The notes below the pieces were generated by a model that saw only the letters and a program-made list of their open reading frames with translations, had not been told where the DNA came from and ran no database searches. The position numbers were made by a program, and so were the translations under genes. From assembly GCA_963971575.1 (NCBI GenBank), contig OZ020625.1, forward strand, positions 19,808,829 to 19,872,828: a DNA stretch of 64,000 nucleotides, in the 5' to 3' direction. This stretch comes from Liopterus haemorrhoidalis. Taxonomy: Eukaryota > Arthropoda > Insecta > Coleoptera > Dytiscidae. Shown one piece after another: positions 1 through 64,000 of this stretch (its first letter is position 1; each line of letters opens with the position of its first letter).

Positions 1-471
1 CGACATAGAATCTGCTCCACAGATTATTGGTATGTTAAAGTCACCCAGTAAAACAATTTTATTATTACATAAGTCACAACACATTTCTAGTGAATCAAAA
101 AAGGATTTATAATATTCAGCGGATGAGTTTGGTGGAATATAAACACAGCAAACAAGAAATGAATGTTGGTTGTTAAATATTTTTAAAAGCAAATACTCAT
201 GAGAGGAATTATAGTTCGTCAGATCAACGGATGACCATCTATTATGGACCGCTAACAAAACCCCCCACCCCCTTCTGTCATCGCGCCTGTCACTGCGATA
301 ACAAGCGAAATTATTATTAAACAATTCAGCGGTATGAATGTCACTTTTTAGCCAAGTTTCAGTTAATGCAATTATATCGCTATCGCAGGACAGCATGTTG
401 GTGTAGAAGGTGCGAGTCTTTGTACGCAATCCACGCACATTCTGGTAATAGAAGTTAACATTGTTACTCAT
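1..471 (-). CDS. LINE ORF2, endonuclease domain (partial, runs off left edge)
   Basis: Reading the minus strand from the ATG at 471 gives 157 open codons to the window edge. They match the N-terminal apurinic-type endonuclease of non-LTR retrotransposons: an opening YYQNVRGLRTK motif, LTETWLKSDI (catalytic E), a tract ending GVLLAV, VYIPPNSS and LLGDFNIP (the GDFN motif). The enzyme nicks target DNA for target-primed reverse transcription. The ATG lies inside the end of ORF1 so that ATGAGTAA serves both frames, an 8-nt overlap. The reverse transcriptase would lie left of the window. Clade is probably the CR1/Jockey group (inference). No stop or frameshift is seen, so this copy may be young. 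Confidence 0.88.
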   Translation of the reverse strand, partial: MSNNVNFYYQNVRGLRTKTRTFYTNMLSCDSDIIALTETWLKSDIHTAELFNNNFACYRSDRRDDRRGWGVLLAVHNRWSSVDLTNYNSSHEYLLLKIFNNQHSFLVCCVYIPPNSSAEYYKSFFDSLEMCCDLCNNKIVLLGDFNIPIICGADSMS

Positions 472-1441
472 TTCGATTTGAGTTTTCAAGCACGCGCTGA
501 GCAAACTCTTTACAATTCCTCTCAATGAAATCTAAATCCTTTTCTGATTTTATAATAATTATTTGCGATTTTTCGTGTTCGCGTACATAAATATTCCCGT
601 TCCGTGACCATACGTAAGCAAGGTCGTACATTCGTTTCATTTTTCTAGCTCGTGACATTAGTGTGCGTCGGTGTTGTGTCAAATTTTCATTCACATACAC
701 AATATTATTTACATTAAAACCAAGCTCAGATGTGTTTAAATTAGACTTTACTTTTCGGCAGTGTAAAAATGCTTGTTTGTCATGATTTCGAACGAATTTG
801 ACAATTATACCTCGCACAGCTGGTGACTCTCCAGCTTTTGGTTGGCGCCCCAGACGATGACAATTGTCAATAGATTCCGGTCTCAGATCAATGCCAATGA
901 CGCGACCCGTTTTCACCACTTCACTTAAAACATTCTCACCTTTCACCTCAGGAATGCCATGGATTTCGATGCAGTTCCTGCGGGAGTATTGTTCCTGATC
1001 ATCCAGGGATAACCTTAGCTCTTCATTTTCCGACTTGAGTTTCGAATTCTCGGTTTCCAACTCCTTAGTCCGGGCCAGTAATTCATGCAGCTTAAGTGTC
1101 TGTGCGTCGAGTTTATTATGCGTTTCTGCCACTGACTTTTGTAAATTTTTGTTTTCTGTTAACAGATTATTTAATACAGCTATTACCTCTGTCAGTGACG
1201 GGTTGTCGAGTTTATCTGGAAAACGTTCTTTTTCGGCCACATGTGTATCAGATTGTTTTTCACAGTTTGGGCATATCCATTTTACAAACGCATCCGTCGT
1301 TTTCATATCCGTTAAACTCTCTAATGATATATTCAGACACGTAGGGTGGAATACATTCCTACAGGAGCCCGTACAGGATAAATAGTCTCCCTGTCCCCGA
1401 ATTATTTTATTGTTGCACTTCGGGCACTTTGGACCAGCCAT
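464..1441 (-). CDS. LINE ORF1: PHD-like finger, coiled coil, RRM-like C-terminus
   Basis: A 325-codon intact ORF. Residues 5-60 hold a Cys/His pattern of PHD type (CPKC, then SCTGSC, HPTC, and WICPNC). Residues about 90-150 are heptad-rich and charged, a likely coiled coil for trimerisation. From about residue 155 the RRNCIEIHGIPE motif starts the RRM-like nucleic-acid-binding domain found in LINE ORF1 proteins, ending in a basic segment with SRARKMKR. Known role of the family: RNA binding and RNP assembly for retrotransposition. ORF2 overlaps its last 8 nt. Both ORFs lack obvious damage. The 5' end of the element upstream of 1441 could not be defined. Confidence 0.88.
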   Translation of the reverse strand: MAGPKCPKCNNKIIRGQGDYLSCTGSCRNVFHPTCLNISLESLTDMKTTDAFVKWICPNCEKQSDTHVAEKERFPDKLDNPSLTEVIAVLNNLLTENKNLQKSVAETHNKLDAQTLKLHELLARTKELETENSKLKSENEELRLSLDDQEQYSRRNCIEIHGIPEVKGENVLSEVVKTGRVIGIDLRPESIDNCHRLGRQPKAGESPAVRGIIVKFVRNHDKQAFLHCRKVKSNLNTSELGFNVNNIVYVNENLTQHRRTLMSRARKMKRMYDLAYVWSRNGNIYVREHEKSQIIIIKSEKDLDFIERNCKEFAQRVLENSNRNE

Positions 1442-2640
1442 AATTTTATATAAGAATTTGAATTATGATGCACTGGGAAATCAATTATATTTTTAATTTT
1501 ATTTTTGTAAAACAATATTATAAAATTGTTATTTATAAAAACACAGCTCGTACCTAAATGTTCTCAGTAGCTCCGTAAACACTAGCCGATATTACACGAA
1601 GCCAGTCGAAGCGGTGTATTCGTTGCCTGTACTCACAGAGATAATGCGAAACGGGTATATTCCCGATTTTACACTTGTTTTATAATTTTAACAGCTGATT
1701 TATAAGGTTTTATTTAATTATACGAAAGTGCAAAATTAAATTTAAACACATTCAATATAGTCACAATAACAAAATCAAACTGCACATATTTATATAAATT
1801 TCAAAATATTTTTGAAACTTTTAATTTCAAAATTATCGTTATTATTCAGGAGCAAAACTGTACGTGTATATCAGATCAATCAAAAAATATGTAATTTAAA
1901 AATATAATAAAAATATATAAAAAAAATATAAAAAATAATAAAAAAAATATAAAATTTCTTTTGAGACACCTTGTATACGGTCTGCGTCGCAATTTATGTC
2001 GCTAAAATGTTCACATTCGAATATATCCGGGCATTGAAAATAACTTAATAAAAACCGAGAAAAACATTCAATTTATTGATATTCATCATGTAATTCTGTA
2101 TTGTAAGCTATAAAGTTTTTTTATTTGGGAATAAAATATGGCCTCTTAGGGTGACACTTATAAGCATCTCTGGCCTGGTAAATGTTTGTATATCTATTAC
2201 TGCTTATCTACTTAGCGTTGGCACTTTTATGAGTTTTGTTATGACTAATTTATGGACACTTATTAGATAAATTTTTATACACGTGATTTTCAATATTTAG
2301 AGTATTATTCGTGTGAGTTTTATTATTTTTCAGCTAATAATAATTATTATTATTATATTGTTACAAATTTAGGTAAAATTAAATATTTTTCAGTTTTTTT
2401 TTTTTCGTCTCCTTCTTCCCCTTCAAAATAGTAACTGGAAATTGAAAAAAAGTACGATGGGTACAATATTCGATCTGCAATGCAATTCAAAATCCACTAT
2501 AATTATTTATCCACTATTTTTATTGAATTTTTAATAATTTTGCATTTTTTTTAAAAATATTTATTGAAATTAAGGTCCAAATATGTATTTTCTTAAAGAA
2601 AAAAAAATTGATTTTTTTTTGGTCGTTTTTTTTTTTTTTA
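1442..2640. other. AT-rich spacer, no gene seen
   Basis: The first ~200 bases may be the LINE 5' leader. The rest is AT-rich with A/T homopolymers (for example near 1900-1950, 2395-2405 and 2627-2640). No ORF, RNA gene or terminal repeat that I can support. Confidence 0.6.
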
Positions 2641-2667
2641 ATTGTGCGTTAAGGGGTTAAGGGGTAA

Positions 2668-4530
2668 ATGGGAATTTTGTATTCGATTGAACATCCCTTG
2701 GACATAGATACATGAAATTCGTAAAGTATATTCCCTGTATGACTTAAGTACCCACTAAGATGGGATTTTTCGAAATTCCACCCCTAAGAAGTGAAAAGGG
2801 GTGAAATGTGATTTCAAGGATTCCTCAACACCTCTTAGGACCAATAAGATATCGTCTTCGATTTTGCTTATAAAGATTACCCATATAAATGCCGAAAAAC
2901 TTATTTCAGAATGTTGTCCGAATCAACCCCTATAGGGGTCTACAATCGGGGTGAATTATACAGCCCTTCGTATTCCCTTCAGCCAATGGGTATTTTTTAA
3001 TCAATAGAACGTCCTCTGGACAAGATACATGAAATTCGTAAAGTATATTCCCTGTATGACGTAACTACCCACTAAGACGGTATTTTTCGAAATTCAACCC
3101 CTAAGGGCTGAAATGTGATATCAAGGATTCCTTAATATCTCTTAGTACCAATAAGATATCGACTTGGCTTTTGATTATAAAGATTAACCATACAAATGCC
3201 AAAATTTTTATTTCTGGATTCTTTCCTAATCAACCCCTAAAGGGGTAAATCTATAATCGGGGTGAATTATATAACGTATTTCTTGTGCTTATTAAGTTAT
3301 AACATTCATTTTTGGCACACCGGTGTCTTTTTCAAATATCTCGAGATAGTTTTGACAGTCTTTTAAGATTTCACCTCTAAATGTAAATGGGGGGGGGGTA
3401 TAAATGGGTATTTATATTCGATAGAACTTCCCTTGGATATAGAGACATGAAATTCGGGAAGTATATTCCTTCCGTGATATAAGCACCCACTAAGAAGAGA
3501 TTTTTCGAAATTCGAGCCCTAAGGGGTGAAATGTGATTTGAAGGATTCCTCAATATACCTTAGGACCAATGAGATATTAACTTAATTATTGATTACAAAG
3601 GTTACCCATACAAATTTTTGAAACAGTTATTCAGGATTTTGCCCTATTCAACCCCTAAAGTGGTGAATCTACATTTGGGGTGAATTATAGAAATCTTTTT
3701 ATTTCCTGAGTTATAACAATCCATTTTGGTACATAATTTTCTATTTAAAATATTTAGAAAGCGTTTTGAAAGTTTTTTAAATTTCATCCTTAAAGGGGTA
3801 TTTTTTATTTGAAAGAACGTCCCTTGACATAGAGATATGAAATTCAGGAAATATATTCCCTCCATGCCGCAAGCACCCTCTTATATGGAATTTTTCGAAA
3901 TTCGTAGCTTCTGCCTTTGTTGTACTATAACTATGTTGTACTTTTTCCCATTTAGGTGTCATTTTAATATTATTAGTTTCAAGATCAATTCATTTTGACC
4001 GTTTTTTTTTTTAATTTATATTTCACCCCTAAATTGCCTTTTTTATATTTCCCTAAATTTTATTGGTACATTGGTATTTTTTAGTAGACAATTGAAATTC
4101 GGGGACTATATTTCTTCCATGACGTAAGCAACCACTAAGAAGAGATTTCTCGAAATTCGACCCCTAGGGGGTGAAAATGGATTTCTTAATATCTCTTGAT
4201 GAAATAACGACTTGCTTTTTGCTTACTATGGTTACCCGTACGCATGTATAAAGATGTAATTTAGAATTTTGCTTCAATCAACACTTAACGGGGCGAATCT
4301 ACGTTAAATCAGGGCGACTTTTATAATGTTTCGTAACTTATTTGTTTGTTGAGTTATAACATTCCTTTTTGGTATATAATTTTTTTTCCTAATCTTTAGA
4401 AAGTCTTTTTAACGTTTTTTTATCTATAAAGGGGTAAATAGGTATATTTTTGATTAGATACATGGAATTCCGGGAACATATTCTTTCCATAACGTAAGCA
4501 TCGAACCCTTTATATCTACTGTGCTTCTTG
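2668..4530 (+). repeat. Degenerate tandem repeat, about six units of 270-420 bp
   Basis: Recurring landmarks in the same order: ATGAAATTCG, a TATATTCC block, a tract like ATGACGTAAG, CCCACTAAGA, TTTTTCGAAATTC, ACCAATAAGATAT, then CCCCTAAAGGGG followed by GTGAATCTAC. Units begin near 2668, 2988, 3405, 3797, 4070 and 4440, with a worn partial unit near 5290-5480. Units differ by many substitutions and indels, so the array is old or assembled from diverged copies. The CCCCTAAAGGGG core is a short palindrome in each unit. Confidence 0.75.
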
Positions 4531-4639
4531 AGTTATAACATTCCTTTCTGGCAGATAAGTGACTTTTTAAAATCTTTCGATAGTGTTCTAACAGTTTTTA
4601 CCGACCGTCAACATATATAAAGGAGGTATTGTGATCATA

Positions 4640-5145
4640 CTGATTTTGACATTTCGAGATTTCGATGGATCTCCACGAATTCAGGTCCCTACATAACATT
4701 TTGACTATTTTTAGCATGATGTCTGTCGGTCTGCCTGTCCGTCTGTCTGTCTGTCCGTCTGTCTGTCTGTCTGTTTGTCCGTCTGTGTACACGTGTAGAG
4801 CAAATTCGGCTGAAAGGATTTTTATGAAACTTCATATTTAAGCTTCTGCCATCAATGGCACGAGTTGATCAACTTTTGGTAAAAATCGGTTGACTAAAAA
4901 TGAGAGTTTACTTGTGTCGATTTTAAGATTTTTGTGAATATTTCACAACAGAAAAATATTTCGAAAAAAATTATTGAACAAAAGTTGCTATTAAAGCAAT
5001 AACTAATAACTTTTATTTGAGATGTTTTTTGATAAAACGAAAAATTTCGAATAATTTCTGTAAAATTTTTCATCTGTAAAAAGTCTCAATTGTTTCATAC
5101 TTATAAGTAACGTTTCCATGGTCATGATAAATAATATCTCTGTTA
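4640..5145 (+). repeat. Dispersed repeat segment, copy 1 (copy 2 at 54880-55350)
   Basis: After the microsatellite both copies share long stretches including AATCGGTTGACTA, GTCGATTTTAAGATTTT, CAACAGAAAAATATTTCG, ATAACTTTTATTTGAGA and CGTTTCCATGGTCATGATAA, in the same order and orientation. Copy 2 sits inside the pogo transposase gene. I read both as parts of one Helitron-like family; function beyond transposition is not suggested. Confidence 0.8.
4730..4790 (+). repeat. GTCT-type microsatellite
   Basis: A tract of imperfect GTCTGTCT/GTCCGTCT repeats. The equivalent position in the related repeat copy near 54960 is a GT microsatellite, so a microsatellite belongs to this repeat family. Confidence 0.85.
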
Positions 5146-5629
5146 GAAAATATTAGGCTAAGTTATTTCTACTCTGCTGCTAGAATGTATTTTATATAAG
5201 TACTTTACGATGGCGGTCGGTCCTGTGGTGGCCACAGCTGATTTTTTAAATTGCATTCCTAAATAATTTTTTATTAGAAATAAGAAATTTCAAGAGTTTC
5301 TCGATATGACGTTTCTCGATATGACGTAAAAACTCACTAAGAAAGGATTTTTCGACCCCTATGAGGTGAAAAGGAGTAAAAAGTTTTTCACGGATTCCTC
5401 AGTATCTCTTAAGACAGATGAGATATCGACATGTTTAGAAACAAACTACGAATTTTACACTAATTAGCCTCTGACGGGGTGAATCTACACCTGAGGAAAG
5501 ATCCGGCAATGGGATCTATAAAGTACCATGACTTATAATAATTGCACGATGATGGCAAACCGTCAATAAACCGTAGCCAAGCACGGGTACTCAGCTAGTC
5601 CTATTGAGAACTGACACGCTCGGATACGC

Positions 5630-6312
5630 CACATGAGTCTTATACAATGTTCCGTAACTGCACACCTAAGTACCGCAGTCGCGGTTACGGTAAAGTCGTG
5701 GTAAGTTGTGGTTACCTGAAAACGAGTTTTAGTTACGGAACGGTAGTCACACCTCAGTTGATAAAACAGACAACGGAACTGTCATTTTATGGACGTTATA
5801 GGTTATAGATATTCTCTTACAAACTTATTAATAAAAATATTTGTTTTATTAGTACTTGTTTACAATGGCACATTATATAAGAACATATATGATTTTTCCC
5901 GATATTATTTTTCACGACATCGATCAATATTACTAAAAATCAATTACTTACACTCATTCTTACTGTTTTAATTATAGACTGTAGTAAAATAATATTATAA
6001 TTTACTACTTGCACTACAAAGAAATGATTAATTCCCTCCACTTAACTCTCGCCTTATTGTAATTGTTTTGAAATTCCCGCCTTTTGTAGTTTACATTAGA
6101 TCTGAAGTTTGTAGTGGGAGGAAATAACCACACTAACCGCGATATTTGTACGGTTAGTTTGGTTACAAAATAGTAACCAAAATTTTCAGTAACCGCGTTC
6201 CGAAACCTAACAATTTTCCTGAAAAGGTTAATGTCGTACACTTTCGGAACGGGAAACTTCAACCGCGGTTACTTTCGTCGAGTAATGGAACATTGTATAA
6301 ATGTGTTCTGTG
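5630..6312. mobile_element. hAT-type MITE nested in ISL2EU-1 leader
   Basis: 683 bp flanked by an exact 8-bp duplication GGATACGC (5622-5629 and 6313-6320). Ends are CACATGAG... and ...TTCTGTG with a strong subterminal inverted repeat, ATACAATGTTCC against GGAACATTGTAT. The ISL2EU-1 derivative at 60599 reads CTCAGATACGCAGTCTGG uninterrupted at the same place, an empty site with a single copy of the duplicated bases (one substitution). It contains no transposase; the ORFs in it are chance. Confidence 0.9.
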
Positions 6313-6404
6313 GGATACGCAGTCTGGTGGTCAAATATTGAACTACGAATCTGTAGTACTGTTTGAACTTATTACATATGTTCTAGTGTTTATTTTTTGT
6401 TAAA

Positions 6405-7934
6405 ATGTCGATAGAAGTTGTAAAAAACTATAAAAGTAGAACAAATTGTAGTGTTTTTGGCTGTCATTCAAGACAGGACAAAGATAGGCATCTTAGTTTT
6501 TTTTCATTTCCTAAGAAAAATGGAGTGAAAGTTAATATTAAGTCCAGATTGGGAAATGATTTGGTTATGGACAGGAGGAAGGCGTGGGAATATGTTTTGG
6601 GTTACGGCAAAAAAGTAACTGTTGCTATGCGAGTCTGTTCATTGCATTTTTCGCGAGATGATTATTCTCTTCCAGGTATGTATATTAATTATTTAAATAA
6701 GCTTTCAAAATAGGTTAGGTTTGTTACACTGTTTATAACTATAATTTTATGTGTAGATTATCCAACTAAAATCAAAAGATTGAAGAGGACAGCTGTTCCA
6801 TCGATGAATTTGCCAATCTGTAGAAGAGATAACAAATTTGAAGAAATAAGAAAAAGAAATTTGTTGAAACGTTCATATGTAACTAAACAAGTTTTACCAG
6901 AATACCCTATTCCTAGTACGAGTGCAAACTTGGAGCGTGTACCTGAAGAATATGAGGCTGCAGATATTTTATTATCTCTGGGTATACCCCCTGATTTAGA
7001 AAAAACAAAAAATGTATCAGTTCAAGTTTCCAGTGGTGATTTGCGATCACCATTTTTCTTCAAATTATTAACCGACAAACAAGTTTCTACAGCTACAGGT
7101 GTGCCTAATATGAAAATCTTAGACATGTTAGTGAGCCAGTTGTTAGAATTACATAATAATGAAAGAACCACTAGTGGAATTACATTAAAAGATAAGGTAG
7201 TTTCAACGTTGCTGAAACTGAAACAAGACTTGAGCTACAGTATGTTAGCAATTCTTTTTAATGTGACACCTGTAACATGCCGGCGAATTTTTCAAAATAT
7301 TATACAGGAGCTAGCTGCAGTGTTAAAATATGCCATTTATTTCCCTACCCGAGATAATATTTTGAGAAATTTGCCAAAATGTTTCAAGGAATCATTCTCA
7401 GATGTGCGAGTTATTTTAGATTGCACGGAAATACATGTGCAAAAACCGTCTTGTTTATGCTGCAGAATTAGAACCTATTCTCACTACAAAGGTAGTCACA
7501 CCATCAAGTATATGACTGGCGTTGCGCCTTCTGGGCTGATTACTTTTGTTAGTGAAGGATATGGTGGACGATCATCTGATAAAGCGATATTTGAACAGTC
7601 AAATATAATAAACAAATTAAATCCTTCTGATGCGATAATGGTAGATAAAGGTTTTCTTATAGATAATATAACAACAAAACATAAAATAAAATTAATTAGA
7701 CCTCCATTTTTACGTAAGTCTAAACAATTTAGTCAAGAAGAAGCTGAATTAACACGCAAAATTGCTGCAGCACGTGTTCACATTGAAAGAAGTAATGCTA
7801 GGATAAAAACTTTTAAAATTTTAAATGGAAAATTACCATGGGTACTAGCCTCGTATTGTGATGATATTTTTGTGACCATTTGTGGTATTGTAAATATATC
7901 TGCACCTATCATCACCGATGCTGGGTTTTTATAA
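6405..7934 (+). CDS. ISL2EU transposase: THAP domain plus DDE nuclease (two exons)
   Basis: Exon 1 is 6405-6675, intron 6676-6756 (GTATGT...TGTAG, 81 bp), exon 2 is 6757-7934; joined they give 482 residues in frame. Residues 13-85 form a THAP zinc finger (CSVFGC, AWEYVL, RVCSLHF), a C2CH DNA-binding module. A helix-turn-helix lies near 243-273 (LSYSMLAILF onward). The DDE nuclease has D312 (VILDCTEI), D387 (MVDKGF) and E434 (HIERSNARIK), as in HARBI1/ISL2EU enzymes. It cuts and pastes the element. The start ATG follows the nested MITE, which separates promoter-proximal sequence from the ORF by 683 bp and might damp expression (inference). No stop codons or frameshifts. Confidence 0.92.
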
Positions 7935-8560
7935 ATAGATTTAATTTTTTTTTATTTAATGTTTATATATTTTTATTTCGAAGTTGGTTGATTTTCAAAT
8001 TTGTCGATTTCAATAATTGAATGTCTTTATTTATAGTAGTACATACATAAAAATTATTGAATAATAATCAAGGTGAATAAATCCATGTTATTGTTTGTTC
8101 ATCTTTCTAATTTTTGTTCGAATTCAAGACCAGATTTTCCTTGTATTTTTTGTTCACGTTTTAAGTTGTTCGAGCACTAAATAATTCGAAGTTTGAGGGT
8201 CGATTTTATGTATAAAGATTTTTTAAATTTAGAAATATACGACTGATCTTAGTTCAGAATCCATTAAGACAGGATTCCTTCAGCCTCCTCACCACGTCAA
8301 GGTGTCAGTCTACGAGGAGGTTTAATTTGAAACAAAATACAGAAAGCAGCAAAAAAAAAAAAAAAAATCTTGTTATTAACCATACATTAGGATATGTAAC
8401 ATTATTATATTAATTAGTAATATTATAATTAGTATTTTAGAATAGATTATATTGATGTCCAGATATGTACACAACAATTTTGACAACCCATAGATATGTA
8501 AATTGTAATTTTGTTTGAAAATAAATATTATTGTACACAAATAACCACAAGTAAACGAAA
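7935..8560. other. Intergenic part of ISL2EU-1 between convergent genes
   Basis: AT-rich 3' flanks of both genes; AATAAA-type signals are present on each strand (for example near 8085 plus). A GC-richer segment at about 8255-8325 followed by a 17-base A run at about 8350-8367 could be a small retro-inserted tail, but I see no target duplication. Confidence 0.45.
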
Positions 8561-10372
8561 TTATTTATTTTTGCAAACCTCATGAATCATTTTTTGAAAA
8601 TATAAACTTTTCACAGAAGTTAACAAATCATCTGTAAATTCAGAATCGTATTTTACATTTATAATTTCAATTGACTGGTCGAAAGAAGAAAAAATGACAA
8701 AATCAGTTGAAGATACATTTAACATTCCCATTCCCATTTGTATTTGTGCAAAATACTTGTGCCTTCTTTTTAAATTTCCTTCACTATCTAAATATGGTAA
8801 AGCGGATTTTACTGTAGCAGCATTATGAAATTTGCCATCATAAGGGCATTTTATTTCTAACAATTTAACAGGTAAGTTATTCTCAAAAATTAATCCATCG
8901 GGAGAAAATCCAAGCCAGTGCTCTAAGTCATGCGTAACCAAACCGCATTTAAAAACAATATTTCCTGTTTGTACTGAGTAAGTAGATCTAGCTAGATCTT
9001 CAAATTTACTTCCATGTTCGACAAATTTATTTGTAAAGCCCTTAGGCCAAAAATATTTTTTTATTTTTGTATCCCAATCTGGATTTGCATTATTTATATA
9101 TGTATATAATTCATAAATCCTACTACCAGTCACTCTAAATTGCCTACAATTATGCCAAATACTTTTATTTTCTATTGTACTTACGAAGATGTTTTCCGGT
9201 TTATTATTATCAAACAATTTAAGGTAGGTATTTTTACAACAATCATTCAGATTTAAATTATAATTCATTAGTGCTGTATAAACAGGACTACAGATAGAAT
9301 TTTGAAAAAGAGATTTTAAAAAGTTGGTGTTGACTGAAACTAAATTTGTTTTTTCAATTGATGCGTGGTGCAATTCATGGCGTCCGCGTAGATGCTTGCT
9401 TAATTCTGAATCTGGTGCAGCTTGTAATAATTTATTAATGACATTAGTTGGATTCAGATTAGTAATTTTTTTCTTCGTTTGAAATTTTTCTTCAAGGCAT
9501 TGATATTTTGAAACAGGAGTTGGTTTATACGTTTCAACGACCGTGTTCTTTCTTTTTTTCCACCAACATTGGATATCAGTTGATGAAATTTTTTCTAATT
9601 CATTGATATCATTCCTGCAAGAAAACAAAAAAAAAAACAACAAACAATGTCCAACACGTACACAATATGTAAATAATAAAATAATCACGAAAGATATTAT
9701 TGCAAGCGCATTCATATAAGATTGATAAGTTAGAATCTAACTGTTAGATACTAAGATCAAGCTCGCATCAATTTACCAATATTGCTGACAGCCACACTAG
9801 TCAATGACTTACGCTACTCATCTCGAGTCACCAATCAAGCAAAGCAAAGTTATGCCTGTAACATGCAGTAGAAAAAGATCAATACATATTGTTTTACCTG
9901 ATTTGGCTACTAAAATTATGAAATTAAATTGGCATTATAATTGATCTGATTTATTAATATATACTTTTTATTATACAAATACAACCTGTTGCAGAAAAAT
10001 AAAACTGCACTAATATGCTTGCACTTGTTGCTTGCACCTGCCTTACAGGTACAAGTTGCAGATTTAACTTTAAGTTGCTCCTGTCCAACTAACACTAATT
10101 TTATTTCATGAGGCACTGAAGATAATGCACTTGTTTGCAAACAGAATGCATATATTGTAAATTCAGATAGTTGACACTCAGCTTCTAATTTACCACATAA
10201 AATTATGTGTCCCGCATTTAACACCTGCTCACCTACAAATTACACTTCAATAAATATACTGAAATAAACCTTTAAATACTGTAATTTGATGCCCACCTTC
10301 TGTTATACACCTCGACACATGTGTAGCGCTTAGAAATTCAAAAATATCGCAAATATTTACTCGCATTTTCAT
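8561..10372 (-). CDS. ISL2EU SWIM zinc finger plus YqaJ/lambda-exonuclease-like nuclease (three exons)
   Basis: Exons 10372-10297, 10232-9986 and 9614-8561 join in phase (76+247+1054 nt) to 458 residues; donors are GTGGGC and GTTGTA, acceptors TTTGTAG and TCTTGCAG. The second intron spans a segment with stops, supporting splicing. Residues 86-98 are a SWIM motif (CTC...KCKH). The YqaJ domain is in the C-terminal half: ITGSRIYEL-like VTGSRIYELY, EHGSKFED, LGFSPDGL (D347), LLEIKCP (E361, K363) and YFAQIQ, the active-site set of the PD-(D/E)XK lambda exonuclease family. Likely a 5'-3' DNA exonuclease acting with the transposase; the precise role in transposition is unknown. Partner gene is the convergent transposase. 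Confidence 0.88.
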
Positions 10373-10497
10373 AAAATAAAAATGTACTGTGCTTAAATTA
10401 ACCTGTTCCCTGTTAGCATATTCACAGCTGAATACTAGACAATTCAGCCATATTGCCTTGTATTACAGCGCCTCCAACGGTAATGTCACTTCTCAAT

Positions 10498-12120
10498 ATA
10501 AAGACAGTGTGGCCATACGATGGTCTCATTTTCTATTGGTCGAGCTGAAGTCTGCCATATTTCTTCCAACTTTGTTACAGATTATATATGGTTTACATGT
10601 GTTTAGCTTGTGTTTCAACAGATTTAAGTGATATTGTCAAATAATATACGTATATTTAGACGTTTAATAGTAAATATTGTTGTGTTTGTGATGAGTAATG
10701 AGTAATGTAGATAATGTAAACTGTGCACATATTTTAAATTGTCACAAATGAAAATTAAAAATAATGAAACGTTTTGTTATGTTTAGATTTAAAATTGCTG
10801 GGAAAAAAAAGGCTAAATGAACATAAAAAAACATTATGCCAGTAAATCAATGGAGGCTTCACAATTATAAGAAGTATTTACTATCATTAATTTTAATGTT
10901 ATTCCATGCTGATTTCATTTTATTTTTCACCTGACCATAATTTTAGTTGAATAAATGCATAATTGATAATATATACATCAGTTTTCTTTATTAATATATC
11001 ATTTATACCATGAGTTCGAAAAGAAATTGCATAAGGGTTGGCTATGGAAAATAAAAGTAATGTCAACAGAAAGCTTTAGAATTAATTTACTATCTGAATT
11101 AATTAAATCACTCTTGTTGTCATAAGTTATTTATTGTTACATAAAGCTTGTAGTATACATTATTTTATTTTTCCATAGCCAACTCGTATGTAATTTCTTT
11201 TTGAACTCAGTGTATATAACATGTTCTGCTTATTCTTTTTTAATATGAAAATATCCTATTTTTTTTTTTTTATATAAACATGCGTTTTCCCAAAAATTAG
11301 AGAAATGTTGGGTTCTCTAATTTTTATAGAACCTTATCATCATTTTTTCTCTATCTTTTTATTCTAATTCTAATGTCCTGTTTGAAATTATTTTCTTAAA
11401 TTTAAAATATTCAAATTAAAATGTAACTCCGGCTTTTATAAAAAAAATGTTTTAGTTTTTGTAGGTCCTCAAATAAAATTATAAAATAATAAAAACATAT
11501 CTCTTTTATTTCCTTTCATGTCCTTTTTTAAGAATTTTTTTCATTTGTGTTCTTTTTATGTTGCAAACATTTAAAAAAAAAATACCTTTTTTTGGCAATT
11601 TTAATATTTATCTTAATAAATGTTGAATCATATACATGTTTTTTCTTAACAATAAATTGATATTCACATAGCTTTTAAATAGTTCCTTAACTAATTCAAT
11701 AAAAAATATTATTTAATTGCCCTTTTTGTTTAAAAATATTTTATTTGTCTTCGCCACTGGCGTTATCTTGTTTGCGCAATTTTGTAACGGTCGTGTATCC
11801 TTCTCTATTTGAATCGACTGTACTTTAATAATCTTGTCCCTGGTGTAACTTCATAGCGCTGTTGAACCCAATAATTTTACTAGCCTCTGGTTGTATAATA
11901 TGCACGGGCTGCTACATTCGAATTTTTATTTAATTAACCACCTGGTTAGAATATCAATTGCTGGAAGAATCTGTCATATTATGTACTTTTTAACAGGTAT
12001 TTGTTGTATTTGTCTCAAATACGAGAAACCTTTACATAAACTTTTCAACAGCAGTGAAAATGTAAACTACTCTACGAAGTTAATATTATTATTTCCGGAA
12101 ATGGTAAGAACTTATTTTGT
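10498..12120. other. AT-rich spacer without supported gene
   Basis: No coding region that I trust. 11841-11870 reads ACTTCATAGCGCTGTTGAAC then CCA and AT at 11871, matching the right terminus of the ISL2EU-3 elements at 33160 and 34345; it is a solitary end fragment. Runs of T near 11260 and 11570 are simple sequence. Confidence 0.5.
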
Positions 12121-13027
12121 TATAATATTTACCAATCTAGAGCCCCTGCTGAGTACTAGAAAGGAAACTTATACTGCATTTTTACCTCACTGATGCATTT
12201 GAAAGAATCTGACAACCATTTCATTAATTTTCGTTAAGGCCCATTTAAGTAGACACTAAGATTAAAGCAAGTCTATTTTAATTATTTTAAAAATAATTAA
12301 AACACAATAGCCCTTAGATATATTCGATTCGCCACTTAAATTAATGTAAATTAGTCAGAGGTGAATAAATCAGATTTGAGGATGTATAACCTACCTTTTA
12401 CACAAGCCATTGATCATTATATTTCTGATTAATTTAACGAAGACTTAGATACGAAGCAAGTATAGAAAAAATCTCCGGAGTCTTTCAGTGCAAATTTTAT
12501 AGTGATATAGTTTAAAAAAAAAAATGGAAGCTCTTTGTACACAAATAACGAATAAAATGATTTTCAAAAGAGTTTTTATCAGTAAGATATTCTTCATCTA
12601 CATTCTACATTCATTCTACATCCAGCATTCAGTTGGCTTCCTACACTTGTTAAATAGCTACAAAATCCTGAAATGTCTGAAAATTCACACTTCATATTAT
12701 TTTATTTTTTGTATTATATTCCAAGCTATACATAACTTAAGAGTAAGATGCGTCCGTGTTTTAAACAAATTGGAAGACACTTTGAACACTTGTAAATATC
12801 AATAATTTACATAAGAGTCGTTATGAGAATATAATTTTATAAAATTTTTCCTAAACCGTAAAAAATGTGTAAGTAATAGTCGATTTTTCAAAAACTATTC
12901 AAGGATGCCTAACTCGACAAACGTCACCATTTAAAAAATCGAAGTTGTCCTTCATATCCTGTAATTCTGGTTTGTTCCGAAAATGTTCACTACTATCATC
13001 ACAATATCGGAAGATGAAAATCCGAAG

Positions 13028-13099
13028 GAGGTATCGAACCAGCGTCTAGTGCGTCAATGTGCTCCATAGACAACCGTCTTACCACTGAGCCACGGCACC
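13028..13099 (-). repeat. tRNA-like sequence, probable SINE head
   Basis: On the minus strand the segment has an A-box-like TGGCTCAGTGGTAAGACGG and a B-box GGTTCGATACC, spaced as in tRNAs, about 72 nt long. No CCA, no clear cloverleaf checked. It interrupts sequence homologous to 14870-14880, so it is an insertion, more likely a tRNA-derived SINE or retroposed tRNA than a working tRNA gene. Confidence 0.5.
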
Positions 13100-13632
13100 T
13101 AATATAATTACATATATTATTGCATGAATTATTTAGTTAAAGAACAACAAATACATGCTAATTTTGAAAGGAATGCATACTCTTCTTATGTAATTGTATG
13201 TTTTGATCTGCAACGGGATACTTTACACAAGTGTTATTTTCTTTTTGTAAACTACTACGGAGAATACACATTGAATTGAGTGTATTTTCACTAATTCGAG
13301 TCCTTTTTATTTTATTTAATGTCGGTGACCATAGAAAATATTCTTTCAGCTTAACGATTGAAGTGTGGGAGTAACAATATTAATGTTGATAACATACCTA
13401 CATTTTTTTTTTTAAATGTTATGAGAATAATTCCCACATTTGGCCCTTATTTTCCCTTTTTGCCTCCAATGTTTAAATTTTACCGCAAAGCGGGAATTCC
13501 GAGATTTCAAGCGAGATTCCCGCCAGTTGGCAACACTGTTCGCGACTATAATTACCGAAACGGCGCCACTATCGCCTTCTGAACTTTTGACATGAAAAAG
13601 GAGAGTCATATGTCTACGTATCTAAATAGTAT

Positions 13633-14449
13633 AGGGGAAACTTTTTAAGATCGCAGCGCCATATGCGGCAAAGCTGGAACACTCGAAAGTGACATTAAGC
13701 TGTTACTCGTGTATTTGTTTACATGATGAAAATGAACACGAGTTGTATTTTTACTATTTTCTGATTTTTTTTGTGCTTTTTTTATTCAAAGGTAATCTAC
13801 GAGTTACAAGATATGTAATAATATACTATTCTTAAGAAATTTCAAGGAAATTTTTAGTTTTCATTGTATTTTTAATTCTTTTTGACTGTCTTGTCAATAT
13901 AATAACAACAAAAATATGGTAAATATATTAGTAAAAATTAATATCTCTGCCTGAAGAAGTAGAAGGGCCTTTTAATACATAAACTGATGATTTAGGCAAA
14001 TTTTGAGTGGAATAAGTGATTTTTTTCAGTATTTTCTTGGACGTAAAAAATCAGTTAAAAGTTGCTTGTGGCATAAAATGCATCGAGTAAACACGCATTC
14101 ATGGGCTTGGATTTTTGCCCATTTTTAGTTTTTGGGTCCATAGAGACATTTGTGTATCATAGAGACTTACGATCCATTTTCTCTCTACCTACAAATGTCA
14201 TTTCAATTGATATTGTTCCCGATTTAGGAAAATTATGGAATGTTTAAGTGGGATTCTTCTTTATTCACGATATATTGTACATTGCGGCACACAACAAAAT
14301 GAATTGTTTTTTTTTTGCCATTTTTCACAAGAATAAAACACAAACAACAAAAAAACACGTATTTCTCCACTGAACAAAACAAAACAATGTCACTCTCGTA
14401 TTTTCCGCAAATCGCCACCAGATGTCAGGGCGCTTAGGAAGTTTCCCCT
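13633..14449 (-). mobile_element. ISL2EU-2 MITE (deletion derivative)
   Basis: 817 bp with ends AGGGGAAACTT and AAGTTTCCCCT flanked by AT (13631-13632; 14450-14451). The interior matches the larger ISL2EU-2 copy at 26757-30577 on both sides, including a decayed THAP start (minus, about 14140-14320). The paralogous site near 31217 reads AAACAGTATTGGTTTATAA without the insert, showing a single AT and proving the 2-bp target duplication. Confidence 0.92.
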
Positions 14450-14999
14450 ATTGGTTTATAAATAATTTTTGGTCAAATTTACGTTTTCTTGCTGTATATA
14501 GTATATTTGAATTATAACCGAGTATTAAAAAAGTGTATAAATATATGTGAATCCATTTTATGATAAAATTTGCTGCTCGTAAACGAATATTTTCAGAGGT
14601 TATAATGTTGGTGCTCACAGAGAAAATAAAATATTATACTTTGAACTTAAAACATTTATTTGTATGCTTAATATCTACACATTTCTCAATAAATTGTATA
14701 GAACGAGAGCTCTAAGGCACGCCTACCCAGGGACTTTGTTTGCTTCGACGGACTATAATTGTTGTTTCTTTTCAATAGCTCAATTCAAGGACGCCTAACT
14801 CGACATATGTCACTATTTAAAAAATTGAAGTTTTCCTTCATATCCCGTACTTCTGGTTTGTTCCGGAAAATTTCACTACTACCATCCGATTCTTTGGATA
14901 GACTTCGTCTAAAATTTTTTTATCAACTTACTCCCACCTCGAGTTTCGAGAAAAACTGGATGGACGAGTGGTCTGATCAATGTTAAGAATTATTTTCAG

Positions 15000-17900
15000 G
15001 TCTCCCCAGTGTTGCGCAATCAGGGAGCGATATGTTCAGAATGTTGCACTAAAGTGAATGGTTTCTATGAATTCCGTGAGCAATACTTGCGGAACAGTCA
15101 AATATATATAAATTACACATCACAACTGAGTTCTGCCTCTGAAACTCGCGGAGAGTTGTGTGTTTATTTGACGGATTGCAAAAACGAACAGAAACAATGT
15201 TTGGGGGCCTTGGAAGAGTACTGTCATAACAGTAACACAGTGAAAACAGAAAAGGAAGACTGCACAGGTATTGTAGCGGTTGTCCCATTTAACTGGGAAT
15301 GTATGGCGATCTCTAAAACTACCAAAAATACCACTTCAGTTAAACTAGACCAAATTATCTATATAACTAGTGCAGCTCAATGGCATTTTTAAAATGCATA
15401 GCAAACTAGATATAAGCAAAAAACTAGTATTCGCCAAATTGAATTTTCCCTTATAATTTTTGATGTATTAAAAAACATATACTACATTAAACTAAACTTT
15501 CTTCAGTCAACTATTTGCTTACTTTCCAGTGCTGCTGTAAAATTACTGATCATTTTTATTTATTAGTAATAACTTAAATGTTTCTTGGAGTAAGTCGTGT
15601 CTCTTGCAGTTTTTTAGATCCCTACATATTCCCGGTTAAATAGGACACCCAGTATGTCAATATAAGACATTTTTATTATATCATCAGCCTTATTTATTTA
15701 TCTTTGCTCTATTTTGAAAATTGTAGGAGGTGTAAAAAAAGTTGAATAATTAGTAAATACATAAATATTTGCTAATATAATGAATTAAACTTTGACTGGC
15801 ATACTGATTAAAACTTTAATAATATTGTTTATTTCATATTCCATTATTTATAGAAAGAGACTAGTTGTAGTTCCTTTACGTACGTGTTTGTTCCAGGAAC
15901 GAATTTGAATGATGGCGCAGGTGGTGACATACATCCTGATGTCACCAGAGACGGCGATGTTAGCGATATTATTAAAGATGATGTGGATGTTAAGACAGAA
16001 TATGAAGATATGACTGATGACTATATAGTGATGGCTGGGACAGAGCATACAGCTGAATGGGAGAATGGTCAGTAACGGGCACATTTACAACTAACTTCTA
16101 CTTATGACTGTTGTTCATATTTCATTGTCACAGTTCTGTTTATTTCAGACGAATTGGGGCAATGATCAGTAAACATCTTAAATAAAATATATATTTTGCA
16201 GTCAGTAATTCGTTTGTATTTCACTGATGATGTGTTTATTTCAGGTATCACAAATGGAGTTACAGTTGTCGTTTATCATGATGGGATGAACACAGAAGAG
16301 ACTGTCGTCAAGTCTGAACCTGTGGACAGCAGTGAATGTGAAGGAAATGTACTAGCAAGTACAGCTGTTTCAAACATTGGTGAGCAGAGCTAGCTTTATT
16401 AACAGCTTAATGCGTACATCACGTATCAACGTCACGACATCACGACACAATATCAACTATGTCAATTGTTCAGTAACTATAAGTGTATATATTTCAGAGA
16501 GTCGCGATACTGGGTTGATATATATCATTTCATCTGCTGACGACATGTCCAAGCATAACTACAAAACTAATATAATCCTCAATGAGGAGATTGATATCAA
16601 GACTGAATGTGGAGATGACGGTGAATATATGGAGAGTGCAGCTGCGCAAGATACAGGTCAGTCAATAGTTTAATATTATTGTACTAGTTGTGAGCTTCCA
16701 ATACTGATATTTCCAGTTTCTATTTACTGAATACATGCACAGGATCACAATGAGTAATAGTTTGCTAGTTGTAGTAATTTGTTAATATAATTTATCCAAT
16801 AAATGATTTAATTCTTATCGACCTCTCACAAACTCTCTGACTACAGTTTGATACTTGAAATATTGTTTCTTTGTAGACTCTTATCTTTCATCAGCCAATA
16901 TACAATCTTTACTTCATTTCAACATGGTTTTGTTAAATATAAATCGAACACAACAGCCATTTTTTCATATCTCAATTCCATGCACAAAAACAGAGGCAAA
17001 ATCACTTTGCTTAGGCTTCTCTTACGATTTTACTAAAGCCTTCGATTTAATCCATCGCTCCATAATAGGAATTAAATTAAATGACATCGGTAGTGTAGGT
17101 CCACCGCAATCGTGGCTCTCATTATTTTTTTCTTATAGAGAGCAAGTTGTCTCTACTAGCCAAAACCATATATATTTTTTTTTATTTATTTATTTTTTTT
17201 TTTTTTGTGGAGAATTGTGTGCAGGGTTAGTTTAATTTAGTGGCAAAGAAAAGAACTCGTGATTTCAAGTGCAATGTAATCGAACACGCATATACAGTTG
17301 CTTTAAAAGATCCGGACAGTCAAATAAATTATTTAACAACTTGTATAGAAATGTCAATTTCAAATATCAAATAATAATTACAAATCTCATAAGCGACAGT
17401 GTAACAAAAGAGTTCCACAAGGTTCTATACTTGGTCCAGTGTTATTTCTCTTGTATGTAAATGATTTACTTTCATTATTTCCAAATAATGCTATTTGTAA
17501 TACTATATTGTATGCGGATGACACTTTACACATTACTTCATATTGTAGATGCATCGTCACTAGCTTTGGATGGTAAAAATAACTTTATTATTATTATTAT
17601 TGCAATCAGAGCAGAAGCCCAGGGCTTGTTATGCTCAATTTAACCATACATTTTATACATACAAACTAGTTACATGATATACTAATATAAACAAATAATT
17701 ACATAATTACTTAAATTAAGAAATGAAGATTTTACAATTAAATTAAATATAGAACTAAAATTACATTGCTTGGAGAAATAAATGACTTATTCTGGCTTTA
17801 AAGGTGTTTATGCTTGGGGCAGACACAGCTTCTTCCGGGAGAGAATTCCACAGGTTGAAGACACGGTTGGTGACGAAAACTTAGTAGCAATAAGTCGGTG

Positions 17901-20900
17901 GTGCTTTGAAAATAATCTCATGCTAAATACCGAAATAAAAATCATCCTCTGCTTTTCCATGAACACAACAATGCACTTATTGTCGGCCCATATTTACATT
18001 TGCAACGACAAAAAAAAAAGTCATTGTTCCCAATCTACAAAATTTTTGGTCATAATAAGTGATAATCTAAACTGGCCAATCTCAAATTGGATAATCACGT
18101 GGACTATTTGCTACCTAAAGTTAGCAAATCTTGTTTTATATTGAACAAGCATAAGGATATGGTTACTGCAAGTATACTCAGAGCTGCTTACTTTGTAATA
18201 TTTCACGTAACAATGTGCTATGGCATTTTGTTTTGGGGTAGATCATGTGTATCGTAAAAAGTTTTTCTCCACAACCGCTAGAGAATTCTAGAGACCAATT
18301 CTAAAATCAATTTTGATTACAGAAAGTTAATATTCTAACACAAGAGTTGGAATGTTATTCTAAAATACTTTTCTTCTTATGCATTTTGCGTGTATTTCAT
18401 TCCTTCAATAGTTAAGGAATAATTATTTCATGCTTGTTGTCAGTTGTTATTGTTCACTATAAGGTATGCATTCTTCCGCGCTGAATAGTAGTGCGGACGG
18501 TATCTATGACGTATGGATACATTTAACAAATGACAAGTTATTTTAAAAAATTTAGTAACATAACTTACTAAAAAGTGACAAGATAGTGGCCGATGTGAGG
18601 CAAACTAAACTAAAATTAAACAAAAAAAAAAAGTAAAAAAATAAGTTAATAATTATTTAATTTGTTATGTAAAGTAGGGTCTATGACTCGGTTGGAAAGA
18701 AGAGAAAAATCGATGCTCGTGGTTTCTCACGGTCACCTGCGGCTCGCGCTCGGAATGTTCTACTCGCATCGAATTTTCTCATTTCAACCTTGTAGTTTCA
18801 ATACTATTCTAGTTCAAATTCTCACTATTCGCATAATAGCAGGTGTCCCTTTAGATCATCTTGCAGATCCTTTTTTCCAGTTTTGTCTGAATTAACTCTT
18901 CCATCTTTTTATATATTAGAAGCCGTAATGTTTGTTAAAAATAATCCGTACCTAATCGCTATTCATTCATTTCCATACTTATCATACCCGCAATATATAG
19001 CATATGCACTGTACAGTAAAGATCCGCACTATATGGCTGTAACATTATGTTATATGGGAAACTATTTTGTTAACTCGTGTGGTTTCAGTTCATATTATAT
19101 GTGTCATCTTGACTAAACCTCATCATTTAGGTAATGTGTTATTGGTTAAATAAATTTATTATTTATAAGAAAATAACTATATTTAAACAACTGAAAGTTT
19201 GTCTCAATAATCAATGCAAAATTGTTTGCAGCTAGTGAAACATCTTCCAGTGAATCAGATGAGAGTTGGGAGCCGTTGGCCATAAACAAGCGTAAACAAC
19301 CCACAACAACAAGGTCATCACATTTCATAAGACACAAGAAAATGCATTCTGGAGGGAAACCATTCAAATGTGATCAGTGTGATAAAGCATTTTCAGTGTC
19401 TTCAAATTTGATTACTCACAAACGAACACATTCTGGAGAGAAACCATTCAAATATCAATGTGATAAAGCATTTTCAATGTCTTCAAGTCTCATTAATCAC
19501 AAACGAGTACATTCTGGAGAGAAACCATTCAAATGTGATCAATGTGATAAAGCATTTACAGTGTCTTCAAATTTGATTACTCACAAACGAACACATTCTG
19601 GAGAGAAACCATTCAAATGTGATCAATGTGATAAAGCATTTTCACGTTCAGCTGATCTCATTATACACAAACGAATACATACTGGAGAGAAATCATTCAA
19701 ATGTGATCAGTGTGATAAAGCATTTTCAGTGTCTTCAAATCTCATTACTCACAAACGAATACATTCTGGAGCGAAACCATTCAAATGTGATCAGTGTGAT
19801 AAAGCATTTTCACAATCATCAAATCTCATTATTCACAAACGAAAACATTCTGGTGAGAGACCATTCAAATGTGATCATTGTGAAAAATCATTTTCACGTT
19901 CATCTGATCTCATTATACACAAACGAAAACATACTGGAGAGAAACCATTCAAATGTGATCAGTGTGATAAAGCATTTTCCATGTCTTCAAGTCTCATTAG
20001 GCACAAACGATTACATTCTGGAGAGAAACCATTCAAATGTGATCAGTGTGATAAAGCATTTTCAGTGTCTTCAAATTTGATTACTCACAAACGAACACAT
20101 TCTGGAGAGAAACCATTCAAATATCAATGTGATAAAGCATTTTCAATGTCTTCAAGTCTCATTAATCACAAACGAGTACGTTCTGGAGAGAAACCATTCA
20201 AATGTGATCAATGTGATAAAGCATTTACAGTGTCTTCAAATTTGATTACTCACAAACGAACACATTCTGGAGAGAAACCATTCAAATGTGATCAATGTGA
20301 TAAAGCATTTTCACGTTCAGCTGATCTCATTATACACAAACGAATACATACTGGAGAGAAATCATTCAAATGTGATCAGTGTGATAAAGCATTTTCAGTG
20401 TCTTCAAATCTCATTACTCACAAACGAATACATTCTGGAGCGAAACCATTCAAATGTGATCAGTGTGATAAAGCATTTTCACAATCATCAAATCTCATTA
20501 TTCACAAACGAAAACATTCTGGTGTGAGACCATTCAAATGTGATCATTGTGAAAAATCATTTTCACGTTCATCTGATCTCATTATACACAAACGAAAACA
20601 TACTGGAGAGAAACCATTCAAATGTGATCAGTGTGATAAAGCATTTTCCATGTCTTCAAGTCTCATTAGGCACAAACGATTACATTCTGGAGAGAAACCA
20701 TTCAAATGTGATCAATGTGATAAAGCATTTTCAAGGTCTTCACTTCTGGTTACTCACAAACGACTACATTCTGGAGAGAAACCATTCAAATGTGATCAGT
20801 GTGATAAAGCATTTTCAGTGTCTTCAAATGTCATTACTCACAAACGAATGCATTCTGGAGAGAAACCATTCAAATGTGATCAGTGTGATAAAGCATTTTC

Positions 20901-21246
20901 AATGTCTTCAAGTCTCATTAGGCACAAACAAGTACATTCTGGAGAGAAACCATTCAAATGTGATCAATGTGATAAAGCATTTTCAAGGTCTTCACTTCTG
21001 GTTACTCACAAACGATTACATTCTGGAGAGAAACCATTCAAATGTGATCAGTGTGATAAAGCATTTTCAGTGTCTTCAAATCTCATTACTCACAAACGAA
21101 TGCATTCTGGAGAGAAACTATTCAAATGTGATCAGTGTGATAAAATATTTGCACAGTCCTCAAGTCTCATTACTCAATTACGTTCTGGAGAGGAACCATA
21201 CAAATGTGGTCAGTGTGATAAAGAAATTTTTCCACGACCACTATAG
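15000..21246 (+). CDS. ZAD-type C2H2 zinc-finger protein gene, left copy (first exon uncertain)
   Basis: Exons 15000-15267, 15897-16067, 16245-16379, 16498-16656 and 19232-21246, all with AG/GT borders and phase-1 junctions after the first. The first listed exon encodes the second half of a ZAD dimerisation domain (ICSECC...KVNGFYEFREQ). The middle exons encode acidic linkers with VKTEYED, VKSEPVD and IKTECGD motifs resembling sumoylation sites. The last exon starts ASETSSSESDESWEPL and then carries about 21 C2H2 fingers with HSGEKPFKCDQC linkers; two fingers (KPFKYQC) lack the first Cys. Likely a nuclear DNA-binding regulator; target unknown. The N-terminal ZAD half, with the start codon, is not securely found upstream, so this copy may be incomplete. 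Confidence 0.8.
16857..19116 (+). pseudogene. Decayed LINE reverse transcriptase in zinc-finger intron (left copy)
   Basis: Fragments in several frames: QHGFVKYKSNTTAIF (RT fingers), GFSYDFTKAFDLIHRSII (motif A), RVPQGSILGPVLFLLYVNDL after a frame change, ILYADDT (catalytic YADD), and at 18850-18960 SELTLPSFYILEAVMFVKNN, the C-terminal segment typical of CR1-like RTs. A ~550-bp stretch at 18300-18850 breaks it. The same relic lies in the right copy (37880-40130), so insertion preceded duplication. Not functional. Confidence 0.82.
17586..17882 (-). mobile_element. LINE 3' end fragment, CR1/L2-like
   Basis: Present only in the left copy. Minus strand encodes VFNLWNSLPEEAVSAPS and NTFKARI, the C-terminal signature of CR1/L2-type ORF2 proteins, followed by a 3' tail of AAT repeats (plus-strand TTATTATTATT at 17586). 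Flanks share AACTT, a possible 5-bp target duplication. The right copy lacks the insert at 38895. Confidence 0.8.
19369..20706 (+). repeat. Eight-finger block duplicated in tandem (669-bp period)
   Basis: 19369-20037 and 20038-20706 each encode the same eight fingers, including the same damaged finger (KPFKYQC). They differ by few bases, for example GERPF against GVRPF and VHSGEKP against VRSGEKP. 669 = 8x84 minus 3, the missing codon of the damaged finger. Duplication therefore followed the damage and is recent. Confidence 0.9.
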
Positions 21247-21284
21247 AATTTACCAATTCTAAACCCAATTTTGACTACAGAAAG
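21222..21284 (+). repeat. LINE-derived 3' end of the left zinc-finger ORF
   Basis: CCACGACCACTATAGAATTT and the following CCAATTCTAAACCC match the intronic LINE relic at 18265-18330 and 39275-39305 (CCACGACCGCTAGAGAATTT). The stop codon TAG at 21244 and the last residues (IFPRPL) come from this sequence, not from a zinc finger. The right copy instead keeps decayed finger sequence to about 42060. Confidence 0.7.
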
Positions 21285-21566
21285 TTTTTTTTTTTTGTTT
21301 AGTCGGACCTTAGCTACTAGGCGATTAGTCTGGAGCTATTTAGAGTTACTGTAAAATAATATTTTATCTATATTTCTGTATTAAATACGTTGCCATTAAA
21401 TTGAGAAAAAAAAAAAAAATAAATAAATAAAATAAAATAAAAAATTAAAAATAATAAAATAAAAGAATTAGAGCGTTGCCATTATATTCGGGGAAAATTA
21501 ATATGGTAATTAAAGTTAATAAAGGATAATGCGTTGCCATTAATGTATAATATAATATATCTTGAG

Positions 21567-24500
21567 TTACACGTATGTAGCTGTATTTTTTTTAAGTATT
21601 AGTTGAATATTTGTTGGTAGAGTTATTTTGTTTTCAGTTAATATTTTATACAATTGTTGTTGTTGGATTTGATACAAATTGCATGATAGAAATAAGTGAT
21701 TCAAGTCGGCTTCATAACCTTGTAAGCAGGGACATATGTTGGATTCTATTAAGTTAAATCTATAAAGATGTGCAGGACACATTGTATGATTAAATCTCAT
21801 CCTTGATATCGCTGTTACATATTTTTTTGGAATAGGAGTTTTACTAAACCATGGTTTTTTAATGGTGTTCTGTATGTTAAAAGAAAATATACCTTTTTCC
21901 TCTGATGTAATATTAAATTGATTTTGCCATGCTTTATGATAACTAAGTTTTGTTTCCGCGATATTTTCGTTTGAGAAATGTAACACTTGTTCAATTGCAC
22001 CCTGTTCTATTGCTAATTTAGCTTTAGAATCGACTATTATGTTGCCCTTAATATCCGCGTGACCTTTGATCCATATAATTTTTATCTCAATGTTTTTATT
22101 ATGTTTGGCTATATTTATGATTTCTGTTATCTTATATATTACTTTGGGGTTGTTAGTGAATCCTGGGTTTTTTAATTTTTGAATAGAGCTCAGACTGTCT
22201 GTTAGAATAGTGGCTGAATTGTAATCTGGAATGTGTAAGTTTAATAAATACTCAGTAGCGCGATATATTGCTAAAAGTTCTATATGGAATATGTTAACAG
22301 TATTATTTGTTTTGTACATAAAATCTTTTTCTGTTTGGGGATCATATATGGCAAATCCAGTGCCTTCTTTTTGTTTTGATCCATCTGTATATATTTCGTA
22401 TGTTTTCCCGAGTTTTGAATTGATTAATTTTATAGGATATTATTGTTTTTTATTTGTATTTCTGAACCAACTATATTATTAGGAAGATAGAATTCTAGTG
22501 GATATAAGAAGCATGTTAGATTAAAATTTCTTTCAACAGTAATTTTTGAAACTTTGTAACTCAAGAAACTATTCACTAGAGGAGGTAGTATTCTGCGTTG
22601 CCAGTAAGGGGAGATGAGACATTTAGTTGAAAGATGTATAATATTATCGGCGAGGATATATAGTTTATTGGTGTACATATGTATGCAGCCAGAATTTGTT
22701 TGATAACGTTTTTCTTCTTATATTAAGAGGGAGTTCGTACCATTCAGCGAGTAGGCTGTGTTTAGGTGTTGATTGCATAGCTCCGATACATAATCTGAGG
22801 TTTTTATGTTGTATTTTATTTAGTAATTCTAATAAACTATTAGTTGCAGAACCATACACTGTACAACCGTAGTCAATAATTGATCTAATTCTACACCTAT
22901 AAAACGTAATGACTGTTGATACATCAGCACCCCATTTTTTCTTAGAAATTATTCTAAGCATATTAACTGCTGAATCACATTTTTTAACGAGATTACGAAT
23001 GTGGGACTTAAAATTTAATTTTGCGTCTAAATGCATCCCTAGATATTTAATTTCTAGTACCAGGTTAATTTGTATTCCTTCCAAATTTAGTGACTTAGGG
23101 AGAGAATTTTGTCGGTGTCTCGTGAAACATACTATTTTTGTTTTATTCGCACATAGTTCTAGGCCGTGATTTCTGAGCCAATCAATTATTATACGCATAC
23201 CTATATTCAGAGAATGTTGTGTAACTGAAAATTTTGTTGAGGTGCAGTATATTATTTATTTATTTATTTATTTTACATCGGGCTATTTCTGCAACGAGGC
23301 TAATCGCCGATGCCAGGGGGCGAGCTCCTACACCTTGATAAGTGGTGAATGATTGTGAAAATGAGAGTAATGTAAACATATTATTCTCGCCCGAATAATA
23401 TTACCAACGAAGGAGGCTCGAACCACCGACCGCCCAGTCCTGACTGTTTCTACTAGTTTAAAACCGCACGACTTAATGCGCTCGGCCACTCCGTTGGCTG
23501 AGGTGCAGTATAAGCACATATCGTCTGCATAACTTAAGAAACTTGTTTCAGGAATAAGTACTTGCACCAGTTCAAAAGTATAAATAAGAAATAAAATGGG
23601 GCTCAACACACCCCCTTGTGGTAAACCTAATTTGGATGTTCTAGGTCCTATCATATTTTGTGCGTGTTTTATGTAAAGAATGCGCGACTTAATTTTGTTT
23701 TTTATTGATTTAATTATATTAAATGGTATTTTTAATTTATACATTTTGTTAATTAGTGTATCTGATCAAACGTTATCATAAGCCCCTTTGATGTCCAAAA
23801 AAGCAGTTAAATAATTATTGGCAGAGTTCTGAATGGCTGTGCACAGAGTAGCTAAACTATCTAAACAACTGCAATTTTTCCGAAATCCAAACATGCAATT
23901 TGGGATAATGTTTTTAGATTCTAGCAACCATTCTAATCTAGTTTTAATCAGACGTTCATATGTTTTAAACATGAAAGTAAACATGATGATAGTGCAATAG
24001 GTCTGTAAGAATCTACTTTGTGCGGGTCTTTGTTAGGTTTGAGCAACGGGATTATGTTGAATTTATTCGAGTCAGGAATAGTTATGCCAGAATCATAAAT
24101 TTTGTTGTATATATTTAATAATATTTTTTTCATATTTTTCCGAAGGTGATGAATCATAGGATAGCGTATTTCGTCATGTCCTGGAGAAGTATTCGATGAT
24201 GATTTTATTGCGTTTAAAAGTTCGGGGAATGTGAATGGCTTGTTTAATTCCGATGTTAAATTTGCATTTGTTATATTTACAGTATAATCATTATTTTCTG
24301 CTATGGGGGGAACCAGTTTTTGTAAGAATTCTTCTAATATAATGAAAGATGCAGAGGTAGTATTTGTAGGAGAAGGGTTGATACCGTGGTCAATGTTTTT
24401 AATTTTTTGCCAGATAGATTTAGCGGGGGTATCTTTATTTAAGGTGTTTAAAAAAAAATTTCAATTATTTTTTCTTTTCAATTTATAAATTCTTTTGGCT

Positions 24501-25186
24501 TTGGCGGCCATTCTTTGGCATGTGATATAATTATCTACATTTTTTTGTATGTCATATTTTTTATATGCGTCTTTACGTTCCTGCTCAGCTTTTTCGCATT
24601 CCTCGTCTCACCAACATTTAATGCGATGTGGATTGATTGTTTTTATTTGATTTTTAGGAATTGATTTACTAGATGCTTCAATTATAATTTTAATAAATTT
24701 ATAATAATTGTGAATGTGATCGTCGGTGTAATTGCATTTTTTAGCTAAGTTGTGTGCTGTGTGATTATAAGATACCCAGTCAGCATCCTGTACTCTCCAC
24801 TTGTTTTTTGTATTAACTGTGATTTTATCCGGTTTGTTACCTATTTCAAGAATCAATGGGAAATGGTTAGATCCATGAGTATCAGGAATTGTACGCCAGT
24901 TAAATTTTGAGTAGAGTGTTGGAGAACATATGGAAAGATCAATTGCAGATTTTTGTTGGTAGGGGTTGGTACATAATGTTGGTGAACCATCGTTTAGAAT
25001 ACAGAGGTTGTGCAGATCAGTTGCTTCTATTAAGTTTTCGCCTTCTTTATCGGTTGAAACACACCCCCAAGCTGCGTGGTGACAGTTTAAATCGCCAGCA
25101 AAAATTGTTCTGGATGAAGTTTGACTGATAATATTAGCCCAGGAATTTTTTGAAATTTTATGTTTAGGTTTAGCATATATTGACAT
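21567..25186 (-). pseudogene. LINE ORF2: endonuclease, reverse transcriptase, RNase H (broken)
   Basis: Endonuclease part shows FAGDLNCHHAAWGC and DTHGSNHFPLILEI. RT shows SYRPIALSSC, FRKNCSCLDS, AFLDIKGAYDNV (motif A), GLPQGGVLSPILF and SYADDMCLY (catalytic YADD), then the thumb with KYLGMHLDAKLNFKSHI. RNase H has a TDGS segment before 22319, HIELLAIYRA, ILTDSLSS and GHADIKGNIIVDSKAK, all four acidic positions present, followed by a Cys-rich ICPCLQGYEADLNHLFLSC tail. The frame is broken by stops near 24606 and 23765, the SINE at 23252-23499 and a shift near 22430, so the copy is dead. Known role: target-primed reverse transcription. Confidence 0.85.
23252..23499 (-). mobile_element. tRNA-derived SINE with 13-bp target duplication
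   Basis: Flanked by exact GAGGTGCAGTATA (23239-23251 and 23500-23512). On the minus strand it starts AGCCAACGGAGTGGCCGAGC, with an A box resembling class-II tRNAs (Ser/Leu), and has a B box GGTGGTTCGAGCC. The 3' end is an AAAT-repeat tail. About 248 bp. The AAAT tail resembles that of LINE-2 (25190), a possible mobilising partner (inference). Confidence 0.9.
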
Positions 25187-25189
25187 TAT

Positions 25190-26756
25190 ATTATTTATTT
25201 ATTTATTTACAAAAATAGGCTACACAACAGGAGGAATCCCAATAATAGTGTAGCACAGAAAAACATATAAAATTAAATTAAATATTCGAATCAGTAATTC
25301 ATAAAACAATAAAATATAAACCAATTACATATTATACAAAAATTTCGTGTATACAAGTTAGATAAAGTTGTAAAACCATATAAATCAAAAATGTAATAAT
25401 TTATTTAAGGTATTTATGTAAGATAGTCCAGAATTATGTAATAAGAGAATTAATGTAAGATTTTATTTAGAGATTTCTTAAAAACATTTATACTCGTGTC
25501 GAAAATGTCGGGAAATGATTCGGAAGTTGAAAGTTTGTTGAACATAAAACATATTCTATTAATGGGAGAATTAAAAGTATAATTAGTCCTATTAAATGGT
25601 AAACAAAATAGATCATTACTTCTGGTCGGATAAGGAGGATCACGAAAACTTAGCAAGGCAAGTAGCTCAGGGCAATCAATTTTAAGAATTTTATAAAGAA
25701 AAGTCATGTCAAGTAAAGTACGTCTGTTCTCTAGAGATAGTAACGAATGGTTATTGTTATTTGGAAATTTAAAATCGCAATATTTTAGGAATTTAGTTTG
25801 AATTTTTTCAATACGATTTATATATGTGAAATATTGAGGGGACCAGCACATTGAGGCATATTCTAAGTGAGTACGTACTAAAGTGAAGTAAAGAGAGAAT
25901 ACCGTAGAACTATTTTTGAAGGGTTCGCTCATTCTCCTTATAAATCCCAACATCTGATATGCCTTCTTTACAATATTGTTAATATGTACATTGAATATTA
26001 ATTTAGAATCCATTGTAACACCTAGATCCCTAATTTCGTTAACATTTGAGATAGGAGTATCATGAATCTTATAATTATAATTTATTACATTTCTGTTCCT
26101 GGTAAATGAAATTTTGAAACATTTAGACAAATTTAATTTTAACTTATTTTTTAAACAATATTCCTGTAATTTGTCAACATCACGTTGCATACTGATACTG
26201 ATGAGACCCCTGTGGAACTCCAGAACTAATCTTTTCAAATCTTGAAGTGAATCCTTTGGTTACGACACACTGTTCACGATCACTCAAGTAAGACTTGAAC
26301 CATTGAAAAAGGCGACCATTTATGCCAGTGACAGCAAGTTTAGATAGTAAAATATTGTGATCTATTGTATCAAATGCTTTACTGAAATCTGTATAAATGG
26401 CATCGACTTGCACTCCATCGACTTGAGAATGAAGTCAATATAAATTGTCAGGTTTGTATCAACAGATCTGCGCGGGAAAAAGCCATGTTGGTTAACGTTA
26501 ATCATTTTCCTTACAAAATTTAATAATACATCATAAACTATACGTTCAAAATTTTTTTCAAATATGCATAACTTTGAAATTGGACTGTAGTTATTAACCA
26601 AATTTCGATCACCGCTTTTAAAAATTGGAACAACAATTGCCTTCTTCCAATACAATGGGAAGCAACCTTCACTTAAAGATTTATTAAAAATGTAAAAAAC
26701 AATAGACAAATAACATTGCTCGCTCGCTCTACCCTGCACAAATCGAATGTACCCAT
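25190..26756 (-). pseudogene. Second LINE (LINE-2), RT with internal deletion, 5' truncated
   Basis: Minus strand: IFKSGDRNLVNNYSPIS, NQHGFFPRRSVDTNL, IYTDFSKAFDTIDHNIL (motif A), KISSGVPQGS (motif B), then a direct jump to the thumb (DKLQEYCLKNKLKLNLSKC, RDLGVTMDSKLIFN) and the C-terminal ARTHLEYASMCWSP-like region. The whole segment that should hold YADD is missing, so the enzyme is dead. The left end is an AAAT-repeat tail at 25190-25210. The same family supplies the 38374-38577 fragment (NSPLNRIC). CR1/Jockey group by inspection. Confidence 0.82.
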
Positions 26757-26996
26757 TGTGAACAAGTTGTATTTTCCTATTTTCCGAGTTTTTTTTGTGC
26801 TTTTTTATATTCAAAGGTAATCTACGATTAACAAGGTATGTAATAATATATTATTCTAAAGAAATTTTAATGAAATTTACAGTTTATCCTTGTATTTTTA
26901 ATTCTTTTTGACTGTCTGTCAATATAAGATCAACTAAAATATATTAGTAAAGAATAAAAACCACATTTTAAAACTAATTCTTTTTCTGTTTTTTAG

Positions 26997-28832
26997 ATGG
27001 CTGAAGAGAACAATGAAGCTTGTGTAGATGACAAAATATATTTTTCTAACGTAGAATATAATAACTATTCAAAATCAAGCGAAAATGCAAGAGTAGGAGA
27101 GGCAGTTTTTTTTGCAAAACATAATTTTATGTGGACAGCATTAGACAAGATGAATTTAATATATACGCTTTGTGTTTGCAGTCAACTGCAATTCTTACCG
27201 AACCGCATGTGATTACAATTTGAAAAAAATAAAGCATTTGTAGACACAATTTCGTGCACCTGTAAAGTTGGAAACAGCTCTAAATGTAAGTAAACATGTT
27301 TCAGCTGTTTTATTGAATTGTACCAGGAGCTAATTGTTGCTAAATGGATTACGGCACAATTAAGCCTTTCTAATTTTTGATACTATAAAAAATTTTAGAC
27401 AATGTTTTTTCTCTTTTCTGCTGGTTGGTTTGTTTTAGGAATCCCTTAAACGAATTGGACTAACTATCTCCATCTGACATAACATGGTGCCTGGTCTCGA
27501 ACCAAATCATGTACAGAAGAACAATATAGACCTGTTCCAATTTTAGAAATGGATTGTTTCAAAAAAACATATATGCCAGTTGGAGTTCTTACCAGGAGTC
27601 AACGAGAAATTATAAAAACAAAAATTTTGTATTAGATTTGCCTGATAGCCCATTTAGTTTAAACTTGTATGTATTATTTATTTATTCAAAATTAGCCTGC
27701 AGATTTTCGTAATTTTATATTGTACAATAATTAAATATAAATTTTTATTTTCAGCACAAGAACAAATCAAGAGGTCATAAACTACCCTCCTTGTGTTCAA
27801 TATCTGTACAATAATGCCTGTCAATCCGTAATAATGATGGAATTGCATTCTTTTTACGTAAATATAAAAACTTGTTGTGAAGATTTTGTAAGTAGTTTTA
27901 GAGATGAATACAATACTACAATTTGTAGTAAATATTCCAAGGAAAATTGTTTTTCTGAAAGAAAATATAGAATTACGGGTTCAAGAATATATGAACTATT
28001 TACGTACAATATAAATGGAGACTGGCAAGGGAAAAGCGAGAAATATTTTAACCCTAAACATTTCACGAACAAATATGTTGAATATGGAAGGAAATATGAA
28101 AAAGAAGCAAGAGAACAGTTTTGTTTGAATATGGGGTTGAATGTTGTTGAATTTGGGGTAATAACATCAAACTGAAATAAGTGGGTAGGATATTCACCAG
28201 ATGGTGTTGTTTTTGATGGGATGATCCAGTGGCGTTGATTGAAATAAAATGCCCATTCATTGGTAAATAGTATGCATATTTTTATTTAACAATGTTTACA
28301 TATTTAATTTTTATTTTAGGTGCAACAGAAAATATAGACGATGTATTAAAAAAATTAAAGTACATTAATATTAAACATGACCAAGTGTAGGGTGACCATT
28401 TTCTTAAGAAAGCAATGCGGGACGGAACAAAAAAACAAAAGGTCCTCACCTCCCAAATCCAAGTGAAGAGCAAAAAAAAAGGTCCTCATTTCCTCAAATA
28501 CAAGTTATAAAATACGGGACACAATGTTAAAATGCGGGACTTTTGCGGGACGCATCTTATTGCGGGACAAAATGTTAGAATGCGGGACGAATGGTCACCC
28601 TAACCAAGTGGCCTTAATTAAGCGACATGCTTATTATGCTCAAATACAGACAGGAATGAGCATTCTTAACATACAAAAATGTTATTTTATTATATATTGC
28701 TCCTTTAATAAAAGTATGGCTGTGACATACATAAATTTTGATTATGAATTTTCTAAAAATTTATTGTTTAATGTTAAACAAAAATATTTTGAAAAAATGG
28801 TCCATTATATTTGTAATAAACATGTTTCATAA
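26997..28832 (+). pseudogene. ISL2EU-2 SWIM-YqaJ nuclease, broken
   Basis: 26997-27212 encodes an N-terminal segment (MAEENNEACVDDKIYFSN...). A worn SWIM motif follows at 27250-27320 (SCTCKVGNSSKC, then a frame change before the His). The YqaJ domain is at 27834-28260: ERKYRITGSRIYEL, EYGRKYEKEAREQF, then GYSPDGV after a stop at 28173, and IEIKCPF. 28615-28832 gives the C-terminal part (KRHAYYAQIQTGMS). Stops, frameshifts and the MITE at 28388 make it non-functional. Family role as for ISL2EU-1. Confidence 0.82.
28388..28602. mobile_element. Small hAT-type MITE
   Basis: 215 bp with exact 12-bp terminal inverted repeats TAGGGTGACCAT/ATGGTCACCCTA and an exact 8-bp duplication ACCAAGTG (28380-28387, 28603-28610). 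Internal TGCGGGAC repeats. Carries a module (AAGTGAAGAGC, A run, GGTCCTCAT) also found in the MITE at 30701. Confidence 0.92.
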
Positions 28833-29040
28833 TACAATGCATCATATTTAATAACAATGTACATTGGACAACCCATTAATATCTAGTGTCCTATTTAGAA
28901 GATAATATGCAGGAAAATTTTATACAAAATAGAAATTTTATACGGTAATCTTTTATAAATAGGATACTGGACTTAATGGCTACCTGTAAAGACTCTTAAT
29001 AAGGTAGAAGCAAAAATAACAAAAAATAATTAGAAATATA

Positions 29041-30449
29041 CTATAAAATTGTGTCTGATGCTAAAATTGGGGATGATAAATTGGTAACTCCTGAAATAAC
29101 TGTAATTATTTGTTCTATGTGGTAAATTAGATAAATGTTAAATTTTGTGCTTAATATTTTAAAAACTTTCATGCGTTGATAGCTTCGCTCAACATTAACT
29201 CTAGCTGCAGCTACTTTTGTATTATAAATTGCTTCTTCCTTATTAAGTTGTTTTTTTTTTCCTCTTAAAAACGGTGGTCGATATAATTTTATGCCGTATC
29301 GTTGACACTCTTTATCAATAAAAAAACCTTTGTCGGTCATAATAGCACAACTTTTGGCAATAGCCTTGTCTGAAGCTCTTCCTCCGAAAGGCTTACTTAT
29401 AAAAGTAATAAGACCACCAGGAGATACACCTGTCAGAACTTTAATTGATTCAGTCTAATACAATTTGCGTGTCATGAAAATCACTAAAACATACTGGCAT
29501 ATTATTCATTATTTGTTCTTTTGTTGGGAACGTTACCGCGGCACTTAACATTTCACTTCAAATTTTAAGCATATCACTAAAATATGTCCTACATAAATTT
29601 GGGGTAATTCTAAACAGTATAGCGATAACAATGAAACTTAGATTTAATTTTAATTTAACAAACACTAGGATAATCCTACTTTTTATGTTTAGCCTGTGAG
29701 CTCTTTTGTCACAATAAATTACTTAAATTATATAAATTAATTAATTTAATAATTGAAATGAACCTAATCCAGTGAAACTTGTAAGAACTTTATCATCCGT
29801 GATAATGTCTGCAACCGTAATAAATGTTGGAGTATTAACTTGTACTTGAAAGTCTCTGTATGTAACATGTTGTACTTCAGGTTCTTTTCTTGATAATTCT
29901 AATAATGCATTGACTGCAATTATTTCTTCTGTGTTGATTTCTTCTTCGGTGTCAATATCTTCAAGACAGCTCTCATCTTCAAGTGTTGACAACGGTAGCT
30001 CTTGCTCTTCTATCAACTTACGTCTATTTTCCATTCTTAAATTTCTGCCTGAAGACGTGGAAGGGCCTTTTAGTATATTAACTGATGATTTAGGTAAATT
30101 CTGGGTGGGGTAAATGCCTTTTTTCAGTCTTTTCTTGGACACACCTTTAAAGCCATAAATAATTTAAATACAAACAGGTTATAAATGTAAATCAAAATAG
30201 TTTACCTTTAAAAAAATCACTTTCCAGAAAATGCAACGAGCAAACACGCAAGTAAGGGCTTGGATTTTTGCCCATTTTTAGTTTTTGGATCCAAAGAGAT
30301 CTACGATCCACTTTTTCTCTACTTCCAAATGTCGTTTCAATTGTTAATATTTCTTTCCATTTAGGAAAATGATGGAATGTTAAAGTGGGATTCTTTTTTA
30401 TCCACGATTTACATTGTGGCACACAACAAAATGAATTATTTTTTGCCAT
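29041..30449 (-). pseudogene. ISL2EU-2 THAP-DDE transposase, broken
   Basis: 30449-30192 encodes an open THAP domain (FCCVPQC, SLWIQKL, RVCSLHF). The next exon begins near 30145 after an AAAG acceptor (SKKRLKKGIYPTQNLPK) and runs to 29741. The helix-turn-helix and first Asp (QIVLD) follow at 29470-29680 with stops, then about 30 codons seen in ISL2EU-1 are missing. 29455-29041 holds GGLITFISKPFGGRASDKA, MTDKGF (second D) and RVNVERSYQRMKVF (E). Two stops and the deletion kill it. Confidence 0.85.
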
Positions 30450-30700
30450 GATTCACAAAAATAAAACAGAAACAACTAAAAAACACGTATTTCTCCATTG
30501 AACAAAACAAAACAATGTGGCTTTCGTATTTTTCGCAAATTGCCACCAGATGTCAGGGCGCTTAGGAAGTTTCTCCTATTGTTTACATAAATTTGCACGT
30601 AAACGTAAACTAAAAGTTTACGTATAAACGCCCATCCCTGCTTAAAAATACGTTTTACTACTTAAAATTGATATATAGTCGGATTGCTGATAGGTGACTG

Positions 30701-31047
30701 CAGGGCCGGCGCTAGGATTTGCGAGGTCATGTGCGAGAAGAGCCGCGGGGCCTGCTGTTCAGATCTAAGTGAGGAGCAAAAAAAAAGGTCCTCATCTCCA
30801 TGCGCGGGGCCTATTGTTGAACCGCGGGGCCTGCTGTTCAGATCCAAGTGAGGAGCAAAAAAAAGGTCCTCATCTCCATGCGCGGGGCCTATTGTTGAAC
30901 CGCGGGGCCTGCTGTTCAGATCCAAGTGAGGAGCAAAAAAAAGGTCCTCATCTCCATGCGCGGGGCCTGTTGTTGAACCGCGGGCCTGCTGTTGACCGCG
31001 GGGCCATGTGCGGTTGCACATGCTGCACATGCCTCGTGCCGGCCCTG
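30701..31047. mobile_element. hAT-type MITE with internal 78-bp tandem repeat
   Basis: Ends CAGGGCCGGCGC and GTGCCGGCCCTG; flanks GGTGACTG (30693-30700) and GATGACTG (31048-31055), an 8-bp duplication with one change. Inside are about three 78-bp units, each with GCGGGGCCTGCTGTTCAG, CCAAGTGAGGAGC, an A run, GGTCCTCATCTCC. Because 78 is a multiple of 3, both strands stay open (about 106 and 139 codons); these are not genes. Confidence 0.92.
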
Positions 31048-31055
31048 GATGACTG

Positions 31056-31960
31056 TTATATGTATGTATCAAGTAGTGCATTCATATAATAATCTATAGT
31101 GCGTTCAAAGGTGAGTTTGCAGTATTCGCGACTATAATTACCGAAACGGCGCCACTATCGCTTTGTGAACTTTTGACACGAAAAAGGATAGTCATCTGTC
31201 AACGTATGTAAACAGTATTGGTTTATAATCAATTTTTGGTCTAATTTACGTTTTCTTGCTGTATACAGTATATTTAAATTATAACCGAGTATTAAAAAAG
31301 TGTATAAATATATGTGAATCCATTTTATGATAAAATTTGCTGCTTGTAAATGAATATTTTCAGAGGTTATAATGTTGGTGCCGGCTTATACTCACAGAGA
31401 AAATAAATTGTTAAACTTTGAACTTAAAACATTTATTTGAATACTTAATATCTACACATATCTCAAGAAATTTTATAGAAAGAGAACTTGTAATTTATTC
31501 TACACAAGAAAACTGTCAAATATTTGCAAACTAACACAGTTATGGAACACTCCCATGAAATAACAAGGGGTTTTAATTATATTAACAATAATTTACACAA
31601 CATTAAACGATTTTCTTGCACATCTGAGACAGGGAAAATGAAAAATTCAACGTTAAAAACTTGTTTAAAATCATCTGGACAGTATAAATTCCCTTCAATA
31701 GAAACAAAATTTTAGAATCACTGATAATCTTTCAATCTAATATTCGAAGATGTTCTTCCTGTGATTGACTACCATACACACAACAAGAAGTATTTAATCT
31801 TGTTTTCTTAAATTTATCACGTTATTCGCTGTAAAAATGGAGTGAGAATGGACAGAAACAATAAAACACATGGTGAATTATACGTAAACAATGACAGTAA
31901 CCTTTTTCGAAGTGTTCGCTTTTTTGCCGCTAGAGGGATACGCGTTAAGTTGAGTCACCA
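31056..31960. other. Duplicated non-coding sequence with ISL2EU-2 empty site
   Basis: 31115-31500 matches 13530-14720 minus the MITE; the empty AT is at 31217-31218. 31590-31960 matches 34535-35030 (CGATTTTCTTGCACAT, TACACACAACAAGAAGTATT). No gene seen. Confidence 0.7.
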
Positions 31961-31962
31961 AT

Positions 31963-33160
31963 TGGATACAACAATGCCCGATGGCGGCGCTACGAGCGCT
32001 GTGAACAGCTGATTGAAACGAGTAATGTGAAAGTTGTCCATATTTGTTTACATGTTAAATCATCGATTTGCAATGGATAATAAACAGCTATCCTTATTAA
32101 ATTATTTAATTTTTTTAAGTGCAACACCTTCTTCTAGGTGTGTAGTTGAAGGAGAAGAGTTGTTAAACGCCGGAAATCTTATGTTGTGCGGAATTTTGGA
32201 CAAAAATGATGAGCATGTCGACATATGTGGGTTATGTTTACAAACAAGCAGTTTGAGAACACCACGTCACGAAGTCACTGGGAAATTAAAATTTAGTAAT
32301 GATGTTGAAGTTTTAAATATGTCCTGCACATGTAAAGCAGGAACTACATGCAAACACATTTCAGCTATCCTATTATTTTGTGCCAGGTGGTTAACAAACC
32401 AAAATGAAAGAAGCCAAGATCAGGGCATTGATTGATTGTGAAATATTTGATTTATCTTTTTTTTGTGTGGTTTCTGTTGGTTTTACTTTTTGTTCCAGAA
32501 ACAATATATTGAGTATGGAAATATTAACCAGCACAGATTAAAAAAGCCTGTGGTCTACTTTTAAGAAACCTGTCTTACAACAGTATGAACCGAAACCTCT
32601 GTTAGAAACTCCTTGCCTAAATAAATTGATTAAAAACAAAAGCAGGCACTGAAAGTTCAGTGAAAATGTATTCGAAAAGCTGCGTACAGAATTTGAGACC
32701 GCTTGCCCTAATTCTGCATTAAAATTACCCGGGTAGATATTTAATTATGTTCGAGAAGGATTTTTATAATTTAGTGTTTGTTTTTTATTTAATTTGTTTA
32801 ATAAATACTAGTTTGTTATTATCACTTCCACAGCACCAAATTTATTAACAGTTCACAAATTGTTTCTCATTTGGAAAATAATGGAAGTAAATATTTTTGT
32901 TACTTCCTTTTCTAGAGTGACAGCCAAACACACACCAATTTGTGTTATAATAACTCATTATAACATAAAGTAATATAAAAAAGAATAATAATTGCTATCA
33001 AAAGTTAATATAACAAACAAACTGCAACACTAACTTTTAAAAGCAATACAAACTACACGAGAAAACACATGTAAACCAGATGTAAACAATAAACTATTAC
33101 TCGTTTCGCTTAGTTCAGTTATAGTCCGCTTGGCGTCACTTCATAGCGCTGTTGAGCCCA
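31963..33160 (+). mobile_element. ISL2EU-3 SWIM-only derivative, copy A
   Basis: Starts TGGATACAACA after AT (31961-31962) and ends TGTTGAGCCCA before AT (33161-33162). Encodes the SWIM part of the nuclease gene and worn N-terminal YqaJ sequence (about 32530-32740) but no DDE transposase, so it would need enzymes in trans. Copy B follows immediately. Confidence 0.85.
32034..32435 (+). CDS. SWIM-domain protein of ISL2EU-3 copy A
   Basis: Up to 133 codons. FLSATPSSRCVVEGEELLNAG aligns with exons 1-2 of the ISL2EU-1 nuclease (intron absent here), followed by ILDKNDEHVDICGLCLQTSS and the SWIM motif MSCTCKAGTTCKHISAILLF. A donor-like CCAG/GTGGTT at about 32388 and an acceptor-like TTGTTCCAG at about 32500 match the intron position of ISL2EU-1. 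Downstream YqaJ sequence (KKPVLQQYEPKPLLETPCL) is incomplete, so any product is a SWIM domain without nuclease. It could bind DNA or partner with full proteins, but that is conjecture. Confidence 0.6.
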   Translation: MSIFVYMLNHRFAMDNKQLSLLNYLIFLSATPSSRCVVEGEELLNAGNLMLCGILDKNDEHVDICGLCLQTSSLRTPRHEVTGKLKFSNDVEVLNMSCTCKAGTTCKHISAILLFCARWLTNQNERSQDQGID

Positions 33161-33162
33161 AT

Positions 33163-34345
33163 TGGATACAACAATGCCCGATGGCGGCGCTACGAGCGCT
33201 ATGAACAGCTGATTGAAACGAGTAATGTGAAAGTTGTCCATATTTGTTTACATGTTAAATCATCGATTTGCAATGGATAATAAACAGCTATCCTTATTAA
33301 ATCATTTTAATTTTTTAAGTGCAACACCTTCTTATAGGTGTGTAGTTGAAGGAGAAGAGTTGTTAAACGCCGGACATCTTATCTTGTGCGGAATTTTGGA
33401 CAAAAATGATGAGCATGTCGACATATGTGGGTTATGTTTACAAACAAGCAGTTTGAGATCACCACCTCACGAAGTCACTGGGAAATTAAAATTTAGTATG
33501 ATGTTGAAGTTTTAAATATGTCCTGCACCTGTAAAGCAGGAACTACATGCAAACACTATTATTTTGTACCAGGTGGTTAACAAACCAGAATGAAAGAAGC
33601 CAAGATCAGGGCATTGATTGATTGTAATATTTGATTTTTCTTTTTTTTTTTGTGTGGTTTCTGTTGGTTTTTCTTTTTGTTCCAGAAACAATATATTATG
33701 TATGGAAATATTAACCAGCACAGATTTAAAATGCCTGTGGTCTACTTTTAAAAACCTGTCTTACAACAGTATGAACCGCAACCTCTATTAGAAACTCCTT
33801 GCCTAAATAAATTGATTAAAAACAAAAGCAGGCACTGAAGGTTTAGTGAAAATGTATTAGAAAAGCTGCGTACAGAATTTAAGACCGCTTGCCCTATATC
33901 TGCATTAAAATTACACGGGTAGATTTTAATTATGTTCGAGAAGGATTTTTATAATTTAGTGTTTGTTTTTTATTTAATTTGTTTAATAAATACTAGTTTG
34001 TTATTATCTCTTCCACAACACCAAATTTATTAACAATTCACAAATTGATTCTCATTTGGGAAATAGTGGAAGTAAATATTTTTGTTACTTCCTTTTCTAG
34101 AGTGACAGCCAAACACACACAAATTTGTGTTATAATAACTCATTATAACATAAAGTAATATAAAAAAGAATAATAATTGCTATCAAAAGTTAATATAACA
34201 AACAAACTGCAACACCAACGTTTAAAAGCAACACAAACTACACGAGAAAACACATGTAAACCAGATGTAAACAATAAATTATTACTCGTTTCGCCTAGTT
34301 CAGTTTTTATCCGCTTAGCGTCACTTCATAGCGCTGTTGAGCCCA
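33163..34345 (+). mobile_element. ISL2EU-3 SWIM-only derivative, copy B
   Basis: Same ends as copy A, AT at 34346-34347. Nearly identical throughout. A single AT (33161-33162) separates the two copies. Confidence 0.85.
33234..33610 (+). pseudogene. SWIM gene of ISL2EU-3 copy B, frameshifted
   Basis: Equivalent to copy A, but one base is missing near 33500 (TTTAGTATGATG against TTTAGTAATGATG) and 14 bases are missing at the SWIM histidine (CAAACACTATTATTTTG), removing the end of the zinc ligand set. Confidence 0.85.
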
Positions 34346-34347
34346 AT

Positions 34348-35024
34348 ACAAGTATTTTGTATATGCGATTTAAATTTCAAAATACACATCAACCTGTTAT
34401 CTGCTTAGAAGCAAGTTTTGATAGCTGTTTTGGCAAATATTCGAGCTAACTATCTCTCTCTAACTTTGACTAGTGGCGCCTACGGATACTGGGCCGCGGA
34501 TGTTATGACAAGTTCGGCTTCGACCCGCCATCTTAAACGATTTTCTTGCACATGTGAGACAGAGAAATGAAAAATTCAACGTTAAAAGCTTGTTTAGAAA
34601 CATCTGAACAGTAGAAATTCCTTTCGATAAATAGAAACAAAATTTTAGAATTTAATCATTAATAAACTTTCTTCTTCACTTGTAGCTAAATATGAGCATA
34701 AATGGTGCATCTATTAACTTTAAACGCATTTTCTCGATGGGATTAAAATTAAACTGCAGAACTAATAAAGAAACTTTGTCATACACTATAATTCTTTTAA
34801 CAAAATTCATCTAATATTGGAATATTTTTCTCTGAATGACAACCATACACACAACAAGAAGTATTTAATCTTGTTTTCTTAAATTTATCACTTTATTCGT
34901 AAAAACGGAGTAAGAATGGACAGAAACAAGAAAACACATGCTGAACTATATGTAAACAATGATAGTATAGTTTTTAGAAGTTTTCGGTTTATTGCCGCTA
35001 GAGAGATACGCGTTAATTTGAGTC
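34348..35024. other. Non-coding, partly duplicated sequence
   Basis: 34535-35024 is a diverged repeat of 31590-31960. No coding signal. The trailing ACCAATCTAGAGCC near 35028 begins homology with the left segmental copy. Confidence 0.6.
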
Positions 35025-36019
35025 ACCAATCTAGAGCCACTGCCAAGTGATACAACGGAAACTGAAACTACATTTCTACCTCAGTGATGCATTTGAATGA
35101 TAGCAACCATTTCGTTCATTTTCGTTAAGGCCCATTTAGACTTTAAAATTAAACAAATCTATTTTAAAAATAATTAAAACTAAATAGCCCTTAGATATAT
35201 CCGATTTGCCCCTTAAATATATGTAAATTAGTCAGATTTGAGGAATATAGGCCGATGTAAAATATATATATAAATCAGATTTGAGGATTTATAACCTACC
35301 TTTTACACAAGCCATTTAAAAATATATGTTTTATCAATTTAATGAAGACTTATATACGAAGCAAATGAAGAAAAAAATCGCTGGGATTTTTTAATGTAAA
35401 TTTTATCGTGATATAGTTTTTTAAAAAATAAATAGGAGCTCTTAGTACTCAAATAACGAATAAAAATGATTATCAAAAGACTTTTTATCAATAAGATATT
35501 CTTAGACATCCAGCATTCTGTTGGCTTCTTACACGCTGAAATGTGTAAAAAATCACACTTAACATACATTTTTGTTTGTATTATGTTCCAAGCTACAGAT
35601 ATCTTACAGGTAAGATGCGTCAGTGCTTATATAAAAATGGAACACACTTTGAACACTTGTAAATAACAATATTTTACTTTAGCGTCGTTTTAAAAAATAT
35701 AATTGCAAAAAATGTCTCCTAATTCGTAAAAAAATGTGTGAGTAATAGTTGTTTCTTTTCAATAGCTCAATTCAAGGACGCCTAACTCGACATATGTCAC
35801 TATTTAAAAAATTGAAGTTTTCCTTCATATCCCGTACTTCTGTACTACCATCCGATTCTTTGGATAGACTTCGTCTATGATTTTTTTATCAACTTACTCC
35901 CACCTCGCGTTTCGAGAAAAACTGGATGGACGAGTGGTCTGATGCACCCTATATAGTAGTTTTTCCCAAACCTATCTAAGTCGGACAAATCTCTGATCAA
36001 TGTTAACAATTATTTTCAG

Positions 36020-39000
36020 GTCTCCCCAGTGTTGCGCAATCAGGGAGCGATATGTTCAGAATGTTGCAGTAAAGTGAATGGTTTCTATGAATTCCGTGAG
36101 CAATACTTGCGGAACAGTCAAATATATATAAATTACACATCACAACTGAGTTCTGCCTCTGAAACTCGCGGAGAGTTGTGTGTTTATTTGACGGATTTCA
36201 AAAACGAACAGAAACAATGTTTGGGGGCCTTGGAAAAGTACTGTCATAACAGTGACTCAGTGAAAACAGAAAAGGAAGACTGCACAGGTATTGTAGCGGC
36301 TGTCCCATTTAACTGGGAATGTATGGCGATCTCTAAAACTACCAAAAATACCACTTCAGTTAAACTAGACCAAATTTTCTATATAACTAGTGCAGCTCAA
36401 TGGCATTTTTAAAATGCATAGTAAACTAGATATAAGCAAAAAACTAGTATTCGCCAAATTGAATTTTCCCTTATAATTTTTGATGTAGTGAAAAACATAT
36501 ACTACACTTACTTTGCTTACTTTCCAGTGCCGCAGTAAAATTACTGATCATTTTTATTTATTAGTAATAACTTAAATGTTTCTTGTAGTAAGTCGTGTCT
36601 CTTGCAGTTTTTTAGATCCCTACACATTCCCGGTTAAATGGGACACAGTATCGCAATATAAGACATTTTTATTATATCATCAGCCTTATTTATTTATCTT
36701 TGCTTTATTTTGAAAATTGTAGGATGTGTAAAAGAGGTTGAATAATTAGTAAATACATAAATATTTGCTAATATAATGAATTAAACTTTGACTGGTATAC
36801 TGATTAAAACTTTAATAATATTGTTTATTTCATATTCCATTATTTATAGAAAGAGACTAGTTGTAGTTCCTTTAAATGATAGTACGTGTTTGTTCCAGGA
36901 ACGAATTTGAATGATGGCGCAGGTGGTGACATACATCCTGATGTCACCAGAGACAGCGATGTTAGCGATATTATTAAAGAAGATGTGGATGTTAAGACAG
37001 AATATGAAGATATGACTGATGACTATATAATGATGGCTGGGACAGAGCATACAGCTGAATGGGAGAATGGTCAGTAACGGGCACATTTACAACTAACTTC
37101 TAATTATGACTGTTGTTCATATTTCATTGTCACAGTTCTGTTTATTTCAGACGAATTGGGGCAACGATCAGTAAACATCTTAAATAAAATATATATTTTG
37201 CAGTGAGTAATTCGTTTGTATTTCACTGATGATGTGTTTATTTCAGGTATCACAAATGGAGTTACAGTTGTCGTTTATCATGATGGGATGAACACAGAAG
37301 AGACTGTCGTCAAGTCTGAACCTGTCGACAGCAGTGAATGTGAAGGAAATGTACTAGCAAGTACAGTTGTTTCAAACATTGGTGAGCAGAGCTAGCTTTA
37401 TTAACAGCTTAATGCGTATATCACGCCCCTTGTACTGTACATCTCGGGCGCCTAGTACTGAAAAATTCACAGACACAATATCAACTATGTCAATTGTTCA
37501 GTAACTATAAGTGTATATATTTCAGAGAGTCGCGATACTGGGTTGACATATATCATTTCATCTGCTGACGACATGTTCCAGTATAACTACAAAACTAATA
37601 TAATCCTCAATGAGGAGATTGATATCAAGCCTGAATATGGAGATGACGGTGAATATGAGGAGAGTGCAGCTGCGCAAAATACAGGTCAGTCAATAGTTTA
37701 ATATTATTGTACTGGTTGTGATCTTCCAATACTGATATTTCCAGTTTCTATTTACTGAATACATGCACAGGATCACAATGAGTAATAGTTTGCTAGTTGT
37801 AGTAATTTGTTAATATAATTTATCCAATAAATGATTTAATTCTTATCGACCTCTCACAAACTCTCTGACTACAGTTTGATACTTGAAATATTGTTTCTTT
37901 GTAGACTCTCATCTTTCATCAGCCAATATACAATCTTTACTTCATTTCAACATGGTTTTGTTAAATATAAATCGACCACAACAGCCATTTTTTCATTTCT
38001 CAATTCCATGCATAAAAACTTAGAGGCAAAATTACATTGCTTAGGCTTCTCTTACGATTTTATTAAAGCCTTCGATTTAGTCCATCGCTCCATAATAGGA
38101 ATTAAATTAAGGACATCGGTAATGTAGCTCCACCACAATCGTGGCTCTCATTATTTTTTTCTTATAGAGAGCAAGTTGTTTCTACAAGCCAAAACCATAT
38201 TGTTTTTTATTTATTTTTTTTTCTGCCTGATAACCGGGCAAGCCTAATAACAATATCACACTATTTACATATAAAAAAAAATTAATTTAAATTATACCAG
38301 TGACATAATATTTTATATATCTAAACAGAGTATCATAGCATAAAATCATAAAATACAAATACTACAATAGACCTTATTCCAAAACTAGAGAGAAATTAGT
38401 AATAAAAATAATAATATACATTAATAATAATAAATTACAATAGGGGCAGAACGTGTTTTTTAAATTGATTAATATTGTACAAAAAATATCAGGATAATTC
38501 AGTGAAATTTTAATAAATTGTAAGCAAATTCTATTGAGTGGGGAATTGTATGCAGAGTTAGTTTTATTTAGTGGCAAAGAAAAGAACTCGTGATTTCAAG
38601 TGCAATGTAACGGAACACGCATATACAGTTGCTTTAAAAGTCAATTAAACTATTTAACAACTTATATAGAAATGTCAATTTCAAATATCAAATAATAATT
38701 AGAAATCTCATAAGCGACAGTGTAACAAAGGAGTTTCACAAGGTTCTATACTTGGTCCAGTATTATTTCTCTTGTATGTAAATGATTTACTTTAATTATT
38801 TCCAAATAATGCTATTTGTAATACTATTTTGTATGGGGGTGACACTTCACACATTACTTCATATTGTGGATGCATCGTCACTAGCTCTGGATGCTAAAAA
38901 TAACTTAGTAGCAATGAGTCGGTAGTGCTTTGAAAATAATCTCATGCGGAATACCGAAATAAAATTTATCCTCTGCTTTTCCATGAACAGAACAATGCAC

Positions 39001-41630
39001 TTATTGCCGGCCCATATTTTCACTTGCAATGACAAAAAAAAGAGTGTTCCCAATCTACAAAATTTTTGTACATAATAAGTGATAACCTAAACTGGATAAG
39101 CACGTGGACTATTTGCTACCTAAACTTAGCAAATCTTGTTTTATATTTAACAAGCATAAGGATATGGTTTCTGCAAGTATACTAAGGGCTGCTTACTTTG
39201 TAATATTTCACGTAACAATGTGCTATGGCATTTTGTGTTGGGGTAGATCACGTGTATCGTAAAAAGATTTTCTCCACGACCGCTAGAGAATTTACCAAAT
39301 CTAAAATCAATTTTTTATTTATTTATTTATTTATTTATTTATTATTAGTTAATATTCTAAAACAAGAGTTGGAATGTTATTCTAAAATACTTTTCTTCTT
39401 ATGCATTTTGCGTGTATTTCATTCCTTCAATAGTTAAGGAATAATTATTTCATGCTTGTTATCAGTTGTTATTGTTCACTATAAGGTATGCATTATTCCG
39501 CGCTGAAAAGTAGTGCGGATGGTATCTATGACGTATGGATACATTTAACAAATGTATATACAAAGTTTTTTTTTAAATATACTAACATAACTTACTAAAA
39601 AGTAACAAGTAAGTGGCCGTGTGAGGAAAATTAAACTAAAATAAAAAAAAAGTAAAAAAATAAGTATAAATAATTAATTAATTTGGTATGTAAAGTAGGG
39701 TCTATGACTCGGTTGGAAGAGAAAAATCGATGCTCGTGGTTTCTCACGGTCACCTGCGGCTTGCGCTCGGAATGTTCCACTCGCATCGAATTTTCTCATT
39801 TCAACCTTGTAGTTTCAATACTATTCTAGTTCAAATTCTTACTATGCGCATAATAGCAAGTGTCCCTTTAGATCATCTTGCAGATCCCTTTTTCCAGTTT
39901 TGTCTGAATTAACTCTTCCATCTTTTTATGTATTAGAAGCCGTAATGTTTGTTAAAAATAATCCGTACCTTATCACTATTCATTCATTTCCATACTTATC
40001 ATACCCGCAATATATAGCAACTGCACCGTACAGTAAAGATCCCCACTATATGGCTGTGACATTATGTTACATGGAACACTATTTTGTTAACTCGTGTGGT
40101 TTCAGTTCGTATTATATGTGTCATGTTGACTAAACCTCATCATTTAGGTAATGTGTTATTGGTTAAATAAATGTATTATTTATAAGAAAATAACTATATT
40201 TAAACAACTGCAAGTTTGTCTCAATAATCAATGCAAAATTATTTGCAGCTAGTGAATCATCTTCCAGTGGATCAGATGAGAGTTGGGAGCCGTTAGCCAT
40301 AAACAAACGTAAACAACCCACAACAACAAGGTCATCACATTTCATAAGATACAAGAAAATGCATTCTGGAGGGAAACAATTCAAATGTGATCAGTGTGAT
40401 AAAGCATTTACAAAGTCTTCAAATCTCATTACTCACAAACGAGTACATTCTGGAGAGAAACCATTCAAATGTGATCAGTGTGATAAAGCATTTTCAATGT
40501 CTTCAAGTCTCATTAATCACAAACGAGTACATTCTGGAGAGAAACCATTCAAATGTGATCAGTGTGATAAAGGATTTTCAGTATCTTCAAATTTGGTTCG
40601 TCACAAACGAACACATTCTGGAGAGAAACCATTCAAATGTGATCAATGTCATAAAGCATTTTCAATGTCTTCACATCTGGTTATACACAAACGATTACAT
40701 TCTGGAGAAAAACCATTCAAATGTTATCAATGTGATAAAGTATTTTCAACGGCTTCACATCTAGTTATTCACAAACGATTACATTCTGGAGAGAAACCAT
40801 TCAAATGTGATCAGTGTGATAAAGCATTTTCAGTGTCTTCAAATTTGATTACTCACAAACGAACACATTCTGGAGAGAAACCATTCAAATGTGATCAGTG
40901 TGTTAAAGCATTTTCAAAGTCTTCACATCTGGTTACTCACAAACGATTACATGCTGGAGAGAAGCCATTCAAATGTGAGCAGTGTGATAAAGAATTTTCA
41001 CAATCATCACATCTCATTACGCACAAACAAGTACATTCTGGAAAGAAACCATTCAAATGTGATCAGTGTGATAAAGCATTTTCACACTCATCTAATCTCA
41101 TAAAACACAAACGAGTACATTCTGGAGAGAAACCTTTCAAATGTAATCAGTGTGTTAAAGCATTTACCGATTCATCATATCTCATTAAGCACAAACGGTC
41201 ACATTCTGGAGAAAAACCATTCAAATGTGATCAGTGTGATAAAGCATTTTCACACTCATCTAATCTCATAAAACACAAACGAATACATTCTGGAGAGAAA
41301 CCTTTCAAATGTAATCAGTGTGTTAAAGCATTTACCGATTCATCATATCTCATTAAGCACAAACGGTCACATTCTGGAGAAAAACCATTCAAATGTGATC
41401 AGTGTGATAAAGCATTTTCAGTGTCTTCAAATTTGATTACTCACAAACGAACACATTCTGGAGAGAAACCATTCAAATGTGATCAGTGTGTTAAAGCATT
41501 TATCTATTCATCACATCTCATTAGGCACAAACGATCACATTCTGGAGAAAAACCATTCAAATGTGATCAGTGTGATAAAGCATTTTCAGTGTCTTCAAAT
41601 CTCATTACTCACAAACGAGTACATTCTTGA
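36020..41630 (+). CDS. ZAD-type C2H2 zinc-finger protein gene, right copy (3' truncated)
   Basis: Exons 36020-36287, 36899-37069, 37247-37381, 37526-37684 and 40249-41630 with intact AG/GT borders. The ZAD half (ICSECC.KVNGFYEFREQ), acidic linkers (VKTEYED, VKSEPVD) and 15 consecutive C2H2 fingers are present. Fingers 9-10 and 11-12 are a duplicated pair. The ORF ends where a GGA linker codon is TGA (41628); a second stop and decayed fingers follow, so the ancestral array was longer. A candidate upstream exon ends at 35609 (see findings). Probably a nuclear DNA-binding protein; could be expressed as a shortened protein or be on its way to a pseudogene. Confidence 0.78.
37888..40130 (+). pseudogene. 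Decayed LINE reverse transcriptase in zinc-finger intron (right copy)
   Basis: Same relic as 16857-19116: QHGFVKYKSTTTAIFSFLNS, GFSYDFIKAFDLVHRSII, the QGSILGP and YADD-like region at 38735-38850 and SELTLPSFYVLEAVMFVKNN at 39900-39960. It includes a minus-strand LINE-2-family 3' fragment at 38215-38590 (NSPLNRICLQF, tail of T-rich repeats) that is mostly deleted in the left copy (17165-17250). Confidence 0.8.
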
Positions 41631-42060
41631 GAGAAACCATAAAAATGTGATAAGTGTGATGCAACATTTTCTAGGTCATCACATCTCATTTCTCACAAAC
41701 AAATGCATTCTGGAGAGAAACTATTCAAATGTGATCAGTTTGATATAATGTTTGCACAGTCCTCAAGTCTCATTACTCACAAACAATTACAGTCTGGAGA
41801 GGAACCATACAAATGTGATCAGTGTTATAAAGAAGCGTGATTTTTCAGCGTCCGTATGCGTTGCTTTCACAAAAAAATAAATTGCATAGAGAAGCCATTC
41901 TAATGTTATGTGTTTGATAAGACATTTTGTTACTCATCAAATCTCCACAGAAACAAACAATAACATTTTGAATATAAACTCTTCAAATATGATATTTACC
42001 AAATGTAAGAAGGCATTGAAGGCGAGTTAACAGTTCTCATTAGTCACCAAGGTATTCTGC
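41631..42060 (+). pseudogene. Decayed zinc fingers after the premature stop
   Basis: Finger spacing persists (TTTTCTAGGTCATCACATCTC, CACAAACAAATGCATTC, TTGCACAGTCCTCAAGTCTC) with stops and a lost Cys, followed by at least two very worn fingers (GAAGCCATTC..., CATCAAATCTCCAC) to about 42060. Confidence 0.8.
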
Positions 42061-42539
42061 AGAAAGGCCTTTCCAGTATGCGTGTCCGTGTGCGTGTGTG
42101 TTTACGGTAGCGTGTTCAAGTGTATGTCCGTGTGTGTGTACCTTTTAATTTCGCGTGGAGAATATAGGGCCCCTATTACATCGATTTCAGAATATATGTA
42201 GGATTTTGCGTCGGCAAAGATTCACAAAAACTTGTATGCGATACGTTAGTTCTTCGGTTATTATCCATGATTCCAATCCGTATACCAATACGGATTTAAC
42301 ATGTATACTAAAGAGTCTGATATTTATGTTGTGAAGCATAGTAAATGCGCCCAGTTGTGGTGAGGGATAAAGCCTAAGATAGTATGAAACAAATGTTCAA
42401 ATGCCTATTTATAGATACCTGAAAATCCCCCAACAAATTTTGTTCTAGAAACTGCTTTTGAAACATGTACTGATTGTTTTTTTTTTATGTATATTTATGT
42501 TATTTTTTGTTTTAATATAGACATTTCACTTAAATTGCA

Positions 42540-42744
42540 ACAGCCATGGTTTTTAGGGCTTTGTAGGCATAACAACCAAAAAACCCTTCTAGCGTCACTT
42601 ATGTGTATGTTTGTCTGCCTCTACGGTAGATATTGTAGCCAAACGGCTTAGCATAGAAAGTCGAAATTTGGCACGCTTATACAACTCCAAAGATGTATAA
42701 GTAATATATTAGGAAAAATAATAAAACAAATATGTATTTAATGA

Positions 42745-42783
<39 letters not shown>

Positions 42784-42910
42784 TTTTTTATATTTTGAGT
42801 GGCATCAGATTATACCTCTCAATGCGTGGATCAATTTATTTTTAAGAAAATATATTTTTTATTGTGATTTTCGTCAAAAACCTCCCACCCTTTCTCTCAG
42901 AGGGGTTGAT
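42540..42910 (+). repeat. Dispersed repeat, copy in plus orientation (inverse copy 59620-60000)
   Basis: Shared text includes AAAAAACCCTTCTAGCGTCA (against AAAAAACTCTTATACCGTCA), GCCAAACGGCT and AAATTTGGCA.GCTTATACA, then TAGGAAAAATA.TAAAACA. A 34-bp TA microsatellite lies at 42748-42781. Possibly Helitron or Tc1-like debris; ends not defined. Confidence 0.75.
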
Positions 42911-43955
42911 AATAAAATGTGCAATGAACAATATTTACGAAAATAATATAATTTTTATTGAATTGTTAAAAACACATAATTAACAGTGATTTAGATAATC
43001 ATTTCATTTTATTAATAAAATGTGTGAATAATTTTTATTTGATGTTATTTGTATTTATATTATTTATGATTTTAATAAATATATTTCACTTAAAATATTA
43101 CGACATGGTTTTATGTAATCGAAGAGTAATCACGTATTTTACAGCTGTAGGTGTGATCACGAATGCTATTGCCCTATGGATGGAACGCTACTTTCTGCAG
43201 CTTCTCTTGTTAGGAGTTTGTATTTTTAGTCTGCATTTTTTGGTTAGGTGCAGCATTCTTCCTACGTCTTCATCCAATCCATTTTCGTGGTGGGTGCCGA
43301 TGCTTAGTTTTCCTTAATTACTACAGCTTATTGATTTTGTGTTTAAAATGAAAATACTGTAATTTTAATTTATGGTGCGATTCTGAAGTAAAATGTTACG
43401 GCGATGTTCGTCGGTTACGGCCGAAGTTGAACGATGTTAGAAAAACGGTATTCTGAAGTCGCGCTATGTTTACATTCGTCGATGTAAGTTAACCCTTTAG
43501 TTAGATTAACCGGTATAGCAAATTGCTTGACGGAATTGAGAGTAGAGTGGTGTTAAATGTTATTTTGAACAGATTTTTATTTTTATTAACTAAAATCATT
43601 CAAAATGAATCATGAAATTATTGCATTGTACGCATACTTGCTTGGTGAAGAATATTATCGAAGGAAAGTGCTTTAAGTAATACATTTAAATACCAGGAAT
43701 AGGTAGCCATGTCAAGTTAGCCTTGGATCCAGCCAGCCACTAATCAGCAGCAGGTAAATACAGCGGACCAAATCAAGTACCTCTGTTGAATAAACTGCAT
43801 GGTTTTTACAGATAATGTCAATTTACTCTTAAAAATGCAACATATTTAAACATGATTTATAGTATTTTTAATAAGAGGATCTATTTTACCATAATAAACA
43901 TTTAAAAATATTAAAATTAAAAAAAATCAAAACCAGTTGCCAGCAACACGTTATT
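42911..43955. other. Unassigned sequence
   Basis: No gene supported. An open frame at 43024-43317 is hydrophobic but has no recognisable family or codon signal. 43604-43675 encodes a short MNHEIIALYAYLLGEE peptide resembling the start of HARBI1-like transposases; preceded by GGCGATGTTCGTCGGTTACGG-type GC-rich sequence, so a small Harbinger MITE is possible but unproven. Confidence 0.4.
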
Positions 43956-44930
43956 AATAATAAGAATAATAATATATATTAGTTCTGTAAGAATGATACA
44001 TTCATAGACACGTCAATATAAAATGCAGAACAATGAAATATGAAATAATACACAGAAATATAAGAGATACAAAAAAATAATAATAATAATGAATAATAAC
44101 TAATTAATTAGAGACATTTTTCTATTTTGTTACACAATATTATCCAATAGATATTCCTCAATGGTATAATGTGCCTTTTCTAGGAGAATAGATTTGGCAG
44201 CAAATTTAAATCTCGTAAGATTCAATACTTTAATTCTATCCGGCAGTCGATTAAAAAATTCAGGTCCCCAGTATCTAGGTGAGTTTTTACAAACTTCCAA
44301 TCTGATCCTGGGTATTTCCAAATGGTTACCAAATCTAGTCTCTCTTTCAGGGTTCTTGTTTATGTAATTAAAAGTTTGAAACTCAGATTTAACATATATC
44401 AGACAATATAAAATAAACATAGCAGGTAAAGTTAACATTGAATGCTTAATAAAGAACTGTTTACAAGAAGTATTCTTTCTGAGCTTACATATGATGCGTA
44501 AAGCTTTTTTTTTGAGTTCTGAATACTTTTATAGCATCTGTTGATGCACCCCACAATAGAATGCCAAATGGCTGTTGACGAGAGCGTGATAGGCTATAAT
44601 AGCAGTTTGAAATGGCACTACCGGTGTTATTTTACGTAAAGCGTATAATGACCTCGAGATCTTACTAGTGATACTCATACAGTGACGTTTCCAATTCAAG
44701 CTACTATCAATATGTAAACCCAGGAATCGCAACTCATCAGTCATATCATGACAGTCAATGCGACTGTGTAAAATCATGTTTTGTGTTTTTTCTCGATTAA
44801 GTTTTAACCTGTTTGAACAAAACCAGTGCTCAGCGTTCGTTAGTGTCTCCCCCGATATAACTATTGCTTCATCTTTGTCGAAGGATGAGTTTAAGAATGT
44901 GGTATCGTCCGCAAATAAGATACATTTAGA

Positions 44931-46328
44931 CAGTGTTGTAATAGATACATTTGAAAATATATCTAGATACAGATACAGATACTTGAGGAAAAATGTATCT
45001 AGATGCAGAGACAGATACAAATTTTAAAAAGTATCTAGATACAGATACATTTTTTTTTACAATGTATCTAGATACTTTAAGATACTTTCGGAAAAATGAA
45101 AACACCACAAAAAAAAGAAATAACTAGAGCAAGGAATATATTTGTTCACAATAAAAAATAAGTTATGCACTATTATTACTCTTAAAATAAACACAAATAG
45201 CCTTTGAAGCTGTGTGTCAGAAATATTAACTAACTATATACCTATGTAATCTTTAAAAAAATCACTTTTTTATTCCAATTTCAGCGAATATCTCGAACAT
45301 TTTTTGTTCGCTAATAAATTACTGATTATTAAATGAGTATTTAGGATGACAAAAATAAAACAAAAATTTTATTTATTATATTTTTCTTTATTTAATTCAC
45401 ATTTATAAAATTAATTCTTATTCTTAGATTAGATAGTTACTTAATGGTTGTTTTGCTTAACCGTTGTTAATAAAATTATTTAATATTTTTTTATTTATTA
45501 TTTTTTTAAATTTATTCAGAGCTGGAAATACAATTACACTTTATTAAAATTTTATAGATAAAAATAAATTAAATAAATAAATAAATTATAAGTTTGAGAA
45601 TTATGATAAAATACAAGTTCTATATATAATTAATTAAATTTTGGAAAACATCCTTTAATTTTTTTCCTTTTTTTTTAAATAAACAAAAATAAAAAATTAA
45701 AGGATGTTTTCCAAAATTTAATTAATAACATATAGAACTTGTATTTTATCATAATTCTCAAACTTATAATTTATTTATTTAATTTATTTTTATCTATAAA
45801 ATTTTAATAAAATGTAATAAATTTTTTTTAATGAAATAATTTTATTAACAACGGTTACCCAAACAGCCTTTAAATATAGTTACTAAACGTGTTTTTTATT
45901 ATTATTATTATAGTTTGCAAAGTAAATTGCCAGGCTGCAAGGGTTATACGTATTTCAAATGCGAAACATGTGGAAAGATAACAACCTTAACAAAGATAAA
46001 AACCTTCCATAAATTTCATTTAAATTAAACTCCTGTTAAAATTTGAGTTAACTTTCATAATGTTACAAATATGCAACTGAATGATGCTAAATGTATTACC
46101 AACTTGAAAAATCGTAAGGACATATTTTGTAAAAAGACCTTGAAAAAGACAAAATAGGAAAGTATCTGAAAAAAGTACCTGAAATACAGATACTTAGATA
46201 CTGATTTAAATATCTAGATACAGATACAGATACATATTTTAAAATGTACCTAGATACAGTAACTTGATACTTGCACAGTATCTAGTTACTGTATCTAGAT
46301 ACAAATACCTAGATACATTACAACACTG
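44931..46328. mobile_element. hAT-like element with large internal foldback
   Basis: Ends CAGTGTTGTAAT and ATTACAACACTG; exact 8-bp duplication CATTTAGA (44923-44930, 46329-46336). Both flanks carry many copies of a GTATCTAGATAC/CAGATACAGATAC motif (44957-45085 and 46150-46320). The centre is a long inverted repeat. No transposase recognised; 45951-46015 encodes FKCETCGK...HKFH, perhaps a zinc-finger trace. Confidence 0.9.
45434..45890. repeat. Long inverted repeat, arms about 200 bp, spacer about 25 bp
   Basis: Left arm starts CTTAACCGTTGTTAATAAAA, passes AATTATAAGTTTGAGAATTA and TTTTGGAAAACATCCTTTAA; the right arm returns TTAAAGGATGTTTTCCAAAA, TAATTCTCAAACTTATAATT and TTTTATTAACAACGGTTA. 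Centre near 45678. Would fold into a long hairpin if transcribed. Confidence 0.9.
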
Positions 46329-46548
46329 CATTTAGAATTATTTATATTTGAAGGTAGATCGTTTATATAAATCAGGAAGAGTAACGGCCCGAGGATCGAT
46401 CCTTGGGGTACAGAGTTCTTATTAAAAAGGATAGACGATCTAATTTTATTTATTTCTACAATTTGTGAGCGATCTGTTAAATATGAACATAGTAATTTGA
46501 GTGATATGCCTGTAACACCATAAAAAGATAATTTATCTAATAAGATAT

Positions 46549-47612
46549 TGTTACGTTTCTAAATTGCAGAGGGATTAAGTAGGCGAAGATTTTACATTGT
46601 TTAAATGCGTTGACAGGTCATCGGTCATTTGGTAACCAAAAAATATAAAAGTAACAAAAAAAAAAAATAAACGTTGTTATTCAGTGGTGTAAAAGTTTGG
46701 GTAGCGGAACATTGCAGTAAAACGCTCTTCGACTCCAAATATAATTCGAGTGATAGTATTTTTATATATTTGGGAACCCTGTAGTGGGGATTTGTATCAA
46801 AGAGTTTAGCTGCATATGGCTGTAGGCCCGTACGATTAATTCGGATCTTTGTTTCTGCTTTTAAAAATATATATATTTAAAACCACACTTAAGAGCCGCA
46901 TTCCATCTAAGGTAACGTTTTATTATTTTTTTTTTTTTGCACTTATCTTACTTTTATATTTTGCGTTATGGTGTATGATGTCCCGAACACAAATTTGAAC
47001 ATGTATTTCGACTTTTAGGCTCTAAATTTACGTCTACGTCTACCTCTACTTCTGCACCTTACTTCTTAGAACCCAGTTTCGTATCCTGTCTCAGACCAAA
47101 AATCTGCCAGATTATATTACGGCGTAGAGGAACGTAAATTGCGACAGAACGCTAGAGAAGAGGCTACGTGCGACATTGGTTGTGTCAAACCAAAATTTGG
47201 ATACAGATAAGAAACTTACGAAACTAGTTAAAAATTAGATAAGAAATTTAGTACATTGTTACATTGGGATTTTCTATATTGTCAAAATTGTTGCTTACTT
47301 TTAATATTCAAAATTATTCGAGGTTACGGGTCTGGAATTCCATCTGCGTACCTTGCTCTAGTTAATTTAAACATACTTAATTATCTTGTTTTCTTCCTCG
47401 TGTCCTCTACAATCTCTAATATAACTTCGCCTTATACATTGCAATTAAGGTTGTATTTTTTTTAATTGGGTCTTTAGGACCTACTGGTCGGTTCTAAATA
47501 CAAGTTTTTATAGACCAGTTGGCGCCCTTAAATTTATTTTATTTGTACCACACGACCACACCGGCTGTGTAAGCTAGCCGCTGGACAAACTAGAGTTAAA
47601 TTATTTGTAACA
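46549..47612. mobile_element. Probable solo LTR
   Basis: 1064 bp with ends TGTTACG... and ...TTTGTAACA and a 4-bp duplication ATAT (46545-46548, 47613-47616). Removing insert and one ATAT restores the LINE-3 frame at the SHDILLDKL motif, which defines the borders. TG...CA ends and 4-bp duplication fit a Gypsy-type LTR; no internal coding region. Confidence 0.75.
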
Positions 47613-48322
47613 ATATCATGAGAGACACTATCAAACGCTTTGCTAAGGTCGCAGAACGTTGCACTGACGAACTCTTCGTCAAAAGACTAACAAAAATGTA
47701 ATTGCACTAACAACTGCAAGAGTAGTAGACTTTCCCTGCCTGAATCCAAACTGTTGCGCTGTAAATAAATTATTATTTTCAAAGTACGACATTAACCTTG
47801 TTTTTATTATTGATTCTAAAATTTTTGAGATAACTGGAAGTATTGAGATGGGTCTGAAGTTGTCCAGTTTATCGATATTAGCTTTTTTTGTATTGGAGTT
47901 ATTTTTGCAATTTTTAGGGCTTCCGGAAAAACACCCTTCTCCAAACAAAAATGAACAATGAATTCTAATGGTGGACATATTATGTCGCTAATATGTTTTA
48001 CTATTGTAGAGTTGAACCCGTATATATCTGTGCTTTGTTTGTTATTCAAGTTTTTAATAATATTTTTTATTTCGTGTACATCGGTTGGATACATAAACAA
48101 GGAATAATCTGGACTCAAAAATGTTGTGTTTAAAAAGTAATAGGTGAAGCATTCGGAAGTGGAAGTTCATTGTGTATATTACAAGTTACAAGCCACATCT
48201 ACAAAATATTTGTTAAATTGTTCACAGGTAAAACTTGTCGCCATTACTTTGCTTGATGAGGATAATTCATTATTTATAACATGCCACACAGCCTTTGATC
48301 TATTATCTGAATTGTGTATATA

Positions 48323-49966
48323 CGAGCCCTGTCCACTATCAGTTGGCCCAGCTACGAAATTTTTACTTATTGGTGTTCAATTATCAGAAAGCGAATAGCT
48401 TATGAAATCTAGGTAACATTTTATTTTCAATTAAACATTTTAGAGATTTACGATTAATATTTACAACTATTAAAGTAAATTAATAAGAAAAAAATAATAT
48501 TTTCATTGGAAAGCCATTAACTTGGAAACCTATTTCAGAAGTTACCACTGGGTAACGTCACCTTTCATTTTTATAACAGCATTAATTCTTCTAAGCATAG
48601 TATCTACAAGATCTTGGCATTGTCGAGGAGTAAAATTATCCCATATTTCTTGAAGCTTTAGTCTTCATTCTGGAATTGTTCTAGCCGGTGTTATAAGCAA
48701 TCGTTTTTTCATATCGTGCCAAAGTATCTCGATGGGGGATAAGTCTGGGCTACTTGAAACCCACTCTAAAAGTGGAATAGAATGATCACGGAACCATTTT
48801 AAAGATTTTTTTTACGTATGGCAAGCGGCTCCATCTTGTTGAAAAATAAAATCCTCCCCAGAGATTAATGCATGTTCCATAGTTGGCAACAGAGACTCCT
48901 CTAAAATACTTAACTATTTGGCTGTGTTAACAATGCCATCGATAAAATGAAGTTTTCCTCCACCTCTTGCAGACATTGAACCCCACACCATGACAGATGC
49001 TGGAAATTTCACCTTCCTTTTCAAGCAATCGGGATGATATGCTTCATGTTTCTGACGAACAACTCTGCTCCGGTTGTCCCCTACACAGACTTCAAACCTA
49101 GACTCATCGTTCCATTGCACGCTGTTCCACTTTTCACAATTCCATATTTTATGTTCTCTTGTCCATTCAACCTGTTTTTTTTTTGCTTAGACGTCAACAA
49201 TGGTTTTTCCTTGGCCTAAGAAAGTTTTGTAAATTTCTGTAAATATACATTTAAGAGTCCGATTAAAAAAATATGACCTTATAGGTGCCAAATCCTAATT
49301 TTTTAGCTTTCTTATGACATGTAGACCTTGAAACACGTCTTCCAACAACATCGCTGCACAGTATGTACACTCAACTGACTGTAGTTAGCACGTCTGTTAT
49401 CCTTAATAATTCTTTTCAATGCACGTTTGTCATTGTACGTCAGTGTAGTTTTCTTCACGTACTGGGGCTTTGGGGCAACTGAATCACTTGTTTTGTACAA
49501 TTTTACAATATTTTTAATACTGTATCTTGACAAACCTAATAATTTTCCGATTTCGGAATTGGTTTTTCCTGTTTTTGCTAAGTTCACAATGATTAACCGA
49601 ATTTTTTCATCAATAGCTTTGCCTCTGCCCATGTTTTAAAATTATTTAGACTTAACACTTTTAATACATCACAGTCAATAAACAAACTTTGTTTTCCAAC
49701 GCCTACTACGCATAGCTACCGCAAAAACCCAGTTATTTTATATACAGTACAAGAATACATGAACTCAAAAAATACGTTTGTTTTAGGAATATTATTTTTA
49801 TAATCATAAATTAAATATTACGGAATAAATTTTGACCCCTTCGCTTCTAATATGATTATATTGTCAAAAAATGTACAAAGCAGCATTTACTTTCACTTAT
49901 TATTTAATAATTTCTAAAGAAACTGAAAATTTCATTGCTGGGCCAACTGAAAGTGGACAGGGCTCG
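48323..49966 (-). mobile_element. Tc1-like DNA transposon
   Basis: About 30-bp terminal inverted repeats, CGAGCCCTGTCCACTATCAG at left against the complement of ...CTGAAAGTGGACAGGGCTCG at right, flanked by TA (48321-48322, 49967-49968). 1644 bp; carries a broken transposase on the minus strand. Inserted in LINE-3; the LINE frame resumes across it. Confidence 0.93.
48690..49632 (-). pseudogene. Tc1-like transposase, broken
   Basis: 49632-49312 encodes the start (MGRGKAIDEKIRLIIVNLAK) and paired-like helix-turn-helix (IGKLLGLSRYSIKNIVKLYK). 49120-48914 gives WNDESRFEV (first catalytic D nearby) and VMVWGSMSARGGGKLHFIDG. 48850-48690 gives FIFQQDGAACHT (second D), a stop, then SSPDLSPIEILWHDMKKR (E), consistent with DD34E. 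Frameshifts and stops mean it is inactive. Confidence 0.88.
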
Positions 49967-50002
49967 TAGTTACTGTTATAAAGTTTTTTTGCTATGGCTA
50001 AT

Positions 50003-51016
50003 TTAGTTATGTTTTTTGAAGTTTTTATACAGGTTTACTAAATATTGGGTGTTACATTTTTTTGACAAATAAAAAATGAGATCAAGCGTATTTTTAATTT
50101 CAAGTAATTCAGGAGTGAACCAGTTAGATTTTTTTTTTATTTTAGTCTTTTTTATAGGAAAGGCGCAATGGAAAGAAGATAATAAAACATTGTGAAAAAT
50201 TTCGAAGCATTCATCGGGGTTATTCAGTTTACATATGAGTTTCCAATCAGTTGCTAGCAAATTGTTATAATACATATCGAGACCGTTTACCGTTATGGGT
50301 CTGCAATATGTTGGTTTAATACTAATATCGTTTTCATTCTGCTCTGTGTAGAATGATATTGTTTGCACAAAATGATCCGATAAATGATCTTTAATCACTG
50401 TAGATTGGTAGTTTACCGTATACATAAATATGTTGTCAATGCAGCATGCTGACGTAGCTGTAACGCGGGTTGGTTCAAAAATCGTTTGATGTAAGTCATA
50501 CGATTTTAACAAATTGATAACATCATATCTATGTTGATTTTCTTTCAAAAAATACACATTAAAATCACCTAATACTAAAAGATGTTTACTATTAATAAAG
50601 ATTTAGTTTAAAATGGATGTCAAGTTATTTAAAAAAGTCTGAAAGGTACCCGAAGGAGATCTATATAATAAAAGTATTGTTAAATTATAATTTTTTATTT
50701 CAACTGCAGTAAACTCGCATTGTTTCTCAATATTAAAATTTTTAACCCATGTCAGTTCTTTAACGGTAAAGTTAATTTTTGTAAAAACGAGTAGACCTCC
50801 ATGCTTATATTGTTCTCTACAATAAAAAGATTGCCTATAATAGTTGTCAAAATTATAAAAATCTATTTCATTTTTTGTTAGCCAATGCTCACTGAAACAT
50901 AAAACATCCGGTTTGATTTTGAGAATTTTTAAAAACAAATCATCTTCTAATACCTTATTTCTCAAACATTGTATATTTATATGAAAAACACATAGAGGCC
51001 CTTTTGGGAATGACAA
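50003..51016 (-). pseudogene. LINE-3 ORF2 endonuclease
   Basis: 51016-50603: VFHINIQCLRNKVLEDD, DVLCFSEHWLTKNEI (catalytic E), YKHGGLLVF and LLLYRSPSG. A stop at about 50602 interrupts the GDFN region (LLVLGDFNV-like LVLGDFN on the next frame segment). 50557-50003: ACCIDNIFMYT, DHLSDHFVQTISF (catalytic SDH), KKSNWFTPELLEIK. Apurinic-type endonuclease that nicks target DNA; one stop inactivates this copy. Confidence 0.85.
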
Positions 51017-51198
51017 TAATTATTCTTGCATAGTTAAGTTTGGTTTGTTGGCTTCGGACGAGGATGAAAAATTATTAAGTGTTTTTTCTTTATTAATTAT
51101 TATTTTACTTTCATTTTTTTTTAATATTTGTTAATTTTTGTCTATGTTCAGAATCTTTTGGTTTAGTAGAAAATTTTTATTGACACTATTATTTATCT

Positions 51199-51705
51199 TT
51201 ATAGATCTAATAACCAAATTATCAAAAAATTTATTAGTTCCTTAACTATTATATATTTACCTCTAAAGTTAATATTAATTTTGTCATAAGAATAAAATTT
51301 GATACCTAATATCAAGTTGGAGTCAAAATAATAAAAATTAAATGTATTTGCACACATTTTATATAGAAATTTATTAATGAGATATATGTCATTATTTAAA
51401 TAATTCATTTTCATATTGTAAGGAACAGAACATATTATGATGTTTGTGTGAGAAATTACACTTTTTAAAAGAGTGAATAACTTGAACAAATATTTAGTGT
51501 TACTATTACATATAAAATCATTTGTACCTGCCATTAATACAATATAATCATTAAAATTAAACAATTTGGTTAAAGCTGTAATATCATTAATAACTTCATT
51601 TAGCTTAGCATTTGGTTTGAATATACAATTAATATTATATTGGGCATTGGATTTATAAAAGAGGGAACCAATATTTCTTGCATGACTATCACCTAGTATT
51701 GTCAA
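51199..51705 (-). pseudogene. LINE-3 ORF1, SGNH/GDSL esterase-like domain, 5' truncated
   Basis: 168 codons beginning within the domain: TILGDSHARNIG (GDS nucleophile block), IVLMAGTNDF (AGTND block) and a C-terminal YDKININFRGK stretch at the place of the His block. Esterase domains in ORF1 are known for CR1-clade LINEs. Upstream frame ends at about 51713 where unrelated sequence starts, so the N-terminal part is missing. Substrate is unknown. Confidence 0.8.
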
Positions 51706-51806
51706 CTGACAATAACTGAAGCGCCTCTAGTGAGATTTTGAGAAACTGACGGTTGTAGGATAGTCGAGTTTGTTTATTGTTGTTTTCATAGCAAGTTTTT
51801 AAAAAA

Positions 51807-52047
51807 ATGTCTTTAAAATTGCAAGAAAACATTAAATGCAACGTGAATTGTTGTGTTTATCTTTGCAATGCAAAAGTAGGTCGTGAAAGAGACCTAAGTT
51901 TTCATCGTGGCAAAAAAAAACGTGTTTCTGAATTTACGTGGTGGTGCACGTGTAGTTATGGCTAGAAGACAAGCATGGGAATATGTTCTTAGAAGTGGAA
52001 AGACAGTTGAAGACCATTTTAGAGTGTGTTCCCGTGTGTTTCAATAA
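51807..52047 (+). pseudogene. THAP-domain remnant of an ISL2EU-like transposase
   Basis: MSLKLQENIKCNVNCCVYLC... gives the first Cys pair; a frameshift near 51930 leads to VVMARRQAWEYVLRSGKTVE and FRVCSRVFQ, where the conserved CSLHF is lost. Flanks repeat AGCGCCTCTA (51722 and 52117), in direct orientation. No DDE part follows. Confidence 0.75.
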
Positions 52048-52299
52048 ATATCACATGAAGATACTATTGAACCTGTCAAAAATATCCTACCAAAGTCAGC
52101 CATGATGTAAAATGCAGTAGCGCCTCTATAGGTAGTGTCAGATGTCAATAAGAACACTGGGTTTAATACTGCAGTTTGTGGCATGTAAATCAGCTGGCTT
52201 GCAGGTAGCGATCGAAGAGTCATTGCGCAGGGCTGACTCACATTCCGACACTTGATTGGCAGGGGCTGATTGCGGCTCCGGTGTAGGTGGGAGATCAAG

Positions 52300-53447
52300 A
52301 TGAGAGGATAAATCTGACGCTCGATTGACACATGTGCGCATGCTTCAAAATGACTGAGCGGAGATTAAAAATATAATATTCTGATTTATTGTGGATATAT
52401 TTAAGATTATCATTAATACATCAATAATAAGACAATAATAATCATCAATTTATTATTTATTTATTTATTTAATAGAACAGCACGTAGCTAATATGAACAA
52501 TAATACAAAACAAGAAAAAACAAAAAACAAAAGGAACAAATATCAGTGTTGTCGAAGTTAGTCATAAAATTATTGTTAAGCAACAAATAATTCATTCTTA
52601 AATTATAATTTGCTTAAATAAATACAAAGGAGATAAAATGAATGAAATTACACGTGTGTGTGTGTGTTAAGACAAAAAAAAGTTACTTCTGTATTTTTTC
52701 AATAATATTTTCTTCCTCTTGCGTTGTCGGTTTTTTAAAATATGCGACTTCTTAATTTTTTTCCTGGTACTAAATATAGAAATTTGTTTATTAATTTTTT
52801 TATTACTTGGTTCAAATGTTGTCGTATCTAGTTGGTGTTTCAGTTTTTTATTTTCTTTGTTAATTTCTAAACATTTTCTATAAGTATAAGCCCAAAGATT
52901 GGGCTTCTCATAATAATTTGTGAAAAATTATTCACCAAATATTTTCATGTCATTGATCGAAAGTAAAAAACTATTGCTTTTGGTAACATTTCTATAAATT
53001 TTGATTCTTCAAGGGTTATTTCTAAAGTTTTTAAAGTTCGGTGCCCATCACTGCACACCAGGCATTGTAAAACACTTCATTTATATCGGATATAAAAACA
53101 ATGCAATTTATTAAACCGATTTTTTTGAAAATTTTACGAAAAAAAAAAAATCATGAACAGTAGTGTCCTGCCTGTTTGTAAACATACATGACGCAGGAAA
53201 CCCCTCGCCATATTCGTCGATTACCATTAAAGTTTATCTTATGAATACTTTTTAAATGGACATTTAAATTATATTGTTTTGAAAATATTTTATTGCAAAT
53301 TAATCACATCACAGACATTTTCAATTTATTTAAAAATGTGTGCGCTGCATATAAGTCCATGTAAACACAACAGTGGTTTCCTCGTTTCCCGCTACACTTG
53401 AACGCATGCGTATATGTGTCAATCGAGCGTCAGATTTATCCTCTCAT
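52300..53447. mobile_element. Element with 44-bp terminal inverted repeats
   Basis: 52300-52343 and 53404-53447 are inverted repeats matching at about 42 of 44 positions (ATGAGAGGATAAATC... ending CGCATGC). Flanks GAGATCAAG and GAGATCAAA, an 8- or 9-bp target duplication. Size 1148 bp. The minus strand keeps a worn coding look around 52750-53000 (NPWAYTYRKC-like, ENKKLKHQLD coiled coil). P-like or Mutator-like; the superfamily is not decided. Confidence 0.85.
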
Positions 53448-53602
53448 GAGATCAAAGGGCGTGACGTCGGTGATTCCAACGAGAGGTCAATGACCGGGGC
53501 TTCCAGTTTGGTTTTCTATTAATTTCTTAAGATAGTCATTTTCACTTCCAAGTTTATTAACAGTTTTATTTAAAGTTTCTATTTCAGAAGATTTAGAATA
53601 AT

Positions 53603-53800
53603 TTAATTTAATTTATTAATTTTATCTTTATGACTCACTAAGTTATTTTCCTCACTAGGACCATCAGTGGAGATTTCACTAACATTTTTAATTCTTTGTA
53701 TTGGAGTGGCTTTATTTCCTCTCGTATCGAGACCTAGATTACTTAGTTTTTCTTCTAATTCAGTTATTTTAAGATCTTTCAGTTCTTTAACTTCTGACAT
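53603..53800 (-). CDS. SAP-motif ORF, probable retroelement gag start (fragment)
   Basis: 65 codons. LKITELEEKLSNLGLDTRGN followed by KATPIQRIK fits a SAP motif (two helices, glycine turn, basic end), used for nucleic-acid binding and common at the N-terminus of insect retroelement gag proteins. After the stop at 53603 a coiled-coil-like segment continues to about 53500 in another frame. Nothing else of the element is visible. Could also be a LINE ORF1; not a clear host gene. Confidence 0.45.
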   Translation of the reverse strand: MSEVKELKDLKITELEEKLSNLGLDTRGNKATPIQRIKNVSEISTDGPSEENNLVSHKDKINKLN

Positions 53801-54418
53801 TTTTGCGTATATAAGTATAGGGTAAATGCACCAATACTCAGCCTAATTAGGTCATAATTAAGTTGTAACTTACGTAAGTCTATATTATTATCTTTATTTA
53901 TTGATAATTTTTTTATGTGTATGAGTTTAAATATCAATTAATTATATAATTTACAAGCCATTAATATGATTTGCATAGTTTTTTATAAAAAAATTAAAAA
54001 CTAATAAATTTCAAAATTCACCAATAGCCAGCCACCAAAAACCAAACGTCAGCCGGTTTATTCACCAAAGATCAGCCTTGGGGTAAGAAAACTACCTTTA
54101 ATTATTTTATTGCAAAATATCACATTTTATTGAAGAATACAGAATTATATTTTAATTACTATATATATATGTATATATATATACACACACACAAAAATAA
54201 TAATTGGTATTTACTACAAAAATAATTTTGATTAAAGTAATCAACATAAATTCTCCATTCTAATTGCTAACAACATACAAATAAATACCTTCATTTATAA
54301 TTAATAAAAATATATATCAAAATGAAAATCTAATACCTATCTCTGATAAAAAAAAATAAATGCCTAGGTATAATACTGGTTAACGGCTTAAGATGCCACG
54401 ACCAAAATATCAAAAAAA

Positions 54419-57253
54419 TTAACATAAATGGCAAAAAAAATCGTAGTTTATTGCATTTTCATAAGGCGTATCACGCAAAGTGCAGCACTTTAGGTGATAC
54501 CACCTCGGGCAATTATCACACCCAACATTTTTAAGTTCTTCTTCCTCCACGTCACTTTCTAATTCTTCCATGCAGCCGCTGCAGAGTATTTTTTCTTTTT
54601 TTATTTTTTTTTGTACTTTTTCTAATTTCATCTTCTTTCTTTCCTCTTTGCGTTGTTCTTTCGCCTTTATTTCATCAGACTTCTTTCTTTCTTTTTCTGT
54701 CATAATATTTCGCCATGCCGCTGATGATATTGCACTAGGTAATTTTTCTCTCATTCTGGGTCTCACTTTTTTTGCTCCTGCTATAGGAGTCGGAAAAAAT
54801 AAATGGTTTTCCATTGAGGTCCTTTTTTTACTTGCCCGACCTTAATATATAAGGGGCAAGTATTGTAATCGCGAAAATTTTCGATGTCGAGATTTTGACG
54901 GATGACCACGTTTCATGGTCCAGGGAATCCAAAAAACCTATTTTCGAAGTGCCGTCCGTATGTGTGTGTGTGTGTGTGTGTGTGTGTCTGTCTGTGTGTA
55001 TACACGATAACTCAAAAACGGTTTAACTTAAAGAGTTCGTTCTGGTACTAAAAAATTCTCCTATTAAATGGGAAGAACCCTATTGTTTTTTATGAAAATC
55101 GGTTGACTAGAAATGGGAGTTTACTCGTGTCGATTTTAAGATTTTTGCGAATATTTAGCAACAGAAAAATATTTCGAAAAAATTTATTGAATAAAAGTTA
55201 CTATAAATGCAATAACTAATAACTTTTATTTGAGACGTTTTTTGATAAAACGAAAAATTTCGAAAAAATTTTGTAAAATTATTTAAAGTTTTTCCAAGTC
55301 TCAATTTTTTCATACTTATATGTAACGTTTCCATGGTCATGATAATTAATTCGTAACTAGTATAGCAAGCCTTGGACAAAAATTTGTATAGAACATAATT
55401 AGATGTATTTTGGAAGATTTATCTAAATATTTATTTTTTTTTTTTAAATTTACATTGTTTTTTAAATATTTTTTTTTATGGGAGGGCAAGTCTAGCGGAG
55501 GTTTCCCTTCGCCACTGGTTTATTATTGTAGGCAAGCTCTCTTTAATGGGCATTTCTAAAGATTTTTCTTCTACTAGAAGATCATTATTATCATGTAAAT
55601 TATGCAACGGGGAATTTTGGGGTTCACTAAAAAAGTTTTCTAGGCGTTGCAATGATGAATTGGGAGACTGTGGTAATAATTCTGGTAAACTTTGGGTTTC
55701 AGTGGATAAGTTGTTGTTCTCATCATTAGTTAAAATAATTGGCATTTCTATTAACTTATCATTAGAAACCATTTCATCAACGGGAATTTCATCCAAAATC
55801 ATTGCTCCATCAGGGGAGACAATGTAATTACCAGGGGTAATGTCCAATGCAATATCGGATTGTGTTACAACTTTGCTTTGCTTTGCCTTATTAATTTCGT
55901 TTATTACTGTTTCTACATTTATTTCAGAGGCAGTCAGCTGCTCACGAAGATTTAGAATAACGGCTACTGCTGCTTCATAATCTTCATTTTTTAAAACTTT
56001 TTGTTGGTCGTTGCTTTCGTGTCTAAAATTTTCAATAGCATTTTGTATGCATTTGGAATAGTCCACGGCATTAGGATCAAAGGGATATAAACCGCATTTC
56101 CGAAAACCATTTTTTATGGTGTCTGTTAAGTCTTTGTTATTAAGTGTACTTAATAACAAAGGGCAAAAAGTAGATTTTGTCAACACGCAATTCACGTTTT
56201 CTGTTTTGTTTTGCCAATTTCTTACCGTTTTCTTCCACTCCGTTTTTAACGGTTTGAAAACACTAACATCTGCAGGTTGCATCATATGAGTGGTATTTGG
56301 AGGTAATGCATATAGTATTATATCATTTTTAAAACAAAAGGTACTTAATTCCATGGTTAAGGACCATGGGATTTGTGACCATCTATTAGTAACAGCACTG
56401 GCTTTTTAATCAATTTCTCTGTTAGCCACACATTCACACCATTGACTATATACTCATAAAAAGTCTCACTTTTCATCCAGCCTGTTTCTGATCTTCCCAA
56501 AAACCAATCATGTGGCATACTATTTATAATATCTTTCGGGGGCCTTACATAAGGAAAAACAACCATAGGAGGTACAGTGTCTCCAGCTGCTGTAAATACC
56601 AATAGTACAGTAATAGTTTCCTTTTCATTTCCTTTCTGTACTTCATAAATATTTTTCCAACCTTTGGGAGCAATGACTTTTCCTGTTTTTGGACAGATAC
56701 TAAAACTAGTTTCATCCCCATTTAAAATTCTTTTTGGGTCAAGTATAATATCATCGGCGCCAATTTCTTTCAAATAATTTTCTAATTCACGAAACCATTT
56801 TCTAATAGTCTCCTCAGTGATAATTGCTCTCCCTTTCGACAAACCTTCAGGAGTTCTATGGACTAACTCCGGATGTCGGTTTAAAAATAAATTGTACCAT
56901 TTTCTTCCAGGTCTGTCATCAATAAATGGGTTTTCTCTTTTATCTTCAGTTATTATCATTTTAACTGTATTTAATAGGTCGTCTTTTTTCCTAGGAAAGC
57001 CACACTTTGCTAAATTTATACACCATTCTACCAATTTATTTTCTTCTTCTAAACTTAACACAGTATCTCGTCCCATTTTTGATGTATTTTCAGAAACCCT
57101 TCCATGGAGCCTATCTTGCAATGTGCCACGAGGTACTCCATAGCGCCTACTTGCTTCCCTAATACTAATGTTGTCTTTTCTTATAGCTAAAATAGCATTT
57201 TGAACTGCCTCTCTTTTGTACTGCAGAATTGGTCTTTTAAGGGTTTTTGGCAT
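54419..57253 (-). pseudogene. pogo/Tigger transposase with C-terminal PHD-like finger, broken
   Basis: 57253-56357 (298 codons): psq-type helix-turn-helix (REASRRYGVPRGTLQDRL), CENP-B-type second DNA-binding domain (LVEWCINLAKCGFPRKKDDL ... GRKWYNLFLNRHPEL), then the DDE_1 core with D180 (LNGDETSF) and D291 (LLLIDGHKSH). A frameshift at about 56355 moves to 56354-55476, with PPNTTHMMQPADVSVFKPLK (third D) and NGFRKCGLYPFDP. The gene then breaks at a repeat (54836-55478) and resumes at 54814-54419 with a basic helix and a PHD-like Cys/His cluster (CSGC, CDNCPRWYHLKCC, CHLC). Otherwise well preserved, so inactivation looks recent. Confidence 0.88.
54836..55478. repeat. Dispersed repeat inserted in the pogo transposase (copy 2 of 4640-5145)
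   Basis: Flanked by ACTTGCCC and GGGCAAGT, which are inverted rather than direct. Contains a GT microsatellite (54960-54988) and the shared segment described at 4640. Reading frame of the host gene (ETSARLA... SKKRTSMENHL) spans the insert. Confidence 0.8.
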
Positions 57254-57964
57254 TTTTATACAATCTGGAATTAAATTTAAGAAAATAAGTTCTACTGATA
57301 TGCTTTCCTATTTAATATAAGAAATTTTAAACAAATCGGCTGATTATGGGTGAAAACTGTTCCTAAAGTCAGCCTCTGATAGGAAATGTGGCCGACTATT
57401 GGGTTTGTAATGAAATTTTTATGTACTGTACTGTCTACTGAAATTCTCTACTACATTTATACCAGCATGCAAAATTGTACTATAATCAGTCACATTTTAC
57501 AAATTACCAATAGTCAGCCACAGGGGCTGAGTTAAGGATATTGAAATAAACTTTACCACCAAAGTTCAGCCCCCAAAATTTTTATAAAACCCGCCAATAT
57601 AACCTTAAAATAACATATTAGAAGTTATTTTTAATATGTTTATAGATGATATAAAACAAATCTAATAAATAATAATAATACAAATTGTTGGTACTTACCT
57701 ATGAAGTTAACACTACCACTTATAACATAAGCTGGATAAACAAATGGCGGCGAAACTAGAATAACATCGGCATAAATAAATGGCTGACTAGGGGCACAGT
57801 GTCTCATCCAGTCTACCATGTGACATTATATTTGAAAAACATACATAAAGGTACGAGACAAAATTAATAGATGGTGATAATAGTCACTACTGTACTATTT
57901 ATTGCGTTTTTTTCAAAACGTGGCTGACTATTGGTGCCGGCTGAAATTAGGGACGTTTACCCTA

Positions 57965-58345
57965 TCTAATTCTTTTTGAAAAAAAAGTGAACGTAATTAT
58001 TTGTCAGGGGATTTATTGCACTATTTATATAACTGTATACCGTACATATTTTACTAATATTAAAAACCAACTATTATCACTCTATTTAACACTTCTCGAA
58101 AATTAACTAATTACTTAATTTATTTTATATAAATATTTTTATTAAATTAAATTTTAATTGAATTTAAATTTTAGATGTAACGACTTTTTTTGTTTTTTTA
58201 CGTGTTCCTCTAGCGTGTCCGAGATACGAATCTAATCGATATTTCATTATTGTTTTAGAGCAATTCAATAAAAAGGAAAGAACTATAAGATCAGTAAATG
58301 TTAAAAATTAAATTCTTAAAATCATCTGGTACTCCATTTGTCTTG
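57965..58345. other. AT-rich spacer, nothing recognised
   Basis: No ORF, terminal repeat or RNA gene. Confidence 0.6.
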
Positions 58346-58347
58346 AC

Positions 58348-58570
58348 TAGAGATGGGTCGTTCATGAACGAACCGGCTCACTGAGCCGGCTCAGTACACT
58401 GACCGAAGTGACCACCAAATTGAAATGAGCCGACTCACTGCATAGTTTCAAGTCTAAAGGATACGATTGATCGGGCGATTGTGAGCAGTGATCGGAATGA
58501 TCCGGATCTGGATCGATGTCATGTTGAACTTCGCGAGAACTCTGCTTGTAATGTATTATCATAAAGTGTA
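58348..58570. mobile_element. Partial hAT-like MITE
   Basis: Starts TAGAGATGGGTCGTTC, a common hAT-type terminus, and contains palindromes TTCATGAA and TGAGCCGGCTCA. No matching right terminus or target duplication found. Confidence 0.45.
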
Positions 58571-59615
58571 TTTTGTCATCAATTTGTAGGGCAGATAAAA
58601 AACTGATTTTATCAGTTCGTATTGTTATATTCTTTTGTAATATTTATTGTTATACATGCTAACTAAAAATTTATGTGAAGTGTGAGTTTTCACACATTTC
58701 AGGGTTTCGCAGGTATTTAGTAACTGAATGATGATTATTTGGGAAGCCAAAACAAATTTTATGTCAAAATATTTTTTTATGAATTTTAATTCGAATGCCT
58801 AATACTATTATTTAAGTCTTTTTTTTATATAGCAAGGTTGTAACGGGACGCCACTGTGCCAAGTTTGTTAGTGCGAAGGGATAAGGGTTGCTATGGTTAA
58901 GGTTGTTGTTATTGTTTGTTGAATGTTTAAACGTCAAAAATACAAAAACTATTTTACATTTATTTTATATTATTAAATGATTTAAATTAACAAAATTGTA
59001 ACTATATGTCTTGGATAGTGTGGTGTTTTTTTAATTATGTAGTTTGTTTTACCCTACGAAAATCTTAATAAATTATATTTTTGCAATAAAATGCTACAAG
59101 GTTCTTTAAGATTTTGAAAATTGCGCCTATGGGTTCCATTGGTTGCTTAAATCATAAGCCCCGCCCTCTTATTTCGTATACATTCAAACATAGATTTAAA
59201 TGTATGCAATAGAACACTTCCCACTGGTTATTAAATTTACACATTTAAAAATTAAATGCAACATTTACCAAAATATAACTAGAATTTTGACCAGATTCAT
59301 ACCGGATAAATAATTTAAACAAAATAAAAATGCAAAATTAAAACATAAAAATTTCAATTGACAGGATTCGAACTCTAGTTTACAAATCACAAATTGCAAT
59401 TTGCAACGACTAAACGCACAACGCTACAAATGCCTTCTTATCTACTGCGTTACATAGCGAATTAAATATTCAACATATTTTAGTTAAAAACACAAAAAAT
59501 GCGTTATTTTCCGAAAACATAATCTGATTAAAATTTCCTGTTGTACTATTCCTGTTCACACAAATGTACATTACTTAGAATTTTTTCAGATTTTTAGTTT
59601 AAACCATCTGGGCTA
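58571..59615. other. Spacer; one tRNA-like remnant
   Basis: No gene. 59360-59460 on the minus strand has a B-box-like GAGTTCGAATCCTG and tRNA-like spacing, possibly an old SINE head; weak. Confidence 0.4.
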
Positions 59616-59619
59616 CAGG

Positions 59620-60000
59620 GTGTGGGACAAAATTTTTTTGCACAATTTTGGCAAAAATCGGGTGAAAATAATTTATTTTGCAAAAATAAAATTTTGATCG
59701 TTAATCCACGTACTAAGGGCTTTCATTTGATACCCTACTCAGAATTTTAAAAAAATATTTTTTTTTTCGATGAGCACATATTTGTTTATGTTTTTAGGGA
59801 GATATGTTTTTTTGATGTTTTAGTATTTTTCCTATGTGCGGGTCAAAGAGATGTATAAGCATGCCAAATTTTAACTCTCTAGGTTTAGCCGTTTGGCCAC
59901 AATTTTTACCGAACAGACAGAAAGACGACAAAATGACGGTATAAGAGTTTTTTGGTCACACCTACAAAACTCTAAAAAATCAATACGAAAACTTGATAAA
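59620..60000 (-). repeat. Dispersed repeat, inverse copy of 42540-42910
   Basis: See 42540. On the minus strand the order of shared segments is the same. Begins near TTTTTAGAGTTTTGTAGG and ends near the CACCCTGTAGCCC region. Confidence 0.75.
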
Positions 60001-60141
60001 TAGAGAATGGTGGCGGAAGGGGTACAGATCCAAGGCGCCACGCTGTGAGGGGCGCTAAAATATACGATGGTGATTCAAATATAAACGGTAATTCTTTTTT
60101 AACCATTTATTTATTAATAATATACACATGAGAAACCTACA

Positions 60142-60288
60142 GCCGACCGGCGTAGCGTAGTGGTAACACATCTGCTCTGCGTTGCTAAGGTCTCGGGTTC
60201 GAATCCCTTTCAGGCATGGAATTTTTCACAAATAATAATTGTCCTGGCCAATTGCCAAAGCAGCAAAGGCCATTAAAATTTAAAAAAA
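60142..60288 (+). mobile_element. tRNA-derived SINE
   Basis: A box TAGCGTAGTGGTAACACATC and B box GGGTTCGAATCCC with correct spacing at 60151-60212; a body follows and ends in an A-rich tail (60280-60288). A 3' extension and A tail point to a SINE, not a tRNA gene. It sits within mariner debris. Confidence 0.75.
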
Positions 60289-60420
60289 GTGAATCGTTCA
60301 GTTTTTCTGTACATATCCTTCTTCACGCTCTACACACTTTTGCCAACGTTTTGGAAGCTTGAATATTCCTAGTTCAAAATTTAAAACCTGTTTGTACAGC
60401 TCTATTTGCGCCCCCATTAA
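60289..60420 (-). pseudogene. mariner-like transposase C-terminal fragment
   Basis: Minus strand encodes FELGIFKLPKRWQKCVEREE then GYVQKN and a stop, the typical C-terminal end of mariner transposases. No catalytic part is left. Confidence 0.7.
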
Positions 60421-60598
60421 ATATGTCTTAGTGTCCGCTACTGAAAGGGCGCCTGTGATTTTTATCCCAGGGCGCTTAAAATTCTGGGTACAGCCTTAAT
60501 TGGCCAGTTATTGTTTTATAGACACCTGGAGAGATAAACTGTTAAGCCATAATTATTGCATTGAGAATTTTGTTCACAATTATCGGCTGTAAAATTAT

Positions 60599-61745
60599 TG
60601 AGAACTGACACGCTCAGATACGCAGTCTGGTGGTCCAATATTGTACTATGCGCTCTAGTACTGTTTGAACTTATTACATACGTATGTTCTAGTGTTGAAT
60701 TTTTGTTAGAATATTGATAGAAGTTGTGAAAAACTATAAAAGTAGAACCAATTGTAGTGTTTTTTTGCTGTCAAGCAAGACAGGACAAAAATCTTAGTTT
60801 TTTTCTTTTCTTAAAAAAAAAAAGAGAGGGAAAGTTACTAATAGTAACTTTCCCTGTCTATCGCCCTAGTCGAAAACGCGGGCGGAAGCGAAAACGCAGA
60901 GAGAGATCGGCACGCTCGGCGAAAGGCGCCGGAACCCCGGTAACATATGAAATTGATAATCTGATATGTTCAGATCATCCTGAACGGTGGATCACTTGGC
61001 TCGTGGGTCGATGAAGAACGCAGCTAATTGCGCGTCAACTTGTGAACTGCAGGACACATGAACATCGACATTTCGAACGCACATTGCGGTCCTCGGATAC
61101 TGTTCCTGGACCACTCCTGGCTGAGGGTCGTGCAAAATTACAAGACTGCCGGTCGCGTCGATGGAGAGTCCACATTGGAAAAGATTTGGTTATGGACAGG
61201 AGGAAGGCATAGGAATATATTTTGAGTTAAAAAGTAACTGATACTATGTAAGTTTGTTCATTACAATTGTCGCAGATAAACCACCTGCACTAATATGTTT
61301 GCACCTGCAAGTTGCATATTTAACTTTTAGCTGCTCCTGTCCAACTAAAACTAATTTTAATTCATGAGGCAATGAACATAATGCACTTGTTTACAAACAG
61401 AATCCATATATTGTAAATTCAGATGACCGACACTCAGATGTACCACATAAAATTACGTGCCCGGCATTTAACACCTGCTCAACTACAAATTGCACTTCCA
61501 TAAATCTACTGAAATTAAACTTTAAATACTGTAATTTGGTGCTCACCTTCTGTTATACACCTCGACACATGTGTAGCGCTTAAAAATTAAAAAATTTCGC
61601 AAATATTTACTCGCATTTTTATAAAATAAAAATGTACTATGCTTAAATTAACCTGTTCGCTATCAGCATATTGACAGCTGGGTACTAGCGTGAACAGCCA
61701 TATTGCCTTGGAGCATAGCGCCGTCACCGGTAATGTCACTTCTCA
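60599..61745 (+). mobile_element. ISL2EU-1 deletion derivative containing rDNA
   Basis: Same ends as ISL2EU-1 with AT flanks (60597-60598, 61746-61747). 60599-60840 matches the ISL2EU-1 leader and start of the THAP exon; 61167-61265 resumes the THAP exon (GATTTGGTTATGGACAGGAG); 61270-61745 matches the SWIM end. Between the two THAP pieces lies about 320 bp of rDNA. The DDE and YqaJ parts are deleted. Non-autonomous. Confidence 0.9.
60976..61131 (+). rRNA. 5.8S rRNA sequence captured inside a transposon (probable pseudogene)
   Basis: Matches the universally conserved 5.8S core: GGTGGATCACTTGGCTCGTG, GGTCGATGAAGAACGCAGC, AACTTGTGAACTGCAGGACA, GAACATCGACATTTCGAACG, CACATTGCGGTCC, and the 3' CTCCTGGCTGAGGGTCGT. 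About 156 nt, the normal length. Upstream GC-rich sequence (60850-60975) looks like ITS1 and 61132-61166 like the start of ITS2. A few apparent C-to-T changes (CACTTGG where CACTCGG is usual). No 18S or 28S sequence nearby, so not part of an rDNA unit. Confidence 0.92.
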
Positions 61746-61747
61746 AT

Positions 61748-62385
61748 GTGAAGTGAGATAACAAATGTGTGTTTATATGTCTGTCTCATTAAAACAGCGC
61801 ACTAACTATAAAGTTTGTAGAACTGTCTATAGTTCACAACCCATATTAAATTTAGAGCTGTGAATGGTCGCTTGCGTTACCATATGACAAACTTGTCGAA
61901 GACAATCTACAGTGAACAACTCATAGCGTATAGTTTATTAATTGTAGAACTGTGAACGAAACTTTAGACTGAAAAATATGGATATAAAATAAATTTGTAT
62001 TTATAAAAAATTTATTGTATAAAAAAACATTACAAAATTTAACATTGTATAAAAAAAACATATATAAATATAAAAATATATAGTCTAAATTTAATCTAAT
62101 TTTAGATTTAAGTCATTTTAGACCAATCTAAGGAACTTCAAGATAAGTTTGGCTTAAAAAAACAGATATTATTAAAAATAATTCATAAAATCACAACATA
62201 ATACTGATATTTAATCAGGATTTTATAATCACAATAGATCTCAGATTAATTCTACACGAGATCCAAAATTAAATTAATATAACAAAGAAAAAATAAATAT
62301 ATATTTGGTTAATCGTCAGTCAAATTAATAGATTTAAACCAGGACTGTACTTACACATATTGCTTGGGACACCAGCTAAAGGCCC
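61748..62385. other. AT-rich spacer
   Basis: No gene seen. A TTTATA-rich stretch near 62000-62090 is simple sequence. Confidence 0.55.
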
Positions 62386-62389
62386 CGCA

Positions 62390-63180
62390 GAGAAGGATTT
62401 CAAAATTTTCAAGGTTGACTGGCGTATTTAAATAAAAATCCAATTGGCGCAAGGACGAGGAAATTAAAAAAAAACAACAAAGAATAATCGGCAGGGGGGG
62501 AATTTAAAAACTTCAATTGTGGAAATCGGGAAGTTTTGAAAAATTCAAGTGATGTCCGCTGTTGGTGGGGGGGGGGGGATTTAAATAAATTGAAGTGATG
62601 AAACAGAGGGGAAATATTATAAAATTCAAGTAAACGTAATGAGTGGGTTACAAATGACACCGAAAGGAAATTTTTCAAATGTTCAAGGGATGAGCAAAGG
62701 GGATTTTCAAAAATTCAAGTAATGATCGAAAGGAAGGATTTTCAAACATTCAATTGATAAAAATGAAGAAGTTTCATAAAATTCAAGTTGTGATAGGTGG
62801 AAGAATTTAAAAAATTCGTGATAATACCGGGGAGAATTTTCAAAAATTCAAGTGAAAAACCCGGAGGGGGGAGAGAATTTCAAAAAATTCAAGCAATGAT
62901 CGGAAGATGGAGGACTTAAAAATTCAAGTGATAAAATCGGAGTGGGGGGGGGGGGGATTTCAAAAAATCAATTGAAGACCGGGGGATTTAAAAAAATTCA
63001 AGCATTGATCGGGTGGATAATTTAAAAAATTCAAGTGATAAAACCAGGGGAAATTTTAAAAAGTGATGATCAGTGGGTTAGATTTAAAAAAATTCAACCA
63101 ATGGTCAGAGGGTGGAGAATTTAAAAAATTCAATGATAAAACCGGGGGGAGATTTTCAAACAATTTAAGTGATGATATGT
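62390..63180. repeat. Degenerate minisatellite, unit about 33-45 bp
   Basis: About 20 repeats of a unit close to GGGGGATTTCAAAAAATTC followed by AAGTGATGATCGG, with variable G runs (12-14 G near 62566 and 62947). Units differ in length and sequence. The 89-codon minus ORF within it is an artefact of the repeat. Confidence 0.85.
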
Positions 63181-63698
63181 AATCTAATTTTCACAATAGG
63201 CTACGCAAGAAAAGAATACATTTTTATAAAAAGGTACTTATTGCTTGCGTCTTCTTTCAATATCTACATTTTCATTTATTTTTTATGGTTGCACAGAACA
63301 GCTAAGTATGCAATTTGACTCGCACTTTGACAAGATCGAGAAGCACGGGTTCAGTAAAGGTTTTTTTAAAATATATATTTGCTCTAGATCAGAGTCCCGC
63401 AATTAAATAGCGCTGAGAAGTGTAAGTACAGCCCTATTAATCTATGATTAACAGTGGCATAATAAGTGTTTTGGGGTTATATCCCAATTAATTTTAACCC
63501 TTCCACTTTTTTAAAGTGTACGCCACTGAAATAATACTTATATTAATATAGCAAAATTGTAAATATATATCAAAAAATGTAAAAATAAAAAGGTACTCAA
63601 AATAATTTCATATATAGTATAAAAAATATAAATTGTAAAAAAATTGCCTAAAAAGTGATTTTTACCCTTTTTTTTGTATTACTTAAAATTTAAGGACT
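63181..63698. other. AT-rich sequence downstream of the terminal exon
   Basis: Probably 3' UTR or intergenic for the minus-strand exon at 63699-63831. AATAAA-like signals on the minus strand are plausible (TTTATT near 63583) but not decisive. Confidence 0.4.
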
Positions 63699-63831
63699 TT
63701 AGTCTACCAGTGAACTGACAGCTACTGAACTTCGTTCTGCAAAAGAACTGTTTTCACCTGAGTATTTTGTAGGAGTTGTTTCATTGGACGGTGTTGAAGA
63801 TGTACTTTTTCGCAGTTTAGGAGGTAGAGAC
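63699..63831 (-). CDS. Terminal coding exon of an unidentified gene
   Basis: Minus strand: a pyrimidine-rich tract and TTGTTGTAG acceptor (AG at 63833-63832), then 133 nt, one base completing a codon plus 43 codons and TAA. The product end reads SLPPKLRKSTSSTPSNETTP and then TKYSGENSSFAERSSVAVSS and LVD, a Ser/Thr-rich tail with codon usage less AT-skewed than its surroundings. No transposon signature. I do not recognise the gene. It could be the C-terminus of a host protein whose other exons lie right of the window. No further exon is visible to 64000. Confidence 0.55.
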
Positions 63832-64000
63832 CTACAACAAAAAAAAAGGTTAATATTTCGTATTAGTCCACCACAACTAGGTTTGTATGCTTAGAATGAA
63901 TAATATTATAACGTTAGAAACGAGAAGGCATGGTCGTAAGAGTGGGGAGCCAATAGTAATCATTCATGCATCTGTAGTTGGCGAGAGAACAACCCATTTT

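Follow-up and report, generated by a model that had tools for sequence, protein, structure and literature searches.

How did a full-length 5.8S rRNA sequence come to lie within the THAP remnant of a DNA transposon, and does the transposon carry it about the genome? The question is raised by a non-autonomous ISL2EU element in a stretch of 64,000 nucleotides from the beetle Liopterus haemorrhoidalis (C14:19808829-19872828, hereafter the window), which also holds a complete copy of the family, used here as the reference. In window coordinates, the features are the following.

60597..60598, no strand: left AT target-site copy, AT duplication being a feature of ISL2EU as described in PMC4482050
60599..61745, plus strand: non-autonomous ISL2EU element of 1147 bp, with ends TGAGAACTGACA and TGTCACTTCTCA and without the DDE transposase and YqaJ genes
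60617..60843, plus strand: left part, decayed THAP-exon sequence, 83% to window 6314-6540
60823..60859, no strand: junction palindrome with arms 60823-60840 and 60842-60859, 17 of 18 positions pairing, in which the right arm reads as the left (THAP) arm copied in inverse orientation
60844..61166, plus strand: insert of 323 bp, present in 4 of the 34 copies read and absent in 30
60861..61161, plus strand: rDNA part of the insert (301 bp, insert positions 18-318: 3' part of ITS1, 5.8S, 5' part of ITS2), 98% to the host array
60976..61130, plus strand: complete 5.8S rRNA sequence (Rfam), equal to the array at 155 of 155 sites
61162..61166, plus strand: filler of 5 nt at the right junction, absent from the rDNA at that place in the alignment
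61167..61745, plus strand: right part, with the remaining THAP remnant and the 3' end of the element
61746..61747, no strand: right AT target-site copy
5605..10495, plus strand: complete ISL2EU copy (Pfam), the reference, with AT flanks at 5603-5604 and 10496-10497
6405..6677: THAP exon of the reference copy
6714..7931: DDE/HTH ORF of the reference copy
8561..9736, minus strand: YqaJ ORF of the reference copy

The hallmarks of ISL2EU are the AT target-site duplication and, in autonomous members, a THAP domain, a DDE transposase and a YqaJ exonuclease ORF (PMC4482050), and the THAP, DDE_Tnp_4/HTH and YqaJ domains recognised by Pfam in the complete copy agree with that description. A search with the transposase protein returned 546 matches at E <= 1e-20, the best among the matches listed having 47% identity over 96% of the query; the species-named ones, among the matches listed (120 of 546), are from arthropods. 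Compared with the complete copy, the derivative has none of the ORFs; what is left is the 5' terminus, the THAP exon and, at the 3' terminus, about 0.5 kb. A deletion of about 680 bp at its left end was considered and rejected, the difference being instead a MITE-like insert in the complete copy (5630-6312), with inverted ends and an 8-bp repeat, GGATACGC. Elsewhere in the window, ORF translations at 27741-30163 resemble by eye the YqaJ-type protein and the DDE transposase of 6714-9736, which suggests a second, more divergent ISL2EU copy; two similar units (14913-21246 and 35960-41630) each consist of a ZAD-like exon, so labelled by reading its translation, followed by long C2H2 zinc-finger ORFs; and tRNA-like A- and B-box sequence, possibly a SINE, was noticed by eye to the left of the element, at 60130-60230.

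The THAP remnant of the derivative is split at 60843/61167, with 60617-60843 corresponding to 6314-6540 and 61167-61277 to 6541-6659 of the complete copy, in which the two blocks abut. The original prediction had thus rightly recognised the ISL2EU ends with their AT flanks and the THAP homology on both sides of a foreign segment; the boundaries that it put at about 60845 and 61166 are real, their exact positions being 60843/60844 and 61166/61167. Its description of the segment as a full-length 5.8S gene with parts of ITS1 and ITS2 is borne out by Rfam (RF00002, 111.9 bits, E 2.2e-27) and by the alignment to the species' own rDNA; the 5.8S of the window copy (L001) equals that of the array at every site, and that of a second copy (L002) at 154 of 155. 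Two mispairs in a 5.8S stem were tried as a mark of a pseudogene and rejected, because the array has the same bases. The ITS1 part of the insert is 95% to the array and, like several dispersed fragments, is without 3 bp that the array has; an older state of ITS1 thus seems to survive in the insert.

The host array, on the minus strand at C14:20.278-20.372 Mb, is separated from the window copy by 0.41 Mb; more units are found on C36 and C55. This present distance is suggestive at most, because the original event could lie elsewhere on C14. The portion of the array that was read contains 18S and 5.8S, with a 5S gene nearby, and the 28S portion reads N. The 5S gene, at C14:20.269 Mb (L067 9040-9158), is about 9 kb from the 5.8S of an array unit and on the same strand, so that 5S and 45S rDNA are possibly linked. 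Relatives of the 5.8S sequence were sought in viral and prokaryote contigs, with two patterns per collection and 0 matches, and plasmid records gave no match.

The state of the element before the insertion can be read directly in 27 of the 30 insert-free copies; in the other three the site was missed by the search string (L013) or the left side is lacking (L030, L034). An empty copy such as L007 reads GTTACTATTAAGTCCAGATT (in a longer reading, AGGGAAAGTTACTATTAAGTCCAGATT), where the four filled copies read GTTACTAATAGTAACTTTCC...TCGATGGAG/AGTCCACATT. The filled junctions are laid out as AGGGAAAGTTACTA-ATAGTAACTTTCC(C/T)TGTC(C/T)A, then rDNA, then TGGAG-AGTCCACATT. At most about 3 bp of the element was lost at the insert, or else AGT was duplicated; there is no poly(A) at the insert, and the repeat at its edges does not exceed these 3 bp. 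About 6 nt at the left junction and 5 nt at the right are explained by neither parent, which is the junction structure of human class 2 templated insertions (TSIP). To the right of the left junction lies the inverted copy of the preceding THAP bases, and this arm carries the complement of a C that marks 10 of the 27 empty copies in which the site is readable, each of the 10 being on C14; the template of the arm was therefore local. The window has, if an AT run is disregarded, one other palindrome with arms of at least 17 nt and a short centre (46250-46271 and its partner), so that one placed exactly at the junction is unlikely to be there by chance. Against the fold-back detail, the centre of the palindrome is only 1 nt long, and the fold-back primer is therefore unreadable.

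A fold-back copy, unexplained bases and a patch from a distant place together point to error-prone break repair. Polymerase theta is known for repair of this error-prone kind. We infer, with a probability of roughly 0.85, that the insert is a patch inserted at a double-strand break in a resident element, later spread by segmental duplication. A non-autonomous ISL2EU copy would have been resident on C14, in a stretch undergoing duplication along the chromosome, and the break would have fallen in its THAP remnant. Folding back on itself, the left end would then have served as template for about 10-13 nt (snap-back synthesis), whereupon a stretch that extends from ITS1 through 5.8S into ITS2 would have been copied, in a direction that is likewise inferred, from an rRNA gene or a precursor RNA. 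It would have been joined in with a few bases that neither parent explains, and the element thus filled would have reached four C14 positions via segmental duplication, possibly with gene conversion between paralogues.

The genomic distribution of the element bears on this last step. A search of the genome (1.02 Gb, 91 contigs) with the window gave 3680 candidates, of which the best 40 were scored, so that counts for the element family are lower bounds; 23 of these 40 places are on C14 and 17 on other contigs, and we read all 23 and 11 of the 17 (34 loci). The insert was found at four of them, all on C14: in the window (L001) and at 15.07 Mb (L002), 15.10 Mb (L003) and 17.06 Mb (L004). Both junctions thus recur at three other C14 places and are not unique to the window. 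A genome search with the insert only, in which 38 of 38 candidates were scored and the 15.10 Mb copy appeared as two pieces, gave no further insert copy with THAP edges. In the 15.10 Mb copy, about 1.17 kb of extra DNA is nested in the 5.8S insert; its ends are inverted (ATGAGAGGATAAATCTGACG...), and by eye it is flanked by a short repeat, CACTTGGC. It is probably a second transposon in the rDNA patch.

At least one flank is in register with a window flank at 22 of the 23 C14 loci, the window's own included (the exception is L034), and at 0 of the 11 loci on other chromosomes, one of which (L009) has a weak match out of register. Since all four insert-bearing copies share their flanks, they spread by segmental duplication and not by transposition. 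The C14 group is therefore mostly one insertion multiplied in this way, the rDNA-bearing version occurring only in that setting, although the element family itself has inserted at many places, as its copies with other flanks on other chromosomes show. The mobile rDNA fragment that had been envisaged is thus not supported, none of the 11 copies read on other chromosomes having the insert or flanks in register, and the multiplication by transposition that characterises multicopy Pack-TIRs is not seen in any of the four filled copies.

The inserts differ from one another at 0-4 of 321-323 sites, and their surroundings, by alignment sums, diverge more: 4/323 in the insert vs 58/2196 around it for L001 and L002, which could be chance, 2/321 vs 60/2154 for L001 and L004, and 0/321 vs 28/1238 for L003 and L004. 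Simple joint descent fits this poorly, and gene conversion or another homogenising process is needed; the uniformity of the insert could come from conversion between paralogues or from a late spread. In a tree with several long branches, built from the right-hand half of the element together with its flank, the four carriers fall within a group of seven together with L005, L023 and L028, and the data are compatible both with a single clade of carriers and with its absence (p-AU 0.136).

Pieces of rDNA are not confined to this element. The 38 places found with the insert comprise 5 rows of the four filled copies, 7 units or edges of the array and 26 dispersed pieces, of which 18 were read with 1.5-kb flanks, making 19 fragments with the insert. 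The dispersed pieces lie on many contigs and their flanks are unrelated in register, with the exception of L038 and L048, which have a common upstream sequence and may represent one event. The special link between rDNA and ISL2EU that the original prediction had implied is not supported by this result: with short rDNA pieces scattered over many unrelated places of the genome, the ISL2EU target looks incidental.

Ten of the 19 fragments start at -7 to 0 relative to the first C of a CCCTAG motif in ITS1: the insert, L045 and L058 at -3, L050 and L060 at -1, L038, L048 and L056 at 0, L049 at -4 and L057 at -4 to -7. Two of these, L056 and L057, owe their position to reading by eye, and BLAST puts their ends at 11558 and 11521 vs 11531-11535; with BLAST ends alone the count falls to 8 of 19, and to 7 should L038 and L048 be a single event. 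The 3' ends are spread over about 255 nt. Under a uniform null, chosen after the cluster had been seen, 20,000 draws of 19 ends over 731 positions never placed more than 5 of the 19 in one 5-nt bin. The fragments carry ITS1 variants of different states, which suggests recurrent insertion events. The 1101 bp of ITS1 upstream gave few dispersed pieces, none of which ends at the boundary, and one locus (L046) crosses the boundary with a small deletion, reaching ITS1 on the 18S side as well as 28S. The predicted fold of the array ITS1 (z -5.7 for the whole 220-nt fold) has a terminal GC hairpin, with the endpoint at its base. No convincing target-site duplication was found around the 18 dispersed fragments, the best candidate being TAAAAAA at L050, 6-8 nt off the boundaries.

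Two further observations concern these pieces. At C1:112644642-112644703, a 5.8S-region piece aligns with the insert starting at insert position 17, and it may add one more fragment to those that share the ITS1 end. Eight short dispersed matches to ITS1 query positions 623-774 (L065:8272-9372:-) start at 623-638 and end mostly at 714-721; a separate repeat may lie in this part of ITS1 or be similar to it.

Several other origins of the insert deserve consideration. The original prediction saw the rDNA as filler captured during abortive repair of an excision gap, yielding a mobile fragment. The filler and repair of a break as its best account stand, and the intact termini and AT duplication speak for such an origin; the excision gap itself is not supported, because abortive gap repair should remove the interior around the filler, whereas here the interior is kept, with almost no element lost at the insert and with empty copies in the same flanks, and the filled copies share those flanks. 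We regard this origin as highly improbable. A retropseudogene made by a LINE, with target-site duplication, is very unlikely: the variable 3' ends without a tail do recall tailless retropseudogenes (PMC5322556), but the insert has no duplication of 8-35 bp, and the other fragments offer nothing convincing of the kind. As for an assembly artefact, we found no point in its support, and the recurrence of both junctions at each of four places, in one of which another element is nested within the insert, makes its probability close to negligible.

Two versions of the break-repair account differ as to the template, and we give them equal weight, each just short of an even chance. In one, a putative pre-rRNA intermediate, beginning in ITS1 about 118 nt upstream of where the Rfam match to 5.8S starts, would have been reverse transcribed from variable internal positions as far as its 5' end, its cDNA patching breaks here and at about nine other places. 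The shared ITS1 start with variable 3' ends and the recurrence suggested by differing ITS1 states speak for such an RNA, as does the description of human class 2 templated insertions as RNA-derived patches without target-site duplications (PMC5110952). On the other hand, pieces of 18S have no common start at the mature 5' end: among the best 40 of 135 candidates scored, some of them two pieces of one locus, only one dispersed match starts within 10 nt of it, and the starts are scattered. In addition, L046 indicates that longer rDNA pieces insert too. In the other version, rDNA or pre-rRNA that is still unprocessed would be the template, and synthesis proceeding from the 5.8S side would stall at a GC hairpin, AGCGCG-CTCG-CGCGCT, that lies immediately upstream; no RNA processing is then needed to account for the endpoint. 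The position of the endpoint in the predicted fold, the scattered 18S starts and the proximity of an array on the same chromosome fit this reading, although older fragments with differing ITS1 (L049 and L057 are 79% alike) share the endpoint all the same.

Break repair in a resident element, as preferred here, has parallels in known systems. On the best reading, the patch belongs to a kind already seen in class 2 templated insertions of humans and in animal Pack-TIRs. As described in PMC5110952, the former share with our insert a patch from a distant locus, the lack of poly(A) and of target-site duplications of 5 bp or more, and a small deletion with unexplained bases at the junctions; our case differs in its nucleolar rDNA patch, in the fold-back copy at one junction and in an endpoint recurring at many loci. 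As in Pack-TIRs, the ends of a TIR transposon enclose captured host sequence, and the Pack-TIRs attributed to transposition-independent gap filling (PMC8277862) are alike in having gained host DNA when a resident copy was broken, with next to no element loss and a possible donor on the same chromosome. For most single-copy Pack-TIRs, that paper likewise argues from little element loss against an excision gap. They differ from the present element, which has rDNA as filler (the words rRNA and rDNA are absent from the main text of PMC8277862) and spread by segmental duplication. The tailless retropseudogenes described in PMC5322556 resemble our fragments in their common 5' end, variable 3' ends and lack of a tail; unlike them, they were selected for duplications of 8-35 nt, and nucleolar rRNAs are under-represented among them. 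In maize, Ds2 elements with filler DNA (PMC3260210) are also deleted DNA transposons with host-derived filler, but they are hAT elements, described as filled from genes, other transposons or intergenic DNA. In the open-licence literature we met no earlier account of rDNA capture by ISL2EU, and one may exist in print.

All together, the empty alleles indicate that the transposon, for all its appearance of having captured rDNA, most likely served break repair as a passive target, and that its insert spread by chromosomal duplication. Of these results, it is the recurrent endpoint in ITS1 that deserves to be followed. Tentatively, and at odds clearly below even, we propose that a processed rRNA precursor with a fixed start in ITS1 is repeatedly reverse transcribed and patches chromosome breaks, the ISL2EU insert being a recent member of the series. 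If so, the genome would hold fossils of nucleolar RNA, in successive ITS1 variants with one common 5' end. The scattered pieces seem to preserve past ITS1 sequences gone from the assembled copies of the array, and rDNA pieces with such a recurrent endpoint would allow the patching of chromosome breaks by nucleolar RNA to be tested in animals.
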